From: a bacterium
GTDB lineage: Bacteria > SZUA-79 > Acidulodesulfobacterales > Acidulodesulfobacteraceae
Direction of reading: 5' to 3'
NCBI GenBank assembly: GCA_021777135.1
Contig: JAJYDX010000005.1
Span: forward strand, 1 to 64,000
Length of the DNA: 64,000 nt
Every line of letters begins with the position of its first letter. The first letter of the stretch is position 1. The notes below the pieces were generated by a model. The model did no database searches and was not told where the DNA came from. It saw only the letters and a list, made by a program, of their open reading frames with translations. Of the stretch, positions 1-64,000 are shown piece by piece. The translations under genes were made by a program, and so were the position numbers.

Positions 1-1745
1 TTGCCTCCGGTATAGGCAATGCCTATTTTGTCTCCGAACCTGTCGTATGCTTCTTTTATTATGTCTATGCCTATTGATATTTTCTCCTTTAGGAGGCTTG
101 CGGATTCGCCAGCGAAATCGGAAGATGCGGCGGAGAAACTGGCTTCTTTCAAAACTATTGAAGGTTTATCGGATTTTTCCTGCCCGTTTTCCACTGCTGG
201 TGCTGGCTGAGACGGCGCGGAAGCGAACAAGTCCGACGAAACTACGGCTTTATTTTCTACTTTATTTAAAATTTCTATGATTTTTTTTGAATCCGACAAT
301 TCAAGATTAAGAAGAATCGGGGTTTCTTCAAAAGGATCGGCATTAAGGTCGTAATAATAATTTTTAGGCCTGTTATAAATTTCCGTGGAAATTATGCCTT
401 TATAAATATCCTGGCGCGTTGTTTTTTTAGATTTAAGCATATTCAGCATATACATATATTCCTGCTTGCTTATCCTTTTTCTCATTACGTTGTTAAACAT
501 GGCTATTATGAAATCTTCGTCGGACAATTTAATGTTTTCTATAATTTTTTGGGCATCGGAAGCCGAAATATTATCCGGTATAAACAAATATTTTTTATCC
601 TTGGTCCTTACCGCCCTCTGCGATAAAAAATATCTGTCGTTCATGGAGGCACCGTTTCTGTTTCTATCGTAAACGGGAGACGCAAACTGCATAATCTCGT
701 TGTACATATTTTGCGTGCAAAACTCGGAATAACAATATTCCCTTTCGTCTAAAAGATGCATACCGTCTTCGGCTGCATATTCTACGTTTAAGCCGGATAA
801 TTGCACTAAGGTCGGAAATACGTCGGTCATAGATGCAAGCTTATCGTTAATCCCTTTTTTTATTTGAGGAGCATGCATTATAAAAGGCACGCGGGTTACT
901 TCGTCGAAAAGTTCCCCCATATGTCCGAAAACAGGCTGGTCGAAAAGCGTAATTCTTCCTTCGCCGTGGTCGGCGAAAATTGCGTATATATTATTTTCGT
1001 CAAAATAGCCTAAATTTTTAAGCGTGTTATGAATAATCCTGAAACGCCCCTTGTCGAATTTATTTATTCCGTATATATAAGCAGGTAGCATTATCTGGAC
1101 GTTAAAGCTTACCTTGCCTGAAAAACTGTTCCACAGGGAAAACGGGTCGTTGTTGTTTATCGGGATTTTATATAAAACCGACATTTTTCTCATAAACGCG
1201 AAGTAATCGTCGTTATAATTATTTTCATTATAGTTTTGAGAATAAATATACGGTTCGTGGGCATCGAAAAGATGCGTAAAGCAAAATACTTTTTCGTCTT
1301 TAAGTTCATTGCTTGAAAGCTGTTTAAAAAGCGCGTTAATATCTCCAGCAAAAACAAAATCAAAACCTTTCGTAAGCCCGAGCGGTTGAAACAGCTCTAT
1401 TACGTCCGAGTATAAAACGGTCTTATATCCGTTTTTTTTATAAACTTCCGCCGCGGTAATACAATCTTCCCTTAATTTTTTATAAAAAAAGGGTCTTACT
1501 CCGTGCTTCGGCGAAAGAAGTCCTGTAAAAAGAGAGGCATGCGCCGCCGTCGTATAGCTGGAAGTAGAAAAAAAGTTGGTAAAAACAGAACAGTTTTCCG
1601 CTATTTCGTCTAAAGTAGGGGTATCGATGAGGTTTTCGACGTAAAACTGCTTTAAGTGGGGTCTTTCCTTCACGTAGCTTACGCAGTCGTATCTTAAATT
1701 GTCTATCGAAATAAGCAGCACTTTTTCTTTTGAGACTTCCGGCAT
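1..1745 (-). CDS. Sulfatase-like / DUF4214 / PAPS-reductase-like fusion, copy 1 (partial, runs off left edge)
   Basis: An open frame begins at ATG 1743-1745, preceded by an AGGAGAAAG ribosome site, and stays open to base 1, so the 3' end lies outside the window. About 581 residues are visible. The N-terminus (LLISIDNLRYDCVS) and DHGEG motif match the alkaline-phosphatase/sulfatase superfamily. The nucleophile region reads SYTTAAHASLFTG, with Thr65 where sulfatases have Cys or Ser, and Ala67 instead of the usual Pro. A DUF4214-like segment follows (SDEDFIIAMFNNVMRKR...), then an Ala/Pro-rich linker. The visible part ends in the PP-loop (YTGGK) of a PAPS-reductase-like domain. Bases 1-127 are identical to 3438-3564 of the downstream paralog and in the same frame. 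There is no signal peptide, so a cytoplasmic location is likely. The substrate is unknown. The domain calls are firm and the reaction is not. Confidence 0.85.
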   Translation of the reverse strand, partial: MPEVSKEKVLLISIDNLRYDCVSYVKERPHLKQFYVENLIDTPTLDEIAENCSVFTNFFSTSSYTTAAHASLFTGLLSPKHGVRPFFYKKLREDCITAAEVYKKNGYKTVLYSDVIELFQPLGLTKGFDFVFAGDINALFKQLSSNELKDEKVFCFTHLFDAHEPYIYSQNYNENNYNDDYFAFMRKMSVLYKIPINNNDPFSLWNSFSGKVSFNVQIMLPAYIYGINKFDKGRFRIIHNTLKNLGYFDENNIYAIFADHGEGRITLFDQPVFGHMGELFDEVTRVPFIMHAPQIKKGINDKLASMTDVFPTLVQLSGLNVEYAAEDGMHLLDEREYCYSEFCTQNMYNEIMQFASPVYDRNRNGASMNDRYFLSQRAVRTKDKKYLFIPDNISASDAQKIIENIKLSDEDFIIAMFNNVMRKRISKQEYMYMLNMLKSKKTTRQDIYKGIISTEIYNRPKNYYYDLNADPFEETPILLNLELSDSKKIIEILNKVENKAVVSSDLFASAPSQPAPAVENGQEKSDKPSIVLKEASFSAASSDFAGESASLLKEKISIGIDIIKEAYDRFGDKIGIAYTGG

Positions 1746-1853
1746 ATACAGCTTTCTCCTATAAGTTCCGACGTTTATTGTTATTAGGCAATACGATTAA
1801 TTAAAACATATTTTTTAATATTATCATATTTAATCAAAATAAAAAATAAAAAT

Positions 1854-2738
1854 TTAACACTGGATGTTCCACCCTCCGCATATTTGAGCGCTTAAAGACT
1901 CCGCGTAATTAACTGCGGCATTATACCCTTGCTGACCCGGATTATAATTATAAATAACGTTATTCCAAGCCGCCCTGTCAACCGCTTCTAAGGATGCCTG
2001 CCGGGCTGAAGCCGCCGCTTGAGCCGCGGCTTCCTGTATGGCGGCGCCGTTATTAGCCGCAGTATTATTATTTTGATTTCCGCCGCTATTTTGCTGAGTT
2101 TTTGGGTACGCGCTGAAGGCAAAAGGAACGCTTACGGGAACTGACAAAACCCCGTTGTTATAACTTGGCGCTCCGCCTTTTATGCCGTTTTCGAACATAG
2201 GGATATATGCCTTTAGAACCGAGCTATTCAATCCGTAAACGTCGAGTTCGTACTGCCCCTCGTTTTCATCGTTCAAACACTCCGCTATTAAAGCTCCTCC
2301 AACGGCTTTCTCTATGCAATTATCGTTGCCGTTATAGTTAGTAAGGCTTAAAGACGCTCCCTGCTGAAGAAAATACTGCCGGTTGTTTGACGGCAGAATA
2401 TCCATTCCGCTTATCAACTGCGCCTCCGTTCCAAAATAGTCGTTATTTAAAGGGGCTTTTCCTTTTTCGGCATAATTGGAATAAGACGCCATTTGATACT
2501 GGTTTTCGGCATTTATAATAGCGTTTGCAGTATTTATTGCGGCTTTTGCCTGCCCGAGTTTAAAATACCCTTCTAATAACGGCATTGCGGCTGCAACCAT
2601 TATGGATATTAATACAAGTCCGACGATTATCCCGATAAGCCCGAATCCGCCCTCGCCTACGCCGCCGCCCGCTAACGACCTCAAAGCTGTCCCGCTTTGT
2701 TTTGCGTAAAATTTTGCAATTTTTAAAATTTTTAGCAT
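1854..2738 (-). CDS. Type IV pilin-like / pseudopilin protein
   Basis: The 294-residue product starts at ATG 2736-2738, which has a GGGAGG site five bases upstream; an in-frame upstream start at 2777 lies inside a palindrome and has no such site. Residues 28-50 read GEGGFGLIGIIVGLVLISIMV. This is a prepilin-peptidase-like cleavage context (G31/F32) followed by a hydrophobic helix. The +5 residue is Gly rather than the usual Glu, and the leader of about 31 residues is long. The mature part is rich in N, A and Q. It has four Cys, two of them near the C-terminus, which could form disulfides. It is flanked by the two sulfatase-like fusions on the same strand and preceded by a Pho-box-like repeat and a 39-bp palindrome. 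The pilin-like fold is inferred from the N-terminus only; no pilus assembly genes are in the window. Confidence 0.6.
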   Translation of the reverse strand: MLKILKIAKFYAKQSGTALRSLAGGGVGEGGFGLIGIIVGLVLISIMVAAAMPLLEGYFKLGQAKAAINTANAIINAENQYQMASYSNYAEKGKAPLNNDYFGTEAQLISGMDILPSNNRQYFLQQGASLSLTNYNGNDNCIEKAVGGALIAECLNDENEGQYELDVYGLNSSVLKAYIPMFENGIKGGAPSYNNGVLSVPVSVPFAFSAYPKTQQNSGGNQNNNTAANNGAAIQEAAAQAAASARQASLEAVDRAAWNNVIYNYNPGQQGYNAAVNYAESLSAQICGGWNIQC

Positions 2739-2763
2739 AACGCCTCCCGATAAATATCGACTA

Positions 2764-2802
2764 AATATTAAAATCATATAATTATTATATGATTTTAATA
2801 TT
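2764..2802. repeat. 39-bp perfect AT-rich palindrome upstream of the pilin-like gene
   Basis: Two 19-base arms (2764-2782 and 2784-2802) are perfectly complementary around a single T at 2783. It lies between the Pho-box-like repeat and the ribosome site of the pilin-like gene, so it would fall in its leader or overlap its promoter. No T-tract follows it on the minus strand, so it is not a standard terminator for the upstream sulfatase-like gene. Confidence 0.75.
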
Positions 2803-2821
2803 GCTATATTATGAAGATTTT

Positions 2822-2859
2822 GTTAAGGAAACGTTAAATTTTTGTTACAAAAATATTAC
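2822..2859 (-). promoter_or_regulatory. Pho-box-like 11-bp direct repeats
   Basis: TTA triplets recur at 2823, 2834, 2845 and 2856, exactly 11 bases apart, in the context GTTAAGG / GTTAAAT / GTTACAA / ATTAC. An 11-bp period of TTA(A/C) direct repeats is the known signature of PhoB/PhoP binding sites. The same pattern, in the same orientation and at a similar distance (about 85-120 bases) from the start codon, precedes pstS in this window. A CATAAT -10-like hexamer lies on the minus strand at 2808-2813, just downstream of the repeats. It is assigned to the pilin-like gene, and possibly to the sulfatase-like copy 1 behind it. Confidence 0.6.
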
Positions 2860-2863
2860 GAAG

Positions 2864-5239
2864 TTAGAAATACCCCAGCTTTCTCAGCTTATCCATAGCC
2901 GCTTCCTTCTCGTCCGAACGACCGGAACGTTCGGCTACCCCTTCCCTTGGAGCCTTGGAAGTGCATGGGGCGCAGTCTATCGACCTGTAACCCTGTTCGT
3001 AGAGGGAACAGTAAGGAAGATTATAAAGTTTTATGTAATCCCATATGTCTTTTTCGGTAAAGTGAAGTATGGGATGGACCCTGTAATGATGTGGGTCCTT
3101 TCTTTTGGAAAAGAAAGACTCGTCTGCGCGGGCTTCGGTTTCGTCCCTTCTTATTCCGGTCATAAGAGCCTTTAAGTGAAGGTCTTTGACGGACTGTTTT
3201 AAAGGGGCGGTTTTAAGGGTTAAACAGCAGTCTGCCTTATCCCTGGCTATAGGATAGTTTTTCTTAAGGGCTTCTTCGTTGGAATATGTAAGAAGCTCGA
3301 AGCCCCATTCTTTTTTAATCCTTTCTATGAATTCTTTTATTTCCTTAAACTCGGCGGAGGTGTCTATCGTAATAACCTTAAAAGGTATTTTTCCGTTAAA
3401 GGCCTTCCTCGTTAAGTCTAAAAGGACGGAAGAGTCCTTGCCTCCGGTATAGGCAATGCCTATTTTGTCTCCGAACCTGTCGTATGCTTCTTTTATTATG
3501 TCTATGCCTATTGATATTTTCTCCTTTAGGAGGCTTGCGGATTCGCCAGCGAAATCGGAAGATGTTAAGCCGGCTTTATTGTTTGTATAGTTTGTATTGT
3601 TTGCGATAAGCAATGCTTCGTCTTTATCTTTGAAAATATCCTCGGCGTCAACGGCATTTTTTTCCATAAAATTTAATATTTTTATATATGCCGCGGCTTC
3701 GCCGTCGGAGAAGACCGGATTTTCTTCCAAAATATCGCCGGTTAAATCATACGATATAATTTTAAGCCTTTGACCGTATTCCGGGCTTTCTATAAATTCT
3801 TTTAAAACATCAAGCCTCGACGCGCCTCCCGATTTAAGTTTTGCAACGTGTGCCGACAGTCCTGCCTTGTCCTCCAGTCTGTTAAGGATTTTTTTATAAA
3901 GAGATTTTACGTAATCCTCGTCGGACTTGCCGCTAAACTCTTGAATGAAATCATTTAAATTAAAATCTTCGGTTGGAAAAAAATCGCCGTAATAAACAAA
4001 TTTTTTGTTTTTCGTCCTTAAGGACCTTTGAAATAAAAAATATTCGTCTTCGGGCGAAAACTTGTTTAATACAATCCCGTCTTTAATTCCTTCTTTATCT
4101 TTTTTTGCATCGCTATCGCCGGTATAGCCGATTATTTTATTAGCAAAATATTCCGAATAGCAAAACTCTCTCTCCGGCGGCTCTTCGCTAAATTTAATAC
4201 CGTCCAGACCGTATAGCCCGCCGGACGAATCAATATAACCGGGTTGATTCAAACCTGCATAATAAATCATGGACGGATAAATATCTACTATGGACGCAAG
4301 TTCGTTCCTAATCTTATCCTTTAATCCCGGAGCATGAAATATCATGGGCACGTGTATTATTTCATCGTAAAGCTCCCCCGCGTGTGAAAAGATAGATTGG
4401 TCTAAATACGAAACCCTGCCTTCGCCGTGGTCGGACAAAATGGAATATAAGGCGTCCCTGCTGAAAAATCCAAAATTTTTCAGGTTTTCGTAGAGCAGCT
4501 TAAAACGTCCGCCGTCGAATTTATTAACTCCTTTTACGTATAAAGGAAAATAGGCTTTTGCATCGTTTTTAGTTTTTGCCGAAAGTTCCTTCCAGATTGC
4601 ATGGGGCTCTTTTTCATTAATATTTATGCAGAACTTGCGGCTAATTTCCCCGACGGTTTCATAATAGTCGGCGTTGTAGTTATTGTAAAATTTTCCGAAT
4701 GGAAAAGGCGGCGTTTCACAATAAAGATACGGGTCGTGGACGTCGAAAAAATGAATGAAAAGAAATATTTTTTCGCCCCTGAGGCTTTCTATTAAATCGA
4801 GCAATGCCTTATCGTCGCCGGTAATTATATAATCAAACCCTCTTAGAAGCCCGACGGCTCCAAATATATCCATATCCATCGAAAATATAGTTTTGTAGCC
4901 GTTGTTTTTAAAAACCTCTGCCAGCGTGACGCAATTTTCGCTAAGCTTTTTATAAAAAAACGGCCTTATTCCGTGTCTTGTAGGATACAAGCCGGTAAAC
5001 ATGGAAGCATGGGCGGGAGGCGTATACGACGAAGTGCTGAAACAGTTTGTAAAATAAGAAGAATTAGCCGCTATTTCATCGAGCAACGGCGTTTTTACCT
5101 TATCCTGCAAATCGTATTTTAAAAGATGTTTTTGTTCGCCGGTATTTTTACTAAAACTCACGCAGTCGTATCTTAAGGTATCTATGGAAATAAGCAGAAC
5201 CCTATCGGCGCTGTCTGTGCTGTATTGATTAGAACTCAT
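2864..5239 (-). CDS. Sulfatase-like / DUF4214 / PAPS-reductase-like fusion, copy 2
   Basis: This 791-residue protein has three domains. Residues 12-420 are an alkaline-phosphatase/sulfatase-superfamily domain: metal-binding D20 in LLISIDTLRYD, Thr73 in SYTPPAHASMFTG at the nucleophile position, and SDHGEG at 269-274. Because Thr replaces Cys/Ser, formylglycine activation is not expected, and a phosphatase or transferase role is as likely as a sulfatase. Residues 440-495 resemble DUF4214. Residues 575-785 are a PAPS-reductase/CysD-like domain with PP-loop YTGGKDSS (597-604), TGIRRDETEAR (694-704), C671-C672 and C756-x-x-C759. The CC...CxxC pattern is that of 4Fe-4S APS reductases, but the C-terminal ECGLH catalytic tail of those enzymes is absent. 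No signal peptide is visible, so it is probably cytoplasmic. The start is ATG at 5237-5239 with no ribosome site, and the promoter position suggests a leaderless message. The substrate is unknown. Confidence 0.9.
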   Translation of the reverse strand: MSSNQYSTDSADRVLLISIDTLRYDCVSFSKNTGEQKHLLKYDLQDKVKTPLLDEIAANSSYFTNCFSTSSYTPPAHASMFTGLYPTRHGIRPFFYKKLSENCVTLAEVFKNNGYKTIFSMDMDIFGAVGLLRGFDYIITGDDKALLDLIESLRGEKIFLFIHFFDVHDPYLYCETPPFPFGKFYNNYNADYYETVGEISRKFCININEKEPHAIWKELSAKTKNDAKAYFPLYVKGVNKFDGGRFKLLYENLKNFGFFSRDALYSILSDHGEGRVSYLDQSIFSHAGELYDEIIHVPMIFHAPGLKDKIRNELASIVDIYPSMIYYAGLNQPGYIDSSGGLYGLDGIKFSEEPPEREFCYSEYFANKIIGYTGDSDAKKDKEGIKDGIVLNKFSPEDEYFLFQRSLRTKNKKFVYYGDFFPTEDFNLNDFIQEFSGKSDEDYVKSLYKKILNRLEDKAGLSAHVAKLKSGGASRLDVLKEFIESPEYGQRLKIISYDLTGDILEENPVFSDGEAAAYIKILNFMEKNAVDAEDIFKDKDEALLIANNTNYTNNKAGLTSSDFAGESASLLKEKISIGIDIIKEAYDRFGDKIGIAYTGGKDSSVLLDLTRKAFNGKIPFKVITIDTSAEFKEIKEFIERIKKEWGFELLTYSNEEALKKNYPIARDKADCCLTLKTAPLKQSVKDLHLKALMTGIRRDETEARADESFFSKRKDPHHYRVHPILHFTEKDIWDYIKLYNLPYCSLYEQGYRSIDCAPCTSKAPREGVAERSGRSDEKEAAMDKLRKLGYF

Positions 5240-5247
5240 TTTATGAT

Positions 5248-5276
5248 ATTATAACTTAAATAATCGGCATTTTCAA
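5248..5276 (-). promoter_or_regulatory. Sigma70-type promoter for the sulfatase-like fusion (copy 2)
   Basis: On the minus strand TTGAAA (5276-5271) and TATAAT (5253-5248) are separated by exactly 17 bases. Transcription would start around 5241, two or three bases before the ATG at 5239. This predicts a leaderless mRNA and matches the lack of a Shine-Dalgarno sequence. Confidence 0.7.
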
Positions 5277-5283
5277 ACATCAA

Positions 5284-5292
5284 CCCCCCCCC
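5284..5292. repeat. C9 homopolymer tract between divergent promoters
   Basis: Nine consecutive C (G on the other strand) sit in an otherwise AT-rich 91-base divergent intergenic region, just upstream of the -35 boxes of both neighbours. Tracts of this kind in promoters of surface-glycan genes are known to change length by slippage and switch expression. Confidence 0.8.
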
Positions 5293-5315
5293 TATATACT
5301 TTTGTATAAATTTAG

Positions 5316-5321
5316 TATAAT
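5316..5321 (+). promoter_or_regulatory. -10 element of the methyltransferase-GT2 gene
   Basis: TATAAT ends ten bases before the ATG at 5331, so the message would be leaderless or nearly so. No ribosome site precedes the ATG. The -35 region (5293-5298, TATACT) is poor and directly abuts the C9 tract, so slippage there would alter promoter context. Confidence 0.45.
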
Positions 5322-5330
5322 AACAAGATT

Positions 5331-7352
5331 ATGAATTTAGGCAGCGCCGAATATAACATGTTGTTTTCTCCGGAACGAAAAGAATATTCCGAAAATAAAG
5401 CCGAGAATATAAACCCGAAAAACGATAATAACGCCTTGGCTTTTATCGTTAACTCGGTAACTGAAAATTCCACGGTTCTAGACGTCGGATGCGCTTACGG
5501 CTACGTCGGGGAATGGCTGGTAAAAAATAAAAATTGCACGGTTTACGGCTTGGACATAGACGCCGAATCAATAGAATACGTTAAAAAAGGGGGCTTTTAC
5601 AAAGGCTTATTTAATATAGATTTAGATTATCCTGAAAATGATAAGCTTAAAACGGAACTCGATAAATTTAATTCGCTTGCGGAAGGGCTTTTCGACTTTA
5701 TTATATGCGCGGACGTCTTAGAGCACCTTAAAGACCCAGCTAGCGCTCTTGAGATTATTGCGTCAAAATTAAAATTCAGCGGTGAAATTGTCGTCAGCAT
5801 TCCTAATATAGCCCACCTCGATATTATTTTAAACCTCCTGGAAGGCAGGTTTAATTATTCCGATTTCGGACTTTTAGACAATACGCATCTGAGATTTTTT
5901 ACTAAAAGCTCATTTATAGAATTCATAAATTCCGCAAACGAAAAATTTATTAAATCAGGCTTTAAGTTCGATTTAAGAATATTTGGAGAAACTCGTTATT
6001 CTTCTGAATTTTTGGACTATATTGGAACAAAATATCCGAAAACGCACGATTTTTTTATTAATTTAAATAAAGATTTATTAATTTTACAAAATATAATAAT
6101 TCTTAATAAAGTTAATATAAATGCCAATACTTTTGAATTAAAACGGTTGATTTTCGAAAAAAATTCATTTATAAATAAAATTGAAAATAATTTAACCGAA
6201 AGAGAAAGCGCTATTGCGGAACTTAGCGAAAAGCAAAACCTCATAGCTGAATTAATTGAAAAAAACCGTATTCTAAAAGAGTCCTTAAGTAGAACTTCGG
6301 ACGAAAGAAACGCCTATCTTAACGGACTCAATGAAATAAATAAAAGCGACTTTTGGAAATTAGCCCTTTTTTATTATAAATTAAGGGATAATTCTATTTT
6401 AAAATATCCGTTTAAATTTTTAAAAAGAATTAAGCGCAAGGACCTAAAATTAAGAAATCCTTTAGGTTTTAAAAATAAAATTAGCGACAAGAACTTAAAG
6501 TTTTTAAAAAAACTTTCAAAAGATAACGGCGGAACATATAAGAATTTGAAAACGTGGTATTCGGAGAAAGAACCGATCGTCAGCATAATAATATTAAACT
6601 ACAATAAATCCGCCTTTACAGTCCAATGCGTTAAAGAAGTCTGGAAGCATACTAAGGGAATTAAATACGAAGTTATCGTAGTGGATAACGGCAGCGAACC
6701 TAATGACAAAAAGCACTTAAACGAAATAAAAAAACTCCTCGACTCTTCGCCAGATTATAAATCTTACTGTAATATAATAGAGCTGTCTAAAAACCGTTTT
6801 TTTGGAGAGGGCAACAACATAGGTTCGGAAGCGGCAAAAGGAAAATATCTTTTATTCCTAAACAACGACGCGTTTGTGACGGAAGACTGGCTTATGCCGT
6901 TAGTATCGGCTTTAGACGACAATGACACTGCAGCCGCAGGTCCTAAATTTTTATACCCGGACGGAAAACTGCAGGAAGCGGGGGCATTTATTAAACCCGA
7001 CGGAGCCGCCTTGCAGAGAGGAAAATTAGACGACCCTGATAAACCTGAATACAATGAGCAAAACGAGGTTGATTACTGTTCGGCGGCATGCTTGATAGTA
7101 AAACGCGAACTGTTTGAAGATGTTTTAGGTTTCGACCTTTGCTGGGAGCCTGCTTATTACGAAGACGTTGATTTATGTTTTAAATTTAAACTGTTAAATA
7201 AAAAAACGATTTACGTTCCTTCATCAAAAATTGTTCATATGGAAAACCTGACTTCTTCCGACAAGAATTATCCTCTCAAATTAAACAACATAGTAGAAAT
7301 AAACCGCGATAAATTCGTAAGAAAATATAAAGAAATAATTAATTATAAGTAA
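5331..7352 (+). CDS. SAM methyltransferase - coiled coil - family 2 glycosyltransferase fusion
   Basis: The 673-residue product has a class I methyltransferase domain at about 30-220, with motif I VLDVGCAYG (49-57), an acidic GLDID (73-77) and DVLEHL (128-133). A charged region of about 270-335 looks coiled-coil. A GT-A family 2 glycosyltransferase domain covers about 415-665, with VSIIILNYN (417-425), VVDNGSE, a NND at 511-513 in the place of the DxD metal motif, and YEDVDLCFKF. It is likely to extend and methylate a surface polysaccharide or glycoprotein glycan. The methyltransferase could act as a chain-length cap, as in some O-antigen systems, but that is inference. It is followed after five bases by a GT4 gene, so the two form an operon. 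Confidence 0.88.
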   Translation: MNLGSAEYNMLFSPERKEYSENKAENINPKNDNNALAFIVNSVTENSTVLDVGCAYGYVGEWLVKNKNCTVYGLDIDAESIEYVKKGGFYKGLFNIDLDYPENDKLKTELDKFNSLAEGLFDFIICADVLEHLKDPASALEIIASKLKFSGEIVVSIPNIAHLDIILNLLEGRFNYSDFGLLDNTHLRFFTKSSFIEFINSANEKFIKSGFKFDLRIFGETRYSSEFLDYIGTKYPKTHDFFINLNKDLLILQNIIILNKVNINANTFELKRLIFEKNSFINKIENNLTERESAIAELSEKQNLIAELIEKNRILKESLSRTSDERNAYLNGLNEINKSDFWKLALFYYKLRDNSILKYPFKFLKRIKRKDLKLRNPLGFKNKISDKNLKFLKKLSKDNGGTYKNLKTWYSEKEPIVSIIILNYNKSAFTVQCVKEVWKHTKGIKYEVIVVDNGSEPNDKKHLNEIKKLLDSSPDYKSYCNIIELSKNRFFGEGNNIGSEAAKGKYLLFLNNDAFVTEDWLMPLVSALDDNDTAAAGPKFLYPDGKLQEAGAFIKPDGAALQRGKLDDPDKPEYNEQNEVDYCSAACLIVKRELFEDVLGFDLCWEPAYYEDVDLCFKFKLLNKKTIYVPSSKIVHMENLTSSDKNYPLKLNNIVEINRDKFVRKYKEIINYK

Positions 7353-7357
7353 AATCT

Positions 7358-8572
7358 ATGAATAATAATGATTTGAAAACTTCTTTTAATAATATAGCGG
7401 TCGGAAAAAGGGCGGCTATTTATACCCCTTACGATTTAATGCCAGGCGGCGGCGAGAAGTATCTGCTTACGATAGCCGAATATTTTCTGAAAGAAGGCTG
7501 CAAAGTTTCTTTGTTATTCGATGAAATATACAGCAAACTGCGCCTAAAGCAAATGGAAAACGAATTAGGCGTGCGTCTTGACGGTGCAACAGCCTATGCC
7601 TATTCCGAAGCGGTAAAAAAAATAAAAGCCGGAGAAGAAAAGTTCGACATATTCGTTTCGATGGGCAACAGCCTTACTCCTTGGATTAATCCGCTAGGAA
7701 ATCATAACGTATATATCTGCCAGTTTCCTTTTCCGCAGGACGAAGACTGGATTATTGAAAATTCCGCTACCCTTAAGAAATATGACGAGATAATCGTTTA
7801 TTCAGACTTTGTAATGGAACGGTATAAAAATTTGCTTAAAAAATACGGTCTGCCGGATACAAGGGTCAGCGTAGTTTACCCTCCCTGCCGTTCTCAAAGC
7901 GGATTGGTTTTTGAAGAGTTAAAAAAACTGCCGGATACAAAGCCCGCGGATAAAATTATCATACTGACGGTAGGCAGGTTTTTCAGCGAAGGACACTGCA
8001 AAAGACAGGATTTTTTAATAGAATCGTTTATAGAAATGCTTCCGTCAATCTCATACTTAAATGTTGAACTTCACGTAGCGGGAGGGATTCATCCGACTAA
8101 GGACGGCAGGGACTTTTTTACAAAATGCAAAAATATGGCTCAAGACTTTAATAACATTTTTTTATACGGCAACATCGATGCCCATTCACTTAAGGAATTA
8201 TACTTTAATGCCCATATATACTGGCATGCCGCAGGAATTAACGTAGATTCGTCAGCGCATCCAGAAATGCTCGAACATTTCGGTATAACGGTGGTAGAGG
8301 CGATGTCTGCCGGAGCTATCCCCATAGTCGTAAATAAAGGGGGTCCGGCGGAAATAGTAAGAAACGGAATTGAAGGTTTTTGCTTCAATTCAAAAGAAGA
8401 ACTTATAGGACTTACCGTCGACGCCGTTAAAAAGATAACAGCGGACCGCAATATTGGCAAAAAAAGTAAACTTGAATCCCTTGTCGAAAACTCTTTACTG
8501 CGCGCGACAGACTTTACTAAAGAAAAATTTTATTCGCGGTTGGAATCTATATTTCCGAACAAGAAAATATAA
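7358..8572 (+). CDS. Family 4 glycosyltransferase
   Basis: A 404-residue GT-B enzyme. The N-terminal acceptor domain has the glycine-rich motif DLMPGGGEKYL (27-37). The nucleotide-sugar domain begins near IILTVGRFF (201-209). The GT4 EX7E motif is E306-H-F-G-I-T-V-V-E314, followed by AMSAGAIPIVVNKGGPAEIV. The overall style resembles ALG11/mannosyltransferase-like GT4 proteins, but donor and acceptor cannot be set from sequence. It starts five bases after the methyltransferase-GT2 gene and is probably translated from the same message. No membrane segment is seen. Confidence 0.88.
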   Translation: MNNNDLKTSFNNIAVGKRAAIYTPYDLMPGGGEKYLLTIAEYFLKEGCKVSLLFDEIYSKLRLKQMENELGVRLDGATAYAYSEAVKKIKAGEEKFDIFVSMGNSLTPWINPLGNHNVYICQFPFPQDEDWIIENSATLKKYDEIIVYSDFVMERYKNLLKKYGLPDTRVSVVYPPCRSQSGLVFEELKKLPDTKPADKIIILTVGRFFSEGHCKRQDFLIESFIEMLPSISYLNVELHVAGGIHPTKDGRDFFTKCKNMAQDFNNIFLYGNIDAHSLKELYFNAHIYWHAAGINVDSSAHPEMLEHFGITVVEAMSAGAIPIVVNKGGPAEIVRNGIEGFCFNSKEELIGLTVDAVKKITADRNIGKKSKLESLVENSLLRATDFTKEKFYSRLESIFPNKKI

Positions 8573-8619
8573 AGTTAATCATACCTTTTTCATAAACCAT
8601 ACTTACCGATATAAAATAA

Positions 8620-8649
8620 CTCCCGACCACGCGCAAACGCAGTCGGGAG
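8620..8649 (-). terminator. Stem-loop terminator after DUF4214 protein A
   Basis: CTCCCGAC (8620-8627) pairs with GTCGGGAG (8642-8649). An inner GCG-CAAA-CGC (8631-8640) extends the structure. On the minus strand it is followed by a T-rich stretch (TTATTTTAT). The same element recurs at 11397-11426 behind copy B, so it was part of the duplicated unit. Confidence 0.7.
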
Positions 8650-8688
8650 CATTAAATTAAATAAATCTGACACTTTTATTTCTTTTTT

Positions 8689-11232
8689 TTACACAACACT
8701 GACAACGTTGATTACAGGCGCATGGCTCGTAAGATCGGTTGCTAACGTTGAAGCGGTTCCGACTAATTGAACGACGGAATCGGCATGGGTCGGCGTATTA
8801 GTATATAAAGAATAACCAACGATATACGTATCGCCGCCATATTGGAACCAATTTACATAATTACCGGTCGTAGTGTCATTAGTAGTCATATATTGAACTA
8901 TATCATATACGGCTTGTGCCTGAGTAGCGTTGCTTGCGATTGTAGCTAATGCGGCTGATGTAGCTTCAGATAAAGTAGCTGGAGTTGAGAGTGTTCCGCC
9001 AGTTGCTAACGGCAAATCTATAGTAAGATTTGTTAGTCCAACATGGGTTCCTGTGGTAACGGTATAATTATTATCGGTAATCGCGGTATAGCCGGCAAGC
9101 GATGCCGAAGAAGAAGGTACAGACGCCGTAGTATATGTAGTAGCCTCGGCGTTTATAGTATTTGTTCCAGTACCTACGGTTACGGTATCATGACCGCTAC
9201 CGCTTGCATTTAAAACAATACTATTACCATTTGCATTGCCTACGGTAACGGTGTCGTTCAAAGATGCGGCAGAGCCGTTTGACAGCGTTAAGGTTAATGC
9301 TCCGGTAAGCGCCCCTGCATTAACGGTAAGGCCTGCGCTTGGAGCAGGACTCGTTGTCGCATCTACAGCATTAATCGTTAAAGCTTCGGAACCGGTTAAA
9401 GTAACGGTTGCGCCGTCGGCGACGTTAAGAGCGCTAATAGTATTAGTACCTGCGGTTGAACTATTCGATTCGATATTAATATAGCTCTGTGGCGCAACTC
9501 CTGCTAACGGTGATAAATAAGTATCTATAGCCGTAACAGTTATATTTCCGCCCATTGTTAAATTTGCGGCATTATTACCAGAAGCATCGGATATGGTAAA
9601 CGAAGTTCCAACATTTTGATTGATATTGAATACGTCTCCGCTTGTTCCGCTTGTTCCGGTTCCCAATGCGTCTTTTACTACTATCGTGGCTGCACCTGAT
9701 GAAAACGTAACGTTATTGATGGAAGAATTCATATTTGCCATATCTATCGTCGGCATAGTTGTAACTGATGTGTAAAACCCTAGTCCAGTAAAGTGCGACG
9801 CATCGTTAGTGTAAGACTTAATATCTCCAGCTGTCGGAGCAGCGTAATTAAACTCCAAAGTGTTTGTTCCCGCCGAATTGCCGTCGAAGGCGTAAGTAAC
9901 GCCGGTATTAGGAACGGCAGTTAATACGACCGTATCGGTTCCCGTGCCGCCGGTAAAAGTGAAAGCTTTTGACGAGTTTGATTGGGTTGTGGTCATAACA
10001 TATGTTAAGGTAGCATCATCATTGCTTGCATTTACGGAGTCGATATAATTAGTGCCAGTTATCATGGTATCGTCCTTCGCGGTCGTATCTGTAAGATTTA
10101 AAGATGTTAATGTAGAAGTAGCAGTGTCGGCTATCGTGACACTATTATTTCCTTCTAACGTCAAGTTAAGCGTAGCCATTGAACTTGCTTTTGGATTGGC
10201 ATTTACGTCTAACGTAAGAATATCCGCCGGCGTGGTCAGTAACCCTACATTTTCAAGCGTAACGTTTCCGCTTGTTCCGGTAGAATTTACATACATTGTA
10301 ACAGGAGCTGCATTAGCAATGCTTTCAAGAGTAACGTTCTGCGTGGAAGATTCTGTATAACCAATAGTGCTGTTATTTCCACTTCCTGCTGCTACTCCAT
10401 CGACGACCAAACTCGTAACTCCGCTCAGACCGCTTATGTTAATTACATCTGAGGCTGCATCTGTATTTACCAATATGGTGCTAACTCCGCTCATTGTAGG
10501 TAAATAACTAGCAGTAGTAGTACCAACCGTAATACTCCCATTAATCGTCAGCGTCGCTCCACCGGCTCCAGCCTGTAGGGTATCTCCAGCAAGTTGTGTA
10601 TTTGAAGTTTGAGCACCTGTAACCCCAGAATCTAACACAAAATCCACTATCCCTGCTGTGGACGGCTCTATGTAGCTTGAACTAGAAGCCATTAAATCAA
10701 CCGTAGTTCCCGCCACAAAAGCATTTACCGCCGGCATATTCGAACCGGTAGCTACCGTTCCCGTCATAACTGTCGTAGGATTAACCTGATTGATATAAGC
10801 GGAAGCGTTTGCGGTATTATACGTAAAGCTTGGGTTTGCGCCCAAATAGCCGGTGTAGTTGTTTGCGTACGCTATTTTGTCCGTCATTACCAAGTAGTCC
10901 TGAGAATTGGTCGGCTCGGCTAAAACGTCGGTATAAATCTGGCTTGCTACCTGAGCTATCGTCATTCCGCCGGCAATTTCTCCGTTAAAGAACGCCAATC
11001 CCGCTGCTGCCGGAGTACGTCCGAGTAAGTTCTCAAATAAGTCTGTTACGGTTAGGCTTGACGAAACTTCAGGCGAACCCGCTATCTGTCCGAAAACCGT
11101 TACTGGGTTTGCGCCGGTAGCAAGTTCGGAACCGAAATAATTATATCCTGCTGTAGCCGCCGGACGGTCGAAAAGTTCGATAAAAATAGATTGCACTTCA
11201 TTATAATAACTTTGTGAAGATGCTGTTGCCAT
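8689..11232 (-). CDS. DUF4214 surface protein A, likely type I secretion substrate
   Basis: An 847-residue protein without Cys. Residues about 5-125 contain two DUF4214-type helical units (YYNEVQSIFIELFDRPAATA... and FENLLGRTPAAAG...). The rest is a long Thr/Ser/Asn/Gly-rich beta-strand region with loose repeats (DTVTVGTGTNTI, NVTLEN, SLNLTD) typical of secreted beta-solenoid or S-layer-like proteins. The C-terminal end has NWFQYGGDTYIV and DSVVQLVG, as in C-terminal domains of type I secreted surface proteins, and a hydrophobic tail (NVVSVV). There is no N-terminal signal peptide, which fits type I secretion, and a TolC/ABC/HlyD set lies upstream. The ATG is preceded by a strong AGGAGG site. 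Residues 1-562 are identical to protein B and the remainder differs. RTX nonapeptides are not clear. Confidence 0.85.
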   Translation of the reverse strand: MATASSQSYYNEVQSIFIELFDRPAATAGYNYFGSELATGANPVTVFGQIAGSPEVSSSLTVTDLFENLLGRTPAAAGLAFFNGEIAGGMTIAQVASQIYTDVLAEPTNSQDYLVMTDKIAYANNYTGYLGANPSFTYNTANASAYINQVNPTTVMTGTVATGSNMPAVNAFVAGTTVDLMASSSSYIEPSTAGIVDFVLDSGVTGAQTSNTQLAGDTLQAGAGGATLTINGSITVGTTTASYLPTMSGVSTILVNTDAASDVINISGLSGVTSLVVDGVAAGSGNNSTIGYTESSTQNVTLESIANAAPVTMYVNSTGTSGNVTLENVGLLTTPADILTLDVNANPKASSMATLNLTLEGNNSVTIADTATSTLTSLNLTDTTAKDDTMITGTNYIDSVNASNDDATLTYVMTTTQSNSSKAFTFTGGTGTDTVVLTAVPNTGVTYAFDGNSAGTNTLEFNYAAPTAGDIKSYTNDASHFTGLGFYTSVTTMPTIDMANMNSSINNVTFSSGAATIVVKDALGTGTSGTSGDVFNINQNVGTSFTISDASGNNAANLTMGGNITVTAIDTYLSPLAGVAPQSYINIESNSSTAGTNTISALNVADGATVTLTGSEALTINAVDATTSPAPSAGLTVNAGALTGALTLTLSNGSAASLNDTVTVGNANGNSIVLNASGSGHDTVTVGTGTNTINAEATTYTTASVPSSSASLAGYTAITDNNYTVTTGTHVGLTNLTIDLPLATGGTLSTPATLSEATSAALATIASNATQAQAVYDIVQYMTTNDTTTGNYVNWFQYGGDTYIVGYSLYTNTPTHADSVVQLVGTASTLATDLTSHAPVINVVSVV

Positions 11233-11396
11233 TTTAAATCCTCCTAGGTATTTTCAAACTTTACATACTTTTTATGATTTATTTTTTATATTTTTATTTT
11301 TTTTACAATAAACACATTTAATATTTGCCTTTATTTTACTAAATATTAAATTAAAGTTCACATAGCGCATAATATTGCATATAATATATGCAAAAA

Positions 11397-11426
11397 CTCC
11401 CGACCACGCGCAAACGCAGTCGGGAG
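11397..11426 (-). terminator. Stem-loop terminator after DUF4214 protein B
   Basis: This has the same 8-bp stem and inner GCG/CGC as the element at 8620. Here the minus strand continues with GTTTTTGC, a better T-tract. It also lies upstream of the start of protein A, separating the two transcription units. Confidence 0.72.
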
Positions 11427-11463
11427 CATTAAATTAAATAAATCTGACACTTTTTTGCAGTAA

Positions 11464-14004
11464 TTATCCAACAGTTACAGTAGGTTGATGACTCGTTAGA
11501 TCTGTTGCTAACGTTGAAGCGGTTCCAACTAACTGAACGACGGAATATGCATAATCGGTTGTTGCTGTGCCAACAGAATAACTCACTATATACGTATCGC
11601 CGCCATATTGAAACCAATTTGCATAATTAGTAGCAACAGTAGTATCATGTGCTGTCATATATGCAGCTACATCATGTATAGCTTGAGCCTGAGTAGCACT
11701 ACTTGAAATATTAGCAGTAGTTGTTGATATCTCAGACATAGTTGGACTACTAATTACTCCGCCAGTTGTTGCAGTAGGTGTTATTATAGTAAGATTTGTT
11801 AGTCCAACATGGGTTCCTGTGGTAACGGTATAATTATTATCGGTAATCGCGGTATAGCCGGTAAGAGTAGCAGATGAGGTTGGTGCAGTTGTTGAATATG
11901 TATATGCAGTAGCCTCGGCGTTTATAGTATTTGTTCCAGTACCTACGGTTACGGTATCATGACCGCTATTGCTTGCATTTAAAGTAATACTATTACCATT
12001 TGCATTGCCTACGGTAACGGTGTCGTTCAAAGATGCGGCAGCACCGTTTGACAGCGTTAAGGTTAATGCTCCGGTAAGCGCCCCTGCATTAACGGTAAGG
12101 CCAGCGCTTGGAGTAGGACTCGTTGTCGCATCTACAGCAGTAATCGTTAAAGCTTCGGAACCGGTTAAAGTAACGGTTGCGCCGTCGGCAACGTTAAGAG
12201 CGGTAATAGTATTTACAGTATTCGCACTTGAACTATTCGATTCGATATTAATATAACTTTGCGGAGCAACTCCTGCTAACGGTGATAAATAAGTATCAAT
12301 AGCTGCAACGGTAAAACCTCCGCCCATTGTTAAATTTGCGGCATTATTACCAGAAGCATCGGATATGGTAAACGAAGTTCCAACATTTTGATTGATATTG
12401 AATACGTCTCCGCTTGTTCCGCTTGTTCCGGTTCCCAATGCGTCTTTTACTACTATCGTGGCTGCACCTGATGAAAACGTAACGTTATTGATGGAAGAAT
12501 TCATATTTGCCATATCTATCGTCGGCATAGTTGTAACTGATGTGTAAAACCCTAGTCCAGTAAAGTGCGACGCATCGTTAGTGTAAGACTTAATATCTCC
12601 AGCTGTCGGAGCAGCGTAATTAAACTCCAAAGTGTTTGTTCCCGCCGAATTGCCGTCGAAGGCGTAAGTAACGCCGGTATTAGGAACGGCAGTTAATACG
12701 ACCGTATCGGTTCCCGTGCCGCCGGTAAAAGTGAAAGCTTTTGACGAGTTTGATTGGGTTGTGGTCATAACATATGTTAAGGTAGCATCATCATTGCTTG
12801 CATTTACGGAGTCGATATAATTAGTGCCAGTTATCATGGTATCGTCCTTCGCGGTCGTATCTGTAAGATTTAAAGATGTTAATGTAGAAGTAGCAGTGTC
12901 GGCTATCGTGACACTATTATTTCCTTCTAACGTCAAGTTAAGCGTAGCCATTGAACTTGCTTTTGGATTGGCATTTACGTCTAACGTAAGAATATCCGCC
13001 GGCGTGGTCAGTAACCCTACATTTTCAAGCGTAACGTTTCCGCTTGTTCCGGTAGAATTTACATACATTGTAACAGGAGCTGCATTAGCAATGCTTTCAA
13101 GAGTAACGTTCTGCGTGGAAGATTCTGTATAACCAATAGTGCTGTTATTTCCACTTCCTGCTGCTACTCCATCGACGACCAAACTCGTAACTCCGCTCAG
13201 ACCGCTTATGTTAATTACATCTGAGGCTGCATCTGTATTTACCAATATGGTGCTAACTCCGCTCATTGTAGGTAAATAACTAGCAGTAGTAGTACCAACC
13301 GTAATACTCCCATTAATCGTCAGCGTCGCTCCACCGGCTCCAGCCTGTAGGGTATCTCCAGCAAGTTGTGTATTTGAAGTTTGAGCACCTGTAACCCCAG
13401 AATCTAACACAAAATCCACTATCCCTGCTGTGGACGGCTCTATGTAGCTTGAACTAGAAGCCATTAAATCAACCGTAGTTCCCGCCACAAAAGCATTTAC
13501 CGCCGGCATATTCGAACCGGTAGCTACCGTTCCCGTCATAACTGTCGTAGGATTAACCTGATTGATATAAGCGGAAGCGTTTGCGGTATTATACGTAAAG
13601 CTTGGGTTTGCGCCCAAATAGCCGGTGTAGTTGTTTGCGTACGCTATTTTGTCCGTCATTACCAAGTAGTCCTGAGAATTGGTCGGCTCGGCTAAAACGT
13701 CGGTATAAATCTGGCTTGCTACCTGAGCTATCGTCATTCCGCCGGCAATTTCTCCGTTAAAGAACGCCAATCCCGCTGCTGCCGGAGTACGTCCGAGTAA
13801 GTTCTCAAATAAGTCTGTTACGGTTAGGCTTGACGAAACTTCAGGCGAACCCGCTATCTGTCCGAAAACCGTTACTGGGTTTGCGCCGGTAGCAAGTTCG
13901 GAACCGAAATAATTATATCCTGCTGTAGCCGCCGGACGGTCGAAAAGTTCGATAAAAATAGATTGCACTTCATTATAATAACTTTGTGAAGATGCTGTTG
14001 CCAT
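11464..14004 (-). CDS. DUF4214 surface protein B, likely type I secretion substrate
   Basis: An 846-residue tandem paralog of protein A. The first 562 residues are the same, and DNA blocks 12320-14017 and 9548-11245 read alike wherever I compared them (constant offset 2772). From residue 563 on the copies differ by substitutions and small indels, ending in SHQPTVTV in place of SHAPVINVV. It has the same domain plan: N-terminal DUF4214 pair, Thr/Ser-rich beta-strand region, and C-terminal NWFQYGGDTYIV module. It lies nearest the secretion operon and has the same AGGAGG site before its ATG. Two palindromes occupy its upstream region. It probably forms or anchors to a surface layer; that role is inferred from family and context. 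Confidence 0.85.
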   Translation of the reverse strand: MATASSQSYYNEVQSIFIELFDRPAATAGYNYFGSELATGANPVTVFGQIAGSPEVSSSLTVTDLFENLLGRTPAAAGLAFFNGEIAGGMTIAQVASQIYTDVLAEPTNSQDYLVMTDKIAYANNYTGYLGANPSFTYNTANASAYINQVNPTTVMTGTVATGSNMPAVNAFVAGTTVDLMASSSSYIEPSTAGIVDFVLDSGVTGAQTSNTQLAGDTLQAGAGGATLTINGSITVGTTTASYLPTMSGVSTILVNTDAASDVINISGLSGVTSLVVDGVAAGSGNNSTIGYTESSTQNVTLESIANAAPVTMYVNSTGTSGNVTLENVGLLTTPADILTLDVNANPKASSMATLNLTLEGNNSVTIADTATSTLTSLNLTDTTAKDDTMITGTNYIDSVNASNDDATLTYVMTTTQSNSSKAFTFTGGTGTDTVVLTAVPNTGVTYAFDGNSAGTNTLEFNYAAPTAGDIKSYTNDASHFTGLGFYTSVTTMPTIDMANMNSSINNVTFSSGAATIVVKDALGTGTSGTSGDVFNINQNVGTSFTISDASGNNAANLTMGGGFTVAAIDTYLSPLAGVAPQSYINIESNSSSANTVNTITALNVADGATVTLTGSEALTITAVDATTSPTPSAGLTVNAGALTGALTLTLSNGAAASLNDTVTVGNANGNSITLNASNSGHDTVTVGTGTNTINAEATAYTYSTTAPTSSATLTGYTAITDNNYTVTTGTHVGLTNLTIITPTATTGGVISSPTMSEISTTTANISSSATQAQAIHDVAAYMTAHDTTVATNYANWFQYGGDTYIVSYSVGTATTDYAYSVVQLVGTASTLATDLTSHQPTVTVG

Positions 14005-14104
14005 TTTAAATCCTCCTTAAAAATTTTAGTTTTTAATTTTTAGTAATACTTATTTTTTACTTATAATAATAATATGCCTAATTTTGACTATTTTGTTTTT
14101 TTAC

Positions 14105-14117
14105 TACCCGTCGGGTA
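14105..14117. promoter_or_regulatory. 13-bp GC-rich palindrome upstream of DUF4214 protein B
   Basis: TACCCGTCGGGTA is a perfect 6+1+6 inverted repeat standing out from an AT-rich intergenic region about 100 bases before the start codon. No T-tract follows it in the direction of transcription. An operator is possible but untested. Confidence 0.3.
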
Positions 14118-14135
14118 TCTTGGCTAATATAATAT

Positions 14136-14155
14136 TTACTTTATTCATAAAGTAA
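14136..14155. promoter_or_regulatory. 20-bp AT-rich palindrome upstream of DUF4214 protein B
   Basis: TTACTTTAT and ATAAAGTAA are 9-base inverted arms separated by TC, about 130 bases before the ATG of protein B. The size and symmetry suit a dimeric repressor site. The rest of 14005-14277 is AT-rich sequence with no gene. Confidence 0.35.
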
Positions 14156-14277
14156 TTTTATGATTATCTTATGTTCCTTTATATACGCAATTAGTTTAAT
14201 AGCATATTTACTTGCTTATATGCATTATATTATAAAAAAAAACAATGTCAAGCTTTTTTTAAAAATTTTTTTATACT

Positions 14278-14964
14278 TTAATTAAAATATTTTTTTATTT
14301 CTTTATTTATAAAGGATTTAAACCTTTCCTTAATGTCGTCTGGAGTTATCAAAACCGGATTTGCTTCCGCAAAGAACCGCGGCTTGTTGTTTATATCGGC
14401 TTTAATAAGATAGCCGGACGAAATTTTCCCCTGGGGACTTTCTTGCTTTGAGTATGCGCCGACATCTATTCCGATGAATAAGTTGTTAGCGGTTTTAAAT
14501 CCAAATTTATAAAACGACGTTACGACGTCGCCCAACGGGTCGAATTTAGAAAAAGTTTTGAACAAGTAGGAGTTTAGTTCATTTGCGGGTTTGTCGGAAG
14601 GTATTATTATCGTTGAAATTATGCCTGTGTCTTTAATGTTTGCTTCTCCTTCAAAAATCTTGGTGTCGTTAAAAAAAATATCGGTATAACTAATAATAGT
14701 ATCGACCTGTTTATCTAATGCGTCGTCTCTATCGAAAGCTAAAGCAAGATTGGCAGATATCTGGGATATTCCGATGCCTTTTGACTCATCTTTAATTAAA
14801 ATGCGAGGCAAGGAAGGATTCTGCCCGTCTGCGGCGTTTGTATTGACAGACGGCTTATCGTTTATATTCCCGTATATTTCTTCCGCCTTTTGCTGTTTAA
14901 GCCTGACGAAATTATCCTGATTGAACGATACCGCAATCAGCGCTTCGGATATATACATATTCAT
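14278..14964 (-). CDS. Protein of unknown function in the secretion cluster
   Basis: A 228-residue product that I do not recognise. It has no signal peptide, membrane segment or Cys-based motif. It alternates hydrophobic strands with charged helices (ALIAVSFNQDNF near the start, DDIKERFKSFINKEIKKYF at the end), suggesting a soluble alpha/beta protein. The start at 14964 follows an AGGAG site by about ten bases; a second ATG two codons later is possible. It sits between the HlyD-type adaptor and the DUF4214 substrates on the same strand. A role in regulation, chaperoning or targeting of the substrates is only suggested by position. Confidence 0.7.
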   Translation of the reverse strand: MNMYISEALIAVSFNQDNFVRLKQQKAEEIYGNINDKPSVNTNAADGQNPSLPRILIKDESKGIGISQISANLALAFDRDDALDKQVDTIISYTDIFFNDTKIFEGEANIKDTGIISTIIIPSDKPANELNSYLFKTFSKFDPLGDVVTSFYKFGFKTANNLFIGIDVGAYSKQESPQGKISSGYLIKADINNKPRFFAEANPVLITPDDIKERFKSFINKEIKKYFN

Positions 14965-15064
14965 ATTGTTTAATTCTCCTAATTGCCGGCGTTTGAGCCT
15001 AAGCTTTTAACTTTTAATTGAGTTTACAATATAAGCCAAACGTTGTCAAGTAGTTTCCTTATTC

Positions 15065-16429
15065 TTATTTTACGAAAGCGTTTGTAATCTTATACATAAG
15101 GGGATTTAAAAGCTCTCCCAGTAGTGTTTTTGCGCCTGTTTTAACCGTAACCTCGGCAGGCATTCCGGCTTTTAGTTTTAGCTTCCGACGGGCAAGGGTT
15201 TTTAAGCCTTTTGAATTTATTTTTATTTTACATTCGTAAAAAGGCACATGGTTAACCGGATTTGCCATGCTGTTTGCGGAGACGTAAATTACCCTGCCGC
15301 TTATAACCGGTATGTCGGCAACGTCGAAAGCCGGAAACCTTAAATCTGCGGATAAGCCTTTATGTATTCGGGCTATATACTGCGCCGGTATGTCTCCTTT
15401 TACTATCAGGTTCTGGTGCAACGGTATAACGTCGACTATGGGCTGTCCGGGCATTACGGCGCCGCCTACGGTCTTATTGAATATTTTAACGACTATTCCT
15501 TTTGATGGGGAAGAAACGCGGGAATTTTTTACCTGATTAAGCGCGGCTTTATATTGCTGTTTAAGCGAAAAAACCATGCTCTGGACGTCGTTAAGCTCTT
15601 TATTTACGTTTTTTAAAAAGTTGTTCCTGAGGTTGTCCAGTTTTAATTCGTCTTCGGAAAGGGAGCCTTCGGCTCTCGACAAATCGCCGGTTTCTTCGTT
15701 CAGCCTTCCGTTTAACTGCGCTAAGCTGCTTTCCATTTCTATTACTTTTACTTTTGGGTAGTACCCTTCGGACGCGAGTTTTTTAAGCGGTTTAATCTCT
15801 TTTTGGGCAAGGTTCATCTGGTTTAAGGTTGAAATTTTAAGCTGTTTTAAGTTCTCTACATAGCTTTTAAGCCCTGTTATGTTGACGCGCAGTATGCTTT
15901 TTTCCGCGTTAAAATTTATAGTTTCGGTATTAAAAAGCTCCTTCTGGGTAGCCATGGCTTCCTGTGCCTGATTAGAACCTTTAAACGAATATAAGGCACT
16001 TGGAAAACTTATACCGCTTTTTCCTCCGTCCTCCGCCATAAGCCTTCCGTACATCGCGAGATAGGTAATATAGCGGCTTTTAACGGAGGCTAAGTTGGAC
16101 TTTTGCTGTGCGTCTTCCAGAAGCAAAATAGGCTGTTTTTTTTTAACGGTCTGCCCTTCGCGCGCGACGACTTCCTTAATAGTTCCGCCGTAGCGGCTTT
16201 GCAGGACGATTTCGTTAGACGCGGTAGTAACCGTTCCAGGCATATTGGTACCTTTTGTCATAGGGGCAAAAGCCGCCCATATTATAAAACCTAAAAAACC
16301 CCCTATGAGGACGGCGAATCCGGCAAAGATGACGGGTTTTTTATTAGTATGCAAAGAAGTTTCTATAGCTTCGACGGAAGTTTCGGCGTCGTTTTTTTCT
16401 TCTTTATTAATCCAGTCTAGAAGTTTCAT
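15065..16429 (-). CDS. Type I secretion membrane fusion protein (HlyD/PrtE family)
   Basis: A 454-residue periplasmic adaptor linking the ABC transporter to TolC. A short cytoplasmic N-terminus precedes one membrane helix at 33-54 (VIFAGFAVLIGGFLGFII). A biotinyl-lipoyl-like first half (GTVTTASNEIVLQSRYGG) leads into a long coiled-coil hairpin at about 150-290. The second lipoyl half follows (VSSPSKGIVVKIF), then a beta-barrel domain ending with LKAGMPAEVTVKTG, a typical HlyD-family signature. The start is supported by AGGA eight bases before the ATG. It lies 42 bases after the ABC transporter gene. Confidence 0.93.
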   Translation of the reverse strand: MKLLDWINKEEKNDAETSVEAIETSLHTNKKPVIFAGFAVLIGGFLGFIIWAAFAPMTKGTNMPGTVTTASNEIVLQSRYGGTIKEVVAREGQTVKKKQPILLLEDAQQKSNLASVKSRYITYLAMYGRLMAEDGGKSGISFPSALYSFKGSNQAQEAMATQKELFNTETINFNAEKSILRVNITGLKSYVENLKQLKISTLNQMNLAQKEIKPLKKLASEGYYPKVKVIEMESSLAQLNGRLNEETGDLSRAEGSLSEDELKLDNLRNNFLKNVNKELNDVQSMVFSLKQQYKAALNQVKNSRVSSPSKGIVVKIFNKTVGGAVMPGQPIVDVIPLHQNLIVKGDIPAQYIARIHKGLSADLRFPAFDVADIPVISGRVIYVSANSMANPVNHVPFYECKIKINSKGLKTLARRKLKLKAGMPAEVTVKTGAKTLLGELLNPLMYKITNAFVK

Positions 16430-16471
16430 AAAGTATATCCTGTTTTTTTATTTTTATTTTTATTAATTTGT

Positions 16472-18238
16472 TCAGTTTCTTACTTCCGGCACTGGAGGAT
16501 TTCCAGATGCGGGAGGTTGGCTTTGATTGTTTTTAGACGCCAAAATAGCATTTAGGACGTCGTTTCTGGATCCGTACATCTGCACGGTGCCGCCGGATAA
16601 GACTAAAATCTTATCGACTACGGATAAGATGTGGTTCCTGTGGCTTATAATAAATACCGTAGATTTTTGTTCCTTAAGTTTTGAAAGAGTGTAAAGAAGA
16701 GCATGTCCGCCTATGTCGTCCAGATTTGAATCGGGCTCGTCCAGAACGACTAGAGCGGGGCTGCCGTATATAGCCCTCGCAAGCGCGACCCTCTGTTTTT
16801 GCCCGCCTGAAAGCACGAGTCCGCCTTCGCCGATGAAAGTATCGTATCCGTCCGGCAAATTAAGTATAAGGTCGTGTATTCCGACGGTTTTTGCGGCTTC
16901 TATTACATTGAACGAATCCACCTCGCCGAAACGACCTATATTTTCTGCTACAGTGCCGTTTAAAAGCTCTATGTCCTGAGGCAGGTAGCCGATATTTGGA
17001 CCGAGCGCGTCTTTATCCCACGAAAAAATTTCGGCTCCGTCCAAGCGCATGCTTCCCATAGCTGGCGGCCAGACTCCGGTAATCATTCTGCCCAGAGTAG
17101 ATTTTCCCGAACCGCTTGGACCTATTATAGCAACCATATCTCCTTTATCCGCCGTAAAATTAATATTTTTTAAAATCTGCATATTCGAGTTCGGGGGGAC
17201 GGAAAAAAGGTTAAGAGCGGCGACTCTTCCTTCCGGCTGAGGCAATGGCATTCCTTTTTCTTTTTCGGGAAATAAAGTAAGAGTCTGGCTTAGCCTTTTA
17301 TAAGAGTCCCTTGCCGATACGAACCCTTTCCATGCTCCCATGGCAAGGTCTATGGGGGAAAGCGCCCTGCCCATCAAGATGGCGGCGGCTACCATCGCGC
17401 CGGCGGTGATAATGTTTCCGTTGATAACGAAATATGCGGCGACGGCGTATATCAGGGACTGAAAAGCTATTCTTAAGGTCTTCGATGCGGCCGAAACATT
17501 GCCGGTCTTTTCGCTTGCGGAAGACTGAAGGGAAACAAATTTTATATACTTTGGATACCAGTGCTTCTTGACGTTGGACAGCATACCCATCGATTCTATG
17601 ACGTCCGCGTTTCTAAAATTTATTGAGGCAAAATTTGAAGCCGTATGATAAGCGTTATTGGACGCGGATAATTTTTTCTTGCTTACCATTTCGGTTAAAA
17701 AAGCGAGAAAAAACAAAACTATGGCGGCAAAGGCGGCGAAAACCCCCAGCACCCAGTAAATTATTCCTATTACTATAATATAGATGGGGACCCACGGAAC
17801 GTCGAAAAAGGCGATAGCGCCCGTGCCCGTCAAAAACTGCCTGATGTTCGTAAAATCGCCGAAAACTTGCGAAGAATCGGTGCTTCCGGTGCGCAGGCAT
17901 TTCTCAAAAGCCGCCTGAAACAGCCTGTTGTGAAATTTTCTGTCCATATCGTTTCCTATGCGTATTAAAAGCTGGGTCCTCGTCCACTCAAAAAAACCCA
18001 TAAGCGCATATACGAAAACAACCAAAATAGTTACGAAAACTAAGGTAACGTTGCTTCTGCCGGGAAGGACGGTGTCGTAAATCTGGAGCATATAAAGCGC
18101 CGGAGCAAGCATTATAAGGTTTATAACCAAGCTAAAAATCCCGACGATATAAAAATCCTTCTTGAAGGATTTTAAAAGCGATAGAAGCTCCGGGTCTTTT
18201 TGTATTGCAAAAGGCTTATTGCGCTTAAAAATGGACAT
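16472..18238 (-). CDS. Type I secretion ABC transporter permease/ATPase (PrtD family)
   Basis: A 588-residue half-transporter. The membrane domain spans about 30-310 with several hydrophobic helices. The ATPase domain has Walker A GPSGSGKS (373-380), Q-loop GYLPQDIELL, signature LSGGQKQR (476-483), Walker B LVVLDEP (496-502) and a switch His in IISHR. The length and absence of an N-terminal peptidase domain match PrtD/LapB-type exporters of proteins with uncleaved C-terminal signals. The adjacent tandem DUF4214 proteins are the obvious cargo. It lies between the TolC and HlyD genes on the same strand. Confidence 0.94.
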   Translation of the reverse strand: MSIFKRNKPFAIQKDPELLSLLKSFKKDFYIVGIFSLVINLIMLAPALYMLQIYDTVLPGRSNVTLVFVTILVVFVYALMGFFEWTRTQLLIRIGNDMDRKFHNRLFQAAFEKCLRTGSTDSSQVFGDFTNIRQFLTGTGAIAFFDVPWVPIYIIVIGIIYWVLGVFAAFAAIVLFFLAFLTEMVSKKKLSASNNAYHTASNFASINFRNADVIESMGMLSNVKKHWYPKYIKFVSLQSSASEKTGNVSAASKTLRIAFQSLIYAVAAYFVINGNIITAGAMVAAAILMGRALSPIDLAMGAWKGFVSARDSYKRLSQTLTLFPEKEKGMPLPQPEGRVAALNLFSVPPNSNMQILKNINFTADKGDMVAIIGPSGSGKSTLGRMITGVWPPAMGSMRLDGAEIFSWDKDALGPNIGYLPQDIELLNGTVAENIGRFGEVDSFNVIEAAKTVGIHDLILNLPDGYDTFIGEGGLVLSGGQKQRVALARAIYGSPALVVLDEPDSNLDDIGGHALLYTLSKLKEQKSTVFIISHRNHILSVVDKILVLSGGTVQMYGSRNDVLNAILASKNNQSQPPASGNPPVPEVRN

Positions 18239-18260
18239 ATGTACTAATTCCTTTATTAAG

Positions 18261-18304
18261 GGGGACAGATTAAAATCTGTCCCCGAGGGGTATTATCTGT
18301 CCCC
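18261..18304. repeat. REP-like inverted repeat between TolC and ABC transporter genes
   Basis: GGGGACAGAT (18261-18270) and ATCTGTCCCC (18275-18284) form a 10-bp hairpin with a TAAA loop. A third half-copy, ATCTGTCCCC, follows at 18295-18304. Palindromes with this kind of sequence occur as dispersed extragenic elements in many bacteria. It could stabilise or attenuate the message between the two secretion genes. Confidence 0.6.
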
Positions 18305-18316
18305 GGTTATTATTGA

Positions 18317-19705
18317 TTATTTCAGCCATTTATTTATTTTAATTAACTGATATTTCGATAAAACTCCGACGTTAAAATAAAAACCTAAAACGGCGACGGC
18401 ATATTCGTATTTTGCCTTAAGTAGCTTTACTTTGGTTTCGTAAAGGGCGTCTATCGCATTAAGGACGTCTGTGGTAGTCCTTATGCCGGCTTTAAAGCCG
18501 AGTTCGTTGCCTTTTAAAGAAACTTGCGCGGATTTAAAGGCAAGCTCCAGCATTTTAATTTTTATTATATCGCCTTTTACGGCAAGATAAGACTGCTTAA
18601 CCTTTCTGTCGTTCTTGCCTAGTTCCTTTAAAAAGTTCTGCCTTGCCTGCGAAGCTAGGTTTGCCGACTTAAAAGAACTGGCTATTCCGTATCCGCCGTT
18701 AAATATGGGAATACTCAATTGAAAACCTACGTCGTAATATCTTATGGCGGGTGTCTGAATATATTCCTGCGTATTAGTGGCGGAGTAGCCCGCGATAAAA
18801 GACAGCGAAGGGATATGCGACGAAACGCTTATTTTTTCCTGTTCCCCGTAATAATCCTCGTTATACCTGTAATATTTAAGCATTGGATTGCGCCTGACGG
18901 ATAAGCTTATCCAGTATTTGATATTGGCGGGCCGCAAAACGACAAAAGGGATGCGGCTCTTAAGCGGCTTTAAATTCCTGCCGCTTTCGCCGGTAACGCT
19001 TTTAAATTTTGCGTAGGCGTTATCGAGGTTGTTTTTGGCGCCTACGATTTGCGACAGGACAGAGTAATATTTTGCGCGGGCGGCATAAACGTCCGTAATC
19101 GTGCTGACGCCCGCCTTATATAATTTTTTTGTCTGCTTAACTTCCGAACTAACTGCTTTTTTCTGCGAATTTAAAGCCTTTACATAATCCCGCGACATAA
19201 GGACTTGAAAATAAGCGTCGGCTACTTTTATGATTAAGTGCTGTTTTTCGGACCGGTACTGCGCTACGCCTATTGAAGACCTTGTTTTATATTCTTCATA
19301 CTCGAAAAACCTTTTTGCGCTGAATATGGGCTGGGTCAGGTTTACGCCTTCGTTTCTTGCGTTATAACTTAGGTAATAAGGCGGGGGGTTTACGAAATCG
19401 TAACGCGAAAAATTTGCGGAGGCGTTTAAATGCGGAAGCAGAACCGAAAACCCCTCCCACGCAAGGTCGTTTGAGGCCTTTTTGCCATAAAGAGCCGCCC
19501 TGTACCCGTGGTCGCGCTTTAAGGCGCCGTTATAAGCGCTAAGAAGGCCCGTATATTTAAAGGCGCCGGACGAATTTAAATCAGTCGTGCGCGCTGCGGC
19601 AACGGCGTAACCTGAGTTAAAGGCGTAAAATATAGATATAAATATAAAAAAGCCCGCTATAAAACCAAAACCTATGAAATTTGTTTTTAAACCGCTTCTA
19701 AGCAA
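18317..19705 (-). CDS. TolC family outer membrane efflux protein of the type I system
   Basis: A 462-residue outer-membrane channel. The N-terminus has a long hydrophobic signal region (about 10-37, ending near GYAVAAA). Two OEP repeats follow, with typical coiled-coil segments (LMSRDYVKALNSQKKAVSSE; SLKGNELGFKAGIRTTTDVL). The KLYKAGVSTITDVYAA and ELGFKAGIRTTTDVLNA pair marks the two-fold internal repeat of TolC. The start is TTG (19703-19705): an in-frame stop lies a few codons upstream, no ATG is available, and AAAGG precedes it. It begins the secretion operon and is divergent from a GT4 gene. Confidence 0.92.
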   Translation of the reverse strand: MLRSGLKTNFIGFGFIAGFFIFISIFYAFNSGYAVAAARTTDLNSSGAFKYTGLLSAYNGALKRDHGYRAALYGKKASNDLAWEGFSVLLPHLNASANFSRYDFVNPPPYYLSYNARNEGVNLTQPIFSAKRFFEYEEYKTRSSIGVAQYRSEKQHLIIKVADAYFQVLMSRDYVKALNSQKKAVSSEVKQTKKLYKAGVSTITDVYAARAKYYSVLSQIVGAKNNLDNAYAKFKSVTGESGRNLKPLKSRIPFVVLRPANIKYWISLSVRRNPMLKYYRYNEDYYGEQEKISVSSHIPSLSFIAGYSATNTQEYIQTPAIRYYDVGFQLSIPIFNGGYGIASSFKSANLASQARQNFLKELGKNDRKVKQSYLAVKGDIIKIKMLELAFKSAQVSLKGNELGFKAGIRTTTDVLNAIDALYETKVKLLKAKYEYAVAVLGFYFNVGVLSKYQLIKINKWLK

Positions 19706-19844
19706 AACGCCTTTGCCCTCCGTGCTCTATTATCGCATATATCGAGTATATTTATTACATTTTTAAAATTTAATTTCTTATAATATTACATAAAATTCTA
19801 CATTGCAAGATTTTTTTTAATAATATAAAATAAAAAGAATTAAA

Positions 19845-21098
19845 ATGAACATATTAATCGACGCCGCCACGCTATACCAAAAAGACTGCGGCTCTAAAAC
19901 ATATGCCTATAATATCCTTAAAGAACTGCTGGCTCTTACGTCGCTTGAACCGGCGTCGTCAATAGATGTATGCGGCGTAAGCGGTAAAATTATACACCTG
20001 GCGGGCGTTTCGATGCTAGACGAAATAGCCTATAAAAAAAATAGCGGCGGTTTTGCTTCAAAATTAAAGAAATCCATCCCTCATGATTCTTTTTTTTATC
20101 CTTACGCCAAATCTTTTTACAGGAATATAAAAAAAAGCATTAACAAAATGCATATCTACTCCGCTAGCAAAAAAGGCAAAACGTACGATGTTTTTTTTAC
20201 TCCTTACCAGATGGAAATAAGCGCAAATATCGCTAAACGCAAATTTATTACGATACACGACATATACGCCTTAACCAATCCCGAAAACTACCTGACGAAA
20301 AGCTACACGCTGTCTTTCAAAAAATATCTCGAAAAATATCTCCGTTTTTTCGACGCCGTGCTGACCGTTTCGGAGTTCGCTAAAAACGAGATAGCCGGAT
20401 ATCTTAATTATCCGAAAGAAAAAATATTCGTCGTCCGCGGCGCGTTCGACAGGAAAAATTACTGGAAGTTTAAAACGGAAGACGATTATTCTTCAGCAGA
20501 AACGTTTAAAAAAAAGTACGGATTAAAAAAGCCCTACCTGCTTTACGTAGGAGTTTTAGAGCCGAGAAAAAATACAGCTAACCTTCTTAAAGCTTTTAAG
20601 GAACTGACGGGAGGGGCGCGCGAAGGCGGCGGCGAAAGAGGCGGCGGAAATCATCGCGGGCGCTTCGATTTGGACTTGGTAATGGTTTCCGGCTCGTCGG
20701 CTCTGGCTGCGGAAACGTTTAAGCTTGCGGAAGAATTAAGTCCCCGCGTCAAAATATTTAACGGCGTAGACAACGAAGATTTGAACTTTTTTTATAACTG
20801 TGCAGATTTGTTTGTCTTTCCCTCCCTGTACGAAGGGTTCGGCATACCGCCTTTAGAGGCGTTTGCCTGCGGAACTCCGGTTGCCGCGTCCAACGCAACC
20901 GCCATACCGGAAATATGCGGAAACGGCGCTTACTATTTCGACCCCCGCTCCGTAGAGAGCATAAAAAACGCCATATCGGAGGTTTTAAGCTCGCCGTCTA
21001 TAAAATCCGGCTTAATAGAAAACGGCTTCAAGACAGCCGAAACTTATTCCTTTAGGAATTCGGCGGTTGAGATGCTAAAAATATTTAAAAATTTTTAG
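19845..21098 (+). CDS. Family 4 glycosyltransferase
   Basis: A 417-residue GT-B glycosyltransferase. The acceptor-side domain carries FITIHDIYALTNP and VLTVSEFAKNEI. The donor-side domain begins at LLYVGVLEPRKNTANLL. The EX7E motif lies in SLYEGFGIPPLEAFACGTP, followed by AIPEICGNGAYYFDP. A Gly/Arg-rich stretch encoded by about 20605-20665 (GGAREGGGERGGG) interrupts the domain; it is GC-rich and looks like a low-complexity insertion in a surface loop. The gene is divergent from the TolC gene, and its end overlaps the end of the GT9 gene by 14 bases. It probably adds hexose to a surface glycan. Confidence 0.87.
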   Translation: MNILIDAATLYQKDCGSKTYAYNILKELLALTSLEPASSIDVCGVSGKIIHLAGVSMLDEIAYKKNSGGFASKLKKSIPHDSFFYPYAKSFYRNIKKSINKMHIYSASKKGKTYDVFFTPYQMEISANIAKRKFITIHDIYALTNPENYLTKSYTLSFKKYLEKYLRFFDAVLTVSEFAKNEIAGYLNYPKEKIFVVRGAFDRKNYWKFKTEDDYSSAETFKKKYGLKKPYLLYVGVLEPRKNTANLLKAFKELTGGAREGGGERGGGNHRGRFDLDLVMVSGSSALAAETFKLAEELSPRVKIFNGVDNEDLNFFYNCADLFVFPSLYEGFGIPPLEAFACGTPVAASNATAIPEICGNGAYYFDPRSVESIKNAISEVLSSPSIKSGLIENGFKTAETYSFRNSAVEMLKIFKNF

Positions 21099-22269
21099 CG
21101 GCGACGCTTATATCCTCCATGACCGCGTCTATGTTTATGGCTTCCATACATTTTAAATCGGCGCACGGGCTTATTCTGTAAAACGAACACGGCGAACAGG
21201 CGGTATCCGCCGACGTCGAGTAAAAGCCGATATTATTAAAAGGCAGTGAGTTTTTCGGGTCGGAATAACCGAAAAGGCAGTAAGTGTTTGGGTTAACCAA
21301 AGACGATAAGTGCATAAGCCCGGAATCTATGCATATGTTTAAAAAAGAATTTTTTAGCGCGAACATCGCTTCTTCGATGTTTTTTGTTTTTTCTATTTTT
21401 AAGACTGGGGCGGGTTTTACGCTTGCGTTTTCGGCGGCTTTTTTTATTTCTTCTAGGTAACCGTAGTCGTCAGGACCGCCTAAAAGGCTTATGCCTGTGT
21501 CCCCGAACTTTTCATTAAGCATTTTTATCAGCTTTACGGAATTGGCAAGGGGCAGTTTTCTGTGCATAAGCCCTCCGGCGTTGCTGGAAAGGACTAGGAC
21601 TATTTTTTTTGCGGCGTTAGGCGGGGCGGGGGCGGAAACGTCCCCCGCCTCTTGCGCCTTAAATGCTTCCGGCAACTCAATGGTGATTTTTTTTACGCGC
21701 GATATGTCGAAAATCTTAAACAGCTTTAAGTAATTTTCAAATATATGGATGTCCCCGCTTAAATCTTCTATCGCATCGTATAGGGCTTTTTTAATTTTCA
21801 GTGTGCCGAAACCGGCAATATGGGATTTGGAAGTTTTTATAAAAGCAAGCATTAACGGGACGTTAACGGGCATTCCGGTAGCGTCCGCGATAAAATCGTA
21901 ACCTGTCCCGTTAATGTATTTTATCGTTTTATAATAATCTGATATATTAAGCGGATTTATGCTTATGATGCCGAAACCGTCCGGGGGGCATAAAATTTTG
22001 AAAACCGGAACTTTGGCTGTAGTCAGGATATCTATTTTTATACCGGGATACTTAGCTTTTAGCCTGCCCGCAATTTCAGCGAGATAGACCGCGTCGCCCA
22101 TTCCTTCCAGTTTTATAATGAGGATTTTTTTGATTGCTCTTGGGTCGGGGACAGGACGCGCGTAATACAGGCGTCCGCGTACCGATTTGATGTAAAACGC
22201 AACAGCCTTAATAAAAAATACGTTATCGACCAGCTTAGCGGCGATTTCGTTGATTTTTTTATTGTTCAA
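21085..22269 (-). CDS. Family 9 glycosyltransferase (heptosyltransferase-like)
   Basis: A 394-residue GT9 protein. The N-terminal signature KKILIIKLEGMGDAVYLAEI lies near residues 47-66. The C-terminal domain has NICIDSGLMHLSSLVNPNTY and a Cys cluster (CSPCSFYRISPCADLKCM) common in GT9 enzymes. GT9 members add heptose to lipopolysaccharide core or sugars to surface glycans. The likely start is TTG at 22267-22269, since no ATG precedes the first conserved strand; the ribosome site is weak. The gene is 19 bases behind ilvE and may be the last of that operon. Confidence 0.85.
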   Translation of the reverse strand: MNNKKINEIAAKLVDNVFFIKAVAFYIKSVRGRLYYARPVPDPRAIKKILIIKLEGMGDAVYLAEIAGRLKAKYPGIKIDILTTAKVPVFKILCPPDGFGIISINPLNISDYYKTIKYINGTGYDFIADATGMPVNVPLMLAFIKTSKSHIAGFGTLKIKKALYDAIEDLSGDIHIFENYLKLFKIFDISRVKKITIELPEAFKAQEAGDVSAPAPPNAAKKIVLVLSSNAGGLMHRKLPLANSVKLIKMLNEKFGDTGISLLGGPDDYGYLEEIKKAAENASVKPAPVLKIEKTKNIEEAMFALKNSFLNICIDSGLMHLSSLVNPNTYCLFGYSDPKNSLPFNNIGFYSTSADTACSPCSFYRISPCADLKCMEAINIDAVMEDISVAAKNF

Positions 22270-22288
22270 TTTTTAATGCTTTATCTGA

Positions 22289-23281
22289 TTAATCGGCGTA
22301 GGTCAGCCATTTTTTATATTTACTGGCGCCGTTTTTGCCTTTGACTATGTCGAAAAAGAGGCTTTGAAGCTCAAGGGCGACCTTTCCGGCTTTTCCGGCG
22401 CCTATTTTCCTGTCGTCTATTTCGCGCACCGGCGTAACCTCGGCAGCCGTTCCGGTTAAAAAAACCTCGTCTGCTATGTAAAGCTGGTCGCGGGTAATCC
22501 TTTCTTCTTTGACTTTTAAGCCCATCTCTTTTTCCATTATTTCTATGACGCTGTTTCTGGTAATGCCCGGAAGGACCGAAGAAAGCGGCGGCGTTTTAAT
22601 AAATCCGCCCGAATAAACGAAAATATTTTCCCCGCTGGCTTCGCATACTAAACCGGACGTATCGAGCATTATCGCTTCGTCGTAGCCGCCATTTACGGCT
22701 TCCTTTTTTGCGAGAATCGAATTTATATACTGCCCCGTCGATTTAGACATTCCCATAAAGGTATTCACGTGAAATCTGGCGTAGGAGGACACTTTTGCCC
22801 TGATGCCGTTTTTAAGGGCTTCTTCGCCTAGATAGGCGCCCCAGTACCAAGCGGTAACCGCCACCCTGGTGTCGTAATTTTTTAGGAATATGCCGAGTCC
22901 GCCTCCGTCGCCTATGAAGACTATGGGTCTTATGTAGCATTCTTTAAATTTATTTATTTTAACCGTTTGTATTATAGCGTCCTTAATATCTTTTTTTTCG
23001 TAGGGAATAGGAATCTGAAGGATATGACAGGAGCTGAAAAGCCTGTCGATATGTTCGTCCAGCCTGAAAATAGCGGGGACGCCTTTTTTGGTTTCATAGC
23101 ACCTTATGCCCTCGAAAGCCCCAAGACCGTAGTGCAAAGAATGGCTGTTGACGGAAACGGAGGCGTCCTTATAATCTACGAACCTGCCGTCCATCCAAAC
23201 CTTAGTGCCTTCAAACGGACTGGGAGCCGCGCCGGAAGAACCGGAATTTTTACTGACCATGCCTTTTGCCTTGCCTTTCAT
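22289..23281 (-). CDS. ilvE: Branched-chain amino acid aminotransferase
   Basis: A 330-residue class IV PLP aminotransferase that interconverts branched-chain amino acids and their 2-oxo acids with glutamate. Characteristic segments are HSLHYGLGAFEGIRCY (47-62), the PLP lysine region MSKSTGQYIN (K180), EASGENIFV and SSVLPGITRNSVIE. The N-terminus has an extra Ser/Gly/Ala-rich stretch (about 9-25) before the conserved start. AGAGAG precedes the ATG. It follows gatB on the same strand after about 70 bases. Confidence 0.95.
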   Translation of the reverse strand: MKGKAKGMVSKNSGSSGAAPSPFEGTKVWMDGRFVDYKDASVSVNSHSLHYGLGAFEGIRCYETKKGVPAIFRLDEHIDRLFSSCHILQIPIPYEKKDIKDAIIQTVKINKFKECYIRPIVFIGDGGGLGIFLKNYDTRVAVTAWYWGAYLGEEALKNGIRAKVSSYARFHVNTFMGMSKSTGQYINSILAKKEAVNGGYDEAIMLDTSGLVCEASGENIFVYSGGFIKTPPLSSVLPGITRNSVIEIMEKEMGLKVKEERITRDQLYIADEVFLTGTAAEVTPVREIDDRKIGAGKAGKVALELQSLFFDIVKGKNGASKYKKWLTYAD

Positions 23282-23354
23282 AATTTTCTCTCTTTTAAAT
23301 TTTAAATTTAATATTTTATATTATCATTTGCCGGGTATATAAGCAATATATTTG

Positions 23355-24860
23355 TCAAGCCTTTTTTTCGTCTATAAGTTTTTTTAATATTTCGTTAGCT
23401 TTTTTAGGATTAGCCTTTCCTTTAGTTTTTTTCATAACTTCGCCGACGAAAAAACCAAAGAGCTTGTCTTTGCCGGACAATAAGTCCGAGAGTTCTTTCG
23501 GGTTTTCTTCAAGCACCTGCTTTATAGCCTCTTCTATGCCCTTGTCGTCCGAAACCTGCGCGAGGTTTTTGTCTTTAATTATTTCGGAGGCTTTCTTGCC
23601 GGAAGAAAGCATTTCCGCAAGAACGGCTTTTCCGGTATTTCGGTTTATAGCGCCTGATTCCACGGCGCATATGAGCTCTAAAAAACCCGCGGGGGCAAGA
23701 AGCTCCCTGCTTTCGCCTTCCCTTTCTTTTAACTCGGAAAGGAGTTCGTTTATTACCCAGTTCGCCAATTTTTTAATTTCGAGCCTGCTTCCGTTCGACC
23801 CGCCCGTTGCGGCTTCGCCCGTTCCTGCGCCTGCGCCGCATCCCGCAGCTTCGTTTGCTTCTATTAAGCCCTCGAAATACGACGCTATGTCTTTATCCTG
23901 AGTAAGCACTTCCGCGTCATATTCGCTAAGTTTGTATTCCGAAACATATCTGCGTCTTTTTGCTTCGGGAAGTTCGATTATAGAATTTTTAATTTCTGCA
24001 ATAAATTCTTCGGAAACAATCAGAGGCGGCAAATCCGGTTCTTCAAAATAGCGGTAGTCGTGGGCTTCTTCCTTGCCTCTCATGGACCTCGTAACGTTTT
24101 CCTTAGAATCGTAGAGCCTTGTTTCCTGAACGACTTTTCCGCCGCTTATAACAAGGTCTATCTGTCTTTCTATTTCGTATTCTATGGCTTTTTCTACGAA
24201 CTTGAACGAATTTACGTTTTTAACTTCCGCCCTCGTTCCGAGTTTCGTATCGCCTTTGCGCCTTACCGAAACGTTTGCGTCGCACCTGAAACTGCCTTCT
24301 TCCATATTCCCGTCGGAAACGCCCAAATAAACAAGGATTTCCCTGAGCGCTTTTAAGTATGAAACGGCTTCGGCGGCGGAGCTTATGTCCGGCTCGGAAA
24401 CTATTTCCACTAAGGGCGTTCCCGCCCTGTTTAAATCCACGTAAGAACGGTTGCCGATATGGATTAATTTTCCTGCGTCCTCCTCGATGTGAAGCCTGTT
24501 TATCCTTATTTTTTTCTCGGCTTCGGTTTTTACCGTCAAATATCCGCCGGAAGAAACCGGGTCTAAATACTGGGATATCTGGTAGCCTTTCGGCAGGTCT
24601 GGGTAAAAATAGTTTTTGCGGGCAAAAAAACTTTTCCTGTTTACATTAAGGTTTAAAGCAAGTGCAGCTTTAACCGCGAGTTTTACCCCCTCGAAATTAA
24701 TTACTGGAAGCGCGCCCGGGAGGGCAAGACATACAGGACATACGGCGGAATTAGGCTCCAGTCCGAAAACGTTTGCGCACGAACAAAACATCTTAGTCTT
24801 AGTTAAAAGCTGGGAGTGGACTTCAAGCCCTATTACCGCCTCGAAACCTTCGCCATTCAT
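23355..24860 (-). CDS. gatB: Asp-tRNA(Asn)/Glu-tRNA(Gln) amidotransferase subunit B
   Basis: A 501-residue GatB, which phosphorylates the mischarged aminoacyl-tRNA and accepts ammonia from GatA. It starts AVIGLEVHSQLLTKTKMF. A zinc site is visible as C26-x-C28 and C41-x-x-C44. GSFRCDANVSVR and EEPDLPPLIVSEE are hallmark segments, and the C-terminal YqeY-like tail domain is complete (ELLSGKDKLFGFFVGEVMKKTKGKANP). A Gly/Ala-rich insertion (AAGCGAGAGTGEAATGG) sits before the tail domain. It is separated from gatA by a toxin-antitoxin pair. Confidence 0.97.
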   Translation of the reverse strand: MNGEGFEAVIGLEVHSQLLTKTKMFCSCANVFGLEPNSAVCPVCLALPGALPVINFEGVKLAVKAALALNLNVNRKSFFARKNYFYPDLPKGYQISQYLDPVSSGGYLTVKTEAEKKIRINRLHIEEDAGKLIHIGNRSYVDLNRAGTPLVEIVSEPDISSAAEAVSYLKALREILVYLGVSDGNMEEGSFRCDANVSVRRKGDTKLGTRAEVKNVNSFKFVEKAIEYEIERQIDLVISGGKVVQETRLYDSKENVTRSMRGKEEAHDYRYFEEPDLPPLIVSEEFIAEIKNSIIELPEAKRRRYVSEYKLSEYDAEVLTQDKDIASYFEGLIEANEAAGCGAGAGTGEAATGGSNGSRLEIKKLANWVINELLSELKEREGESRELLAPAGFLELICAVESGAINRNTGKAVLAEMLSSGKKASEIIKDKNLAQVSDDKGIEEAIKQVLEENPKELSDLLSGKDKLFGFFVGEVMKKTKGKANPKKANEILKKLIDEKKA

Positions 24861-24893
24861 ATCTTAAACCTGCCTTTTTATTTTGTTTTTTTA

Positions 24894-25310
24894 TTATGGA
24901 TTTATTGGAAATATGCCTTCTACTCTTTTAAAATCCTTATTGTCGTAAGTGTAAACTACGGAGATGCCTTTTTTTAAACCCCAACAAGACATTAAAGCAT
25001 CGCCGAATTTTATATTTCTATCGGCATATATTAAAATTGCTTTTCTAAAAACATCCTCCATTTCGCAGTGAAATTCCGGCGTATTGAGAATGCTTTCCGT
25101 TAATTCTTTAATTTCGGCTTTTGGAAGTTTATAAATTTTTTCTAAAACAAAAACCGTTTCTATTAGCGCAACCGGCAATATATGAAGATTGAGTCCGTTT
25201 CTTTTAGAGTTTTTAATTAGTTTTATTGCGTTTTTCGCTTTGTCTTCGTCGTCATGTATTAATATCCGCAATATAACGCTAGTATCTACGAACGCTTCAT
25301 TTGCTTTCAC
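24894..25310 (-). CDS. PIN-domain toxin (VapC-like ribonuclease)
   Basis: A 138-residue PIN nuclease. The acidic metal-binding residues are visible: D9 in AFVDTS, E51 in LIET, D104 in KFGDAL, and D123/D126 in YTYDNKDF. I place the start at GTG 25308-25310, seven bases after GGAG; an earlier TTG at 25316 would overlap that site. It overlaps the antitoxin gene by 14 bases, which indicates translational coupling. The likely role is RNA cleavage when freed from its antitoxin. The pair lies inside the gat operon, 33 bases before gatB. Confidence 0.85.
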   Translation of the reverse strand: MKANEAFVDTSVILRILIHDDEDKAKNAIKLIKNSKRNGLNLHILPVALIETVFVLEKIYKLPKAEIKELTESILNTPEFHCEMEDVFRKAILIYADRNIKFGDALMSCWGLKKGISVVYTYDNKDFKRVEGIFPINP

Positions 25311-25530
25311 CTGCAAACTCCGTTTCGACTTTATCTTTAATCTCGTCTATGCTAAGCCCTAAATTGGGAAGAACGCCGACGTAATCAAATATGGTTTTTG
25401 TCTTTTTCAAAATTATTTCGTTCTGGGCATCTAATATGATAAGGGGGTCGCCGACGTCTATGTTAAATTTTTTCCTTATATTTTTAGGAATAGTAATCTG
25501 CCCTTTGGGTAAAACTTTAACCGCCTGCAT
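25297..25530 (-). CDS. AbrB/MazE-type antitoxin
   Basis: A 77-residue SpoVT-AbrB swapped-hairpin DNA-binding protein. The sequence VLPKGQITIPKNIRKKFNIDVGDPLIILD is diagnostic. The ATG at 25528-25530 has GGAG nine bases upstream; a TTG 15 bases earlier overlaps that site and is not used here. The C-terminal tail (about 45-77) would wrap the PIN toxin. By analogy with known pairs it should repress its own promoter together with the toxin. It starts 106 bases after the end of gatA. Confidence 0.87.
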   Translation of the reverse strand: MQAVKVLPKGQITIPKNIRKKFNIDVGDPLIILDAQNEIILKKTKTIFDYVGVLPNLGLSIDEIKDKVETEFAGESK

Positions 25531-25636
25531 TTTAAATATCTCCAACTTTATTATGTTTTTATTACCTATTTAATATTTCTACCTATTATATATTATAGTA
25601 CCTTAATTATTTTCCGTCAAATTATTTTTTCCTACT

Positions 25637-27181
25637 TTATAATACGTCTAATTTTCTAAATCCGGCATTTTCCCTGAATTTTACTTCATCTTCTAAAGCC
25701 TTTGCAAAAGACAGCATTTTGTCCTCCGCCGCCCACGGCGCGATGACCTGAAGCCCGACGGGAAGGACTCCGCCCTCTTTAGTCGGATTTTTAACCGTGC
25801 CGACGGGCATGCTTAAACCCGGCAGATAGGCAAGGTTTACGGAAATAGTATAAATATCGGACAAATACATGCTTAACGGGTCTTTAGTTTTTTCGCCTAT
25901 CAAAAACGCGGGCGTAGGCGAAGTAGGTCCTATTATTATATCCGCTTTTCCGAACGCGTCCTTATAATCTTTTATTATGAGCTTCCTGACGAGGGAGGCT
26001 TTTTTGTAATAAGCGTCGTAGTAACCGGCGGACAGCGCGAACGTCCCTAAGATTATGCGCCTTTTTACTTCGTTTCCGAACCCCGTTTCCCTCGATTTTC
26101 TGTAAAGGTCGTCTAAACTCTGGATTCCTTTTTCATCTTTATGCCTGTAGCCGTATCTTATCCCGTCGTATCTTTCGAGGTTTGAGCTTGCCTCGCTGGT
26201 AGCGGTAATATAGTATGCGGCTACCGAATATTTGGTGTTGGGAAGCGAAACGTCCGTTATGACCGCGCCCATGTCTTTCAACAGGTTTTTAACTTCGGTT
26301 ATTTTGGCGTTTATTGCAGGGTCTAATCCGTCCGAAAAAAATTCTGACGGCAGCCCGACCCTTAAGCCCTTAATTAAGGATTTATCCGCCTTCTTAACTA
26401 TTCCGGCATAGTCTTTTATATTAAACCTTCTGGTCGTCTGGTCTTTTTCGTCAAAACCGGAAACTGCGTTAAGCATAATCGCGGCGTCCGTTACGTCTTT
26501 GGCAAGAACTCCCGCCTGGTCTAAAGACGAGCTGAAAGCTATTATGCCGTATCTGGAGATTAAGCCGTACGTGGGTTTAAGCCCTACCACGCCGCAAAGG
26601 GCGGCGGGCTGCCTTACCGAACCTCCGGTATCGGTGCCGAAAGAACCGGCGCACATATCGGCGGCGACGGAAGCGGCGGAGCCTCCGCTGGAGCCTCCGG
26701 GCACCCTGTCTAAATCGTAAGGGTTTTTAGTCGTCATATAGGCGCTGTTTTCCGTCGAAGAACCCATCGCGAATTCGTCTAAGTTAACTTTTCCCAAAAA
26801 AACGTAATTATTTTCCTTAAGCCTTTTTACCACGGTCGAATCGTAAGGGCTGATAAAATTGTCTAATATTTTCGACGCGCAGGTGGTTTTTTTGCCTCTT
26901 ATCAAAAAAATATCCTTAATCGAAAGAGGGATGCCGGTAAGGGCGGGAAAACCTCCGCCGCCCGCGTTTGCGCCGGTAGCTGCCGCCGAAGCGATTATCT
27001 TATCCGCCTCCTCGGCGTTTTTGTATGCCTCGTCGAAATCGGTATAAAGGTAAGCCGATATCTTAGGGTCAAGTTCTTCTATTCTTTTAACGTAAGAATT
27101 AAGGATATCGACGCTTTTAATTTCCCTTTTTGACAGCAAGCCCGAAAGTTCGCCTATAGTCAGCTTATATAAGTCAGTCAT
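25637..27181 (-). CDS. gatA: Asp-tRNA(Asn)/Glu-tRNA(Gln) amidotransferase subunit A
   Basis: A 514-residue amidase-signature enzyme that releases ammonia from glutamine for GatB. The Ser-cisSer-Lys triad is K89 (SIKDIF), S164 (GGSSGGSAAS) and S188 (DTGGSVRQPA), with the usual 75/99 residue spacing. YGLISRYGIIAFSSSLDQAG and LPVGLQVIAPW are GatA-type. An Ala/Gly-rich stretch at about 65-79 (SAAATGANAGGGGFP) is extra relative to typical GatA. It follows gatC by about 50 bases. Confidence 0.97.
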   Translation of the reverse strand: MTDLYKLTIGELSGLLSKREIKSVDILNSYVKRIEELDPKISAYLYTDFDEAYKNAEEADKIIASAAATGANAGGGGFPALTGIPLSIKDIFLIRGKKTTCASKILDNFISPYDSTVVKRLKENNYVFLGKVNLDEFAMGSSTENSAYMTTKNPYDLDRVPGGSSGGSAASVAADMCAGSFGTDTGGSVRQPAALCGVVGLKPTYGLISRYGIIAFSSSLDQAGVLAKDVTDAAIMLNAVSGFDEKDQTTRRFNIKDYAGIVKKADKSLIKGLRVGLPSEFFSDGLDPAINAKITEVKNLLKDMGAVITDVSLPNTKYSVAAYYITATSEASSNLERYDGIRYGYRHKDEKGIQSLDDLYRKSRETGFGNEVKRRIILGTFALSAGYYDAYYKKASLVRKLIIKDYKDAFGKADIIIGPTSPTPAFLIGEKTKDPLSMYLSDIYTISVNLAYLPGLSMPVGTVKNPTKEGGVLPVGLQVIAPWAAEDKMLSFAKALEDEVKFRENAGFRKLDVL

Positions 27182-27229
27182 GATTGATATTCTTCTCCTT
27201 TTTTTGCCTGTACTATTTTATATGGGATT

Positions 27230-27619
27230 TTACTCTATAACCTGCGGAACTAAGAAAAAACCGGTTTCCGAACCGGCGGCTTGCGTCTCGAAATCAGGCG
27301 CGTTGTTTTTGACTATGGCGAAATCGTAGCTTTCGTCGGTCTTACATTCGTCTATTCGGCAGTCTTTGTAAAACTTTTCGCTTAAGCCTTCAAATCCCGC
27401 CAGTCTGTCGTATTCAAGTTCGAAGGAGGCTTCAGCCGTTTCTACCGCTGAAACGTCCGCTTCGCTTATCATGTCTATATACCCGATTATCTTTTCTAAT
27501 TCAGCGCCGAAATGCCCGAGGTCTTCGGGGCTTAAATCCAGTTTGGCAAGCTTCATTACGTAGTTTACGTCGATTAAATTTTCTTTCGGGTTTGTATTTT
27601 CGTTACTTTCCTTTTCCAT
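27230..27619 (-). CDS. gatC: Asp-tRNA(Asn)/Glu-tRNA(Gln) amidotransferase subunit C
   Basis: A 129-residue GatC, somewhat longer than the usual 95-100 residues because of an N-terminal acidic extension and extra sequence before the C-terminus. The core VNYVMKLAKLDLSPEDLGHF and KIIGYIDMISEADVSAVE is the GatC consensus. GatC wraps around the GatA-GatB interface. It lies between the helicase gene (12-base gap) and gatA, in the standard C-A-B order before the toxin-antitoxin interruption. Confidence 0.93.
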   Translation of the reverse strand: MEKESNENTNPKENLIDVNYVMKLAKLDLSPEDLGHFGAELEKIIGYIDMISEADVSAVETAEASFELEYDRLAGFEGLSEKFYKDCRIDECKTDESYDFAIVKNNAPDFETQAAGSETGFFLVPQVIE

Positions 27620-27631
27620 ATTGGCTCCGTT

Positions 27632-29824
27632 TTAATAATATTCGTAAGTATCGGTTATTTCTTCTATGAGCTCTTCCGGTATTTCCTTTAAGAATCTGGA
27701 CGGCATATTATATTTATAGTCCTTTCCAGTCCTTCTTCTTTTTGACCAAGTAAGATAAAGCTTTTCTTTAGCCCGCGTGATGCCGACGTAACAGAGCCTT
27801 CTTTCTTCTTCGACGGACAGCTCGTTGTCTAAAGACCTTATATGCGGAAAAAGATGCTCTTCCAGCCCTGCTATAAAGACTACCGGAAACTCTAAGCCTT
27901 TCGCGCTGTGAAGTGTCATAAGCGATACCTTGGTTATATCCGAACCCGCCGCCGTATCCCCATCCTGTTCGTCCCTATTGTCGTTAATCGCGCTCTGGTC
28001 TAAAAATTCCGTAATGTCGTCGAATTCTACGGAAGCGTTTATCAATTCTTCGATGTTGTCCATTCTGTTGGCGTCCAGTTCCACGGCTTTTGATACGCCG
28101 GCTTTAAGCATGGATTCATAGCCTGAAAACTTATATACGAAATTTATAATGTCCGGCAGTTTGTTGTCTGTGGCGAGGTTGCCCGAACCGGCGACCGCTT
28201 CCGCCGCCCTGCCTTTTTTTTCCGCGGCGGCCGCAACTGTTTCGTTGGTATTTTGCCAGCCTTTTACCGCGCTTTCTATCTCAGATTTTATTTTTTTTAT
28301 TAAGGCGAAATAATTTGCTATTCCCGAAACGTCGGACTGAGAGGGCGCTGCCGCCGCTGAAGCCGAAGCCGCCGCGGGGACGGATTTTGAAAAATCGGAA
28401 ATATCGAAACCTGAAAAAATATCGGGCTGTTTTTCCGCGCCTTTAAGCTCTTTAAGACCCCTGATGGAAGAAAATAAACCTTTTTCCAGAGCCGTTAAAA
28501 TGCTTTCGCCGCTGTTAGAAGCGATATCCTGCATCGTTTTTATAGTCTTTTCTCCGGCGCCGGTCGGAACGCACTGGATGCTTCTTTCAAAGCTTAAAAG
28601 GTCTTTAGGATTTACCGCGAACCTTAAAAACGATAAGATATCTTTTATTTCCTTTCTCTGGTAAAACTTTAAACCGCCGTAAATATTATATCTTATGCTT
28701 TCCTTGATGAGCCTGTCCTCTATCACCCTCGACTGGGAATTTGCCCTGTAAAGTATCGCTATGTCTTTGTTGGAATAGCCGTCTTCCCTGATGAGCCGCC
28801 GTATTTCCTTAGCCATATAGTAGCTTTCAGAATAATCGTTGTTTGCGTTATAAACCGTTATAGCGCTTCCTCCGCTTTTTTTGTCCGTTTTAAGGGTTTT
28901 GTCCTTCCTCATTTTATTTCCCTTGACGATGGCGGAAGCGGCGTTAAGGATATTTTTGGTCGAGCGGTAATTTCTTTCTAATTTTATTACGGCGCACGAC
29001 GGATAGGTTTTTTCGAAACTCAAAATATTGTCTATTGTGGCGCCCCTGAAACTGTAAATCGACTGGTCGTCGTCGCCTACGACGCATATGTTTTTGTGCT
29101 TTCCGGCAAGAATTTTAATCAGTTTGTCCTGAATATAGTTCGTATCCTGAAACTCGTCCACCATTATATATTTATAAAGGTTAGAATATTTTTCGAGGAC
29201 CTGCGGATTATCCTGAAAAAGCTTCACGGCGTTAAACAAGAGGTCGTTAAAATCCATAGCGTTGTTTTCTTTAAGTCTTTTAGAATATTCGGAATATATG
29301 ACGGGGTAATCCTTTTCCCATGCCCTTACCGTAGAAAAAGACCCTTCGGCGTTTATAAATGAATTTTTGTTCTTTTCGATAAAATACTTCGCCTTGGAAG
29401 GAGTAATGATTTTTTCGTTTAAGTTAAGGGATTTTATGATTTTTGCGACTGTTTTGGACGAATCGTCTTCATCGAATACTACGAAAGACCTCTCGTAGCC
29501 GATTAAGTCCGCGTGCCTGCGCAAAAGCTTCAGGCAGAAAGAATGAAAAGTCGAAAATTCAGGCTCGCCGCCGCTAACGTTTCCGCTTCCGTTCGCCAGC
29601 GCCCTTTTTATTCTTTCCTTCATTTCACGCGCCGCCTTGTTGGTAAAGGTAACGCCTAAAATATTATAAGGCATAGCCTTGCCCGTTTTTAAAAGGTGGA
29701 CTGCGCGCAAGGTTATAACTCTGGTCTTGCCCGAACCTGCTCCCGCAAGTATTAGAAGCGGTCCGTCTTCGTGAAGGACGGCTTTTAGCTGTTCGTCGTT
29801 CAAGCCTTTAAGATAGTCTTCCAA
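27632..29824 (-). CDS. UvrD/PcrA-type superfamily 1 DNA helicase
   Basis: A 730-residue 3'-5' helicase of DNA repair and replication restart. Motifs in order are Walker A GAGSGKT (28-34), motif Ia VTFTNKAAREMKERI, motif II VDEFQDTN, motif III VVGDDDQSIYSFRGA, motif IV LERNYRSTKNIL, motif V VSLMTLHSAKGLEFPVVFIAG and motif VI RRLCYVGITRAKEKLYLT. Ala-rich low-complexity segments (AAASASAAAAPSQSD and AAAAEKKGRAAEAVAGSG) interrupt domain 2B and are encoded by GC-rich DNA. PcrA, UvrD and Rep cannot be told apart securely here. It is in an operon with glmS and gatC. Confidence 0.94.
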   Translation of the reverse strand: MEDYLKGLNDEQLKAVLHEDGPLLILAGAGSGKTRVITLRAVHLLKTGKAMPYNILGVTFTNKAAREMKERIKRALANGSGNVSGGEPEFSTFHSFCLKLLRRHADLIGYERSFVVFDEDDSSKTVAKIIKSLNLNEKIITPSKAKYFIEKNKNSFINAEGSFSTVRAWEKDYPVIYSEYSKRLKENNAMDFNDLLFNAVKLFQDNPQVLEKYSNLYKYIMVDEFQDTNYIQDKLIKILAGKHKNICVVGDDDQSIYSFRGATIDNILSFEKTYPSCAVIKLERNYRSTKNILNAASAIVKGNKMRKDKTLKTDKKSGGSAITVYNANNDYSESYYMAKEIRRLIREDGYSNKDIAILYRANSQSRVIEDRLIKESIRYNIYGGLKFYQRKEIKDILSFLRFAVNPKDLLSFERSIQCVPTGAGEKTIKTMQDIASNSGESILTALEKGLFSSIRGLKELKGAEKQPDIFSGFDISDFSKSVPAAASASAAAAPSQSDVSGIANYFALIKKIKSEIESAVKGWQNTNETVAAAAEKKGRAAEAVAGSGNLATDNKLPDIINFVYKFSGYESMLKAGVSKAVELDANRMDNIEELINASVEFDDITEFLDQSAINDNRDEQDGDTAAGSDITKVSLMTLHSAKGLEFPVVFIAGLEEHLFPHIRSLDNELSVEEERRLCYVGITRAKEKLYLTWSKRRRTGKDYKYNMPSRFLKEIPEELIEEITDTYEYY

Positions 29825-29854
29825 GTTTTTATTTTTCCCTTTTTATTTAATATT

Positions 29855-31789
29855 TTACTCTACCGTAACGCTTTTTGCAAGATTGCGGGGCTGGTCGATA
29901 TCCGTGCCTTTGAGGGAGGCGGTATGATAAGCGAGAAGCTGGAGCGGCACCGTGTAAAGTATCGGGCTTACAACTTCCGAGGTTTCCGGTATTTTTATTA
30001 AATCCGAAATCCCGTCTATTTCCGGTTCGTAATCCGCGACCGCGATAATCCTGCCGCCCCTTGCCTTTATTTCTTCCATATTGGATATGGTTTTAGGAGC
30101 AAGCGTATTATTAGACAAAAGAAACAGCACCGGCATATTTTCGTCGATGAGGGCGATGGGACCGTGCTTCATTTCTCCCGCTGGATAGCCTTCGGCGTGG
30201 ATGTAAGAAATTTCCTTTAATTTTAAAGCTCCTTCCATTGCTATGGGATACAGTATCCCCCTTCCAAGGTATAAAAAATCGGAGTTTTTATAATATTTTT
30301 TAGCGATTTCTTTGATAGCCCCGTCCATAAGCAAAACTTTTTCTACTTTTCTCGGCAGTTCGACTATGTCTTCAAAAATTTTCCGCAAAAATGCCCCTTT
30401 TGCCTGCGGAACGGAACTTTTAACCTGACGGATATATAAAGCGAGAAGCAGTCCGCACATAATCTGCGTCGTAAAAGCCTTAGTGGAAGCCACGCCTATT
30501 TCGGGTCCTGCATGGGTATATATGACGCCTTTATCCGACATGGCGGTTATCTGGGAACCAGGGACGTTGGTAATTGAAAGTATTCCCGCGCGTTTAGCCT
30601 TAGCCAGTTCTAGGGCGCTGTTTGTGTCCGCCGTTTCCCCCGACTGCGAAATTCCTATGAATATATCGTCCTTAGATATGGGAAAGTTTTCGTACCTGAA
30701 TTCCGAACCGTATTCGACTATTACCGGTATGCCGCAAAGCGTTTCGGTAATGTATTTGACGGCAAGTCCCGCGTAGTAAGAGGAACCGCAGGCGGTAATA
30801 ACTATTCTCGAAGCGCTTTCCACGTCTTTTTTCGTAAGCTTCAAATCTTCGAGGATAACCTCAAATCCTGAAAACGCTGCGTCGGAGGTTTTATTTGCCG
30901 CGGCGGAAGACAACAGGGATATAATCCTCGACGAAAAAGAATCCAGAAGGCAGGACGGCTGTTCAAATATTTCTTTTTGCATAAAATGCGAGAAGCCGGT
31001 CTTTACCGACCTTGACGCGTCCCAGTCTATATTGGTCACGGTTTTGCGGATTTTCTTACCCTTAAAATCGGTTAATTCAAGCTTGCCGCCTTTAAAATAT
31101 GCTATTTCCGAATTTTTTAAATATAACGCCTCGTTGGAATACTCCATTAAGGGGGAAACGTCGCTTGCTAAATAAATATCGCCGTCTTTTTGCACGGCCA
31201 CTAAAGGAGGACCGTATTTTACCGCCGCGATGCTTTTTTCTGGCGCGTATAAGGCTAAAAAGGCGAAGGCGCCTGAAAGTTCGTTTGCCGAAAGCCTTAC
31301 CGCCTCGTAAAAGGACTTGCCTTCGTTAATTATATAATCTTCTATTAAATGCGAAATAACCTCGGAGTCGGTAGGGGTAATAAATTTATGACCTTTCTTA
31401 ATGAGGACGTTTTTTAAGGCGGCGTAGTTTTCTATTATACCGTTATGGACTATGGCGATATTTCCAGAACAGTCCATATGCGGATGGGCGTTGTCGTCCG
31501 TAGGTTTTCCGTGCGTAGCCCACCTTATGTGCCCTATGGCGATATCGGACTTTACCGGAGTGATACAGCTGAACTCGTTGGACAGGTTGACCAGCTTGCC
31601 AGATTTTTTAATGGATTTTATTTTATTTTCGCCTTCGTCGTAATAAGCAATGCCTGAAGAATCGTATCCCCTGTATTCAAGGCTTTTTAGCCCGCTTAAA
31701 ACTATATCTACCGAGCTTTCCCTATTTTTTGGGGAAAGGCTTGGGTCAGTCCCCTTTCCCGCGCCGGAAAAACCCATAATTCCGCACAT
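29855..31789 (-). CDS. glmS: Glutamine--fructose-6-phosphate aminotransferase
   Basis: A 644-residue enzyme making glucosamine-6-phosphate for peptidoglycan and lipopolysaccharide. The N-terminal glutaminase nucleophile is Cys2 (MCGIMGF), with GHIRWATHG, NGIIENY and a LEYRGYDSSG loop. Two SIS domains follow (ITACGSSYYAGLA; ISQSGETADT; FLYLGRGILYPIAMEGALKLKEISY), and the C-terminus is the conserved PRNLAKSVTVE. It is about 35 residues longer than the E. coli enzyme because of short inserts near residues 11-25 and 295-310. The gene starts two bases after glmU, so a glmS ribozyme cannot be present. Confidence 0.97.
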   Translation of the reverse strand: MCGIMGFSGAGKGTDPSLSPKNRESSVDIVLSGLKSLEYRGYDSSGIAYYDEGENKIKSIKKSGKLVNLSNEFSCITPVKSDIAIGHIRWATHGKPTDDNAHPHMDCSGNIAIVHNGIIENYAALKNVLIKKGHKFITPTDSEVISHLIEDYIINEGKSFYEAVRLSANELSGAFAFLALYAPEKSIAAVKYGPPLVAVQKDGDIYLASDVSPLMEYSNEALYLKNSEIAYFKGGKLELTDFKGKKIRKTVTNIDWDASRSVKTGFSHFMQKEIFEQPSCLLDSFSSRIISLLSSAAANKTSDAAFSGFEVILEDLKLTKKDVESASRIVITACGSSYYAGLAVKYITETLCGIPVIVEYGSEFRYENFPISKDDIFIGISQSGETADTNSALELAKAKRAGILSITNVPGSQITAMSDKGVIYTHAGPEIGVASTKAFTTQIMCGLLLALYIRQVKSSVPQAKGAFLRKIFEDIVELPRKVEKVLLMDGAIKEIAKKYYKNSDFLYLGRGILYPIAMEGALKLKEISYIHAEGYPAGEMKHGPIALIDENMPVLFLLSNNTLAPKTISNMEEIKARGGRIIAVADYEPEIDGISDLIKIPETSEVVSPILYTVPLQLLAYHTASLKGTDIDQPRNLAKSVTVE

Positions 31790-31791
31790 TA

Positions 31792-33333
31792 TTATTTTTC
31801 TCCTTTATTTTTCTTAACCGTTTTTACCGTCTTTGCCTTAACGCGTTCCTGTTTCTGTTCCTGTTTTCTTTTTGACGCCCAGCCCTCGATATTCCGCTGG
31901 GGCGTTCTGGATATGGCAAGAGCGCCTTCAGGAACGTCTTTAGTGACGGTCGTCCCGGAGCCTACGTATGAATCCCTGCCTACCTTGACCGGAGCGACGA
32001 GCTGCGAATCCGAACCGATAAAGCATCCGCCTTCTATTATTGTTTTATATTTATTTTTCCCGTCATAGTTGCAGGTTATAACTCCCGCGCCTATGTTGAC
32101 TTCGTCGCCGATAAGTGCGTCCCCTATGTAGCTTAAATGCGACGCCTTAGTGTTTTTGCCGATAAAAGATTTTTTAACCTCGACGAAATTTCCTATGCGG
32201 CTCCCTTCAGAAATGTAAGTTTCCGGTCTTAACCTTGCGAAAGGTCCTATCTGAACGTCGTTCATTACGATAGAGTTTTCAATAACGCTGTAAGGCTTTA
32301 TTATGGTATTATCCAAAATGGACGAATCTTTTATCACGCAGCCGTTTTCGATAACCGCACCCTTCATTATAATGGTTTTGCCGGATAAAAAAACTCCCGG
32401 GTATATAACCGAATTTTCGCCTATTTTAACGTTATGACCTATATAAATATTGTCGTCAGATATAAAATTAACGCCTTTTTCCATAAAATCATCAATTAAT
32501 CTTTTTTGGAGTATTCTTTGGGCGTTCATTAAGTCGGCTTTTGAATTTACCCCCGCAAACTCTTCGGGACGGCATGATTTATAGCAGGCGGTTTTCAGCC
32601 TCTCGTTGTAAAAAATGCCGACTATGTCGGTAAGATAATACTCTTTCTTCCTGTTATCGGGCTTTATGCGTCCGATAAATTTCCTTAAGAGATTAAGTTT
32701 TATTATATAGACGCCGGAATTAATTTCCTTTATTAAAGCCGTATCCGGCGGATAATCGCGCAGCTCTTTTTCTTCGACTATTTTTTCTACGTACCCCTTT
32801 TTGTCGGTTAAAATTCTGCCGTAGGAATATGGATTTTCTGCTTCCACAGATAAAACCGTTAAATCGTTGCCGTTGTCGAAATGAAATTTTATGGTTTCTA
32901 TTAGAGTTTCAGGTTTTATTAGGGGCATATCGCACGGCAGGATTATTATATCGGTTTCATCAGCGCCTTTGGGAAACATATCGAGGGCTTTTTTTGCGGC
33001 GTCTCCCGTGCCGAGATATCTTTCCTGAACTGAAAAATCTAAAGACAGTCCTTTTCTTTTAAACCTTTTTTCTTTGGAAACGTAATTTTTGACGAGTTCT
33101 CCCTTATGCCCTATTACCGTGCCGATTTTATCTAAAAAAACCCCGTACTTGCCTGTCCCGCGCCGGACGTTAAATTCTTTTCCGGCGTCTATCAACGATT
33201 TAACGCTATAAAATATAAGCGGGTTTTCCAATAAACCGGAAAGCGCCTTAGGCTCTTCGGATTTCATCCTCGTTCCCAAGCCTCCGGCAAGCAAAACCGC
33301 CCCGATACGCTTTATTTTTTCGTTAGATTTCAT
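31792..33333 (-). CDS. glmU: Bifunctional UDP-GlcNAc pyrophosphorylase / GlcN-1-P acetyltransferase
   Basis: A 513-residue GlmU catalysing the last two steps to UDP-N-acetylglucosamine. The uridylyltransferase domain begins with AVLLAGGLGTRMKSEEPKAL and has YLGTGDAAKKAL. The left-handed beta-helix acetyltransferase has the diagnostic run RIGNFVEVKKSFIGKNTKAS, GAGVITCNYDGKNKYKT and GSGTTVTKDVPEGALAISR. It is longer than the usual 450-460 residues, with an insert near residues 52-70 and a Lys/Gln-rich C-terminal tail. It is directly upstream of glmS, so both hexosamine steps are coexpressed. Confidence 0.96.
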   Translation of the reverse strand: MKSNEKIKRIGAVLLAGGLGTRMKSEEPKALSGLLENPLIFYSVKSLIDAGKEFNVRRGTGKYGVFLDKIGTVIGHKGELVKNYVSKEKRFKRKGLSLDFSVQERYLGTGDAAKKALDMFPKGADETDIIILPCDMPLIKPETLIETIKFHFDNGNDLTVLSVEAENPYSYGRILTDKKGYVEKIVEEKELRDYPPDTALIKEINSGVYIIKLNLLRKFIGRIKPDNRKKEYYLTDIVGIFYNERLKTACYKSCRPEEFAGVNSKADLMNAQRILQKRLIDDFMEKGVNFISDDNIYIGHNVKIGENSVIYPGVFLSGKTIIMKGAVIENGCVIKDSSILDNTIIKPYSVIENSIVMNDVQIGPFARLRPETYISEGSRIGNFVEVKKSFIGKNTKASHLSYIGDALIGDEVNIGAGVITCNYDGKNKYKTIIEGGCFIGSDSQLVAPVKVGRDSYVGSGTTVTKDVPEGALAISRTPQRNIEGWASKRKQEQKQERVKAKTVKTVKKNKGEK

Positions 33334-33385
33334 ATTAATTATTATTATACAAAATTATCGCGCCGCGCTCACTAATTATTTAATC

Positions 33386-35035
33386 CTACCCGTCGTTCCT
33401 GCGCCTGAAAACGTCGAGGAGCGTCGAATAGCCGTAAGTCGTTTTTATCGGAAAAGCGACCGAAAGGAATACCGTAAACGCCGAAACCGCAAGTCCGGCG
33501 ATAAGCATATAGACGTTTTTATATTCTATAAATACGAGCGCCGATATTATTCCGATAAAACCGCCTATAACCGAGGCTATGAGCCTTTTTATTACGTGTA
33601 TCAAAAAGTTTTCCAGACCCGATATGTTGGTCGGGTGGATTTTTACCCTGAAATCTTCCGAGTATGCAACGTGCATAAGTCTTCTGGTATCGTTTACGAA
33701 CTCTTTTATTTGCCCGAACAGGTTTTTAACGTAATTAACCGGATTAAAAGACTTTCCTAATTCAGTCTGCCTTATATATCTTTTTGCTACCGGAATAATG
33801 TCTTTAACGAGATTGTATGACGGGTTATACGCCGTGCCTATGCCTTCTAAAAGCGCCGCGGTTTTAAATATATATACGAGATTTTGCGGAAGCTCGAAAG
33901 GAAACGCGTAAAAGCTTTTCATAATCTCGGTAATTATAACCTGTATCTTTTTGCTTGAAATATCTTTCTGGCTTAAAACTTTATAAAGCTTCCCAGCCAT
34001 ATTTTCCAACAGCTGCCTTGAAACTTCTTTATTTATTATTCCAAGCGCGTAATAGGCGTCTATTATACCCGGAATGTCCTCCTTTATGCCCGCAAGAACC
34101 GCCTTAATAAGATTTTGCTTCGTATCTTCGGATATATGTATTACCAGCCCGAAATCCAGCATTATAATTTTGCCGTTTCCATCGACTAAAATATTTCCGG
34201 GATGCGGGTCGGCATGAACTATTCCGGTAACTAAAGACTGGTAAATATAAAATTCTATGAGTTTGTCGATAATCTTTTTCGGCTCTAAACCCATTTCTTT
34301 TATCTGATTGAAATTAGTAATCTTAACCCCTTTATGGAAATCCATAACGAGTATGTTTTTAGAGGTCAGTTCGGAATATATTTTGGGAATTACGACAAAG
34401 TCGAGTTCTTTTGCGATTTTTTTAAATTCTTTTATATTTTTGGCTTCGTGGATTAAATCCATTTCCTCATAAATGGTAACGCTGAATTCTCTTAATACTA
34501 CGGAGATAGACTGAATGGATTTATTCTGTGGAAAGAAAATTTTTAACAGGTTTAAAACGCTTTTTAAAGTCCTTATGTCTATTGCTACGTTTTTTTCGAT
34601 GTCGGGTCTGATTATCTTGACTATGACGTTTCCGCCTTTATAAACAGCCCTGTAAACCTGTGCTACCGAAGCGGCGGCCAAAGGCTCTCCGTTAAATTCT
34701 TCAAAAATATCTTTTATGCTTTTGCCGCAGTCTTTTTCGATAATAGGCTTAATTTTGGAAAACGAAACGGGGGGAACCTCGTCCTGCAGGGTGGAAAGGG
34801 CTTCTAAATAAGCGGCGGGCAAAAAATCCGCCCTGGTGGAAATAACCTGCGCCAGCTTTATAAAAGTCGGTCCGAGCGCGGCGATTATGCGGGTAAGCCA
34901 TTTTGCGGACTTTGAGTGGTATTTTTCGCTCAAAGTCCGCCTCTTTCCGAAAATCACAAACCTTTTTTGCGTAAAAAGTATAAATAAAATAAACAGCAGC
35001 GCTTTAAAAAAAATGAAAAAATTTCTTTTTATCAA
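33386..35035 (-). CDS. ubiB: UbiB/AarF/ABC1 family atypical kinase
   Basis: A 549-residue protein-kinase-like ATPase of the UbiB/ADCK family, usually needed for quinone biosynthesis. Visible features are LGPTFIKLAQVISTRADFLP, where the family KxGQ motif reads KLAQ; the Ala-rich nucleotide loop PLAAASVAQVYRA; the catalytic DPHPGNIL; and metal-binding DFGLVI. Two hydrophobic helices close the protein (about 495-540). The start is TTG, overlapping the stop of the upstream beta-propeller gene by four bases, so translation is probably coupled. No other quinone genes are in the window. Confidence 0.9.
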   Translation of the reverse strand: MIKRNFFIFFKALLFILFILFTQKRFVIFGKRRTLSEKYHSKSAKWLTRIIAALGPTFIKLAQVISTRADFLPAAYLEALSTLQDEVPPVSFSKIKPIIEKDCGKSIKDIFEEFNGEPLAAASVAQVYRAVYKGGNVIVKIIRPDIEKNVAIDIRTLKSVLNLLKIFFPQNKSIQSISVVLREFSVTIYEEMDLIHEAKNIKEFKKIAKELDFVVIPKIYSELTSKNILVMDFHKGVKITNFNQIKEMGLEPKKIIDKLIEFYIYQSLVTGIVHADPHPGNILVDGNGKIIMLDFGLVIHISEDTKQNLIKAVLAGIKEDIPGIIDAYYALGIINKEVSRQLLENMAGKLYKVLSQKDISSKKIQVIITEIMKSFYAFPFELPQNLVYIFKTAALLEGIGTAYNPSYNLVKDIIPVAKRYIRQTELGKSFNPVNYVKNLFGQIKEFVNDTRRLMHVAYSEDFRVKIHPTNISGLENFLIHVIKRLIASVIGGFIGIISALVFIEYKNVYMLIAGLAVSAFTVFLSVAFPIKTTYGYSTLLDVFRRRNDG

Positions 35036-36492
35036 TAGTAATTGCCGGTTGAAATTATAGTTACCGTATCTGTGCCGGAATTAACGATGAAACAGTAATG
35101 CCCGTCCGGCGAAATTCTGACGGCAGACGGATAACTGCCGACTTTAACCGTTTTGACGACTTCGGCTTTGGCGACGTCTATAATGCTTAAAGTAGCGCCC
35201 TGGGTATTTATGACGTAAAGATATCTTCCGTCCGGCGTAACGGCGGCGGCGGTCGGTCCCTTGCCGGTATAAACGGTAGCCACTTTACCGAAAGGCTGCG
35301 GCACGTAGTTCGAAGTAGGAGCATACGCACGCGAATACGCGGTATAAGGAGCTGCCTGAGAAGGAACTGCGGCTGTTGTCTGTACGGGTGAAGTAATAGC
35401 GGTTACCGGAGTTCCGGTTACGACCGGAGAAACGGGCGCGATGTTCGCGTACGCCGCGCTTGTCCTTTTAATTCTTATAAAGGCGGCGCTGGACGCCGAA
35501 GTTACGGTTACGAGCGCGGCGCTTCCGTCGGGAGAAACCGCTACGTTTATAGGACCTGTAGGTAAATTTATGGTCTTTATGTGATTAAAATGCACCGCGT
35601 TGTAAACAGAAAGCGCCATGTTCTGATAATTTACGACAAAAAGCATCATACCGTCGGGAGTCAAGCCCAAAGAAGACGGGTCGGACAGGGTCTTGAAGTT
35701 CCTGACCGGCGCAAAGTTTTTTTCATTATAAACATATATCTTGTTATCTTTGCCTGAAGATACGTAAAAATATTTTACCGGCGAACCGGAAGGAGAAAAC
35801 GCTACGGAAGTAGGATTTTTACCTGTGCGTATATTTCTTATTACGGACATGGTAGATACGTTAATTATAGAAACGGAAGACCCTCCGGCGTTTGCCACGA
35901 CGATTATTTTTCCGTTTGGAGATATCGCTATTCCCTGCGGTTTTTTTCCGACGTTTATCCTTTTAATTACGGCATTTTGCATCGTATTTATTACATCTAC
36001 TTCGTTGCTATGGATATTGGTGACAAAAGCGTATTTGGAATCAATGGAAAAAACTACGCCTACCGGACTTCCGCCCGTGTTTATATTCATGGCTTTTGTA
36101 AGCGTGGACATATTTAAAAGGCTGACGTTTCCCGAAGCGGTATTGCATACGTAGGCAAAAGTCAGGGAAGGCGCTATAGCCACGCCGGTAGGATGGGAGC
36201 CGACCTTAATCGACGCGACCGTTCCCTTGGTAGCCATGCTGACGACCGAAACGGTATCGTTATCCGAGTTAGAAACGAGGGCATAATTGCCGTTGGGCGA
36301 AAAAGCCACTCCGAAAGGGAAACTGCCTACGGGAATGTTTCTCGTAAGCCTTGGAGTTAATAAAGCATAGGCGGAATTTAACGTACCTGATATAATTAAA
36401 AAGGAAACCAAAAAAGCGATGAAAACTCCTAAGCGTCCTAAGCGTACGAACCGTCCGCCGTTAAAATTTTCATTTTTCTTTAACTTTGACAT
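35032..36492 (-). CDS. YVTN/YncE-type beta-propeller protein, exported
   Basis: A 486-residue protein with a signal-anchor helix at about 21-44 (GVFIAFLVSFLIISGTLNSAYA). About eight propeller repeats of about 42 residues follow, each of the type PxGVAFSPNGxYALVSNSDxDTVSVVSM. A Pro/Ala/Thr-rich linker (about 360-405) splits off the last two repeats. Such proteins bind partners or surface polymers in the periplasm, and no catalytic motif is evident. It is translationally coupled to the ubiB-like gene. Confidence 0.85.
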   Translation of the reverse strand: MSKLKKNENFNGGRFVRLGRLGVFIAFLVSFLIISGTLNSAYALLTPRLTRNIPVGSFPFGVAFSPNGNYALVSNSDNDTVSVVSMATKGTVASIKVGSHPTGVAIAPSLTFAYVCNTASGNVSLLNMSTLTKAMNINTGGSPVGVVFSIDSKYAFVTNIHSNEVDVINTMQNAVIKRINVGKKPQGIAISPNGKIIVVANAGGSSVSIINVSTMSVIRNIRTGKNPTSVAFSPSGSPVKYFYVSSGKDNKIYVYNEKNFAPVRNFKTLSDPSSLGLTPDGMMLFVVNYQNMALSVYNAVHFNHIKTINLPTGPINVAVSPDGSAALVTVTSASSAAFIRIKRTSAAYANIAPVSPVVTGTPVTAITSPVQTTAAVPSQAAPYTAYSRAYAPTSNYVPQPFGKVATVYTGKGPTAAAVTPDGRYLYVINTQGATLSIIDVAKAEVVKTVKVGSYPSAVRISPDGHYCFIVNSGTDTVTIISTGNYY

Positions 36493-36516
36493 AAATGCAC
36501 CCGTTTATTTAAATGT

Positions 36517-38520
<2,004 letters not shown>

Positions 38521-40509
38521 TTAATAAAGCGAATTATAGACGTAATAATTTGCGAGAACTCTTTTTACGTAGTTTCTTGTCTGATTAAAAGGAATAAGCT
38601 CGATGAACAGGGGCATTTTATAATTTTTCAATAAGTAATTCCTCCAGTACGCGACCGCACCCGGACCGGCGTTGTAAGACGCTATCGCAAGATATTTTTT
38701 ATTATAGAACTGGCTTAGGAGCGTCTTTAAATAATACGAACCGAAACTAATATTTATATTTTTTCTGTAAAGCATCGAAGGATTAAAGTTATAGCACCTC
38801 GTACGTTTTGCGATATAATATCCGGTCGACGGTATTATCTGCATAAGACCTATGGCGCTGGCGCTTGAATAGCACGCCGGATTATAAAGGCTTTCCTGCC
38901 TCATTATCCCGTATATTAAGTTTACCGGAATACCGTATCTGGAAGAATATTTTAATACGGAGGCGTAATAAGGACGGGGATAAAGTATTTTCAAAAAGCT
39001 CCCGTCCAAAAGTAAATACTTGTATTTGTAATTATAAATCAGGTTTGACGCCAGGACTACCGCCGTTCCGTATTCGCCGTTTTTATAGAGCATATAAGCA
39101 AAAGCCGCCCCGGCCTTTTTATTCCTGATTAGGGGGTAGAACCTTTGCATTTCTACGTTTGAAAGGAAATATAATTTCAATTTTAAAAATGCCTTGAACC
39201 TTTTGAAAGCTAAAAAATTTAGGTAGGGCTTTATATACTTATAATCGGTAATTTTACTTTTCGCGCGGGCATGGCTGCCTATGTAACCGACGTTAAGGTT
39301 TTTTGCCGACGCCCCTTTCATTCCGTCTATTTTGTTTATCATAATTGCGGACATTATGCCGTAATAAGAATATCTGAGAAATCTGGAACCTTTTATTATA
39401 TTAAAATAAAAAGACGCCCTCCTGCTATAGCCCAGCTTTTCCAACGTCTCCCCGTACCAGAATAGAAACTTTGCGTTTTTCCCATCGACCTTGTCGCTTA
39501 CCGCCAAAAAGGATTTAAGCTTATCGGCGGCAAACGCGGTATTTCCGCTTTTTAAATCATTTAGGACGCCGCTCCATACGATTTGCCTGTATATTAGCAT
39601 TTCCCTGTCAGATAAAAAACCGTACCTGCCGGCTATTTTATCTAAAAGAAGCCCCGCTTCCCTGCTGTTATGCAAAATATAATAATAATAACGGGCTTTT
39701 AGCTCTAAGACGCTTAGTTTCCTAACACCGTAATACCCGTAACAGCTTTTGGCTTTATGCGCCTGTAAACATTCATCCGCCTGTTTTAAAAAAAGAGGGC
39801 TTTTAAGCTTCATTAAATCTTTTAAGGTTATAAACCTCGCTTTTTTGCTTTTCGCAGAAATATTTTTTAAAAGCCCGATAGATTCCGTATAATAAGAGTC
39901 GTAATATAAATTGAGCCCGCGCTTGATTTTTTGAGGTTCGCTTAAGGAGGCTTCGCTAAAATTTATTTTATGCGATTTGGAAAAAACGGGGTAGTCGGTA
40001 TAAATACGCAGTAAAAAACGTTCGGCAAGCCTGCGGTTCTTAAGTTTGATATACGCCTTATATATTTTAAACATAGCGTATGAGCGGACAGCCGATTTTT
40101 TGGAGTGTCCGGCTATGTAACGCAGGTGGGAAATCTCCGAAAGGTAAAAACCGTTTTTCTCTTCGCAAAGCGCAAGGTAAAAAACGGCGTTTTTATAAAA
40201 AACAAATTTCGGATACAGGCTTGCAAGGTTTAAAAAAACGCGGTCTGCATCGCGATATTCCTTAAGCTTAAACAGGGACAATCCTTGGTAATAAAGGGCA
40301 TAATCTTTTAAAAGCCTGCCTTTAAAGCCGTAAAGCCGGAATTGGTCCGCCGCCGGCTTATAAATGCCGCGCGAATAATTATCGTAGGCTTTTTTAAATA
40401 TAATTTCGTTCCGGCGGTTAAAATAAGAATATGAGGTTCCGGCGGTTAAACTCAGGAAAACGAAAAGGGCGGATAAAAGAAATGTAGCTTTTAGGAAAAA
40501 CCTGCGCAT
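38521..40509 (-). CDS. slt: Soluble lytic murein transglycosylase
   Basis: A 662-residue periplasmic enzyme that cleaves peptidoglycan to 1,6-anhydro products. It has a signal peptide at 1-28, a long alpha-superhelical (TPR-like) middle rich in Tyr and Lys, and a C-terminal lysozyme-like GH23 domain. The catalytic Glu is at about 539 in YGIMRQESLYNP. The domain also has SSASAIGLMQIIPSTGYYIA and IASYNAGPGAVAYW. The length and layout match Slt70-type enzymes. It lies between dapF and ligA. Confidence 0.93.
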   Translation of the reverse strand: MRRFFLKATFLLSALFVFLSLTAGTSYSYFNRRNEIIFKKAYDNYSRGIYKPAADQFRLYGFKGRLLKDYALYYQGLSLFKLKEYRDADRVFLNLASLYPKFVFYKNAVFYLALCEEKNGFYLSEISHLRYIAGHSKKSAVRSYAMFKIYKAYIKLKNRRLAERFLLRIYTDYPVFSKSHKINFSEASLSEPQKIKRGLNLYYDSYYTESIGLLKNISAKSKKARFITLKDLMKLKSPLFLKQADECLQAHKAKSCYGYYGVRKLSVLELKARYYYYILHNSREAGLLLDKIAGRYGFLSDREMLIYRQIVWSGVLNDLKSGNTAFAADKLKSFLAVSDKVDGKNAKFLFWYGETLEKLGYSRRASFYFNIIKGSRFLRYSYYGIMSAIMINKIDGMKGASAKNLNVGYIGSHARAKSKITDYKYIKPYLNFLAFKRFKAFLKLKLYFLSNVEMQRFYPLIRNKKAGAAFAYMLYKNGEYGTAVVLASNLIYNYKYKYLLLDGSFLKILYPRPYYASVLKYSSRYGIPVNLIYGIMRQESLYNPACYSSASAIGLMQIIPSTGYYIAKRTRCYNFNPSMLYRKNINISFGSYYLKTLLSQFYNKKYLAIASYNAGPGAVAYWRNYLLKNYKMPLFIELIPFNQTRNYVKRVLANYYVYNSLY

Positions 40510-40536
40510 ATAAAAATAAAAAAATAAAATTAGGTA

Positions 40537-41457
40537 TTATGATATCTTATAATCAAAATTAAAAAAGCCGGTAAAAACTTCTTCGGCAGGTCCGACCATG
40601 TAAACGCCTTCGTCCAGCTCTCCCGATATTTTAAGCGTCCCGCCGTATAAATTTACGTTAAGGGCGCTTTCCTTAATCCTTCCGGTTTTTCTCATAACGG
40701 AATATACGGCGCAAGCGCCGGTCCCGCATGCCAAAGTTTCGCCGGAACCTCTTTCCCACGTCCTTACGAGCACGTTTTTATCGTCCGTAACCTGAACGAA
40801 TTCCACGTTTATCCTTTTAGGAAACATTTTATTGTTTTCTATTAAGCGGCCGTAAAAATGCACGTCGAAACTTTTAACGTCTTCGACGAATACGGCGCAA
40901 TGAGGATTTCCCATGGAAACGCAAGATATTTCAAATTCTTTTCCACCCGCGCTTATTTTTTCGTTAATAATTTCGGGTTTTGTGAAAACCGCCGGAACTT
41001 CTTCGGTTTTAAATTGCGGAATACCCATAAATACGCGGGCTTCTTTTACGGTCCCCGTCCCGGGGTTTAAAAATACCTCCACGGTCTTTATGCCTGCCAG
41101 AGTTTCAATATTTATAATTTTTTTATCGGTAAGATGCCTGTCGTATATGTATTTGGCAAAGCATCTTATGCCGTTTCCGCACATTTCTCCTTCGGAGCCG
41201 TCGGCGTTAAACATACGCATGCGGAAATCCGCCTTAACTGAGGAGCCGCCGCCGGCAGGTTCCGAAACGCCTCGCGAAGGCGGCAAAATTATTATAATGC
41301 CGTCGGAGCCTGCTCCGAAATGCCTGTCGCTGATTTTTACCGCAAGCTCCTTGTAAAAATCCGTATCGTCGGAAACGCAGGCAGGCAAATCGTTTATAGC
41401 GTCCAAATAAAAATAGTCGTTGCCCGCGCCTTCAAGTTTTGTAAATTTTATATTCAT
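40537..41457 (-). CDS. dapF: Diaminopimelate epimerase
   Basis: A 306-residue enzyme converting LL- to meso-diaminopimelate for lysine and peptidoglycan. The two catalytic cysteines are C93 (EMCGNGIRC) and C244 (LACGTGAC). It begins with the conserved FTKLEGAGNDYFYLD. A short Gly/Ser/Pro-rich insert (about 61-75) lies in the first domain. It is in a run with slt and ligA, consistent with envelope synthesis. Confidence 0.96.
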   Translation of the reverse strand: MNIKFTKLEGAGNDYFYLDAINDLPACVSDDTDFYKELAVKISDRHFGAGSDGIIIILPPSRGVSEPAGGGSSVKADFRMRMFNADGSEGEMCGNGIRCFAKYIYDRHLTDKKIINIETLAGIKTVEVFLNPGTGTVKEARVFMGIPQFKTEEVPAVFTKPEIINEKISAGGKEFEISCVSMGNPHCAVFVEDVKSFDVHFYGRLIENNKMFPKRINVEFVQVTDDKNVLVRTWERGSGETLACGTGACAVYSVMRKTGRIKESALNVNLYGGTLKISGELDEGVYMVGPAEEVFTGFFNFDYKIS

Positions 41458-41477
41458 AATTTTATTTTTATAATAAA

Positions 41478-41900
41478 TTAATAGTTATTTTGTTTTTTTA
41501 ATATTTTTTTTAGCGAAGTATTTCCGGTTGAGGTAAAACTGTGGCTTATTACTGTTCCGTTTTTTATGACCACGCTGAGTTTTTGCTTATATTTTCTCGT
41601 GGACGCAGTAAGTATTTCATTGCCCATATGCACGTATTTTTTATATGAAAACCTGTATTTATAAGTTACCGTACCCGGCGTTAAAGGATTTTTTTCTATT
41701 GCGTAAGGCGGACCGAACATTGAAACTATTTGGCTTTCGGTAGTGGTTCCGTTTATTATTTTAGCGACGTTAGCGGACATAATAGGGTTTCCCTGCATAT
41801 TGCGGGTCGTGGCGCATCCTGTCAGCGCAAAACCGGAAAGCGCAATAAAGATTAATAATAAAAAAAACGCCTTGACCGATTTTATGTTCATAATATTCAT
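41478..41900 (-). CDS. BamE/SmpA-like lipoprotein
   Basis: A 140-residue lipoprotein. Lipobox ALTGC ends at C29 after a hydrophobic signal. The mature part has NIINGTTTESQIVSMFGPP-like sequence followed by YKYRFSYKKYVHMG and a beta-rich tail, which matches the SmpA/BamE (OmlA) fold. True BamE helps assemble outer-membrane proteins. Assignment to BamE itself rather than another member of the fold is uncertain. It sits just before dapF, 20 bases upstream on the same strand. Confidence 0.75.
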   Translation of the reverse strand: MNIMNIKSVKAFFLLLIFIALSGFALTGCATTRNMQGNPIMSANVAKIINGTTTESQIVSMFGPPYAIEKNPLTPGTVTYKYRFSYKKYVHMGNEILTASTRKYKQKLSVVIKNGTVISHSFTSTGNTSLKKILKKQNNY

Positions 41901-41988
41901 ATTGGTTATCCCCTTTTTTTATTTAAGAATATCTGTATACTTTAGCATAATTTTCGGATAATTTAAAGCCGTAATTTTAGGTTCGCGC

Positions 41989-42825
41989 TCATCTTTTGCC
42001 GGAATATCTGGGGTCGAGGGCATTCCTTACGGCTTCCCCTACGAGGTTGAAGCTAAGCACCGTCAGCAGTATCGCTATTCCGGGAAAAAGGGTAAGCCAC
42101 CATGCTACCATTATATATGTTTTTCCTCTTGAGAGCATTCCGCCCCAGCTTGCCGTAGGAGGCATTATGCCGATTCCAAGAAAGGCAAGCGAAGCCTGAA
42201 TAAGAATAGCCCCCGCCAATCCAAGAGTAGCGGAAACTAAAATTGGCGCGATAGTATTAGGCAAAATTTCAAAAAACATGATATACGCATCGGATGCGCC
42301 TGCGGCGCGCGCGGCAAGAACATAGTCTTTTTCCCTGTTTTGCGTAAATTCCGCCCTGATAATGCGGGATATCCCCATCCATGACGTCAGTCCTATGATT
42401 ATCATTATATTTATAATTGAAGGCTTCAATATCGCGCTTATTGCGAGGATTAAGAAAAAAGAAGGAAACGTCAGCATTATATCGACGAACCTCATCAATA
42501 CGCTGTCCGTAATACCGCCGTAATAACCTGCATATGCCCCTATCGGAATCCCGATTAACATCGACAGCGAAACGGCTATGAAACCGACTTCTATCGAAAT
42601 CCTCCCGCCGTAAATAAGCCTCGAAAGGACGTCCCTGCCAAGCTGGTCTGTCCCGAGAATATGGGCGGCGCCGGGCGGCAGCAAAATTGCGTTTACGTCT
42701 ATTTTATCGGGATTATACGGGGATATATAAGGCGCTAATATCGCGGATGCTATGATAAGCAGTATGAAAAGCAAGGAGAACAGGGCAAGTTTATTTTTTT
42801 TAAAAGCGTTAATAATTTCGTCCAT
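41989..42825 (-). CDS. Peptide/nickel-type ABC transporter permease (DppC/OppC family)
   Basis: A 278-residue inner-membrane permease with six hydrophobic helices. Family signatures are ILGTDQLGRDVLSRLIYGGR and the EAA loop AARAAGASDAYIMFFEILPN, with a GDP-like C-terminal segment ALDPRYSGKR. It normally pairs with a DppB-type permease; the one here (42916-43887) is on the opposite strand, 90 bases away. No ATPase or binding-protein gene is adjacent, so the substrate cannot be named. Confidence 0.92.
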   Translation of the reverse strand: MDEIINAFKKNKLALFSLLFILLIIASAILAPYISPYNPDKIDVNAILLPPGAAHILGTDQLGRDVLSRLIYGGRISIEVGFIAVSLSMLIGIPIGAYAGYYGGITDSVLMRFVDIMLTFPSFFLILAISAILKPSIINIMIIIGLTSWMGISRIIRAEFTQNREKDYVLAARAAGASDAYIMFFEILPNTIAPILVSATLGLAGAILIQASLAFLGIGIMPPTASWGGMLSRGKTYIMVAWWLTLFPGIAILLTVLSFNLVGEAVRNALDPRYSGKR

Positions 42826-42915
42826 AAATTTTTTAATATTAATTCAGGGATATTATAATATATAATATATTTTTATAAAATAATTTATTTCAACCCTTAT
42901 AAAACAAGCGCGGTT

Positions 42916-43887
42916 ATGGGAATATATATAGCCAAAAGAATTTTATTTATGGTACCTATTTTAATAGGCATCACGCTTATATCTTTTTTCGTAATACATC
43001 TTGCCCCCGGAAACCCCCTGACAGAGCAATTAGGCTTAAATCCAAGGGTGTCCGCGTCTTCGAGGCTGATGCTCGCAAAGCTTTACGGCTTAAACAAGCC
43101 GCTTTTGACCCAGTATTTCGACTGGCTTAAAAGAATAGTTACCTTAAACTTCGGCGTTTCTTTTACGGCAAACCATGAACCGGTAATAACGGAAATTAAA
43201 AGAACCATAGGCATCACGATTCTTATTAACTCCTTAGCGCTGGTGTTCATATTTTTGTTTTCCGTTCCTCTTGGAGTCCTGTCGGCGGTAAAACACGATT
43301 CTTTTTTCGATAAGATTACCACGGTTTTTGTATTCATTGGCTTTGCGGCGCCTTCTTTCTGGGTAGCCTTGCTTCTTATAATATTTTTTGGAATAGACCT
43401 GCATATCTTGCCTATAGGCGGAATAACTTCATTAGGCTATAATTTTTTTCCCTGGTACGGAAAAATATCCGATATAGCCAAACATCTTATAATGCCGGTT
43501 TTTGTGGCAGGTTTCGGCGGCATAGCCGGTCTTTCGAGGTATTTAAAGGGAAATATGCTTGAAGTTTACAGGCAAGATTATATTATTACAGCCAGGGCAA
43601 AGGGGCTGAAAGAACGGACGGTCGTTTACAGGCACGCCATGAAAAACGCCTTGATACCTTTTATAACCATACTTGGTTTAAGCGTCCCCGGGCTTATCGG
43701 CGGAAGCGTAATAATAGAAACCATATTCGACATAAACGGAATGGGGAGGCTTTTCTATCAGGGCGTCCTGGCACGCGACTATCCGACTATTATGGGGATA
43801 TTGGTAATAGGCGCGGTCCTTACCCTTTTAGGAAATCTTTTAGCGGATATAGCCTATGCCTTGGTTGACCCTAGGCTTAGAAAATAA
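42916..43887 (+). CDS. Peptide/nickel-type ABC transporter permease (DppB/OppB family)
   Basis: A 323-residue permease. It opens with the typical MGIYIAKRILFMVPILIGIT and VIHLAPGNPL, and has the EAA loop TARAKGLKERTVVYRHAMKN followed by IETIFDINGMGRL and a VDPRLRK end. It is divergent from the DppC-type partner. The start is ATG at 42916 with a weak ribosome site. A hairpin and a partial REP-like element follow it. Confidence 0.92.
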   Translation: MGIYIAKRILFMVPILIGITLISFFVIHLAPGNPLTEQLGLNPRVSASSRLMLAKLYGLNKPLLTQYFDWLKRIVTLNFGVSFTANHEPVITEIKRTIGITILINSLALVFIFLFSVPLGVLSAVKHDSFFDKITTVFVFIGFAAPSFWVALLLIIFFGIDLHILPIGGITSLGYNFFPWYGKISDIAKHLIMPVFVAGFGGIAGLSRYLKGNMLEVYRQDYIITARAKGLKERTVVYRHAMKNALIPFITILGLSVPGLIGGSVIIETIFDINGMGRLFYQGVLARDYPTIMGILVIGAVLTLLGNLLADIAYALVDPRLRK

Positions 43888-43895
43888 AAGTAGTT

Positions 43896-43964
43896 GTCAT
43901 TCCCGCGTAGGCGATATTTTTGTCCGCAAGCTTATCGAAGTATATCTTCGATGCGGACAAAAAT
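43896..43964. repeat. REP-like half element and long hairpin after the dppB-type gene
   Basis: GTCATTCCCGCG (43896-43907) equals one end of the complete REP-like hairpin at 52441-52466. It is followed by a two-part stem: 12-base arms 43916-43927/43953-43964 (ATTTTTGTCCGC) and inner 7-base arms 43934-43940/43946-43952, with an AAGCTT bulge. It lies between the convergent dppB-type and RND permease genes and could terminate transcription in both directions. Confidence 0.6.
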
Positions 43965-44012
43965 GCCAGAAAATAAATTTCTATTGCAGGATTAAGGATA
44001 AATACGGTATGG

Positions 44013-47000
44013 CTATTTCGCGCTTTCCCTGCCTTTATTTAAATCTTTGCCTATATACATATAAACAGTAGGGACTATGAATATGGTAAGGAAAGTCCCT
44101 ATTCCAAGTCCTGCGGCTATTACGAGCCCTATATCGAACCTGCTTACGGCTCCGGCTCCCGTGGCGATTAAAAGAGGCACTACCCCGAAAACCATCGCGG
44201 CGGTAGTCATTAAAATCGGTCTTAGCCTTATCGCGGAAGCATGCTCTATCGCGGAACGTTTATCCATTCCTTCTTTCTGCAAGTCGTTAGCGAACTTGGT
44301 AATAAGTATTCCGTGCTTGCTGACAAGCCCTATAAGCGTAACAAGACCTACCTCGGTATAAATGTTAATCGTGGCAAAACCAAGGCTTAAGAATATAAGG
44401 GCTCCGGTTAAAGACATTGGGACGCTTATCAGAATGATAACCGGGTCGATAAAACTGTCGAACAGGGCGGCTAAAATAAGATATATTATTATAAGCGAGA
44501 AGAAAAACGTTACTATCATAGCAGAACCTTCTTCGACGTATTGGCGGGACTGTCCGGCAAAATTATATGAAAAACCTTTGGGAAATATGTTTTTTGAAGC
44601 GTTTTCAAGATAGCTTAACGCCTGACCGACGGTTACGCCGGGCTTGGCGACGGCGGACACCGTAACGGAATTCAGTTGGTTAAACTGGTTTAAAGATTCC
44701 GGCACGACCACCGTTTTAATTTTTATAAAACTGGAAAGCGGCACCATATTGCCGTTTAAAGCCTTTACGTAATAATTTTTCAGCATATTCGGAGTAAACC
44801 TGTATTTCTGCGAAACCTGCGGTATGACTTTATAACTGTAACCGTTCATTTCAAACCAGTTGACGTAGTTTTCGCTCAGCATGGTCGAAAGAGTATCTCC
44901 TATTTCCTGCATATCTACGCCCATGCTTTGTGCTTTGCTCTTATCTATGGAAATTTTTAACTGGGGTTCGTCGTATTTTAAATCGCTGTCCATATATAAA
45001 AACAAGCCGCTTTGCATGGCTTTTTGCATAAGGCTGTCGGTAACGCTCCTTAACTCGTCGTAATTAGACGTAGAATTAACCACGAACTCTACCGGCAGTC
45101 CCTGCGAGCCGGGCAGGCTGGGCAGCGCGAACGCGACTAATTTTAAGCCGGTAACCGAATTTAATTTCTGCTGGAGAACCGGCGTTAACTGCATCTGCGT
45201 TTTGTTTCTCTGGTTCCACGGTTTAAGTATCAAGCCGGATATAAGGCTGTTATTGCCGGAAACGCCAAGCGCCATAAAGTAACGGTCCATTTCAGGAATA
45301 GAATAATATATGCCTCCCATCTGTTTTGCGTAAACGTTTAGGTTTTTAAACGTCGAAGTAGGAGAAGCCGTTCCCATAACGAATATGACCCCCTGGTCTT
45401 CCGTAGGCGCGAGTTCGCTTTTAGTAGTGGAGAACAGGAAATACGCGCTTACTAAAACGACTGCTATTACCAAAGCTACGACGGGCTTATAATTAAGCAC
45501 GCCATGCAGTATCTTGGAATAAACGGATTTAATTCTATCGAACGTTGCGTCTAAAAAGCGGGTAAAACCCTTTTTACCCATATCTTCCCTAAGAAATTTG
45601 GAAGACATCATAGGGGAAAGCGTAAGGGCGATAATACCGGATATCAGCACCGCTCCCGCCAGGGAAAATGCAAACTCCGTAAATAATGCACCCGTCAGTC
45701 CGCCCATGAAACCTATAGGCAGAAAGACCGCTACCAGGGTAATAGACATGGCTATAATAGGAATACCTAGCTCCCTTGCGGCGACAAGAGCCGCTTCTAT
45801 CGGTTTTTTACCTTCTTCAACGTGCCGGCTGACGTTTTCAACCACGATAATCGCGTCGTCAACCACCAGTCCTATAGCTAAAACCATGGCGAGCAGGGTC
45901 AGCAGGTTTATCGAATAATGCAGGTAATACATTATAAACAGGTCGCCTATTATGGAAAGGGGTATCGCTATGACCGGAATTATTACGCTTCTTGCCGAAC
46001 CGAGAAATAAAAATATTACTATGACGACTATTATTAGGGTTTCCACGACGGCTTTTACGACTTCGTTAATGGAACTGCTTATAAAAACTGTTCTGTCGAA
46101 TGCCACCCTCAGTTTTATGTGCGCCGGGAGCTCCCTTTTCAGGGAGGGAATCATTTTTCTTATGTTTTTAACAACGGTGAGAGGATTGGCTGTAGGCGTC
46201 GTAAAAATACCCATAACTACCGCTTTCTTCCCGTTCATTATATTGCCTGCGTCGTAACTTATGGAGCCCATTTCAACGGTGCCTATGTCTTTTATCCTTA
46301 TAAGCGTTCCGCCGTCGTTAGCCACTACTAAGTTTTTAAACTGGCTTACGCTGTTTAATAAAGTATCCGCGGATATATTTACCTGTATATAATTGCCTTT
46401 GGTATATCCGTTTGAAGATATGTAGTTATTATTAGCAAGCGCCTGCGAAACCTGAACCGGCGTAACGTTGAATTCCGCCATTTTTTTAGGATTAAGCCAT
46501 ATTCTCATTCCAAACTGCTTGTTTCCGTAAATCATTACCTGCCCAACGCCGCTAACCGACTGCACTTTAGGTTGCACCGCCCTCGTAAGGTAATCCGTCA
46601 TCTGCGAACTGCTTAAAGACTTTGACGTAAAAGCCAGATACAGATACGCGAGGTTAGTCACGCTTGTTTTAGTAATTACCGGAAGCTGGGACTGCTTTGG
46701 AAGCTGGTTAAGGACGGAATTTACCTGCGAAAGCACCTCCGCCAAGGCGGCGTTAGGGTTGTAGTTCAATTTCATAAAAACCTGTATGGTGCTGACCCCT
46801 TCAGTGCTTGAAGACGTAATGTAATCGATGCCTTCGGAGGAAGCGATAGCCCTTTCTAAAGGCATTGTAATGAACCCCTGGACCACGTTAGCGCTTGCGC
46901 CCGGATACGCCGTCTGGACGGTAACCAGGGTGTCTTCGACTTTTGGATATTCCCTTACCGTTAGCTCGGAAAGCGACCTTGCGCCTAAAATTAAAATTAT

Positions 47001-47111
47001 AAGGCTTAGGACAATTGCCAGAACCGGTTTTTTTATAAATATATCGGTAAAATTGCCTGCTTCGCCGCGCGTTGAACCGTTGCTATTTTTGTCGGGAGTC
47101 AAATCGTTCAT
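44013..47111 (-). CDS. RND multidrug efflux permease (HAE1/AcrB family)
   Basis: A 1032-residue inner-membrane proton antiporter with 12 predicted helices and two large periplasmic loops. Diagnostic parts are the start FIKKPVLAIVLSLIILILG, the first-repeat proton-relay pair in AIGLVVDDAIIVVENV, the relay Lys in LIGLVSKHGILITKFA, and the loop sequence YPGASANVVQGFITMPLERAI. The length is standard. Its start overlaps the end of the adaptor gene by four bases, so the two are coupled. It works with the adaptor and the divergent NodT channel to expel hydrophobic compounds. Confidence 0.95.
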   Translation of the reverse strand: MNDLTPDKNSNGSTRGEAGNFTDIFIKKPVLAIVLSLIILILGARSLSELTVREYPKVEDTLVTVQTAYPGASANVVQGFITMPLERAIASSEGIDYITSSSTEGVSTIQVFMKLNYNPNAALAEVLSQVNSVLNQLPKQSQLPVITKTSVTNLAYLYLAFTSKSLSSSQMTDYLTRAVQPKVQSVSGVGQVMIYGNKQFGMRIWLNPKKMAEFNVTPVQVSQALANNNYISSNGYTKGNYIQVNISADTLLNSVSQFKNLVVANDGGTLIRIKDIGTVEMGSISYDAGNIMNGKKAVVMGIFTTPTANPLTVVKNIRKMIPSLKRELPAHIKLRVAFDRTVFISSSINEVVKAVVETLIIVVIVIFLFLGSARSVIIPVIAIPLSIIGDLFIMYYLHYSINLLTLLAMVLAIGLVVDDAIIVVENVSRHVEEGKKPIEAALVAARELGIPIIAMSITLVAVFLPIGFMGGLTGALFTEFAFSLAGAVLISGIIALTLSPMMSSKFLREDMGKKGFTRFLDATFDRIKSVYSKILHGVLNYKPVVALVIAVVLVSAYFLFSTTKSELAPTEDQGVIFVMGTASPTSTFKNLNVYAKQMGGIYYSIPEMDRYFMALGVSGNNSLISGLILKPWNQRNKTQMQLTPVLQQKLNSVTGLKLVAFALPSLPGSQGLPVEFVVNSTSNYDELRSVTDSLMQKAMQSGLFLYMDSDLKYDEPQLKISIDKSKAQSMGVDMQEIGDTLSTMLSENYVNWFEMNGYSYKVIPQVSQKYRFTPNMLKNYYVKALNGNMVPLSSFIKIKTVVVPESLNQFNQLNSVTVSAVAKPGVTVGQALSYLENASKNIFPKGFSYNFAGQSRQYVEEGSAMIVTFFFSLIIIYLILAALFDSFIDPVIILISVPMSLTGALIFLSLGFATINIYTEVGLVTLIGLVSKHGILITKFANDLQKEGMDKRSAIEHASAIRLRPILMTTAAMVFGVVPLLIATGAGAVSRFDIGLVIAAGLGIGTFLTIFIVPTVYMYIGKDLNKGRESAK

Positions 47112-48277
47112 TTAGAATTCACCATGCCTTTATTTTTGCTTACTTCCGCTTTATTATTTTTAATAATTTTTTTAGCTACGACCGCCTTTCCGTTATTTTC
47201 TATACCGTTTTCTATTATGACCGGCGCGCCGTTTCTCAGTTTTACCTGTCCCGCCGTTACTACGGTTTCTCCGGCTTTTAAACCTTTGGTTATGACGACC
47301 GTATCGCTTCTCTGCGGACCTACGGTAACGTAATCCGTATTTGCTATATATTGACCGTTCTTTTTAACGACTATGTAAACAAAATCTCCGTAAGGATTGT
47401 ATGTTACCGCGGTAGCCGGAACGGTAACCACGTTATGTATTACCGGAAGCAATACCCTTCCGGTCACGAACATTCCGGGCCTGAGAATCATATCGCCGTT
47501 ATTTATTATTACCCTGACGGTAATATTGCGGGAAACGGTGTTAACGTCTATGCTTATGGTTTTTATCCTGCCTATAAAAACCTTATGGTAGGAATCCAGT
47601 TCGACTTTAACTTTTTGATTTATTTTTAAACTATGCAAATCATTCTGCGGCATAGTAAAATCTATATAGATAGGATTAATGGAATACAGCGGTATAATAT
47701 TAGTCCCTGGTTGAATATACTGCCCGAGATTTACGGAGCTTGAATTCCTGATTCCGACTATGCCGGAAAACGGGGCTTTGACGGTCATATCTTTTATAAC
47801 CACTTCCGTTTGCCTTATTAAGGCTTCGTTCTGCTTCAAAGTTGAAAGCATTTGAATATATGACGCTTTAGAAACCGCGTTTTTCAAATAGGCTTTTTTA
47901 TACTGCAGGTAATTAAATTTATTAATTATTAATTGAGATTTATACTGCTTTAGCTGCGCCAGCTGAAGGGAATCGTCCAATTTAACGAGAACGCGGTTTT
48001 TTTTAACGAATTCGCCGGAATTGAAATATATGCCTTTAACCTGACCTGCCACCTGCGTGGTTACGTTTACCGAGTTGACCGCCGTTACGTTTCCTATTGT
48101 ATGTATGTAATTCCGCCAGTTTCCTATTTTAGCGACCGCGGCGGATACCGAAGCGGGAGGATATTTCATCATTCTCATCATCTGCCCCATCTCGTAGCCT
48201 TTATATGCCTTATATCCGAATATGCCTCCAAATATAACCGCTAAAATAAGAATAGCTATTACAAATCTTTTAATCAT
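47108..48277 (-). CDS. RND efflux periplasmic adaptor (membrane fusion protein)
   Basis: A 389-residue AcrA-type protein. It has an N-terminal membrane helix (about 5-25), a lipoyl half (VNVTTQVAGQVKGIYFNSGEFVKK), an alpha-helical hairpin at about 105-160, the second lipoyl half (VKAPFSGIVGIRNSSSVNLG), a beta-barrel (LRPGMFVTGRVLLP) and a membrane-proximal domain. It is the first gene of the adaptor-permease operon, transcribed away from the NodT gene. Confidence 0.93.
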   Translation of the reverse strand: MIKRFVIAILILAVIFGGIFGYKAYKGYEMGQMMRMMKYPPASVSAAVAKIGNWRNYIHTIGNVTAVNSVNVTTQVAGQVKGIYFNSGEFVKKNRVLVKLDDSLQLAQLKQYKSQLIINKFNYLQYKKAYLKNAVSKASYIQMLSTLKQNEALIRQTEVVIKDMTVKAPFSGIVGIRNSSSVNLGQYIQPGTNIIPLYSINPIYIDFTMPQNDLHSLKINQKVKVELDSYHKVFIGRIKTISIDVNTVSRNITVRVIINNGDMILRPGMFVTGRVLLPVIHNVVTVPATAVTYNPYGDFVYIVVKKNGQYIANTDYVTVGPQRSDTVVITKGLKAGETVVTAGQVKLRNGAPVIIENGIENNGKAVVAKKIIKNNKAEVSKNKGMVNSK

Positions 48278-48356
48278 AAAATTACCTTTTGTTTAATATT
48301 TTCAATTTAAAATTAATTTAAAATTAAGAAATTTACGCTTATAATAAAAAAACCGG

Positions 48357-48386
48357 TTGACAATATGACTTTATAGTCAGTATAAT
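48357..48386 (+). promoter_or_regulatory. Promoter with operator-like palindrome between efflux genes
   Basis: TTGACA (48357-48362) and TATAAT (48381-48386) are separated by 18 bases, close to the sigma70 consensus, reading toward the NodT gene. Within the spacer, TGACT (48366-48370) and AGTCA (48375-48379) form an inverted repeat around TTAT. TetR-family repressors of efflux pumps often bind such sites. No regulator gene is in the window. Confidence 0.65.
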
Positions 48387-48453
48387 TTAGAATATAATAA
48401 AATTAAAATACAGTCAATAATTTTTTAACTTTTATGATAAATTAATTATACCT

Positions 48454-49923
48454 ATGAAAATAAATAAAATTTTGCTATTGTTGTCTTGCGCCGCTTTTGG
48501 CTCGGCTTTTATGCTAAGCGGATGCAGTTTATTCAGCCGTCCAAAAAAAATAGAGGTAAAAATACCCCAAAAGTTTAAGTATGCCGTTAATGCCGGAAAT
48601 ATTTCGATAAAAAACGACTGGTGGAAAAACTTTAAGGACAAAGAGCTGAATATTTTAGTCGTTAAGGCGGTTAAAAACAACTTAAGCTACCTTGCCGCCG
48701 TAAAAAACATTCAGGTTGCCGAAACTTACGTTTCGCAGAATGAATCTAATTTCTTTCCGGTCGTTAATTTCACTTTCAGTTCCACCAGGAACAAGCTTCC
48801 GGGTTACGAAACTTCGATATTTTCCGGCAAAGGGTCTTCAGGCTCTCCTTCAACCGTAATATATAATTTAAATCAGGCGGGCTTAAATGCTTCATACGAA
48901 TTAGACGTTTGGAATCAGGTAAATAACGCGGTAAAACAGGCTAAAGCAAACGCAGCCGTTTCTAAGGAGAACGCCGAAGTAGTCAAGCTGACTTTAATAA
49001 GCAACGTGGTTCAGGCTTATTTCCAAATTACCGCCTTAAAAGAATCAATTAAAAATTTACGAAAGCAGTATGCCGCCCAGAAAGAAATTTTAAATCTTAA
49101 CGCAATCCAATATAAAGACGGGCTCATTGATGCCGGACCTGTAGAAACGGCTAAGACAAATATCGAGATTTTAAAAACGGATTTGAACGACGCTATAAAG
49201 CTTAAAGACATTACTAAAAATACTCTGGCTTATTATCTGGGAGAATTCCCCGAAAAATTTAAATTACAAACTTACCGCGAAAGCAAAAATATTAAAAACG
49301 GCGGCGGTTACTACGGCGGCTCAGGCTATTCAAATCTCATACCGCCAAACATTCCTTCGGAAATTTTAACCCAAAGACCCGATGTAAAAGAAGCCGAATA
49401 TAACGTGCTCTCATATGCCTACGCAAAAAAAGAAAGTCTGGCTAACTTTTTTCCGGTATTGAGCCTGACCGGAAATTACGGCTACGCAAGTCCGGGTTTA
49501 AGCAGTTTTATTAACGATACTAACAGCCTTTGGAACTTCGGGCTTAATATTTTAGCGCCTATTTTTAATTACAAAACAAATACTAGCATCTATAAAAGGT
49601 CTGAACTGCAATATAAGCAGGCGGTGCTTAACTACAGGAACGCCGTAATAAATGCTTTCAGCGAAACGGACAACGCGCTTGCAAGCTACAAAAGGGACCG
49701 CAAAATTTTAAAAAGCTACGAAAACAATTTAAATTATTCTATTAAACTGTTTCATATTTACAGGATTCAATATAAAACCGGAATTTCAAGCAAGATAACA
49801 TATTTGACTTACAAGCTGGATATGCTTAACGCGGAATATAACCTTATAAACCAGAACCTGCTTTTACGCGAAGACGTAATAGGCGTTTATAACGCGCTCG
49901 GCATGGGACTTAAAAATAACTAA
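48454..49923 (+). CDS. NodT-type outer membrane efflux lipoprotein
   Basis: A 489-residue TolC-like channel of the NodT family. The signal ends in lipobox MLSGC, giving an N-terminal lipid on the Cys at about residue 24. Two OEP repeats are visible (NLSYLAAVKNIQVAETYVSQ; AYAKKESLANFFPVLSLTG), with family markers DWWKNFKDKELN, ASYELDVWNQV and PSEILTQRPDVKEAEYNVL. It is divergent from the adaptor/permease operon with which it should form a tripartite pump. The ribosome site is weak. Confidence 0.92.
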   Translation: MKINKILLLLSCAAFGSAFMLSGCSLFSRPKKIEVKIPQKFKYAVNAGNISIKNDWWKNFKDKELNILVVKAVKNNLSYLAAVKNIQVAETYVSQNESNFFPVVNFTFSSTRNKLPGYETSIFSGKGSSGSPSTVIYNLNQAGLNASYELDVWNQVNNAVKQAKANAAVSKENAEVVKLTLISNVVQAYFQITALKESIKNLRKQYAAQKEILNLNAIQYKDGLIDAGPVETAKTNIEILKTDLNDAIKLKDITKNTLAYYLGEFPEKFKLQTYRESKNIKNGGGYYGGSGYSNLIPPNIPSEILTQRPDVKEAEYNVLSYAYAKKESLANFFPVLSLTGNYGYASPGLSSFINDTNSLWNFGLNILAPIFNYKTNTSIYKRSELQYKQAVLNYRNAVINAFSETDNALASYKRDRKILKSYENNLNYSIKLFHIYRIQYKTGISSKITYLTYKLDMLNAEYNLINQNLLLREDVIGVYNALGMGLKNN

Positions 49924-49947
49924 ATCCGAATGAATTAATATAATGAA

Positions 49948-50628
49948 TTAATATTCCGGCAGGTTTCTTAAATCTTTGCCGAGCTCCATATAAAGAAGAA
50001 GTTCCATAATTTTCTGGGCATGGTCGGCAAACCTTTCATATTTTCGGGCAATAAATATATACGTTATATTGTTCTCCAGCGTAGTTAAATTTTTTATCGA
50101 CGCGTTTATAATATCTACGACGATTTTATGGGAAAGCATATCTATAACGTTTTCGTCCCTTATTATAATATCTTTAAGCCCTAGATTTTCCTTTGTGCCG
50201 TCGGAATACATTTTTATGGCCATTTTAAGCATTTCGCCGTCTCTGGACGCCACGTCTTCCAAATATGAATATACGCACTTAAATTCTTCCGAAGACGAAG
50301 TCCCGTCAGTAAGCTTAAGCCCTATCTGGCACACGGATGCGCATAAATCGCCCATTCTTTCAAGGTCCGTTATTATCTTCATCGTGGTAGTTATAAACAT
50401 TAAATCCGCCGCTTCGGGCTGGTATAAAGCCAGAAGTTTTATGCAGCTTTCGTTAATGCTTACTTCCAGGGAATTTACTTTCAAGTCGTTTTTAATGGTT
50501 TCTTCGGCAAGGCTTGTATCCCTTTCGAATAAAAATCTGGTCGCGCTGTCAAGCTGGCTGTTTACGATTTCGCTCATTTCTACTACGTTTTTCTTTAGCT
50601 TCATAAGCTCGCTGTCTAATATATTCAC
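49948..50628 (-). CDS. phoU: Phosphate signalling protein PhoU
   Basis: A 226-residue all-helical protein with two PhoU repeats. Metal-binding-type motifs include TDLERMGDLCASV in the first repeat and YIFIARKYERFADHAQKI in the second. It links Pst transporter state to the PhoR kinase and represses the Pho response in high phosphate. The start is GTG (50626-50628) with AGAGG upstream. It is last in the pst operon, about 45 bases after pstB. Confidence 0.94.
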   Translation of the reverse strand: MNILDSELMKLKKNVVEMSEIVNSQLDSATRFLFERDTSLAEETIKNDLKVNSLEVSINESCIKLLALYQPEAADLMFITTTMKIITDLERMGDLCASVCQIGLKLTDGTSSSEEFKCVYSYLEDVASRDGEMLKMAIKMYSDGTKENLGLKDIIIRDENVIDMLSHKIVVDIINASIKNLTTLENNITYIFIARKYERFADHAQKIMELLLYMELGKDLRNLPEY

Positions 50629-50673
50629 CCTGCACCTCTTTTAATATTAAATATTTTATATATTTATACGGCT

Positions 50674-51456
50674 TTAATACCTGCTCGTTATAAAATTTTC
50701 CGTCCTTTTATCCTTAGGTCTGGTGAAGAAATTTCCGGCTTCGTCGAATTCTATTAGTTCCCCGTCGAGAAAAAAGCCGCTGTAATCGGAAATTCTGCCT
50801 GACTGCTGGACGTTATGGCTTACGACTATTATAGTGTAGTATTTCTTGAAAGAATTTATCAAGTCCAGTATGATGCTGGTCGAAACCGGGTCGAGATAAG
50901 CGGTGGGCTCGTCCATTAAGAGTATCGAAGGGTTGGTAGCTATCGCCCTTGCTATGCAGAGCCTCTGCTGCTGTCCTCCCGAAAGGGAAAGGGCAGACTT
51001 ATTAAGCTTATCTTTAACTTCGTCGTAAAGCCCTGAATACTTCAGGCATTTTTCTACGCGCTCAACGATAAAATCCTTATTTTTTATGCCGTGTATTTTT
51101 AATCCGAAAGCTATGTTGTCGAAAATAGATTTTGGAAACGGATTAGGATTTTGAAATACCATGCCTATATCCCTTCTTAATTCTACTACGTCCACAGACT
51201 TGTCGTATATGTTCTTGCCGTTAATCAAAACCTCTCCGGTAAGCCTTGCGCCTTCGGTGTAATCGTTCATCCTGTTAAGCGTCCTTAAAAACGTAGATTT
51301 TCCGCAACCGGAAGGACCTAAAAGAGTGCATACGGAATTTTTTTTGAAATAAAGATTAACCGATTTCAGAAGATGGTAGTTGCCGTAATAAAAATTAAGG
51401 TCTTTAACATCGACTGCTATATTGCCGGCTTTGTCCTCTTTTGTATTTTCGGGCAT
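50674..51456 (-). CDS. pstB: Phosphate ABC transporter ATP-binding protein
   Basis: A 260-residue ATPase with Walker A GPSGCGKS (47-54), signature LSGGQQQR (158-165), Walker B ILLMDEP (178-184) and the PstB-specific FQNPNPFPKSIFDN and FDEAGNFFTRPKDKRTENFI. It drives phosphate import through PstA/PstC. A GGAGG site precedes the ATG. It lies between pstA and phoU. Confidence 0.97.
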   Translation of the reverse strand: MPENTKEDKAGNIAVDVKDLNFYYGNYHLLKSVNLYFKKNSVCTLLGPSGCGKSTFLRTLNRMNDYTEGARLTGEVLINGKNIYDKSVDVVELRRDIGMVFQNPNPFPKSIFDNIAFGLKIHGIKNKDFIVERVEKCLKYSGLYDEVKDKLNKSALSLSGGQQQRLCIARAIATNPSILLMDEPTAYLDPVSTSIILDLINSFKKYYTIIVVSHNVQQSGRISDYSGFFLDGELIEFDEAGNFFTRPKDKRTENFITSRY

Positions 51457-51491
51457 GAAATTTTAATCCCTCCTGTAACTATAAGTAATAA

Positions 51492-52403
51492 TCATAAAAT
51501 AAATTTCTTGGCTAAATAATTTATTAATCTTAATCCTAAATCCAATGCGAATATAAAGAGCAATAATACTACAGATGCGGCTTCCGCTTTATAATGAAGT
51601 ATTTTTGAAGGTTCATGTATGTATATAAATATAAGCATCGCTAAGTCTCCGACTGCGCCGCCGGGACCTGTAACGCCGGTCGGCATGCCGGTATTATAAT
51701 AGTTGGTAAATAAGAGGGGGGCGGTTTGTCCAATTATATTCATTACTCCCAGCAATATCCCGATAAATATCCCTCCGAGGGCGGCTTTTAGTATGACGGC
51801 GCGCGTAGCCTGCCATTTTGTGGCGCCAAGCGCGAGAGCGCCTTCAATGTAGCTTGCAGGAATCTGGTTAACCGCCTGCTCCGTTAAAAGCGTAATAATC
51901 GGGGTCATGATAAAACCAAGCGTAAGCCCGCCCGCAAGAGCCGAAAATCCGAAATGAAAACCTGGACCTGCATTTGTAGAAAAAACATAAAACCCTACTA
52001 TGCCCCAAACTATCGATGGGATGCCTATCATAAGTTCGTTTAAGAGCCTAAGAAAACTGTTAGTCCTTTTTTTACCGAAAAGCGACAGGTACAAGCCGGT
52101 GCCTACGCCTATAGGAACCGCGAGAATCGAGGCAATTATTATAAGATAAACGTCTCCCACGACCGCGTTTAATATGCCGCCTTCCGCGCCAATTGGAAAT
52201 CCTGTGGGCAGCGTAGATACAAATCGCCAGTTAAGATATTTATATCCTATGGAAACCGCCTTATAGATTATGTGAAAAACCGGAAAAGAACCAATAATAA
52301 ACGCGGTTACCGCAAAAAATACGGCGACGTTATTATAAAATTTTTTCCTTTTAAGATATCCCTTGTTTGAGGGAAATATCGGCGCTTGCGAATGTTGTTC
52401 CAT
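51492..52403 (-). CDS. pstA: Phosphate ABC transporter permease PstA
   Basis: A 303-residue permease with six helices. Family signature segments are GGILNAVVGDVYLIIIASIL, PIGVGTGLYLSLFGK, and the EAA-type loop ALALGATKWQATRAVILKAA. The N-terminal helix at about 28-50 is conserved. It is separated from pstC by about 100 bases containing a REP-like hairpin. Confidence 0.95.
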   Translation of the reverse strand: MEQHSQAPIFPSNKGYLKRKKFYNNVAVFFAVTAFIIGSFPVFHIIYKAVSIGYKYLNWRFVSTLPTGFPIGAEGGILNAVVGDVYLIIIASILAVPIGVGTGLYLSLFGKKRTNSFLRLLNELMIGIPSIVWGIVGFYVFSTNAGPGFHFGFSALAGGLTLGFIMTPIITLLTEQAVNQIPASYIEGALALGATKWQATRAVILKAALGGIFIGILLGVMNIIGQTAPLLFTNYYNTGMPTGVTGPGGAVGDLAMLIFIYIHEPSKILHYKAEAASVVLLLFIFALDLGLRLINYLAKKFIL

Positions 52404-52443
52404 TCTGTTTCCTTAATCCACTGAAATGTTTTATAAATACTGG

Positions 52444-52463
52444 ATTCCCGCTTTCGCGGGAAT
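52444..52463. repeat. REP-like hairpin between pstC and pstA
   Basis: ATTCCCGC (52444-52451) and GCGGGAAT (52456-52463) pair around a TTTC loop, with flanks TGG and GAC. This is a widespread bacterial extragenic palindrome type. A partial copy lies at 43896-43907. Inside an operon it may stabilise the upstream message. Confidence 0.7.
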
Positions 52464-52503
52464 GACAAAAAAGCAATAAAGCTTCGATTGATATTTTTTG
52501 AAA

Positions 52504-53448
52504 TCAGCCGCCGCCAAACTGCGACCGGCTGAACCTTCCGCCTATAACCCTGTTTAAGATATTTCTTCCCACTATATTAATTATAAGGCTCGTTAGCAAA
52601 AGCAAAAGCGCTAATTCTACTTCCGCGGAAGCGTATATGGGACTTATTACCGCAAAAGTAAACGTGTTCGCGAGCAATGAGGATATGGTGTAGCCAACGC
52701 TGAATAAAGATTTCGGCACTACCGCCTGATTGCCTATTAAAAGCACTACGGCTATCGTTTCGCCTATAGCCCTCCCGAAACCTAAAATTATTCCTCCGTA
52801 TATGCCGTTCAAAGCATAGGGGAGGGAAACGTCTTTTATAACGTCTAATTTTGTAGCGCCCATAGCAAGCGCGCCGTCCTTGGCGAGCTTTGGAACGGAA
52901 GCCAAAGAATCCTTGGTAATAGAGGATATTATCGGCAAAATCATAAACGCTACTATTATGCTTGCGGCAAGGATTCCGTAGCCGATATTTTCCTCGACTT
53001 TTAAAAACGGGACGCCGGAAAAATGGGCGTTAAAAAACGGCTCTACCGACTCCCTCAGCCACGGGACAATCGTTAAGACGCCCCATACTCCGAAAACGAC
53101 GCTGGGTATCCCTGCAAGCATTTCGACTATTACCGTAAAAACGCCCCTTAAAAAAAAGGGGCAGTATTCCTGCAAAAATATTCCTATGCCGAAACTAAAA
53201 GGTATCGCGAATAATAAAGATAAAAAAGTAACTAAAAAAGTCCCCGCGATAAAGGTCAAGGCGCCAAAAATTTCTTTGGGGGGATTCCATTCTTTAGTCC
53301 ATAAAAAAGAAATGCCATACCTTGCGATAGACGGATAGCTGTAATAAAGTATAATGATTATGGAAATTAAAAAAACCAAAACTACCGACAGGACGAAAAC
53401 GGAGAGAATAAATTTAAAAAGGTCGTCTTTGTATTTTAAGGTGAACAT
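52504..53448 (-). CDS. pstC: Phosphate ABC transporter permease PstC
   Basis: A 314-residue permease. Typical features are YGISFLWTKEWNPPKEIFGA near residue 45, EMLAGIPSVVFGVWG, the EAA-type loop DGALAMGATKLDVIKDVSLP, and GFGRAIGETIAVVLLIGN. It has six helices. It starts about 210 bases after pstS, with a strong hairpin in between, so its level may depend on read-through from the pstS promoter. Confidence 0.95.
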   Translation of the reverse strand: MFTLKYKDDLFKFILSVFVLSVVLVFLISIIIILYYSYPSIARYGISFLWTKEWNPPKEIFGALTFIAGTFLVTFLSLLFAIPFSFGIGIFLQEYCPFFLRGVFTVIVEMLAGIPSVVFGVWGVLTIVPWLRESVEPFFNAHFSGVPFLKVEENIGYGILAASIIVAFMILPIISSITKDSLASVPKLAKDGALAMGATKLDVIKDVSLPYALNGIYGGIILGFGRAIGETIAVVLLIGNQAVVPKSLFSVGYTISSLLANTFTFAVISPIYASAEVELALLLLLTSLIINIVGRNILNRVIGGRFSRSQFGGG

Positions 53449-53577
53449 TGCTTTGTTTATAATTTATTTATTGTTTTGCGTTCAATTTTTTTTAATTATA
53501 GCACATTAGTTTTAATTTTTCTAAAAAAAATATAACCGCCGCCGGTACAGGATTTGCGCGTTCAAAAATAAAGCTGG

Positions 53578-53616
53578 AAAATAAAGGGACGGCATTTAAA
53601 ACCGTCCCTTTATTTT
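53578..53616. terminator. Bidirectional hairpin terminator between pstS and pstC
   Basis: Arms 53578-53592 (AAAATAAAGGGACGG) and 53602-53616 are perfectly complementary over 15 bases with a 9-base loop. The stem ends in T-runs on both strands, as in intrinsic terminators. On the minus strand it follows pstS and precedes pstC, so it should lower pstCAB expression relative to pstS. Confidence 0.85.
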
Positions 53617-53659
53617 CGTTATTTTTTAAATTTAAATTCGTACTGCTTTATCTCTTTGC

Positions 53660-54754
53660 TTATTTTACCTGAGCAAGAAGTTTCTTAACGTTTGGCATAA
53701 CTGATTTTGGAAGCGGAGCAAAACCGGTTTTAACGGTATATTTAGCCGCCTGACCCGGACCGAGCGCCCAGTTTACCAAATCCTTAATAGACTTTGTAGT
53801 AGCTTTATTCGGCTGCGTTTTCTTTATCATCCAGAATTCAAAGTTGGAATCAGGATACGCGTTCTTTGCCGAAACGTTCCATACTATTGATTTATCGAAA
53901 TCGGCGGGGAAATCTCCCTGTTTTAAAGCCGAGTTTGCCGCGGCGGCAATAGTTTTAACCGAACCAACCACGTAATTGCCTGCTTTATTAAGAAGCGCGG
54001 CGCTCGCGAGATGATATTCCATAACCCAGCCAAGTCCTACGTAACCTATTCCCCCGGAAGTGCTTTTAACGGCGGCTACGACTGCATCGCTTCCGAGATA
54101 ACCGCTTCCGACAGGCCAATCCGGCGAAAGGCTCCTGCCTACTTTCTTTGCCCATGCCTTGGAAGTATCGTTTAACAAGCTTGTAAAGTCGAATGTAGTT
54201 CCGCTCGCGTCAGCCCTGTGGACGACGAATATATGAAGATTAGGAAACTTATACTGCGGGTTTAATTTCTTAAATACCGGATTATCCCAGTTGTTGATTT
54301 TACCCATATAAATTTCGGCTACTAATTTTGGCGTCATTTTGATATTAGCGCCGTTAGGTATGCCGGGGATATTATAAATTACCTGGGCATCGTCGAGAGC
54401 CACTGGAACGTTTACAAGGTTGGGATATCTCTTCTTAAAGCTTTTGGTAAGATAAGCGTCTGAAGCCCCGATAGTAATATTGCCGTCAGCCGCGTTAGAA
54501 ATTCCGAATCCCGAACCTGTTCCGGCAACCGAAACCGTAACGCCGGGATTAAGCTTTTGATACTTAACCGCCCAGACAGAATTTAACGGGTAAAGCATTG
54601 TAGAACCTGAAATAGTGATAGTTCCGGCAGGCGTTTTGGCGCCGGTAGCGGGAGCCTTGGACTTCGCGCAGCCCGCTGCAAAAAAAGATAAGGCAAGAAC
54701 GGCTGAAGCAACCGTTAATCCCCCAAGCATCTTTTTCATACTGCTTTTGTTCAT
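53660..54754 (-). CDS. pstS: Phosphate-binding lipoprotein PstS
   Basis: A 364-residue periplasmic phosphate receptor. It has lipobox FAAGC (C29). The phosphate-binding loops are ISGSTMLYPL, VAGTGSGFGISNAADG, IGASDAYL, and HRADASGTTFDFTSLL. The last of these (RxDxSGTT) is the PstS hallmark. GGAGATTTT precedes the ATG. A four-fold Pho-box-like repeat lies upstream. It is the first gene of the pst operon. Confidence 0.96.
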   Translation of the reverse strand: MNKSSMKKMLGGLTVASAVLALSFFAAGCAKSKAPATGAKTPAGTITISGSTMLYPLNSVWAVKYQKLNPGVTVSVAGTGSGFGISNAADGNITIGASDAYLTKSFKKRYPNLVNVPVALDDAQVIYNIPGIPNGANIKMTPKLVAEIYMGKINNWDNPVFKKLNPQYKFPNLHIFVVHRADASGTTFDFTSLLNDTSKAWAKKVGRSLSPDWPVGSGYLGSDAVVAAVKSTSGGIGYVGLGWVMEYHLASAALLNKAGNYVVGSVKTIAAAANSALKQGDFPADFDKSIVWNVSAKNAYPDSNFEFWMIKKTQPNKATTKSIKDLVNWALGPGQAAKYTVKTGFAPLPKSVMPNVKKLLAQVK

Positions 54755-54844
54755 AAAATCTCCTCCGTAAATTAAAATTAAAATTAATCTCGCATCCTAA
54801 AAATTATCTTTTTTATTTGCTTTAATTTATATTAACAGATTATT

Positions 54845-54884
54845 GTTACAATTTTATTACATTTATGTTAAATTTTTGTAACAA
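54845..54884 (-). promoter_or_regulatory. Pho-box-like 11-bp direct repeats upstream of pstS
   Basis: TTACAA, TTACAT, TTAAAT and TAACAA begin at 54846, 54857, 54868 and 54879, exactly 11 bases apart, about 90-130 bases before the pstS ATG. The period and TTA(A/C) core match PhoB/PhoP boxes. The region also lies upstream of the divergent alcohol dehydrogenase gene, whose control by phosphate is possible but not implied. The rest of 54755-55006 is AT-rich without other visible signals. Confidence 0.75.
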
Positions 54885-55006
54885 TATTTCTTTTACTTAA
54901 ACTTATCAGGTATATTTTTTTATTCTATAATTTAGAAGCTGTGATATAATAACTCCGTTAAAATAATAAATAAATAATTAATTAATGCTTTTTGAAAGGG
55001 AGACAT

Positions 55007-56161
55007 ATGAATACTCTCAGTGTTTATAATCCTGTAAAAATTCATTTCGGAACAGGGTTAATAGCCGAAACCGGTAAAATAGCGAAGAAATATTCCGATT
55101 CCGCTTTAATAGTAACCGGTAAAAGCTCCATGCAAAAAACGGGAACTTTAGGCAGGCTCTTAAAGACTTTACAAGACGCCGGTATTAATCCTACGGTGTA
55201 TGATAAGATTACCCCTAATCCCACTATAGAACAGATAGACGAAGCGGCAGGAATAGCCAGGGAAAAGCGGATAGGGCTGGTAATAGGGCTTGGCGGCGGA
55301 AGTCCGCTGGATTCCTCAAAAGCGATAGCCGTCGCTGCCAAAGGCGATATACCGGTATGGAACTATTTAAAAACGCCCGCGAAGGAAGCTCTGCCGGTTA
55401 TAACTATAGTATCGACCGCGGGAACAGGCAGCGAAGTCAACAGATACTCGGTTATGACTAACCCTGAAACAGCCGAAAAACCTGGTTTCGGTTATGAATG
55501 TATGTATCCTAAAGAGGCAATAATCGACCCTGAAATTATGCTGTCTATGCCCCCCTACGTGACTGCTACTACGGGCTTTGACGTTTTTGTCCATGTATTT
55601 GAAGCTTTTACCGGAAAAGCAAGAAACGCTTTTTCTTCGGCATATTGTATGCAGGCGTTTTACCTTTTAAAAGACAATTTGATTAAATCATACGGCGAAC
55701 CCGACAATATCGAGGCTAGGGGAAATATGGCTCTGGCATCGGCTCTTGCCGGACTGGCGATAGATATTTCGGGCGTTGGAATAATACACGCCATAGAGCA
55801 TCCGGTATCTGGAAATTATCCCGATATAGCCCACGGCGCCGGTCTTGCCGCCTTAACGGTAGAATCCATGAAATACAACCTTAAAGCATGTAAAAGAGAT
55901 TTTATGCTTATAGCCCATCACTTCGGAATTAAGAGGGCGGGGAAAAGCGACGACGAATACGCGGGGGCTTTAATAGAAAAGACCGGTGAAATATTAGCCG
56001 CTTTAAATTTAAACATCGGGCTGAAAGACCTCGGGGTCGAAAAAGAAAAGCTTGCCAAAATTGCAGGAGAAGCTTTCACGACTATGGGCTTTGCCGTTCA
56101 AAACAATCCGGAAACCGCCGGCGAAAAAGAAGTTTTGAGACTTTTAGAAGCAAGCTATTAA
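55007..56161 (+). CDS. Iron-containing alcohol dehydrogenase
   Basis: A 384-residue group III alcohol dehydrogenase. The NAD-binding motif is GGGSPLDSSKA (96-106), with TAGTGSEVNRY following. Likely metal ligands are D192, H196 (FDVFVHVFEAF), H261 and H276 (HAIEHPVSGNYPDIAHG). I choose ATG 55007, which has AAAGGGAG upstream, over a TTG at 54992 that overlaps that site. Such enzymes reduce or oxidise short alcohols and aldehydes with NAD(H); the substrate cannot be set. It is divergent from pstS. Confidence 0.93.
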   Translation: MNTLSVYNPVKIHFGTGLIAETGKIAKKYSDSALIVTGKSSMQKTGTLGRLLKTLQDAGINPTVYDKITPNPTIEQIDEAAGIAREKRIGLVIGLGGGSPLDSSKAIAVAAKGDIPVWNYLKTPAKEALPVITIVSTAGTGSEVNRYSVMTNPETAEKPGFGYECMYPKEAIIDPEIMLSMPPYVTATTGFDVFVHVFEAFTGKARNAFSSAYCMQAFYLLKDNLIKSYGEPDNIEARGNMALASALAGLAIDISGVGIIHAIEHPVSGNYPDIAHGAGLAALTVESMKYNLKACKRDFMLIAHHFGIKRAGKSDDEYAGALIEKTGEILAALNLNIGLKDLGVEKEKLAKIAGEAFTTMGFAVQNNPETAGEKEVLRLLEASY

Positions 56162-56201
56162 TACATAATAAATTTTAAAATTTTATTTTACGGGAGGTTT
56201 C

Positions 56202-57896
56202 ATGTTTTCAACATTTAAATTGAGATTATATGTTGCCGCGCTTGCGATGTTTATTATTTTTTTAATTTTAAATTTTTTCCTTCTTGGTTTTATCGGTAAA
56301 ATAAAAAACAGGTCATACATACAAGCCGTTTTGGGTTCCACCTCAATTTCGCTTCTCAGGGTCGATAGGGACGTCGCAAGCATAATCTATCTTGCCAAGC
56401 TAAGAAAATCGAATCTTGAGATTGCCAGTCTCAATAAAAAAACATACGACACGACCGCCATAGATAAAAAAATAAACGGCTATGTAAATAAAATTAAATC
56501 TTATAGAAAAAATAACATAATCGCCATAAACGGCTTTTATTCAGGATTTAATAGCGAGAAGTTTAAAGAGATTTACGGAATAAAAAAAGCTTTGCTTAAA
56601 AGACCGCGCAGTTTGAAAAATAAAGCCTCCGAACAAAAAATGTCGGAGCTTAAACAAATTATGGCTAATTACAGGCCTAATATGTCGAAGTTATTAAAAA
56701 ATCCAAGCAGGGAAGCATTAAAGATGAATCCTGAATATTTTAACGATAATATCGATAAAATTATAAAACTGCTGGATTTCGACAGGTACGAAATGTCTTC
56801 CGGCATGAGCAAAAAGATTAATTTTTTATACGGCTTGTTTATCGCGGCGCCTTTTATTATGCTTATCGCGCTTTTGTCCGTCAGTTTTTATTTCAAAAAA
56901 TTTTTAATAGACGAACTTGAAATAGCCATTAAAAAGGTACACGAGGTAGCGGACGGAGATTTGTCTTCAAAAATAAAAGTCAACGTAAATCCTAAAAACG
57001 AAATAGGAAGATTAATAAATCATGTAAATACGCTTATAGAATCGTTTTCCAGCAATGTAAAATCCATAAATAAGGCGGCGGTTTCTATTTCGGGACAAGG
57101 CGAAGAACTCAACCATTCCTCCAAAGAGCTAGAAGATAATTTAGAAAACATGAAGCAAAACAGCACTTCGATTATTGAATCAATAAAACAGATAACATAC
57201 GCTATTCTTGAGGTGGCAAAAAATTCTAACTCGGGCGTTCAGGAAGCAGACCGTACCCAAAAAGCCACGGAAGAAGGATACGATGCCGTTAAAAATGTAA
57301 TCAAAGAGATAAATTCCATTGAAACAGCCGTAGATAATACCTCGTCGGTCATGGAAGAACTTGGCGCGTCTTCGCAAAAGATAGGCGATATCATTGCCGT
57401 AATAGACGAAATTGCCGACCAGACAAACCTTCTGGCGCTTAACGCCGCGATAGAAGCCGCAAGGGCTGGAGAACAGGGAAGGGGGTTTGCGGTAGTAGCC
57501 GATGAAGTGCGAAAACTTGCCGAAAGAACTTCCAAGGCGACAAAAGAAATTACCGCTACTATAACATTCATTCAGGACGACACCGCAAAAGCCATTGACT
57601 CGATGCGCAACGGAAAAAATAAGGTTAAAAACGGGGTCGAAGTGGCAAAAAAAGCCGGAGAAAGCATAGCGGCAATAAAGGAACTTACGAACAGGCTTAA
57701 AGATATGATTACCCAAATCGCGGCCGCCACCGAAGAACAGTCCACAGCCGCGGAAGAAATATCGGCTTCGTCAGATTTAATATTGAAGGCTCAGGAATCT
57801 ACGTACGCCAGCACTGCGCATATTCAGACAAGCTCGCAGGAGTTGTCTAATCTGGCTTCGTTATTGACGAAAAATATAAGCATCTTTAAGCTGTAA
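56202..57896 (+). CDS. Methyl-accepting chemotaxis protein
   Basis: A 564-residue chemoreceptor. TM1 is at about 7-30, a helical Lys-rich periplasmic sensor at about 31-205, TM2 at about 207-230, and a HAMP domain at about 231-285 ([27 protein letters not shown]). The signalling tip reads [20 protein letters not shown] and [16 protein letters not shown]. The ligand is unknown. A GGGAGG site precedes the ATG. It starts 40 bases after the alcohol dehydrogenase gene and may share its message. No che genes are in the window. Confidence 0.95.
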
Positions 57897-57934
57897 AAAC
57901 TGTAAACAAAGCCGCTATATTTATATTTGTTTGC

Positions 57935-58363
57935 TTACAGGTTCTTTATAATTTCCGAAGCGATTTTATTGTCGTATAAGCCGTTATAGTTTGCTTTGAG
58001 TTCTTTCATTATAACGCCGATTTCTTTGCTGTCTTTTTCTTTAGAAATCTGCTCTATGCGGGATTTGGTTTCTTCATGTGACCATGTTTTTGGAATATAC
58101 GACAAAAGTACCTCTTTTTCCTTTAAAAGTTCGGAAACGTCTTTGTTGTTTGCCGTCAAAATTTCGGCAGACTGTTCCGTCTTTTTAACCCATGATTTTA
58201 TTATTTTAAATATATCGTCGTCGCTTACGACATTACCGTGATTCTTTTCTTTGGTCAGCTTTAACGCGTCGTTAAGAATCATAGTGAGTATATTTTTTCT
58301 TGTACTATCGTTATTTTTTCTGGCTGTAATAAAATCCGCTTTAATTTTTTCGTGCAGCGTCAT
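57935..58363 (-). CDS. GatB/YqeY domain-containing protein
   Basis: A 142-residue helical protein resembling YqeY, the free-standing form of the GatB C-terminal tail domain. It starts LHEKIKADFITARKNNDSTR and has the core DDDIFKIIKSWVKKTEQSAE and the end MKELKANYNGLYDNKIASEIIK. Such proteins are thought to touch tRNA, but their role is not settled. It is convergent with the chemoreceptor gene. The region 58364-58575 upstream is AT-rich with no visible gene. Confidence 0.85.
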   Translation of the reverse strand: MTLHEKIKADFITARKNNDSTRKNILTMILNDALKLTKEKNHGNVVSDDDIFKIIKSWVKKTEQSAEILTANNKDVSELLKEKEVLLSYIPKTWSHEETKSRIEQISKEKDSKEIGVIMKELKANYNGLYDNKIASEIIKNL

Positions 58364-58575
58364 TGCTTTATTCTCCTTAGTAAAATTTAAAAAATTTTAT
58401 CATAATCAATAAATTATGTCAAAGCCGCCGCAGTTTTTAATTTTTTTAAAATTAATTTTTTCAAGAAAAACTAATTCTGCTTCTATAACGTCTTTATATT
58501 AGATTATAATCTAAAAATAGCAGAGGGGTTTTAGGATTAAACGGGCTGGAAAGTCTTAAAAAGGCTTGTTTTGAG

Positions 58576-58652
58576 TGGTGCGCCCAGAGGGATTCGAACC
58601 CCCGGCCTGCAGATTCGTAGTCTGACGCTCTATCCAGCTGAGCTATGGGCGC
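58576..58652 (-). tRNA. tRNA-Arg (anticodon ACG)
   Basis: A 77-base cloverleaf is read on the minus strand. The acceptor stem GCGCCCA/TGGGCGC is perfect and the D-stem GCTC/GAGC is present. The anticodon loop CTACGAA gives ACG, and the T-loop is TTCGAAT in a GGGGG/CCCTC stem with one G-T pair. CCA is encoded. The outermost anticodon-stem pair is a T-C mismatch. ACG reads CGN codons after conversion to inosine. Confidence 0.95.
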
Positions 58653-58786
58653 ATGGTGTAATAGTCCAGCATTAATATTTTAATACAATTTAAATACGGC
58701 TGGCGTCTTGCGGCTTGTTCATACTTTTTATTTATTATACATTGCAATAATTTTTATTGCAAATCCGCCGCTAATTTATTATCTTA

Positions 58787-58815
58787 TTGTTTTGCGCGGT
58801 CAAATAATATATAAT
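58787..58815 (+). promoter_or_regulatory. Promoter of tRNA-Arg (CCT)
   Basis: TTGTTT (58787-58792) and TATAAT (58810-58815) are separated by 17 bases. The start of transcription would lie about 20 bases before the mature tRNA. A perfect hairpin (58742-58750/58754-58762) lies farther upstream between the two divergent tRNA genes; its role is unclear. Confidence 0.55.
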
Positions 58816-58843
58816 ATTTGCTTCAACGCTAGCAGTCATATCT

Positions 58844-58920
58844 GCCCCCGTAGCTCAGTAGGATAGAGCAGAGGTTTCCTAAACCTTTGGTCATCGGTTC
58901 GATTCCGGTCGGGGGCACCA
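58844..58920 (+). tRNA. tRNA-Arg (anticodon CCT)
   Basis: A 77-base cloverleaf. The acceptor stem GCCCCCG pairs with CGGGGGC, the D-stem is GCTC/GAGC, and the anticodon stem GAGGT/ACCTT carries the loop TTCCTAA, giving CCT. The T-arm is present and CCA is encoded. It decodes AGG. It is divergent from tRNA-Arg(ACG), about 190 bases away. Confidence 0.95.
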
Positions 58921-58985
58921 TAATCCGGCTATACCGGCTATAATCTTATAAGCTTAAATTCTCTTACAGTAAGGCAATATTCCAT

Positions 58986-59330
58986 TCATTTTTTTGAGGT
59001 ATTGCTCTCGATATCCATCAAAACTAAAATCAACTCGGCATATGCCCATATTAATAGAAATACCAATATCGTGACTATAATGCCGCCGAACAAAGAAAAG
59101 AAAAAAGATGAAACCGCCGACCCGAAATTAAATCTTCCAGCGCCGAACATCTCGGACATTTTTCCGGCTTCGTCCGCCCAGACAAAAGACATTATTAAAC
59201 TGCCGATTAAGCCCACGACGATATATATCATAGCTATAATTTTCAATATAAACGCTATAAGCGAAAGCGCCGGATATTTAGAATCGTTATTAAGGGTACC
59301 TTTAAATTTAAAATAAGAGATGTAGTTCAT
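58986..59330 (-). CDS. Small two-helix membrane protein (DUF4282-like)
   Basis: A 114-residue protein with two hydrophobic helices at about 22-52 and 75-102, followed by ELILVLMDIESNTSKK. The layout, with a final acidic IExNT end, resembles small DUF4282-type inner-membrane proteins, but I do not recognise it firmly. A GGAGGGG site precedes the ATG. It lies between tRNA-Arg(CCT) and panB, and its function is unknown. Confidence 0.7.
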   Translation of the reverse strand: MNYISYFKFKGTLNNDSKYPALSLIAFILKIIAMIYIVVGLIGSLIMSFVWADEAGKMSEMFGAGRFNFGSAVSSFFFSLFGGIIVTILVFLLIWAYAELILVLMDIESNTSKK

Positions 59331-59365
59331 AAAATTTGCCCCTCCTTAAATGTTATTTATAAATA

Positions 59366-60163
59366 CTATCTATATATGTTTTCTTCGGACGGAAACGCGC
59401 CGCTTTTAACTTCTTCTCCGTAAGTTTTCAAGGCGTTTATTAACGCCGAACGGGAATCTGCAAATTTTTTAACAAACTTGGGCGGTTTTTGGGGCAGCAT
59501 GCCGACGGCATCGTAAAACACTAGAACCTGCCCGTCGGTATGCCTTCCCGCTCCTATGCCTATTGTAGGGATACTTATATTGTTCTGGACGCTTAACGCC
59601 GCTTCTTCGGGCATAGCTTCAAGTACTATCATAAACGCGCCGGCATCTTCTAAGGCTTTAGCGTCTTCTACGAGCTTTTCTATCTGCGGTTCTATTTTTC
59701 CTTGAACCTTATATCCGCCGAGCACGTTAATAAATTGGGGCATGAGCCCTATATGCCCTATTACGGGAATACCGTTATCGGTCAGCCTTTTAACCGTGCC
59801 AGCGACAGTTTTTCCTCCTTCTATTTTAACCGCGTTAACGCCGCTTTCTTTAAGTATCGCTCCGGCATTTGTCAAAGCCTGTTCGGCGCTAACCTGATAA
59901 GACATAAAAGGCATATCGCAAGCTGTAAACACCTCTTTCAAAGCGCGTTTAACCATTTTTGCATGGTAAATCATTTCTTCCAAAGTAACGCTTATAGTAT
60001 TCTCTTTTCCTTGAACGGTAGTAGCAAGCGAATCGCCTATCAGAACAATATCTACGCCGGCTTCCGCCGCGATGCCCGCCTGAACGTAATCGTAGGCGGT
60101 TATCATTGCTATTTTTTCGCCGCTAAGTTTCATTTTAATAAAATCTTCTATTCCTTTAGGCAT
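59366..60163 (-). CDS. panB: 3-methyl-2-oxobutanoate hydroxymethyltransferase
   Basis: A 265-residue TIM-barrel enzyme of pantothenate synthesis that transfers a hydroxymethyl group from methylene-tetrahydrofolate to 2-oxoisovalerate. Diagnostic segments are MITAYDYVQAGIAAEAGVDI, LIGDSLATTVQGKENTISVT, VKIEGG, GHIGLMPQ, and IGIGAGRHTDGQVLVFYD. The length is typical. No panC or panD is in the window. Confidence 0.96.
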   Translation of the reverse strand: MPKGIEDFIKMKLSGEKIAMITAYDYVQAGIAAEAGVDIVLIGDSLATTVQGKENTISVTLEEMIYHAKMVKRALKEVFTACDMPFMSYQVSAEQALTNAGAILKESGVNAVKIEGGKTVAGTVKRLTDNGIPVIGHIGLMPQFINVLGGYKVQGKIEPQIEKLVEDAKALEDAGAFMIVLEAMPEEAALSVQNNISIPTIGIGAGRHTDGQVLVFYDAVGMLPQKPPKFVKKFADSRSALINALKTYGEEVKSGAFPSEENIYR

Positions 60164-60195
60164 AATTAAATAATTTTAAAATTAAAATATTTTTC

Positions 60196-61140
60196 TTATA
60201 ATCCGGCTTTATATTCTAAAAACTTAGAATAATTTTCCGAGATAATAGACGCAAAAGCGGCTGAAAATAATCTGGCCTCCACGCTGTCCGCCCTTGAAGT
60301 CAGCACTATCGGGACTTTTAGCCCGACCACTATTCCGGCGACTTTTGCCCCTGCCAGATATTCAAGGTCCTTAAAAAGTATATTGCCGGATTCTATATTA
60401 GGGACTAATATTATATCCGCGTCCCCCGATACCTTGCTTTTTATTCCTTTTTCGGCTGCCGCTTTTTTAGATATTACGTTATCGAAAGCCAAAGGTCCGT
60501 CCACCGTCCCTCCGGTAATCTGTCCTCTTTCAGCCATTTTAGAAATAATAGCCGCATCCAAAGTGGAAGTTATTTTAGGATTTACCGTTTCAACGGCTGA
60601 CAGTATAGCCGCCTTAGGGCGCTCAATGCCGAGCATAACAGATATATCTATGGCGTTTTGAAGTATTTGGGCTTTCTGGATAATATCGGGATTAATGTTC
60701 ACCGCCGCGTCGGTTATAGATATTAATTTTTTATAGGTTTTAATTTCCATCAGAAATAAGTGGGAAACAAACCTGTTTGTCCTTAAGCCGTTTTCGTTTT
60801 GAAAAAATTGGTGCATCAGGATATCCGTATGGATATGCCCCTTTATTATTATGTCGATTTTCTTCTCCGATGCAAGTTTTGCGGCAATAAAAGCGGCATC
60901 CGCATCGCTTTCGGCATTTATTATTTCGATATTTTTAAGATTAAAACTTTTAAAACGATTTTTCTTTAAAATGGAAAGTATTTTACTTTTGTTACCGATT
61001 AATTTAGGAATGATTAAGCGGGCATTAAAGGCTTTAAATACGCCGTCGATGACAAGTTCTTCCTCCGCAACGACGACCGCCGCCCTCTTAGGAGATAACA
61101 GGGCGGCATTTTTAATTAAATCGTTTAATTTTTTAAGCAT
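60196..61140 (-). CDS. Phosphate acetyl/butyryltransferase family protein
   Basis: A 314-residue member of the phosphate acyltransferase family (Pta C-terminal domain or Ptb). It converts acyl-CoA and phosphate to acyl-phosphate. Visible parts are IIKGHIHTDILMHQFF, KLISITDAAVNINPDI, a DGPLAFDNVISKKAAAEKG loop and VLTSRADSVEARLFS. The length and lack of an N-terminal regulatory domain favour Ptb-like enzymes. No acetate or butyrate kinase is adjacent. It lies 32 bases upstream of panB on the same strand. Confidence 0.88.
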   Translation of the reverse strand: MLKKLNDLIKNAALLSPKRAAVVVAEEELVIDGVFKAFNARLIIPKLIGNKSKILSILKKNRFKSFNLKNIEIINAESDADAAFIAAKLASEKKIDIIIKGHIHTDILMHQFFQNENGLRTNRFVSHLFLMEIKTYKKLISITDAAVNINPDIIQKAQILQNAIDISVMLGIERPKAAILSAVETVNPKITSTLDAAIISKMAERGQITGGTVDGPLAFDNVISKKAAAEKGIKSKVSGDADIILVPNIESGNILFKDLEYLAGAKVAGIVVGLKVPIVLTSRADSVEARLFSAAFASIISENYSKFLEYKAGL

Positions 61141-61163
61141 TTACCATGCCTAACGCAATAAAA

Positions 61164-61499
61164 CTATACTATTTTACTTAATAAATTGCCGCTTTGATTT
61201 GTGCCTATCGTAACCGCCTGACCGCCGTTATTATATTGCTGCTGTGCGGCTGCGTTCCCGCCATTGTTGCCGTTAGACTGAAGATTTTGGACTTGCTGGT
61301 TAAGATTGGCGGTGGACTGGTTAAGCGCGCTTACTAAGCCCTGATTAAGGGTATTAACCGTATTTAGCGTCAACGCGGCAGTCTTGTCTGCGACGTCGTT
61401 CGGTCCTGATATATTTTGATATTGTCCTTGATTTGCGTTGGCTTGATTGCTTTGAAAAAGCTGGGAAGCCGTAGGATTGGCGTTTAATCCTTGAATCAT
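61164..61499 (-). CDS. Small Gln/Asn-rich protein of unknown function
   Basis: A 111-residue protein with no Cys and no signal peptide. A central amphipathic helix (TAALTLNTVNTLNQGLVSALNQ) is followed by an Asn/Gln/Gly-rich tail. A strong AAAGGAGG site precedes the ATG, which supports a real, well-expressed gene. It is faintly like small R-body or filament-type proteins, but not enough for a call. It lies between the acyltransferase and rubrerythrin genes. Confidence 0.65.
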   Translation of the reverse strand: MIQGLNANPTASQLFQSNQANANQGQYQNISGPNDVADKTAALTLNTVNTLNQGLVSALNQSTANLNQQVQNLQSNGNNGGNAAAQQQYNNGGQAVTIGTNQSGNLLSKIV

Positions 61500-61592
61500 G
61501 GTAATTGCCTCCTTTTAAACATTTATTAACTTTGATTCCTTATTATAATCATACCACAAAAATATATATTGTCAAATTTTTTGCGTTTTATC

Positions 61593-62105
61593 TTATGCGC
61601 TGAATTTAATATATTTATCTTTTGCGCAGCCGCAGACGGGGCATTTGTCCGGCGCTTCCGGTCCGACGTGCGTATGTCCGCAGACGGGGCATATATAAAC
61701 GGTTTCTCCGTCAAAATCGCTGCCGGAGGCATCTAGCTCTTTTGCCTTTTTATATATTTCCCTGTGTATTTTTTCGGCTTCCAACGCGTAATGCGTAGAA
61801 CGCTGCGCTTCTTTTTCATTTTGAAACTTCGCCACTTCGTTGAATACCGGATACATTTCTTCTATTTCGTAATCTTCGCCGTTATATGCCGCGTCAATAT
61901 TTTCTCCGGATTTTTTTATGCCTCCCAGCGCTCTCAGGTGATTTTTGGCGTGTATAAGTTCGGCTTTGGCTATCGCCCTGAATACGTTGGCTAATTTTGG
62001 CTTGCCTTCCTTCTGCGCCTCTTCGGAAAAAATCATATACTTAACGTGAGCCTGGCTTTCGCCGGCAAAAGCAGCTTTTAAATCTTCTTCCGTCATGCTT
62101 CTCAT
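61593..62105 (-). CDS. Rubrerythrin
   Basis: A 170-residue peroxide-scavenging protein. The N-terminal ferritin-like diiron domain has GESQAHVKYM and AIAKAELIHAKNHL with the expected Glu/His ligands. The C-terminal rubredoxin domain has two CxxC pairs (YICPVCGHTHVG and KCPVCGCAKDKY). The ATG at 62103-62105 has GGAGGG upstream; a TTG two codons earlier is not used. It points to anaerobic oxidative-stress defence. Confidence 0.95.
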   Translation of the reverse strand: MRSMTEEDLKAAFAGESQAHVKYMIFSEEAQKEGKPKLANVFRAIAKAELIHAKNHLRALGGIKKSGENIDAAYNGEDYEIEEMYPVFNEVAKFQNEKEAQRSTHYALEAEKIHREIYKKAKELDASGSDFDGETVYICPVCGHTHVGPEAPDKCPVCGCAKDKYIKFSA

Positions 62106-62152
62106 GTTCAAACCCTCCGCATTTTAGGTTTATATGTATTAAACTAAAAATA

Positions 62153-64000
62153 TCAATAAAAATAAACGTTCGATACGGCTATAAAATAATTTTTCAAATA
62201 TGCCGCGTAAGTTCTTATGATTTTCCTGTATTTTTTATAGTCTTTAACCGGTATTTCGGGCTTTTTCGATTCAAATTTATATACGCAGTCCAGCTCATAT
62301 TTATTTTCTGAAAAAGAACAACCGGAACTTGCGGAAACCGTTTTATCATAATATTTTAAAGGGGACGGCAAATAGTATATGCCGGATTTTTCAGGCAATT
62401 TTATTTTTATTTTGTCTATATGCTCAAACGGATAGCCTATTATTAAAGGATAAATTCTTTTTTGCTTTAAAACGAGATTTACAAGGCTCATATCTATGGG
62501 GGTCACAGAATGAAATACTAATTTATCCCCCTTTAATACTCCGTAATTACCGTCAATAAATTTTATCTCAAGCCTTACGTTTTTAGTAATTTTTTTAATA
62601 TTTTTATATCTATATTTTTTTATATCGGCTCCGGGAATAAAATCATACAAAAAATTAGACGCCGCAATTTTTTTATTATAATTATCTTTGTTTTTCAGGG
62701 AAGACCTTTCAAAATTAGAATATAATCCTTTATAAACTATTTCCGCATTTCCGGTAAGGTTTCCGTCCTTATCGAGCCTGCCTTTAAATAAAAAAATTTT
62801 TTCGTTACTGTTGGGCTTTTCCGAAGGCGTGGAAATAAATTTAAAACCGTCCGGCTTCAGAAGGGCTACGCCTTTTCTGCCTGCCAAGACGAAAGGTATC
62901 TGAAAAGCTTTATAAGAAGATGAATCCGGGTATAAATAATATCTTTGCATCTTGCCTTTTTCTTTCAGGTTTAAACCTACTAAAACCGAATCGAACTGCT
63001 TTGGGGAAACGTTATTAACGTTTAAACCGGCGACATTTAAAGACGGCATGAGAACCGGATACGCATAAATTCCTTCAGTTTTCAACATAGTTATAAGGAG
63101 TGCCGCCAACGACTTTGAATCGCCGTAACCGTTTGAAAACGTCAGGGCGGCAGGCTCAGGCTTGTAGCCGTTTAGACCGTAACCTACCCCTATATACCTA
63201 AAAGACTTTACAAAGCTGTAATAAATTGAAGCTGCTTTACGCTTAACGTTCCCGCTTTTATCATCCTTAACGGAAGATTCAACAAATTGCTTTATTTTTT
63301 CTGACGGTTTTCCGGCTCCAGCAAATAATGCGTTTATCCTGCCGCTCAAACCTTTCCATGACGTATAAGTGGAAACCGATATATATTTTCTTAAATTTTT
63401 TGTAGGCGGCATATATGATTCTTTTTTTATCGCGGGTATATTGTCAAGCGATATGCCTATTTCTATAAATTTTTTATTTTTAACATAAATTAATTTTCTT
63501 GAAACCGCGTTTCCGCCTAATTTATTTAAATATACATTGAGCTTTAGGCTGGCAGGATATATAAGCGAAAAGCTAATTTTTTTTACAGGTATGGTATAGG
63601 AAAAATAATTTGTATAAAAAACGCCGTTTTTAATAAGCGGCTTAAAATTATCCACCTCGTAAGAAAAATTTATTACCGAGCCGTTTTCCACAGCCGGCAT
63701 CGAAAGGGTCAGATATTTTATGTCGGAATAAGCCGGATAATTAACTGCGAATTCCGGAGAAACGATATTAACCGCGTGCTTTCCGACGGGAACTTTAAAC
63801 ATTCCCTTAAGCAGTGTATATGCGTAACGCAATTTAATTTTTTGATATTTCTCGGAAAAAGGTATGACGACCTCGGAATATTTATTTATTCCTCTTTGCG
63901 AAAGGATTTTTACGGATTCTGTCACGTATGTTTTTAATTCATATTTTTTATTTAATTTTAAAAAAACCTGTTTTTTTATTATGTATGCCCCGTAATTTTT
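62153..64000 (-). CDS. DUF3857 / transglutaminase-like protein (partial, runs off right edge)
   Basis: The frame is open from 64000 to the stop at 62153, so the start lies beyond the window. About 615 residues are visible. Near the visible N-terminus TESVKILSQRGINKYSEVVIPF matches DUF3857. A transglutaminase-like core follows (YGDSKSLAALLITMLKTEGI, in which the family nucleophile Cys position reads Ser), then a beta-rich C-terminal part (GNLTGNAEIVYKGLYSNFERSSL). Such proteins are periplasmic or secreted. A GTG at 63925 could be mistaken for a start, but coding-like sequence continues upstream of it. Confidence 0.8.
   Translation of the reverse strand, partial: KNYGAYIIKKQVFLKLNKKYELKTYVTESVKILSQRGINKYSEVVIPFSEKYQKIKLRYAYTLLKGMFKVPVGKHAVNIVSPEFAVNYPAYSDIKYLTLSMPAVENGSVINFSYEVDNFKPLIKNGVFYTNYFSYTIPVKKISFSLIYPASLKLNVYLNKLGGNAVSRKLIYVKNKKFIEIGISLDNIPAIKKESYMPPTKNLRKYISVSTYTSWKGLSGRINALFAGAGKPSEKIKQFVESSVKDDKSGNVKRKAASIYYSFVKSFRYIGVGYGLNGYKPEPAALTFSNGYGDSKSLAALLITMLKTEGIYAYPVLMPSLNVAGLNVNNVSPKQFDSVLVGLNLKEKGKMQRYYLYPDSSSYKAFQIPFVLAGRKGVALLKPDGFKFISTPSEKPNSNEKIFLFKGRLDKDGNLTGNAEIVYKGLYSNFERSSLKNKDNYNKKIAASNFLYDFIPGADIKKYRYKNIKKITKNVRLEIKFIDGNYGVLKGDKLVFHSVTPIDMSLVNLVLKQKRIYPLIIGYPFEHIDKIKIKLPEKSGIYYLPSPLKYYDKTVSASSGCSFSENKYELDCVYKFESKKPEIPVKDYKKYRKIIRTYAAYLKNYFIAVSNVYFY

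Follow-up and report, generated by a model that had tools for sequence, protein, structure and literature searches.

The window, i.e. the whole 64,000-nt stretch of DNA that was analysed, contains a single intact open reading frame (ORF) with an ATG start codon, which encodes 791 amino acids and lies exactly at the coordinates recorded beforehand in a sequence-only reading of the same DNA (Table 1). A Pfam search of the 791-aa protein gave matches to Sulfatase (PF00884; aa 14-329, 79 bits versus a cut-off of 25), DUF4214 (PF13946; aa 433-488, 49.4 bits versus a gathering score of 23.2) and PAPS_reduct (aa 595-761, 153 bits, above the curated cut-off). The three domains postulated in that reading were therefore all found on one polypeptide, in the order sulfatase[DUF4214]-PP-loop. 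The protein is probably cytoplasmic, as had also been proposed, since no hydrophobic stretch was seen by eye at its N-terminus.

Table 1. Features of the fusion gene and of its neighbourhood in the window.
Feature	Position (nt)	Strand	Basis
Tandem paralogue, same domain order, cut by the contig end	1..1745	minus	
Gene of the fusion (791 aa), encoding a sulfatase-fold domain in which DUF4214 is nested and, behind it, a CysD-type PP-loop domain	2864..5239	minus	ORF and Pfam
CysD-type PP-loop (adenylyltransferase-like) domain, aa 566-791, with C-terminal ERSGR..KE..M..LR.LGYF	2867..3544	minus	
CxxC 756-759, second half of putative 4Fe-4S motif	2963..2974	minus	
Cys pair 671-672, first half of putative 4Fe-4S motif	3224..3229	minus	
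PP-loop motif TGGKDS, aa 598-603	3431..3448	minus	
Sulfatase C-terminal subdomain, part behind the insertion (aa 491-530, YDLTGDILEENP...): return strand 491-498, helix 514-527	3650..3769	minus	Covered by Foldseek alignments
DUF4214 four-helix insertion, aa 433-488, in the sulfatase C-terminal subdomain	3776..3943	minus	Pfam, structure model
Core of the sulfatase domain (aa 10-420; alkaline phosphatase superfamily), with metal ligands D20, D270 and H271, and with H286	3980..5212	minus	
Thr73 codon, predicted nucleophile, at the formylglycine Cys/Ser position	5021..5023	minus	Invariant in 16 fusions and 19 further sulfatase-type proteins
Methyltransferase-glycosyltransferase (GT2) fusion, divergent neighbour	5331..7352	plus	Pfam
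GT4 glycosyltransferase	7358..8572	plus	Pfam
Pair of nearly identical repetitive proteins in tandem (847 and 846 aa), DUF4214 near the N-terminus	8689..14004 (8689-11232, 11464-14004)	minus	ORFs and Pfam

A frame error joining two separate genes, which had been named beforehand as a possible artefact, was ruled out by stop-free orthologues with the same domain order, low dN/dS values and the second, tandem copy. Sixteen full-length, stop-free ORFs (730-862 aa) from 13 genomes share this order and 156 invariant residues. In close orthologues, dN/dS was 0.02-0.22 across the domains and 0.06-0.11 for both catalytic domains, which are under purifying selection. The fusion architecture is real and conserved.

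The sulfatase part of the tandem paralogue is 46% identical to that of the target. Over the final 127 nt of the paralogue the two sequences agree at every position (target from nt 1676 onward), so that the truncation looks like the break of a de Bruijn assembly in a repeat. Contig C71 starts within the same PP-loop sequence, of which it contains the final 100 nt, and then continues into a flippase-GT4 gene; judged from these ends it probably carries the rest of the tandem paralogue (inferred C9-C71 join). It is likely that two fusions lie in tandem here, with PP-loop halves that are nearly the same and sulfatase halves that have diverged. Between them lies a pilin-like ORF (1854-2777, minus strand) with a hydrophobic N-terminus by eye and no Pfam match; relatives of this ORF (cluster cl4) occur near fusions in other genomes.

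DUF4214 was also detected by Pfam near the N-terminus of the protein encoded at 8689-11232, in agreement with the earlier observation that the adjoining proteins start with the same domain type. The two repetitive proteins are candidate surface proteins, probably surface-layer proteins or adhesins. The ORFs at 14278-19705 (minus strand) resemble, by eye, the components of a type I secretion system (adaptor, ABC exporter, outer-membrane channel).

Neighbours of the fusions in the phylum of the window comprise GT2, GT4 and GT8 glycosyltransferases, methyltransferases, an RmlA-like nucleotidyltransferase and the flippase-GT4 fusion; among these biosynthetic glycan neighbours, no catabolic genes were seen in the examined loci. 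In one genome (G014), a TPR-Sulfotransfer_3 protein adjoins two tandem fusions. Five orthologues from one genus (L047, L048, L049, L050 and L061) are located outside glycan loci, in a housekeeping region beside ffh and, where both flanks were assembled, between recR and ffh (both named by eye).

Membership of the N-terminal domain in the alkaline phosphatase (AP) superfamily was indicated by the Pfam score, the invariant set of metal ligands and Foldseek matches to sulfatases. Residues D20, T73, D270, H271 and H286 were invariant in the alignment of the 16 fusions. Fold and metal ligands are common to the fusion and the formylglycine-dependent S1 sulfatases (BuS1_11, 7lj2; BT1596, 5g2u), but the formylglycine motif C/S-x-P-x-R is replaced by T73-P-P-A-H77, with Thr73 in place of Cys/Ser and His77 in place of the motif Arg. 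Thr was found at this position in 16/16 fusions and in 19 sampled sulfatase-type relatives of archaeal and bacterial origin. Because of this exchange, hydrolysis of sulfate esters by the usual mechanism appears unlikely, and a hydrolytic formylglycine sulfatase is an unlikely identity. Known enzymes of the AP superfamily with a Thr nucleophile act mostly on phosphate.

In the AlphaFold model of the fusion (built with 11 sequences; mean pLDDT 67.5, i.e. moderate), four helices (428-483) lie between a strand at 412-419 and a strand at 491-498 (YDLTGDILEENP), which is followed by a helix at 514-527. The stretch behind these helices resembles a sulfatase tail (ELYDL..DP.E..N), and the alignments with sulfatases obtained by Foldseek extended over 550-600 columns. 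Based on the flanking strands, the sulfatase-like tail and the alignments spanning it, DUF4214 is most likely an insertion in the C-terminal subdomain of the sulfatase domain; the earlier view of DUF4214 as a connector of the two catalytic domains was dropped. The insert was not detected in two genomes (G012 and G002).

The C-terminal domain contains the CysD-specific motifs RRDE...R..E..FS.R and ERxGR..KE..M..LR..GY(F/M). C671, C672, C756 and C759 are invariant in the 16 fusions and form the CC...CxxC pattern of the 4Fe-4S cysteines expected for CysH; CC and CxxC are also present in true CysD proteins encoded beside CysN. The PAPS_reduct fold and these cysteines are shared with CysH and the assimilatory APS/PAPS reductases (2goy, 4bwv), but motif comparison revealed no ECG(I/L)H with the catalytic Cys in the PP-loop domains of the fusions, which end in LGYF and belong to another clade. 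In a maximum-likelihood tree, they were placed on the CysD side, split from CysH and APS reductases with 100/100 support, and classical CysD proteins with a CysN neighbour formed a branch of their own (100/100), to which neither the fusions nor the archaeal CysN-less proteins belong. The best match by sequence in the PDB was APS reductase 2goy, FAD synthase was also matched, and the best fold match by rmsd among the PP-loop hits was the CysD subunit 1zun_A (33% identity, 2.6 A).

The fusion has the PP-loop, RRDE...R..E..FS.R and the C-terminal GYF in common with the CysD subunit of CysDN sulfate adenylyltransferase (1zun_A). It differs in being joined to a sulfatase-fold domain, in its separate, well-supported branch, in the lack of CysN above the cut-off in its genome and in its scores below the cut-offs of the NCBIfam CysD models (NF003587, 141.8 versus 195 bits; TIGR02039, 105 versus 397). 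Profile searches gave no CysN above the cut-off in the 13 fusion genomes and in 5 genomes of archaea with CysN-less (type-B) proteins. An identity as PAPS reductase was rejected because of the missing ECG(I/L)H cysteine and the tree placement; the domain is of the CysD type. We know of no activity described for any CysN-less CysD-like member.

Strong matches to the fusion were obtained in 16 of the 30 genomes that represent the phylum in the collection, all of one family. The group may correspond to the Ca. Acidulodesulfobacterales of acid mine drainage (PMC6776010). The search for the domain order across genomes that had been suggested as a check recovered it in the 16 full-length ORFs of this phylum. 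Beyond the phylum, no fusion turned up among 386 genomes sampled from the whole bacterial domain, and the scan of named genomes was performed with few exact peptides, which distant fusions would escape. No fusions were found on plasmids, phages or viral contigs, where the matches were to CysD-like or sulfatase proteins singly. The architecture is apparently lineage-specific. No description of an enzyme with the architecture sulfatase[DUF4214]-PP-loop was found in the open-licence literature searched, consistent with the original claim of an undescribed arrangement; novelty is not thereby proven. Two kinds of apparent fusion were discarded: 'full-length' matches in Zetaproteobacteria were ordinary cysH and cysD genes lying close together, and the ORFs of family f34, fusion-like by length (777-833 aa), have a central sulfatase domain and no PP-loop.

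Sulfatase[DUF4214] proteins without the PP-loop half occur in one other bacterial family (G391, G529; 39-42% identity to the target), and the PP-loop half was therefore probably added later, or lost in that family. Each of two such unfused genes (L191, 7339-8964; L192, 9-1313) has a second small sulfatase-family ORF upstream. Mean identity among the fusions was 0.65 for the PP-loop half, 0.56 for the sulfatase half and 0.40 for the DUF4214 insert; this higher conservation of the PP-loop fits a common activation step with varying acceptors.

CysD-like genes beside AP-superfamily genes were also found unfused. All six type-B genes of Thermoplasmatota (two in G032, one each in G148, G145, G082 and G166) are located beside a sulfatase-family gene, five with 12-17 bp between the matches and one with an intervening glycosyltransferase-like gene. 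With only one or two sulfatase genes in each of these genomes, the probability of such pairing by random placement is approximately 1e-15, ignoring common descent. Several of these loci are, by eye, glycosyltransferase clusters. A sample of 47 CysD-side and 7 CysH loci was picked by PP-loop similarity; its members come from Thermoplasmatota, from DPANN archaea and from a number of families of bacteria. An AP-superfamily gene was present within 4 kb at 32/47 CysD-side loci (14/22 without CysN, 18/25 with CysN) versus 0/7 CysH loci (Fisher p = 0.001, ignoring descent; neighbouring genes in related genomes are not independent), and 15/47 CysD-side loci had no such gene near. The unlinked pairs (Thermoplasmatota L040 and L116-L120; DPANN L197, L198 and L205; bacterium L202) resemble the fusion in the adjacency of both components and the absence of CysN, but they consist of separate genes, in reverse order in Thermoplasmatota, and the archaeal type-B PP-loop lacks CC and CxxC. 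The association of CysD-type and AP-superfamily proteins is wider than the fusion lineage, and no description of it was found in the open-licence papers searched. Its occurrence in many archaea and bacteria points to a little-recognised sulfation of cell-surface glycans.

CysD-CysN operons of bacteria and DPANN archaea (L209, L211-L215, L222-L226 and others) often contain a gene of the 'Type I phosphodiesterase / alkaline phosphatase family', which is possibly a general sulfotransferase partner of CysDN. On plasmid pHALXA01 of Halopiger xanaduensis (L128/L150), the PP-loop gene is clustered with a PHO4-family transporter, three sulfatase-type, two alkaline-phosphatase-family and GT4 genes, and the transporter might carry sulfate. 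The PP-loop gene of Natrinema pellirubrum follows aglM in an agl/flippase locus. In 3/5 haloarchaeal plasmids the PP-loop gene is isolated, with no glycan genes near. On Desulfolutivibrio plasmids (L131, 737-1884; L132, 8574-9780), a CysN-less CysD-like gene adjoins a TatA gene; the stretch read contained no sulfatase, and one plasmid carries a sulfotransferase.

A precedent for sulfotransfer by such proteins exists in Halobacterium salinarum, where Agl30/Agl31 (VNG1056C/VNG1057C), annotated as alkaline-phosphatase/sulfatase-like, were shown in 2025 by gene deletion and heterologous expression in Haloferax to be N-glycan sulfotransferases; their sulfuryl donor was not named (PMC11980604). Compared by description, they are, like the fusion, sulfatase-like AP-superfamily proteins in a glycan locus, and BT1596 (5G2T/5G2U) and 6HHM are similar to the fusion by sequence search and to Agl30/Agl31 by the published DALI comparison; for Agl30/Agl31, neither a fused activation domain nor DUF4214 is reported (PMC11980604). 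The ascamycin cluster with its 'sulfatase' acmG is only a loose precedent.

Because of the gene pairing and the activity of Agl30/Agl31, the most economical reading is that the fusion sulfates rather than hydrolyses. Judged from sequence and context, we consider it somewhat probable that the fusion is a cytoplasmic, CysN-independent sulfation enzyme, with APS synthesis by the CysD-like domain and sulfuryl transfer to a surface glycan by the Thr-type domain. The earlier proposal that the two domains are coupled through sulfonucleotide chemistry to modify glycans has good support from the context; release of sulfate or phosphate, its other part, appears the less likely direction in view of the Thr nucleophile and the archaeal 'sulfatases' that are sulfotransferases.

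Sulfurylation by ATP is energetically very unfavourable, and CysD normally requires CysN. We infer APS formation, sulfuryl transfer, acceptor and docking as follows. The C-terminal domain would adenylylate sulfate to APS, and the N-terminal domain would pass the sulfuryl group of APS on, perhaps by way of a Thr-sulfate intermediate, to a hydroxyl of a surface-glycan precursor with release of AMP. Tethering of the two domains would pull the sulfurylase step forward without CysN by immediate use of APS. The nested DUF4214 would probably dock the enzyme on its acceptor, and it may be speculated that DUF4214-bearing surface proteins or their glycosylation machinery are bound. Counting against sulfation are these energetics, the phosphate substrates of most known Thr-nucleophile relatives, the moderate quality of the structure model, the CysD score below the cut-off, Sat and five APS kinases in the host, the five orthologues beside ffh and the 15/47 unpaired loci.

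The PP-loop domain could instead adenylylate a phosphorylated or carboxylated glycan precursor, as FAD synthase does with FMN, and the Thr-type domain could act on the product as a phosphotransferase or phosphodiesterase, using or trimming it so that the glycan receives a phosphate-linked group. Thr is the nucleophile of phosphoglycerol and phosphoethanolamine transferases, FAD synthase is among the matches of the PP-loop domain, and the AP partners at CysD-CysN loci score as Type I phosphodiesterase; we nevertheless regard this as rather unlikely, since the tree groups the domain with CysD, genuine CysD-CysN sulfurylases are the neighbours of many of the same AP partners, and the 'sulfatases' of an archaeal glycan cluster are sulfotransferases (PMC11980604). 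A bifunctional control or recycling enzyme, with hydrolysis of APS or sulfate esters in the AP domain and renewed activation of the sulfate in the PP-loop domain, is improbable: both active sites look intact, but the formylglycine motif is absent, a futile cycle within a single polypeptide is implausible, and the gene lies among biosynthetic rather than catabolic glycan genes. PF00884 and PF01663 do include many hydrolases. A sulfonucleotide reductase supplying sulfite to a sulfo-sugar pathway, which the CC and CxxC cysteines and the top sequence match 2goy would suit, is very improbable given the missing catalytic Cys, the 100/100 separation from CysH and the presence of the same cysteines in true CysD.

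Sulfate activation and sulfotransfer are of a known kind, and there is a fair chance that the fusion marks a broader unrecognised class. We tentatively propose a widespread, largely unrecognised class of APS-dependent AP-superfamily sulfotransferases with CysD-type activators, for which glycan sulfation would require neither APS kinase nor PAPS nor, in this lineage, CysN, and which would be fused into a self-contained enzyme with a DUF4214 docking insert in the phylum of the window. The usual search for sulfotransferases relies on PAPS-dependent Pfam families, and the annotation of AP-superfamily proteins, 'sulfatase', implies the opposite direction. If the proposal is true, many 'sulfatases' and 'PAPS reductases' of archaeal and bacterial glycan loci are mis-annotated, and a single-chain enzyme that needs ATP and sulfate for sulfation would be of value in biocatalysis. 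The sulfuryl donor of the archaeal N-glycan sulfotransferases would likewise become a testable question (PMC11980604).

Sat was found in 12 and true APS kinase in 10 of the 13 fusion genomes. A genome search gave no true APS kinase in the type-B archaea, and PAPS is therefore not an obvious donor there. The genome of the window (G000) encodes Sat and five APS kinases, so PAPS is obtainable without the fusion protein. Among these APS kinase genes (L167, L168 and L170; contigs C29, C53 and C61), at least two are located beside Sulfotransfer_3 genes, and the PAPS route is therefore probably a further means of glycan sulfation in the host, whose small genome would contain several loci of this type. 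One of these pairs lies in a locus with flippase and sugar-epimerase genes.
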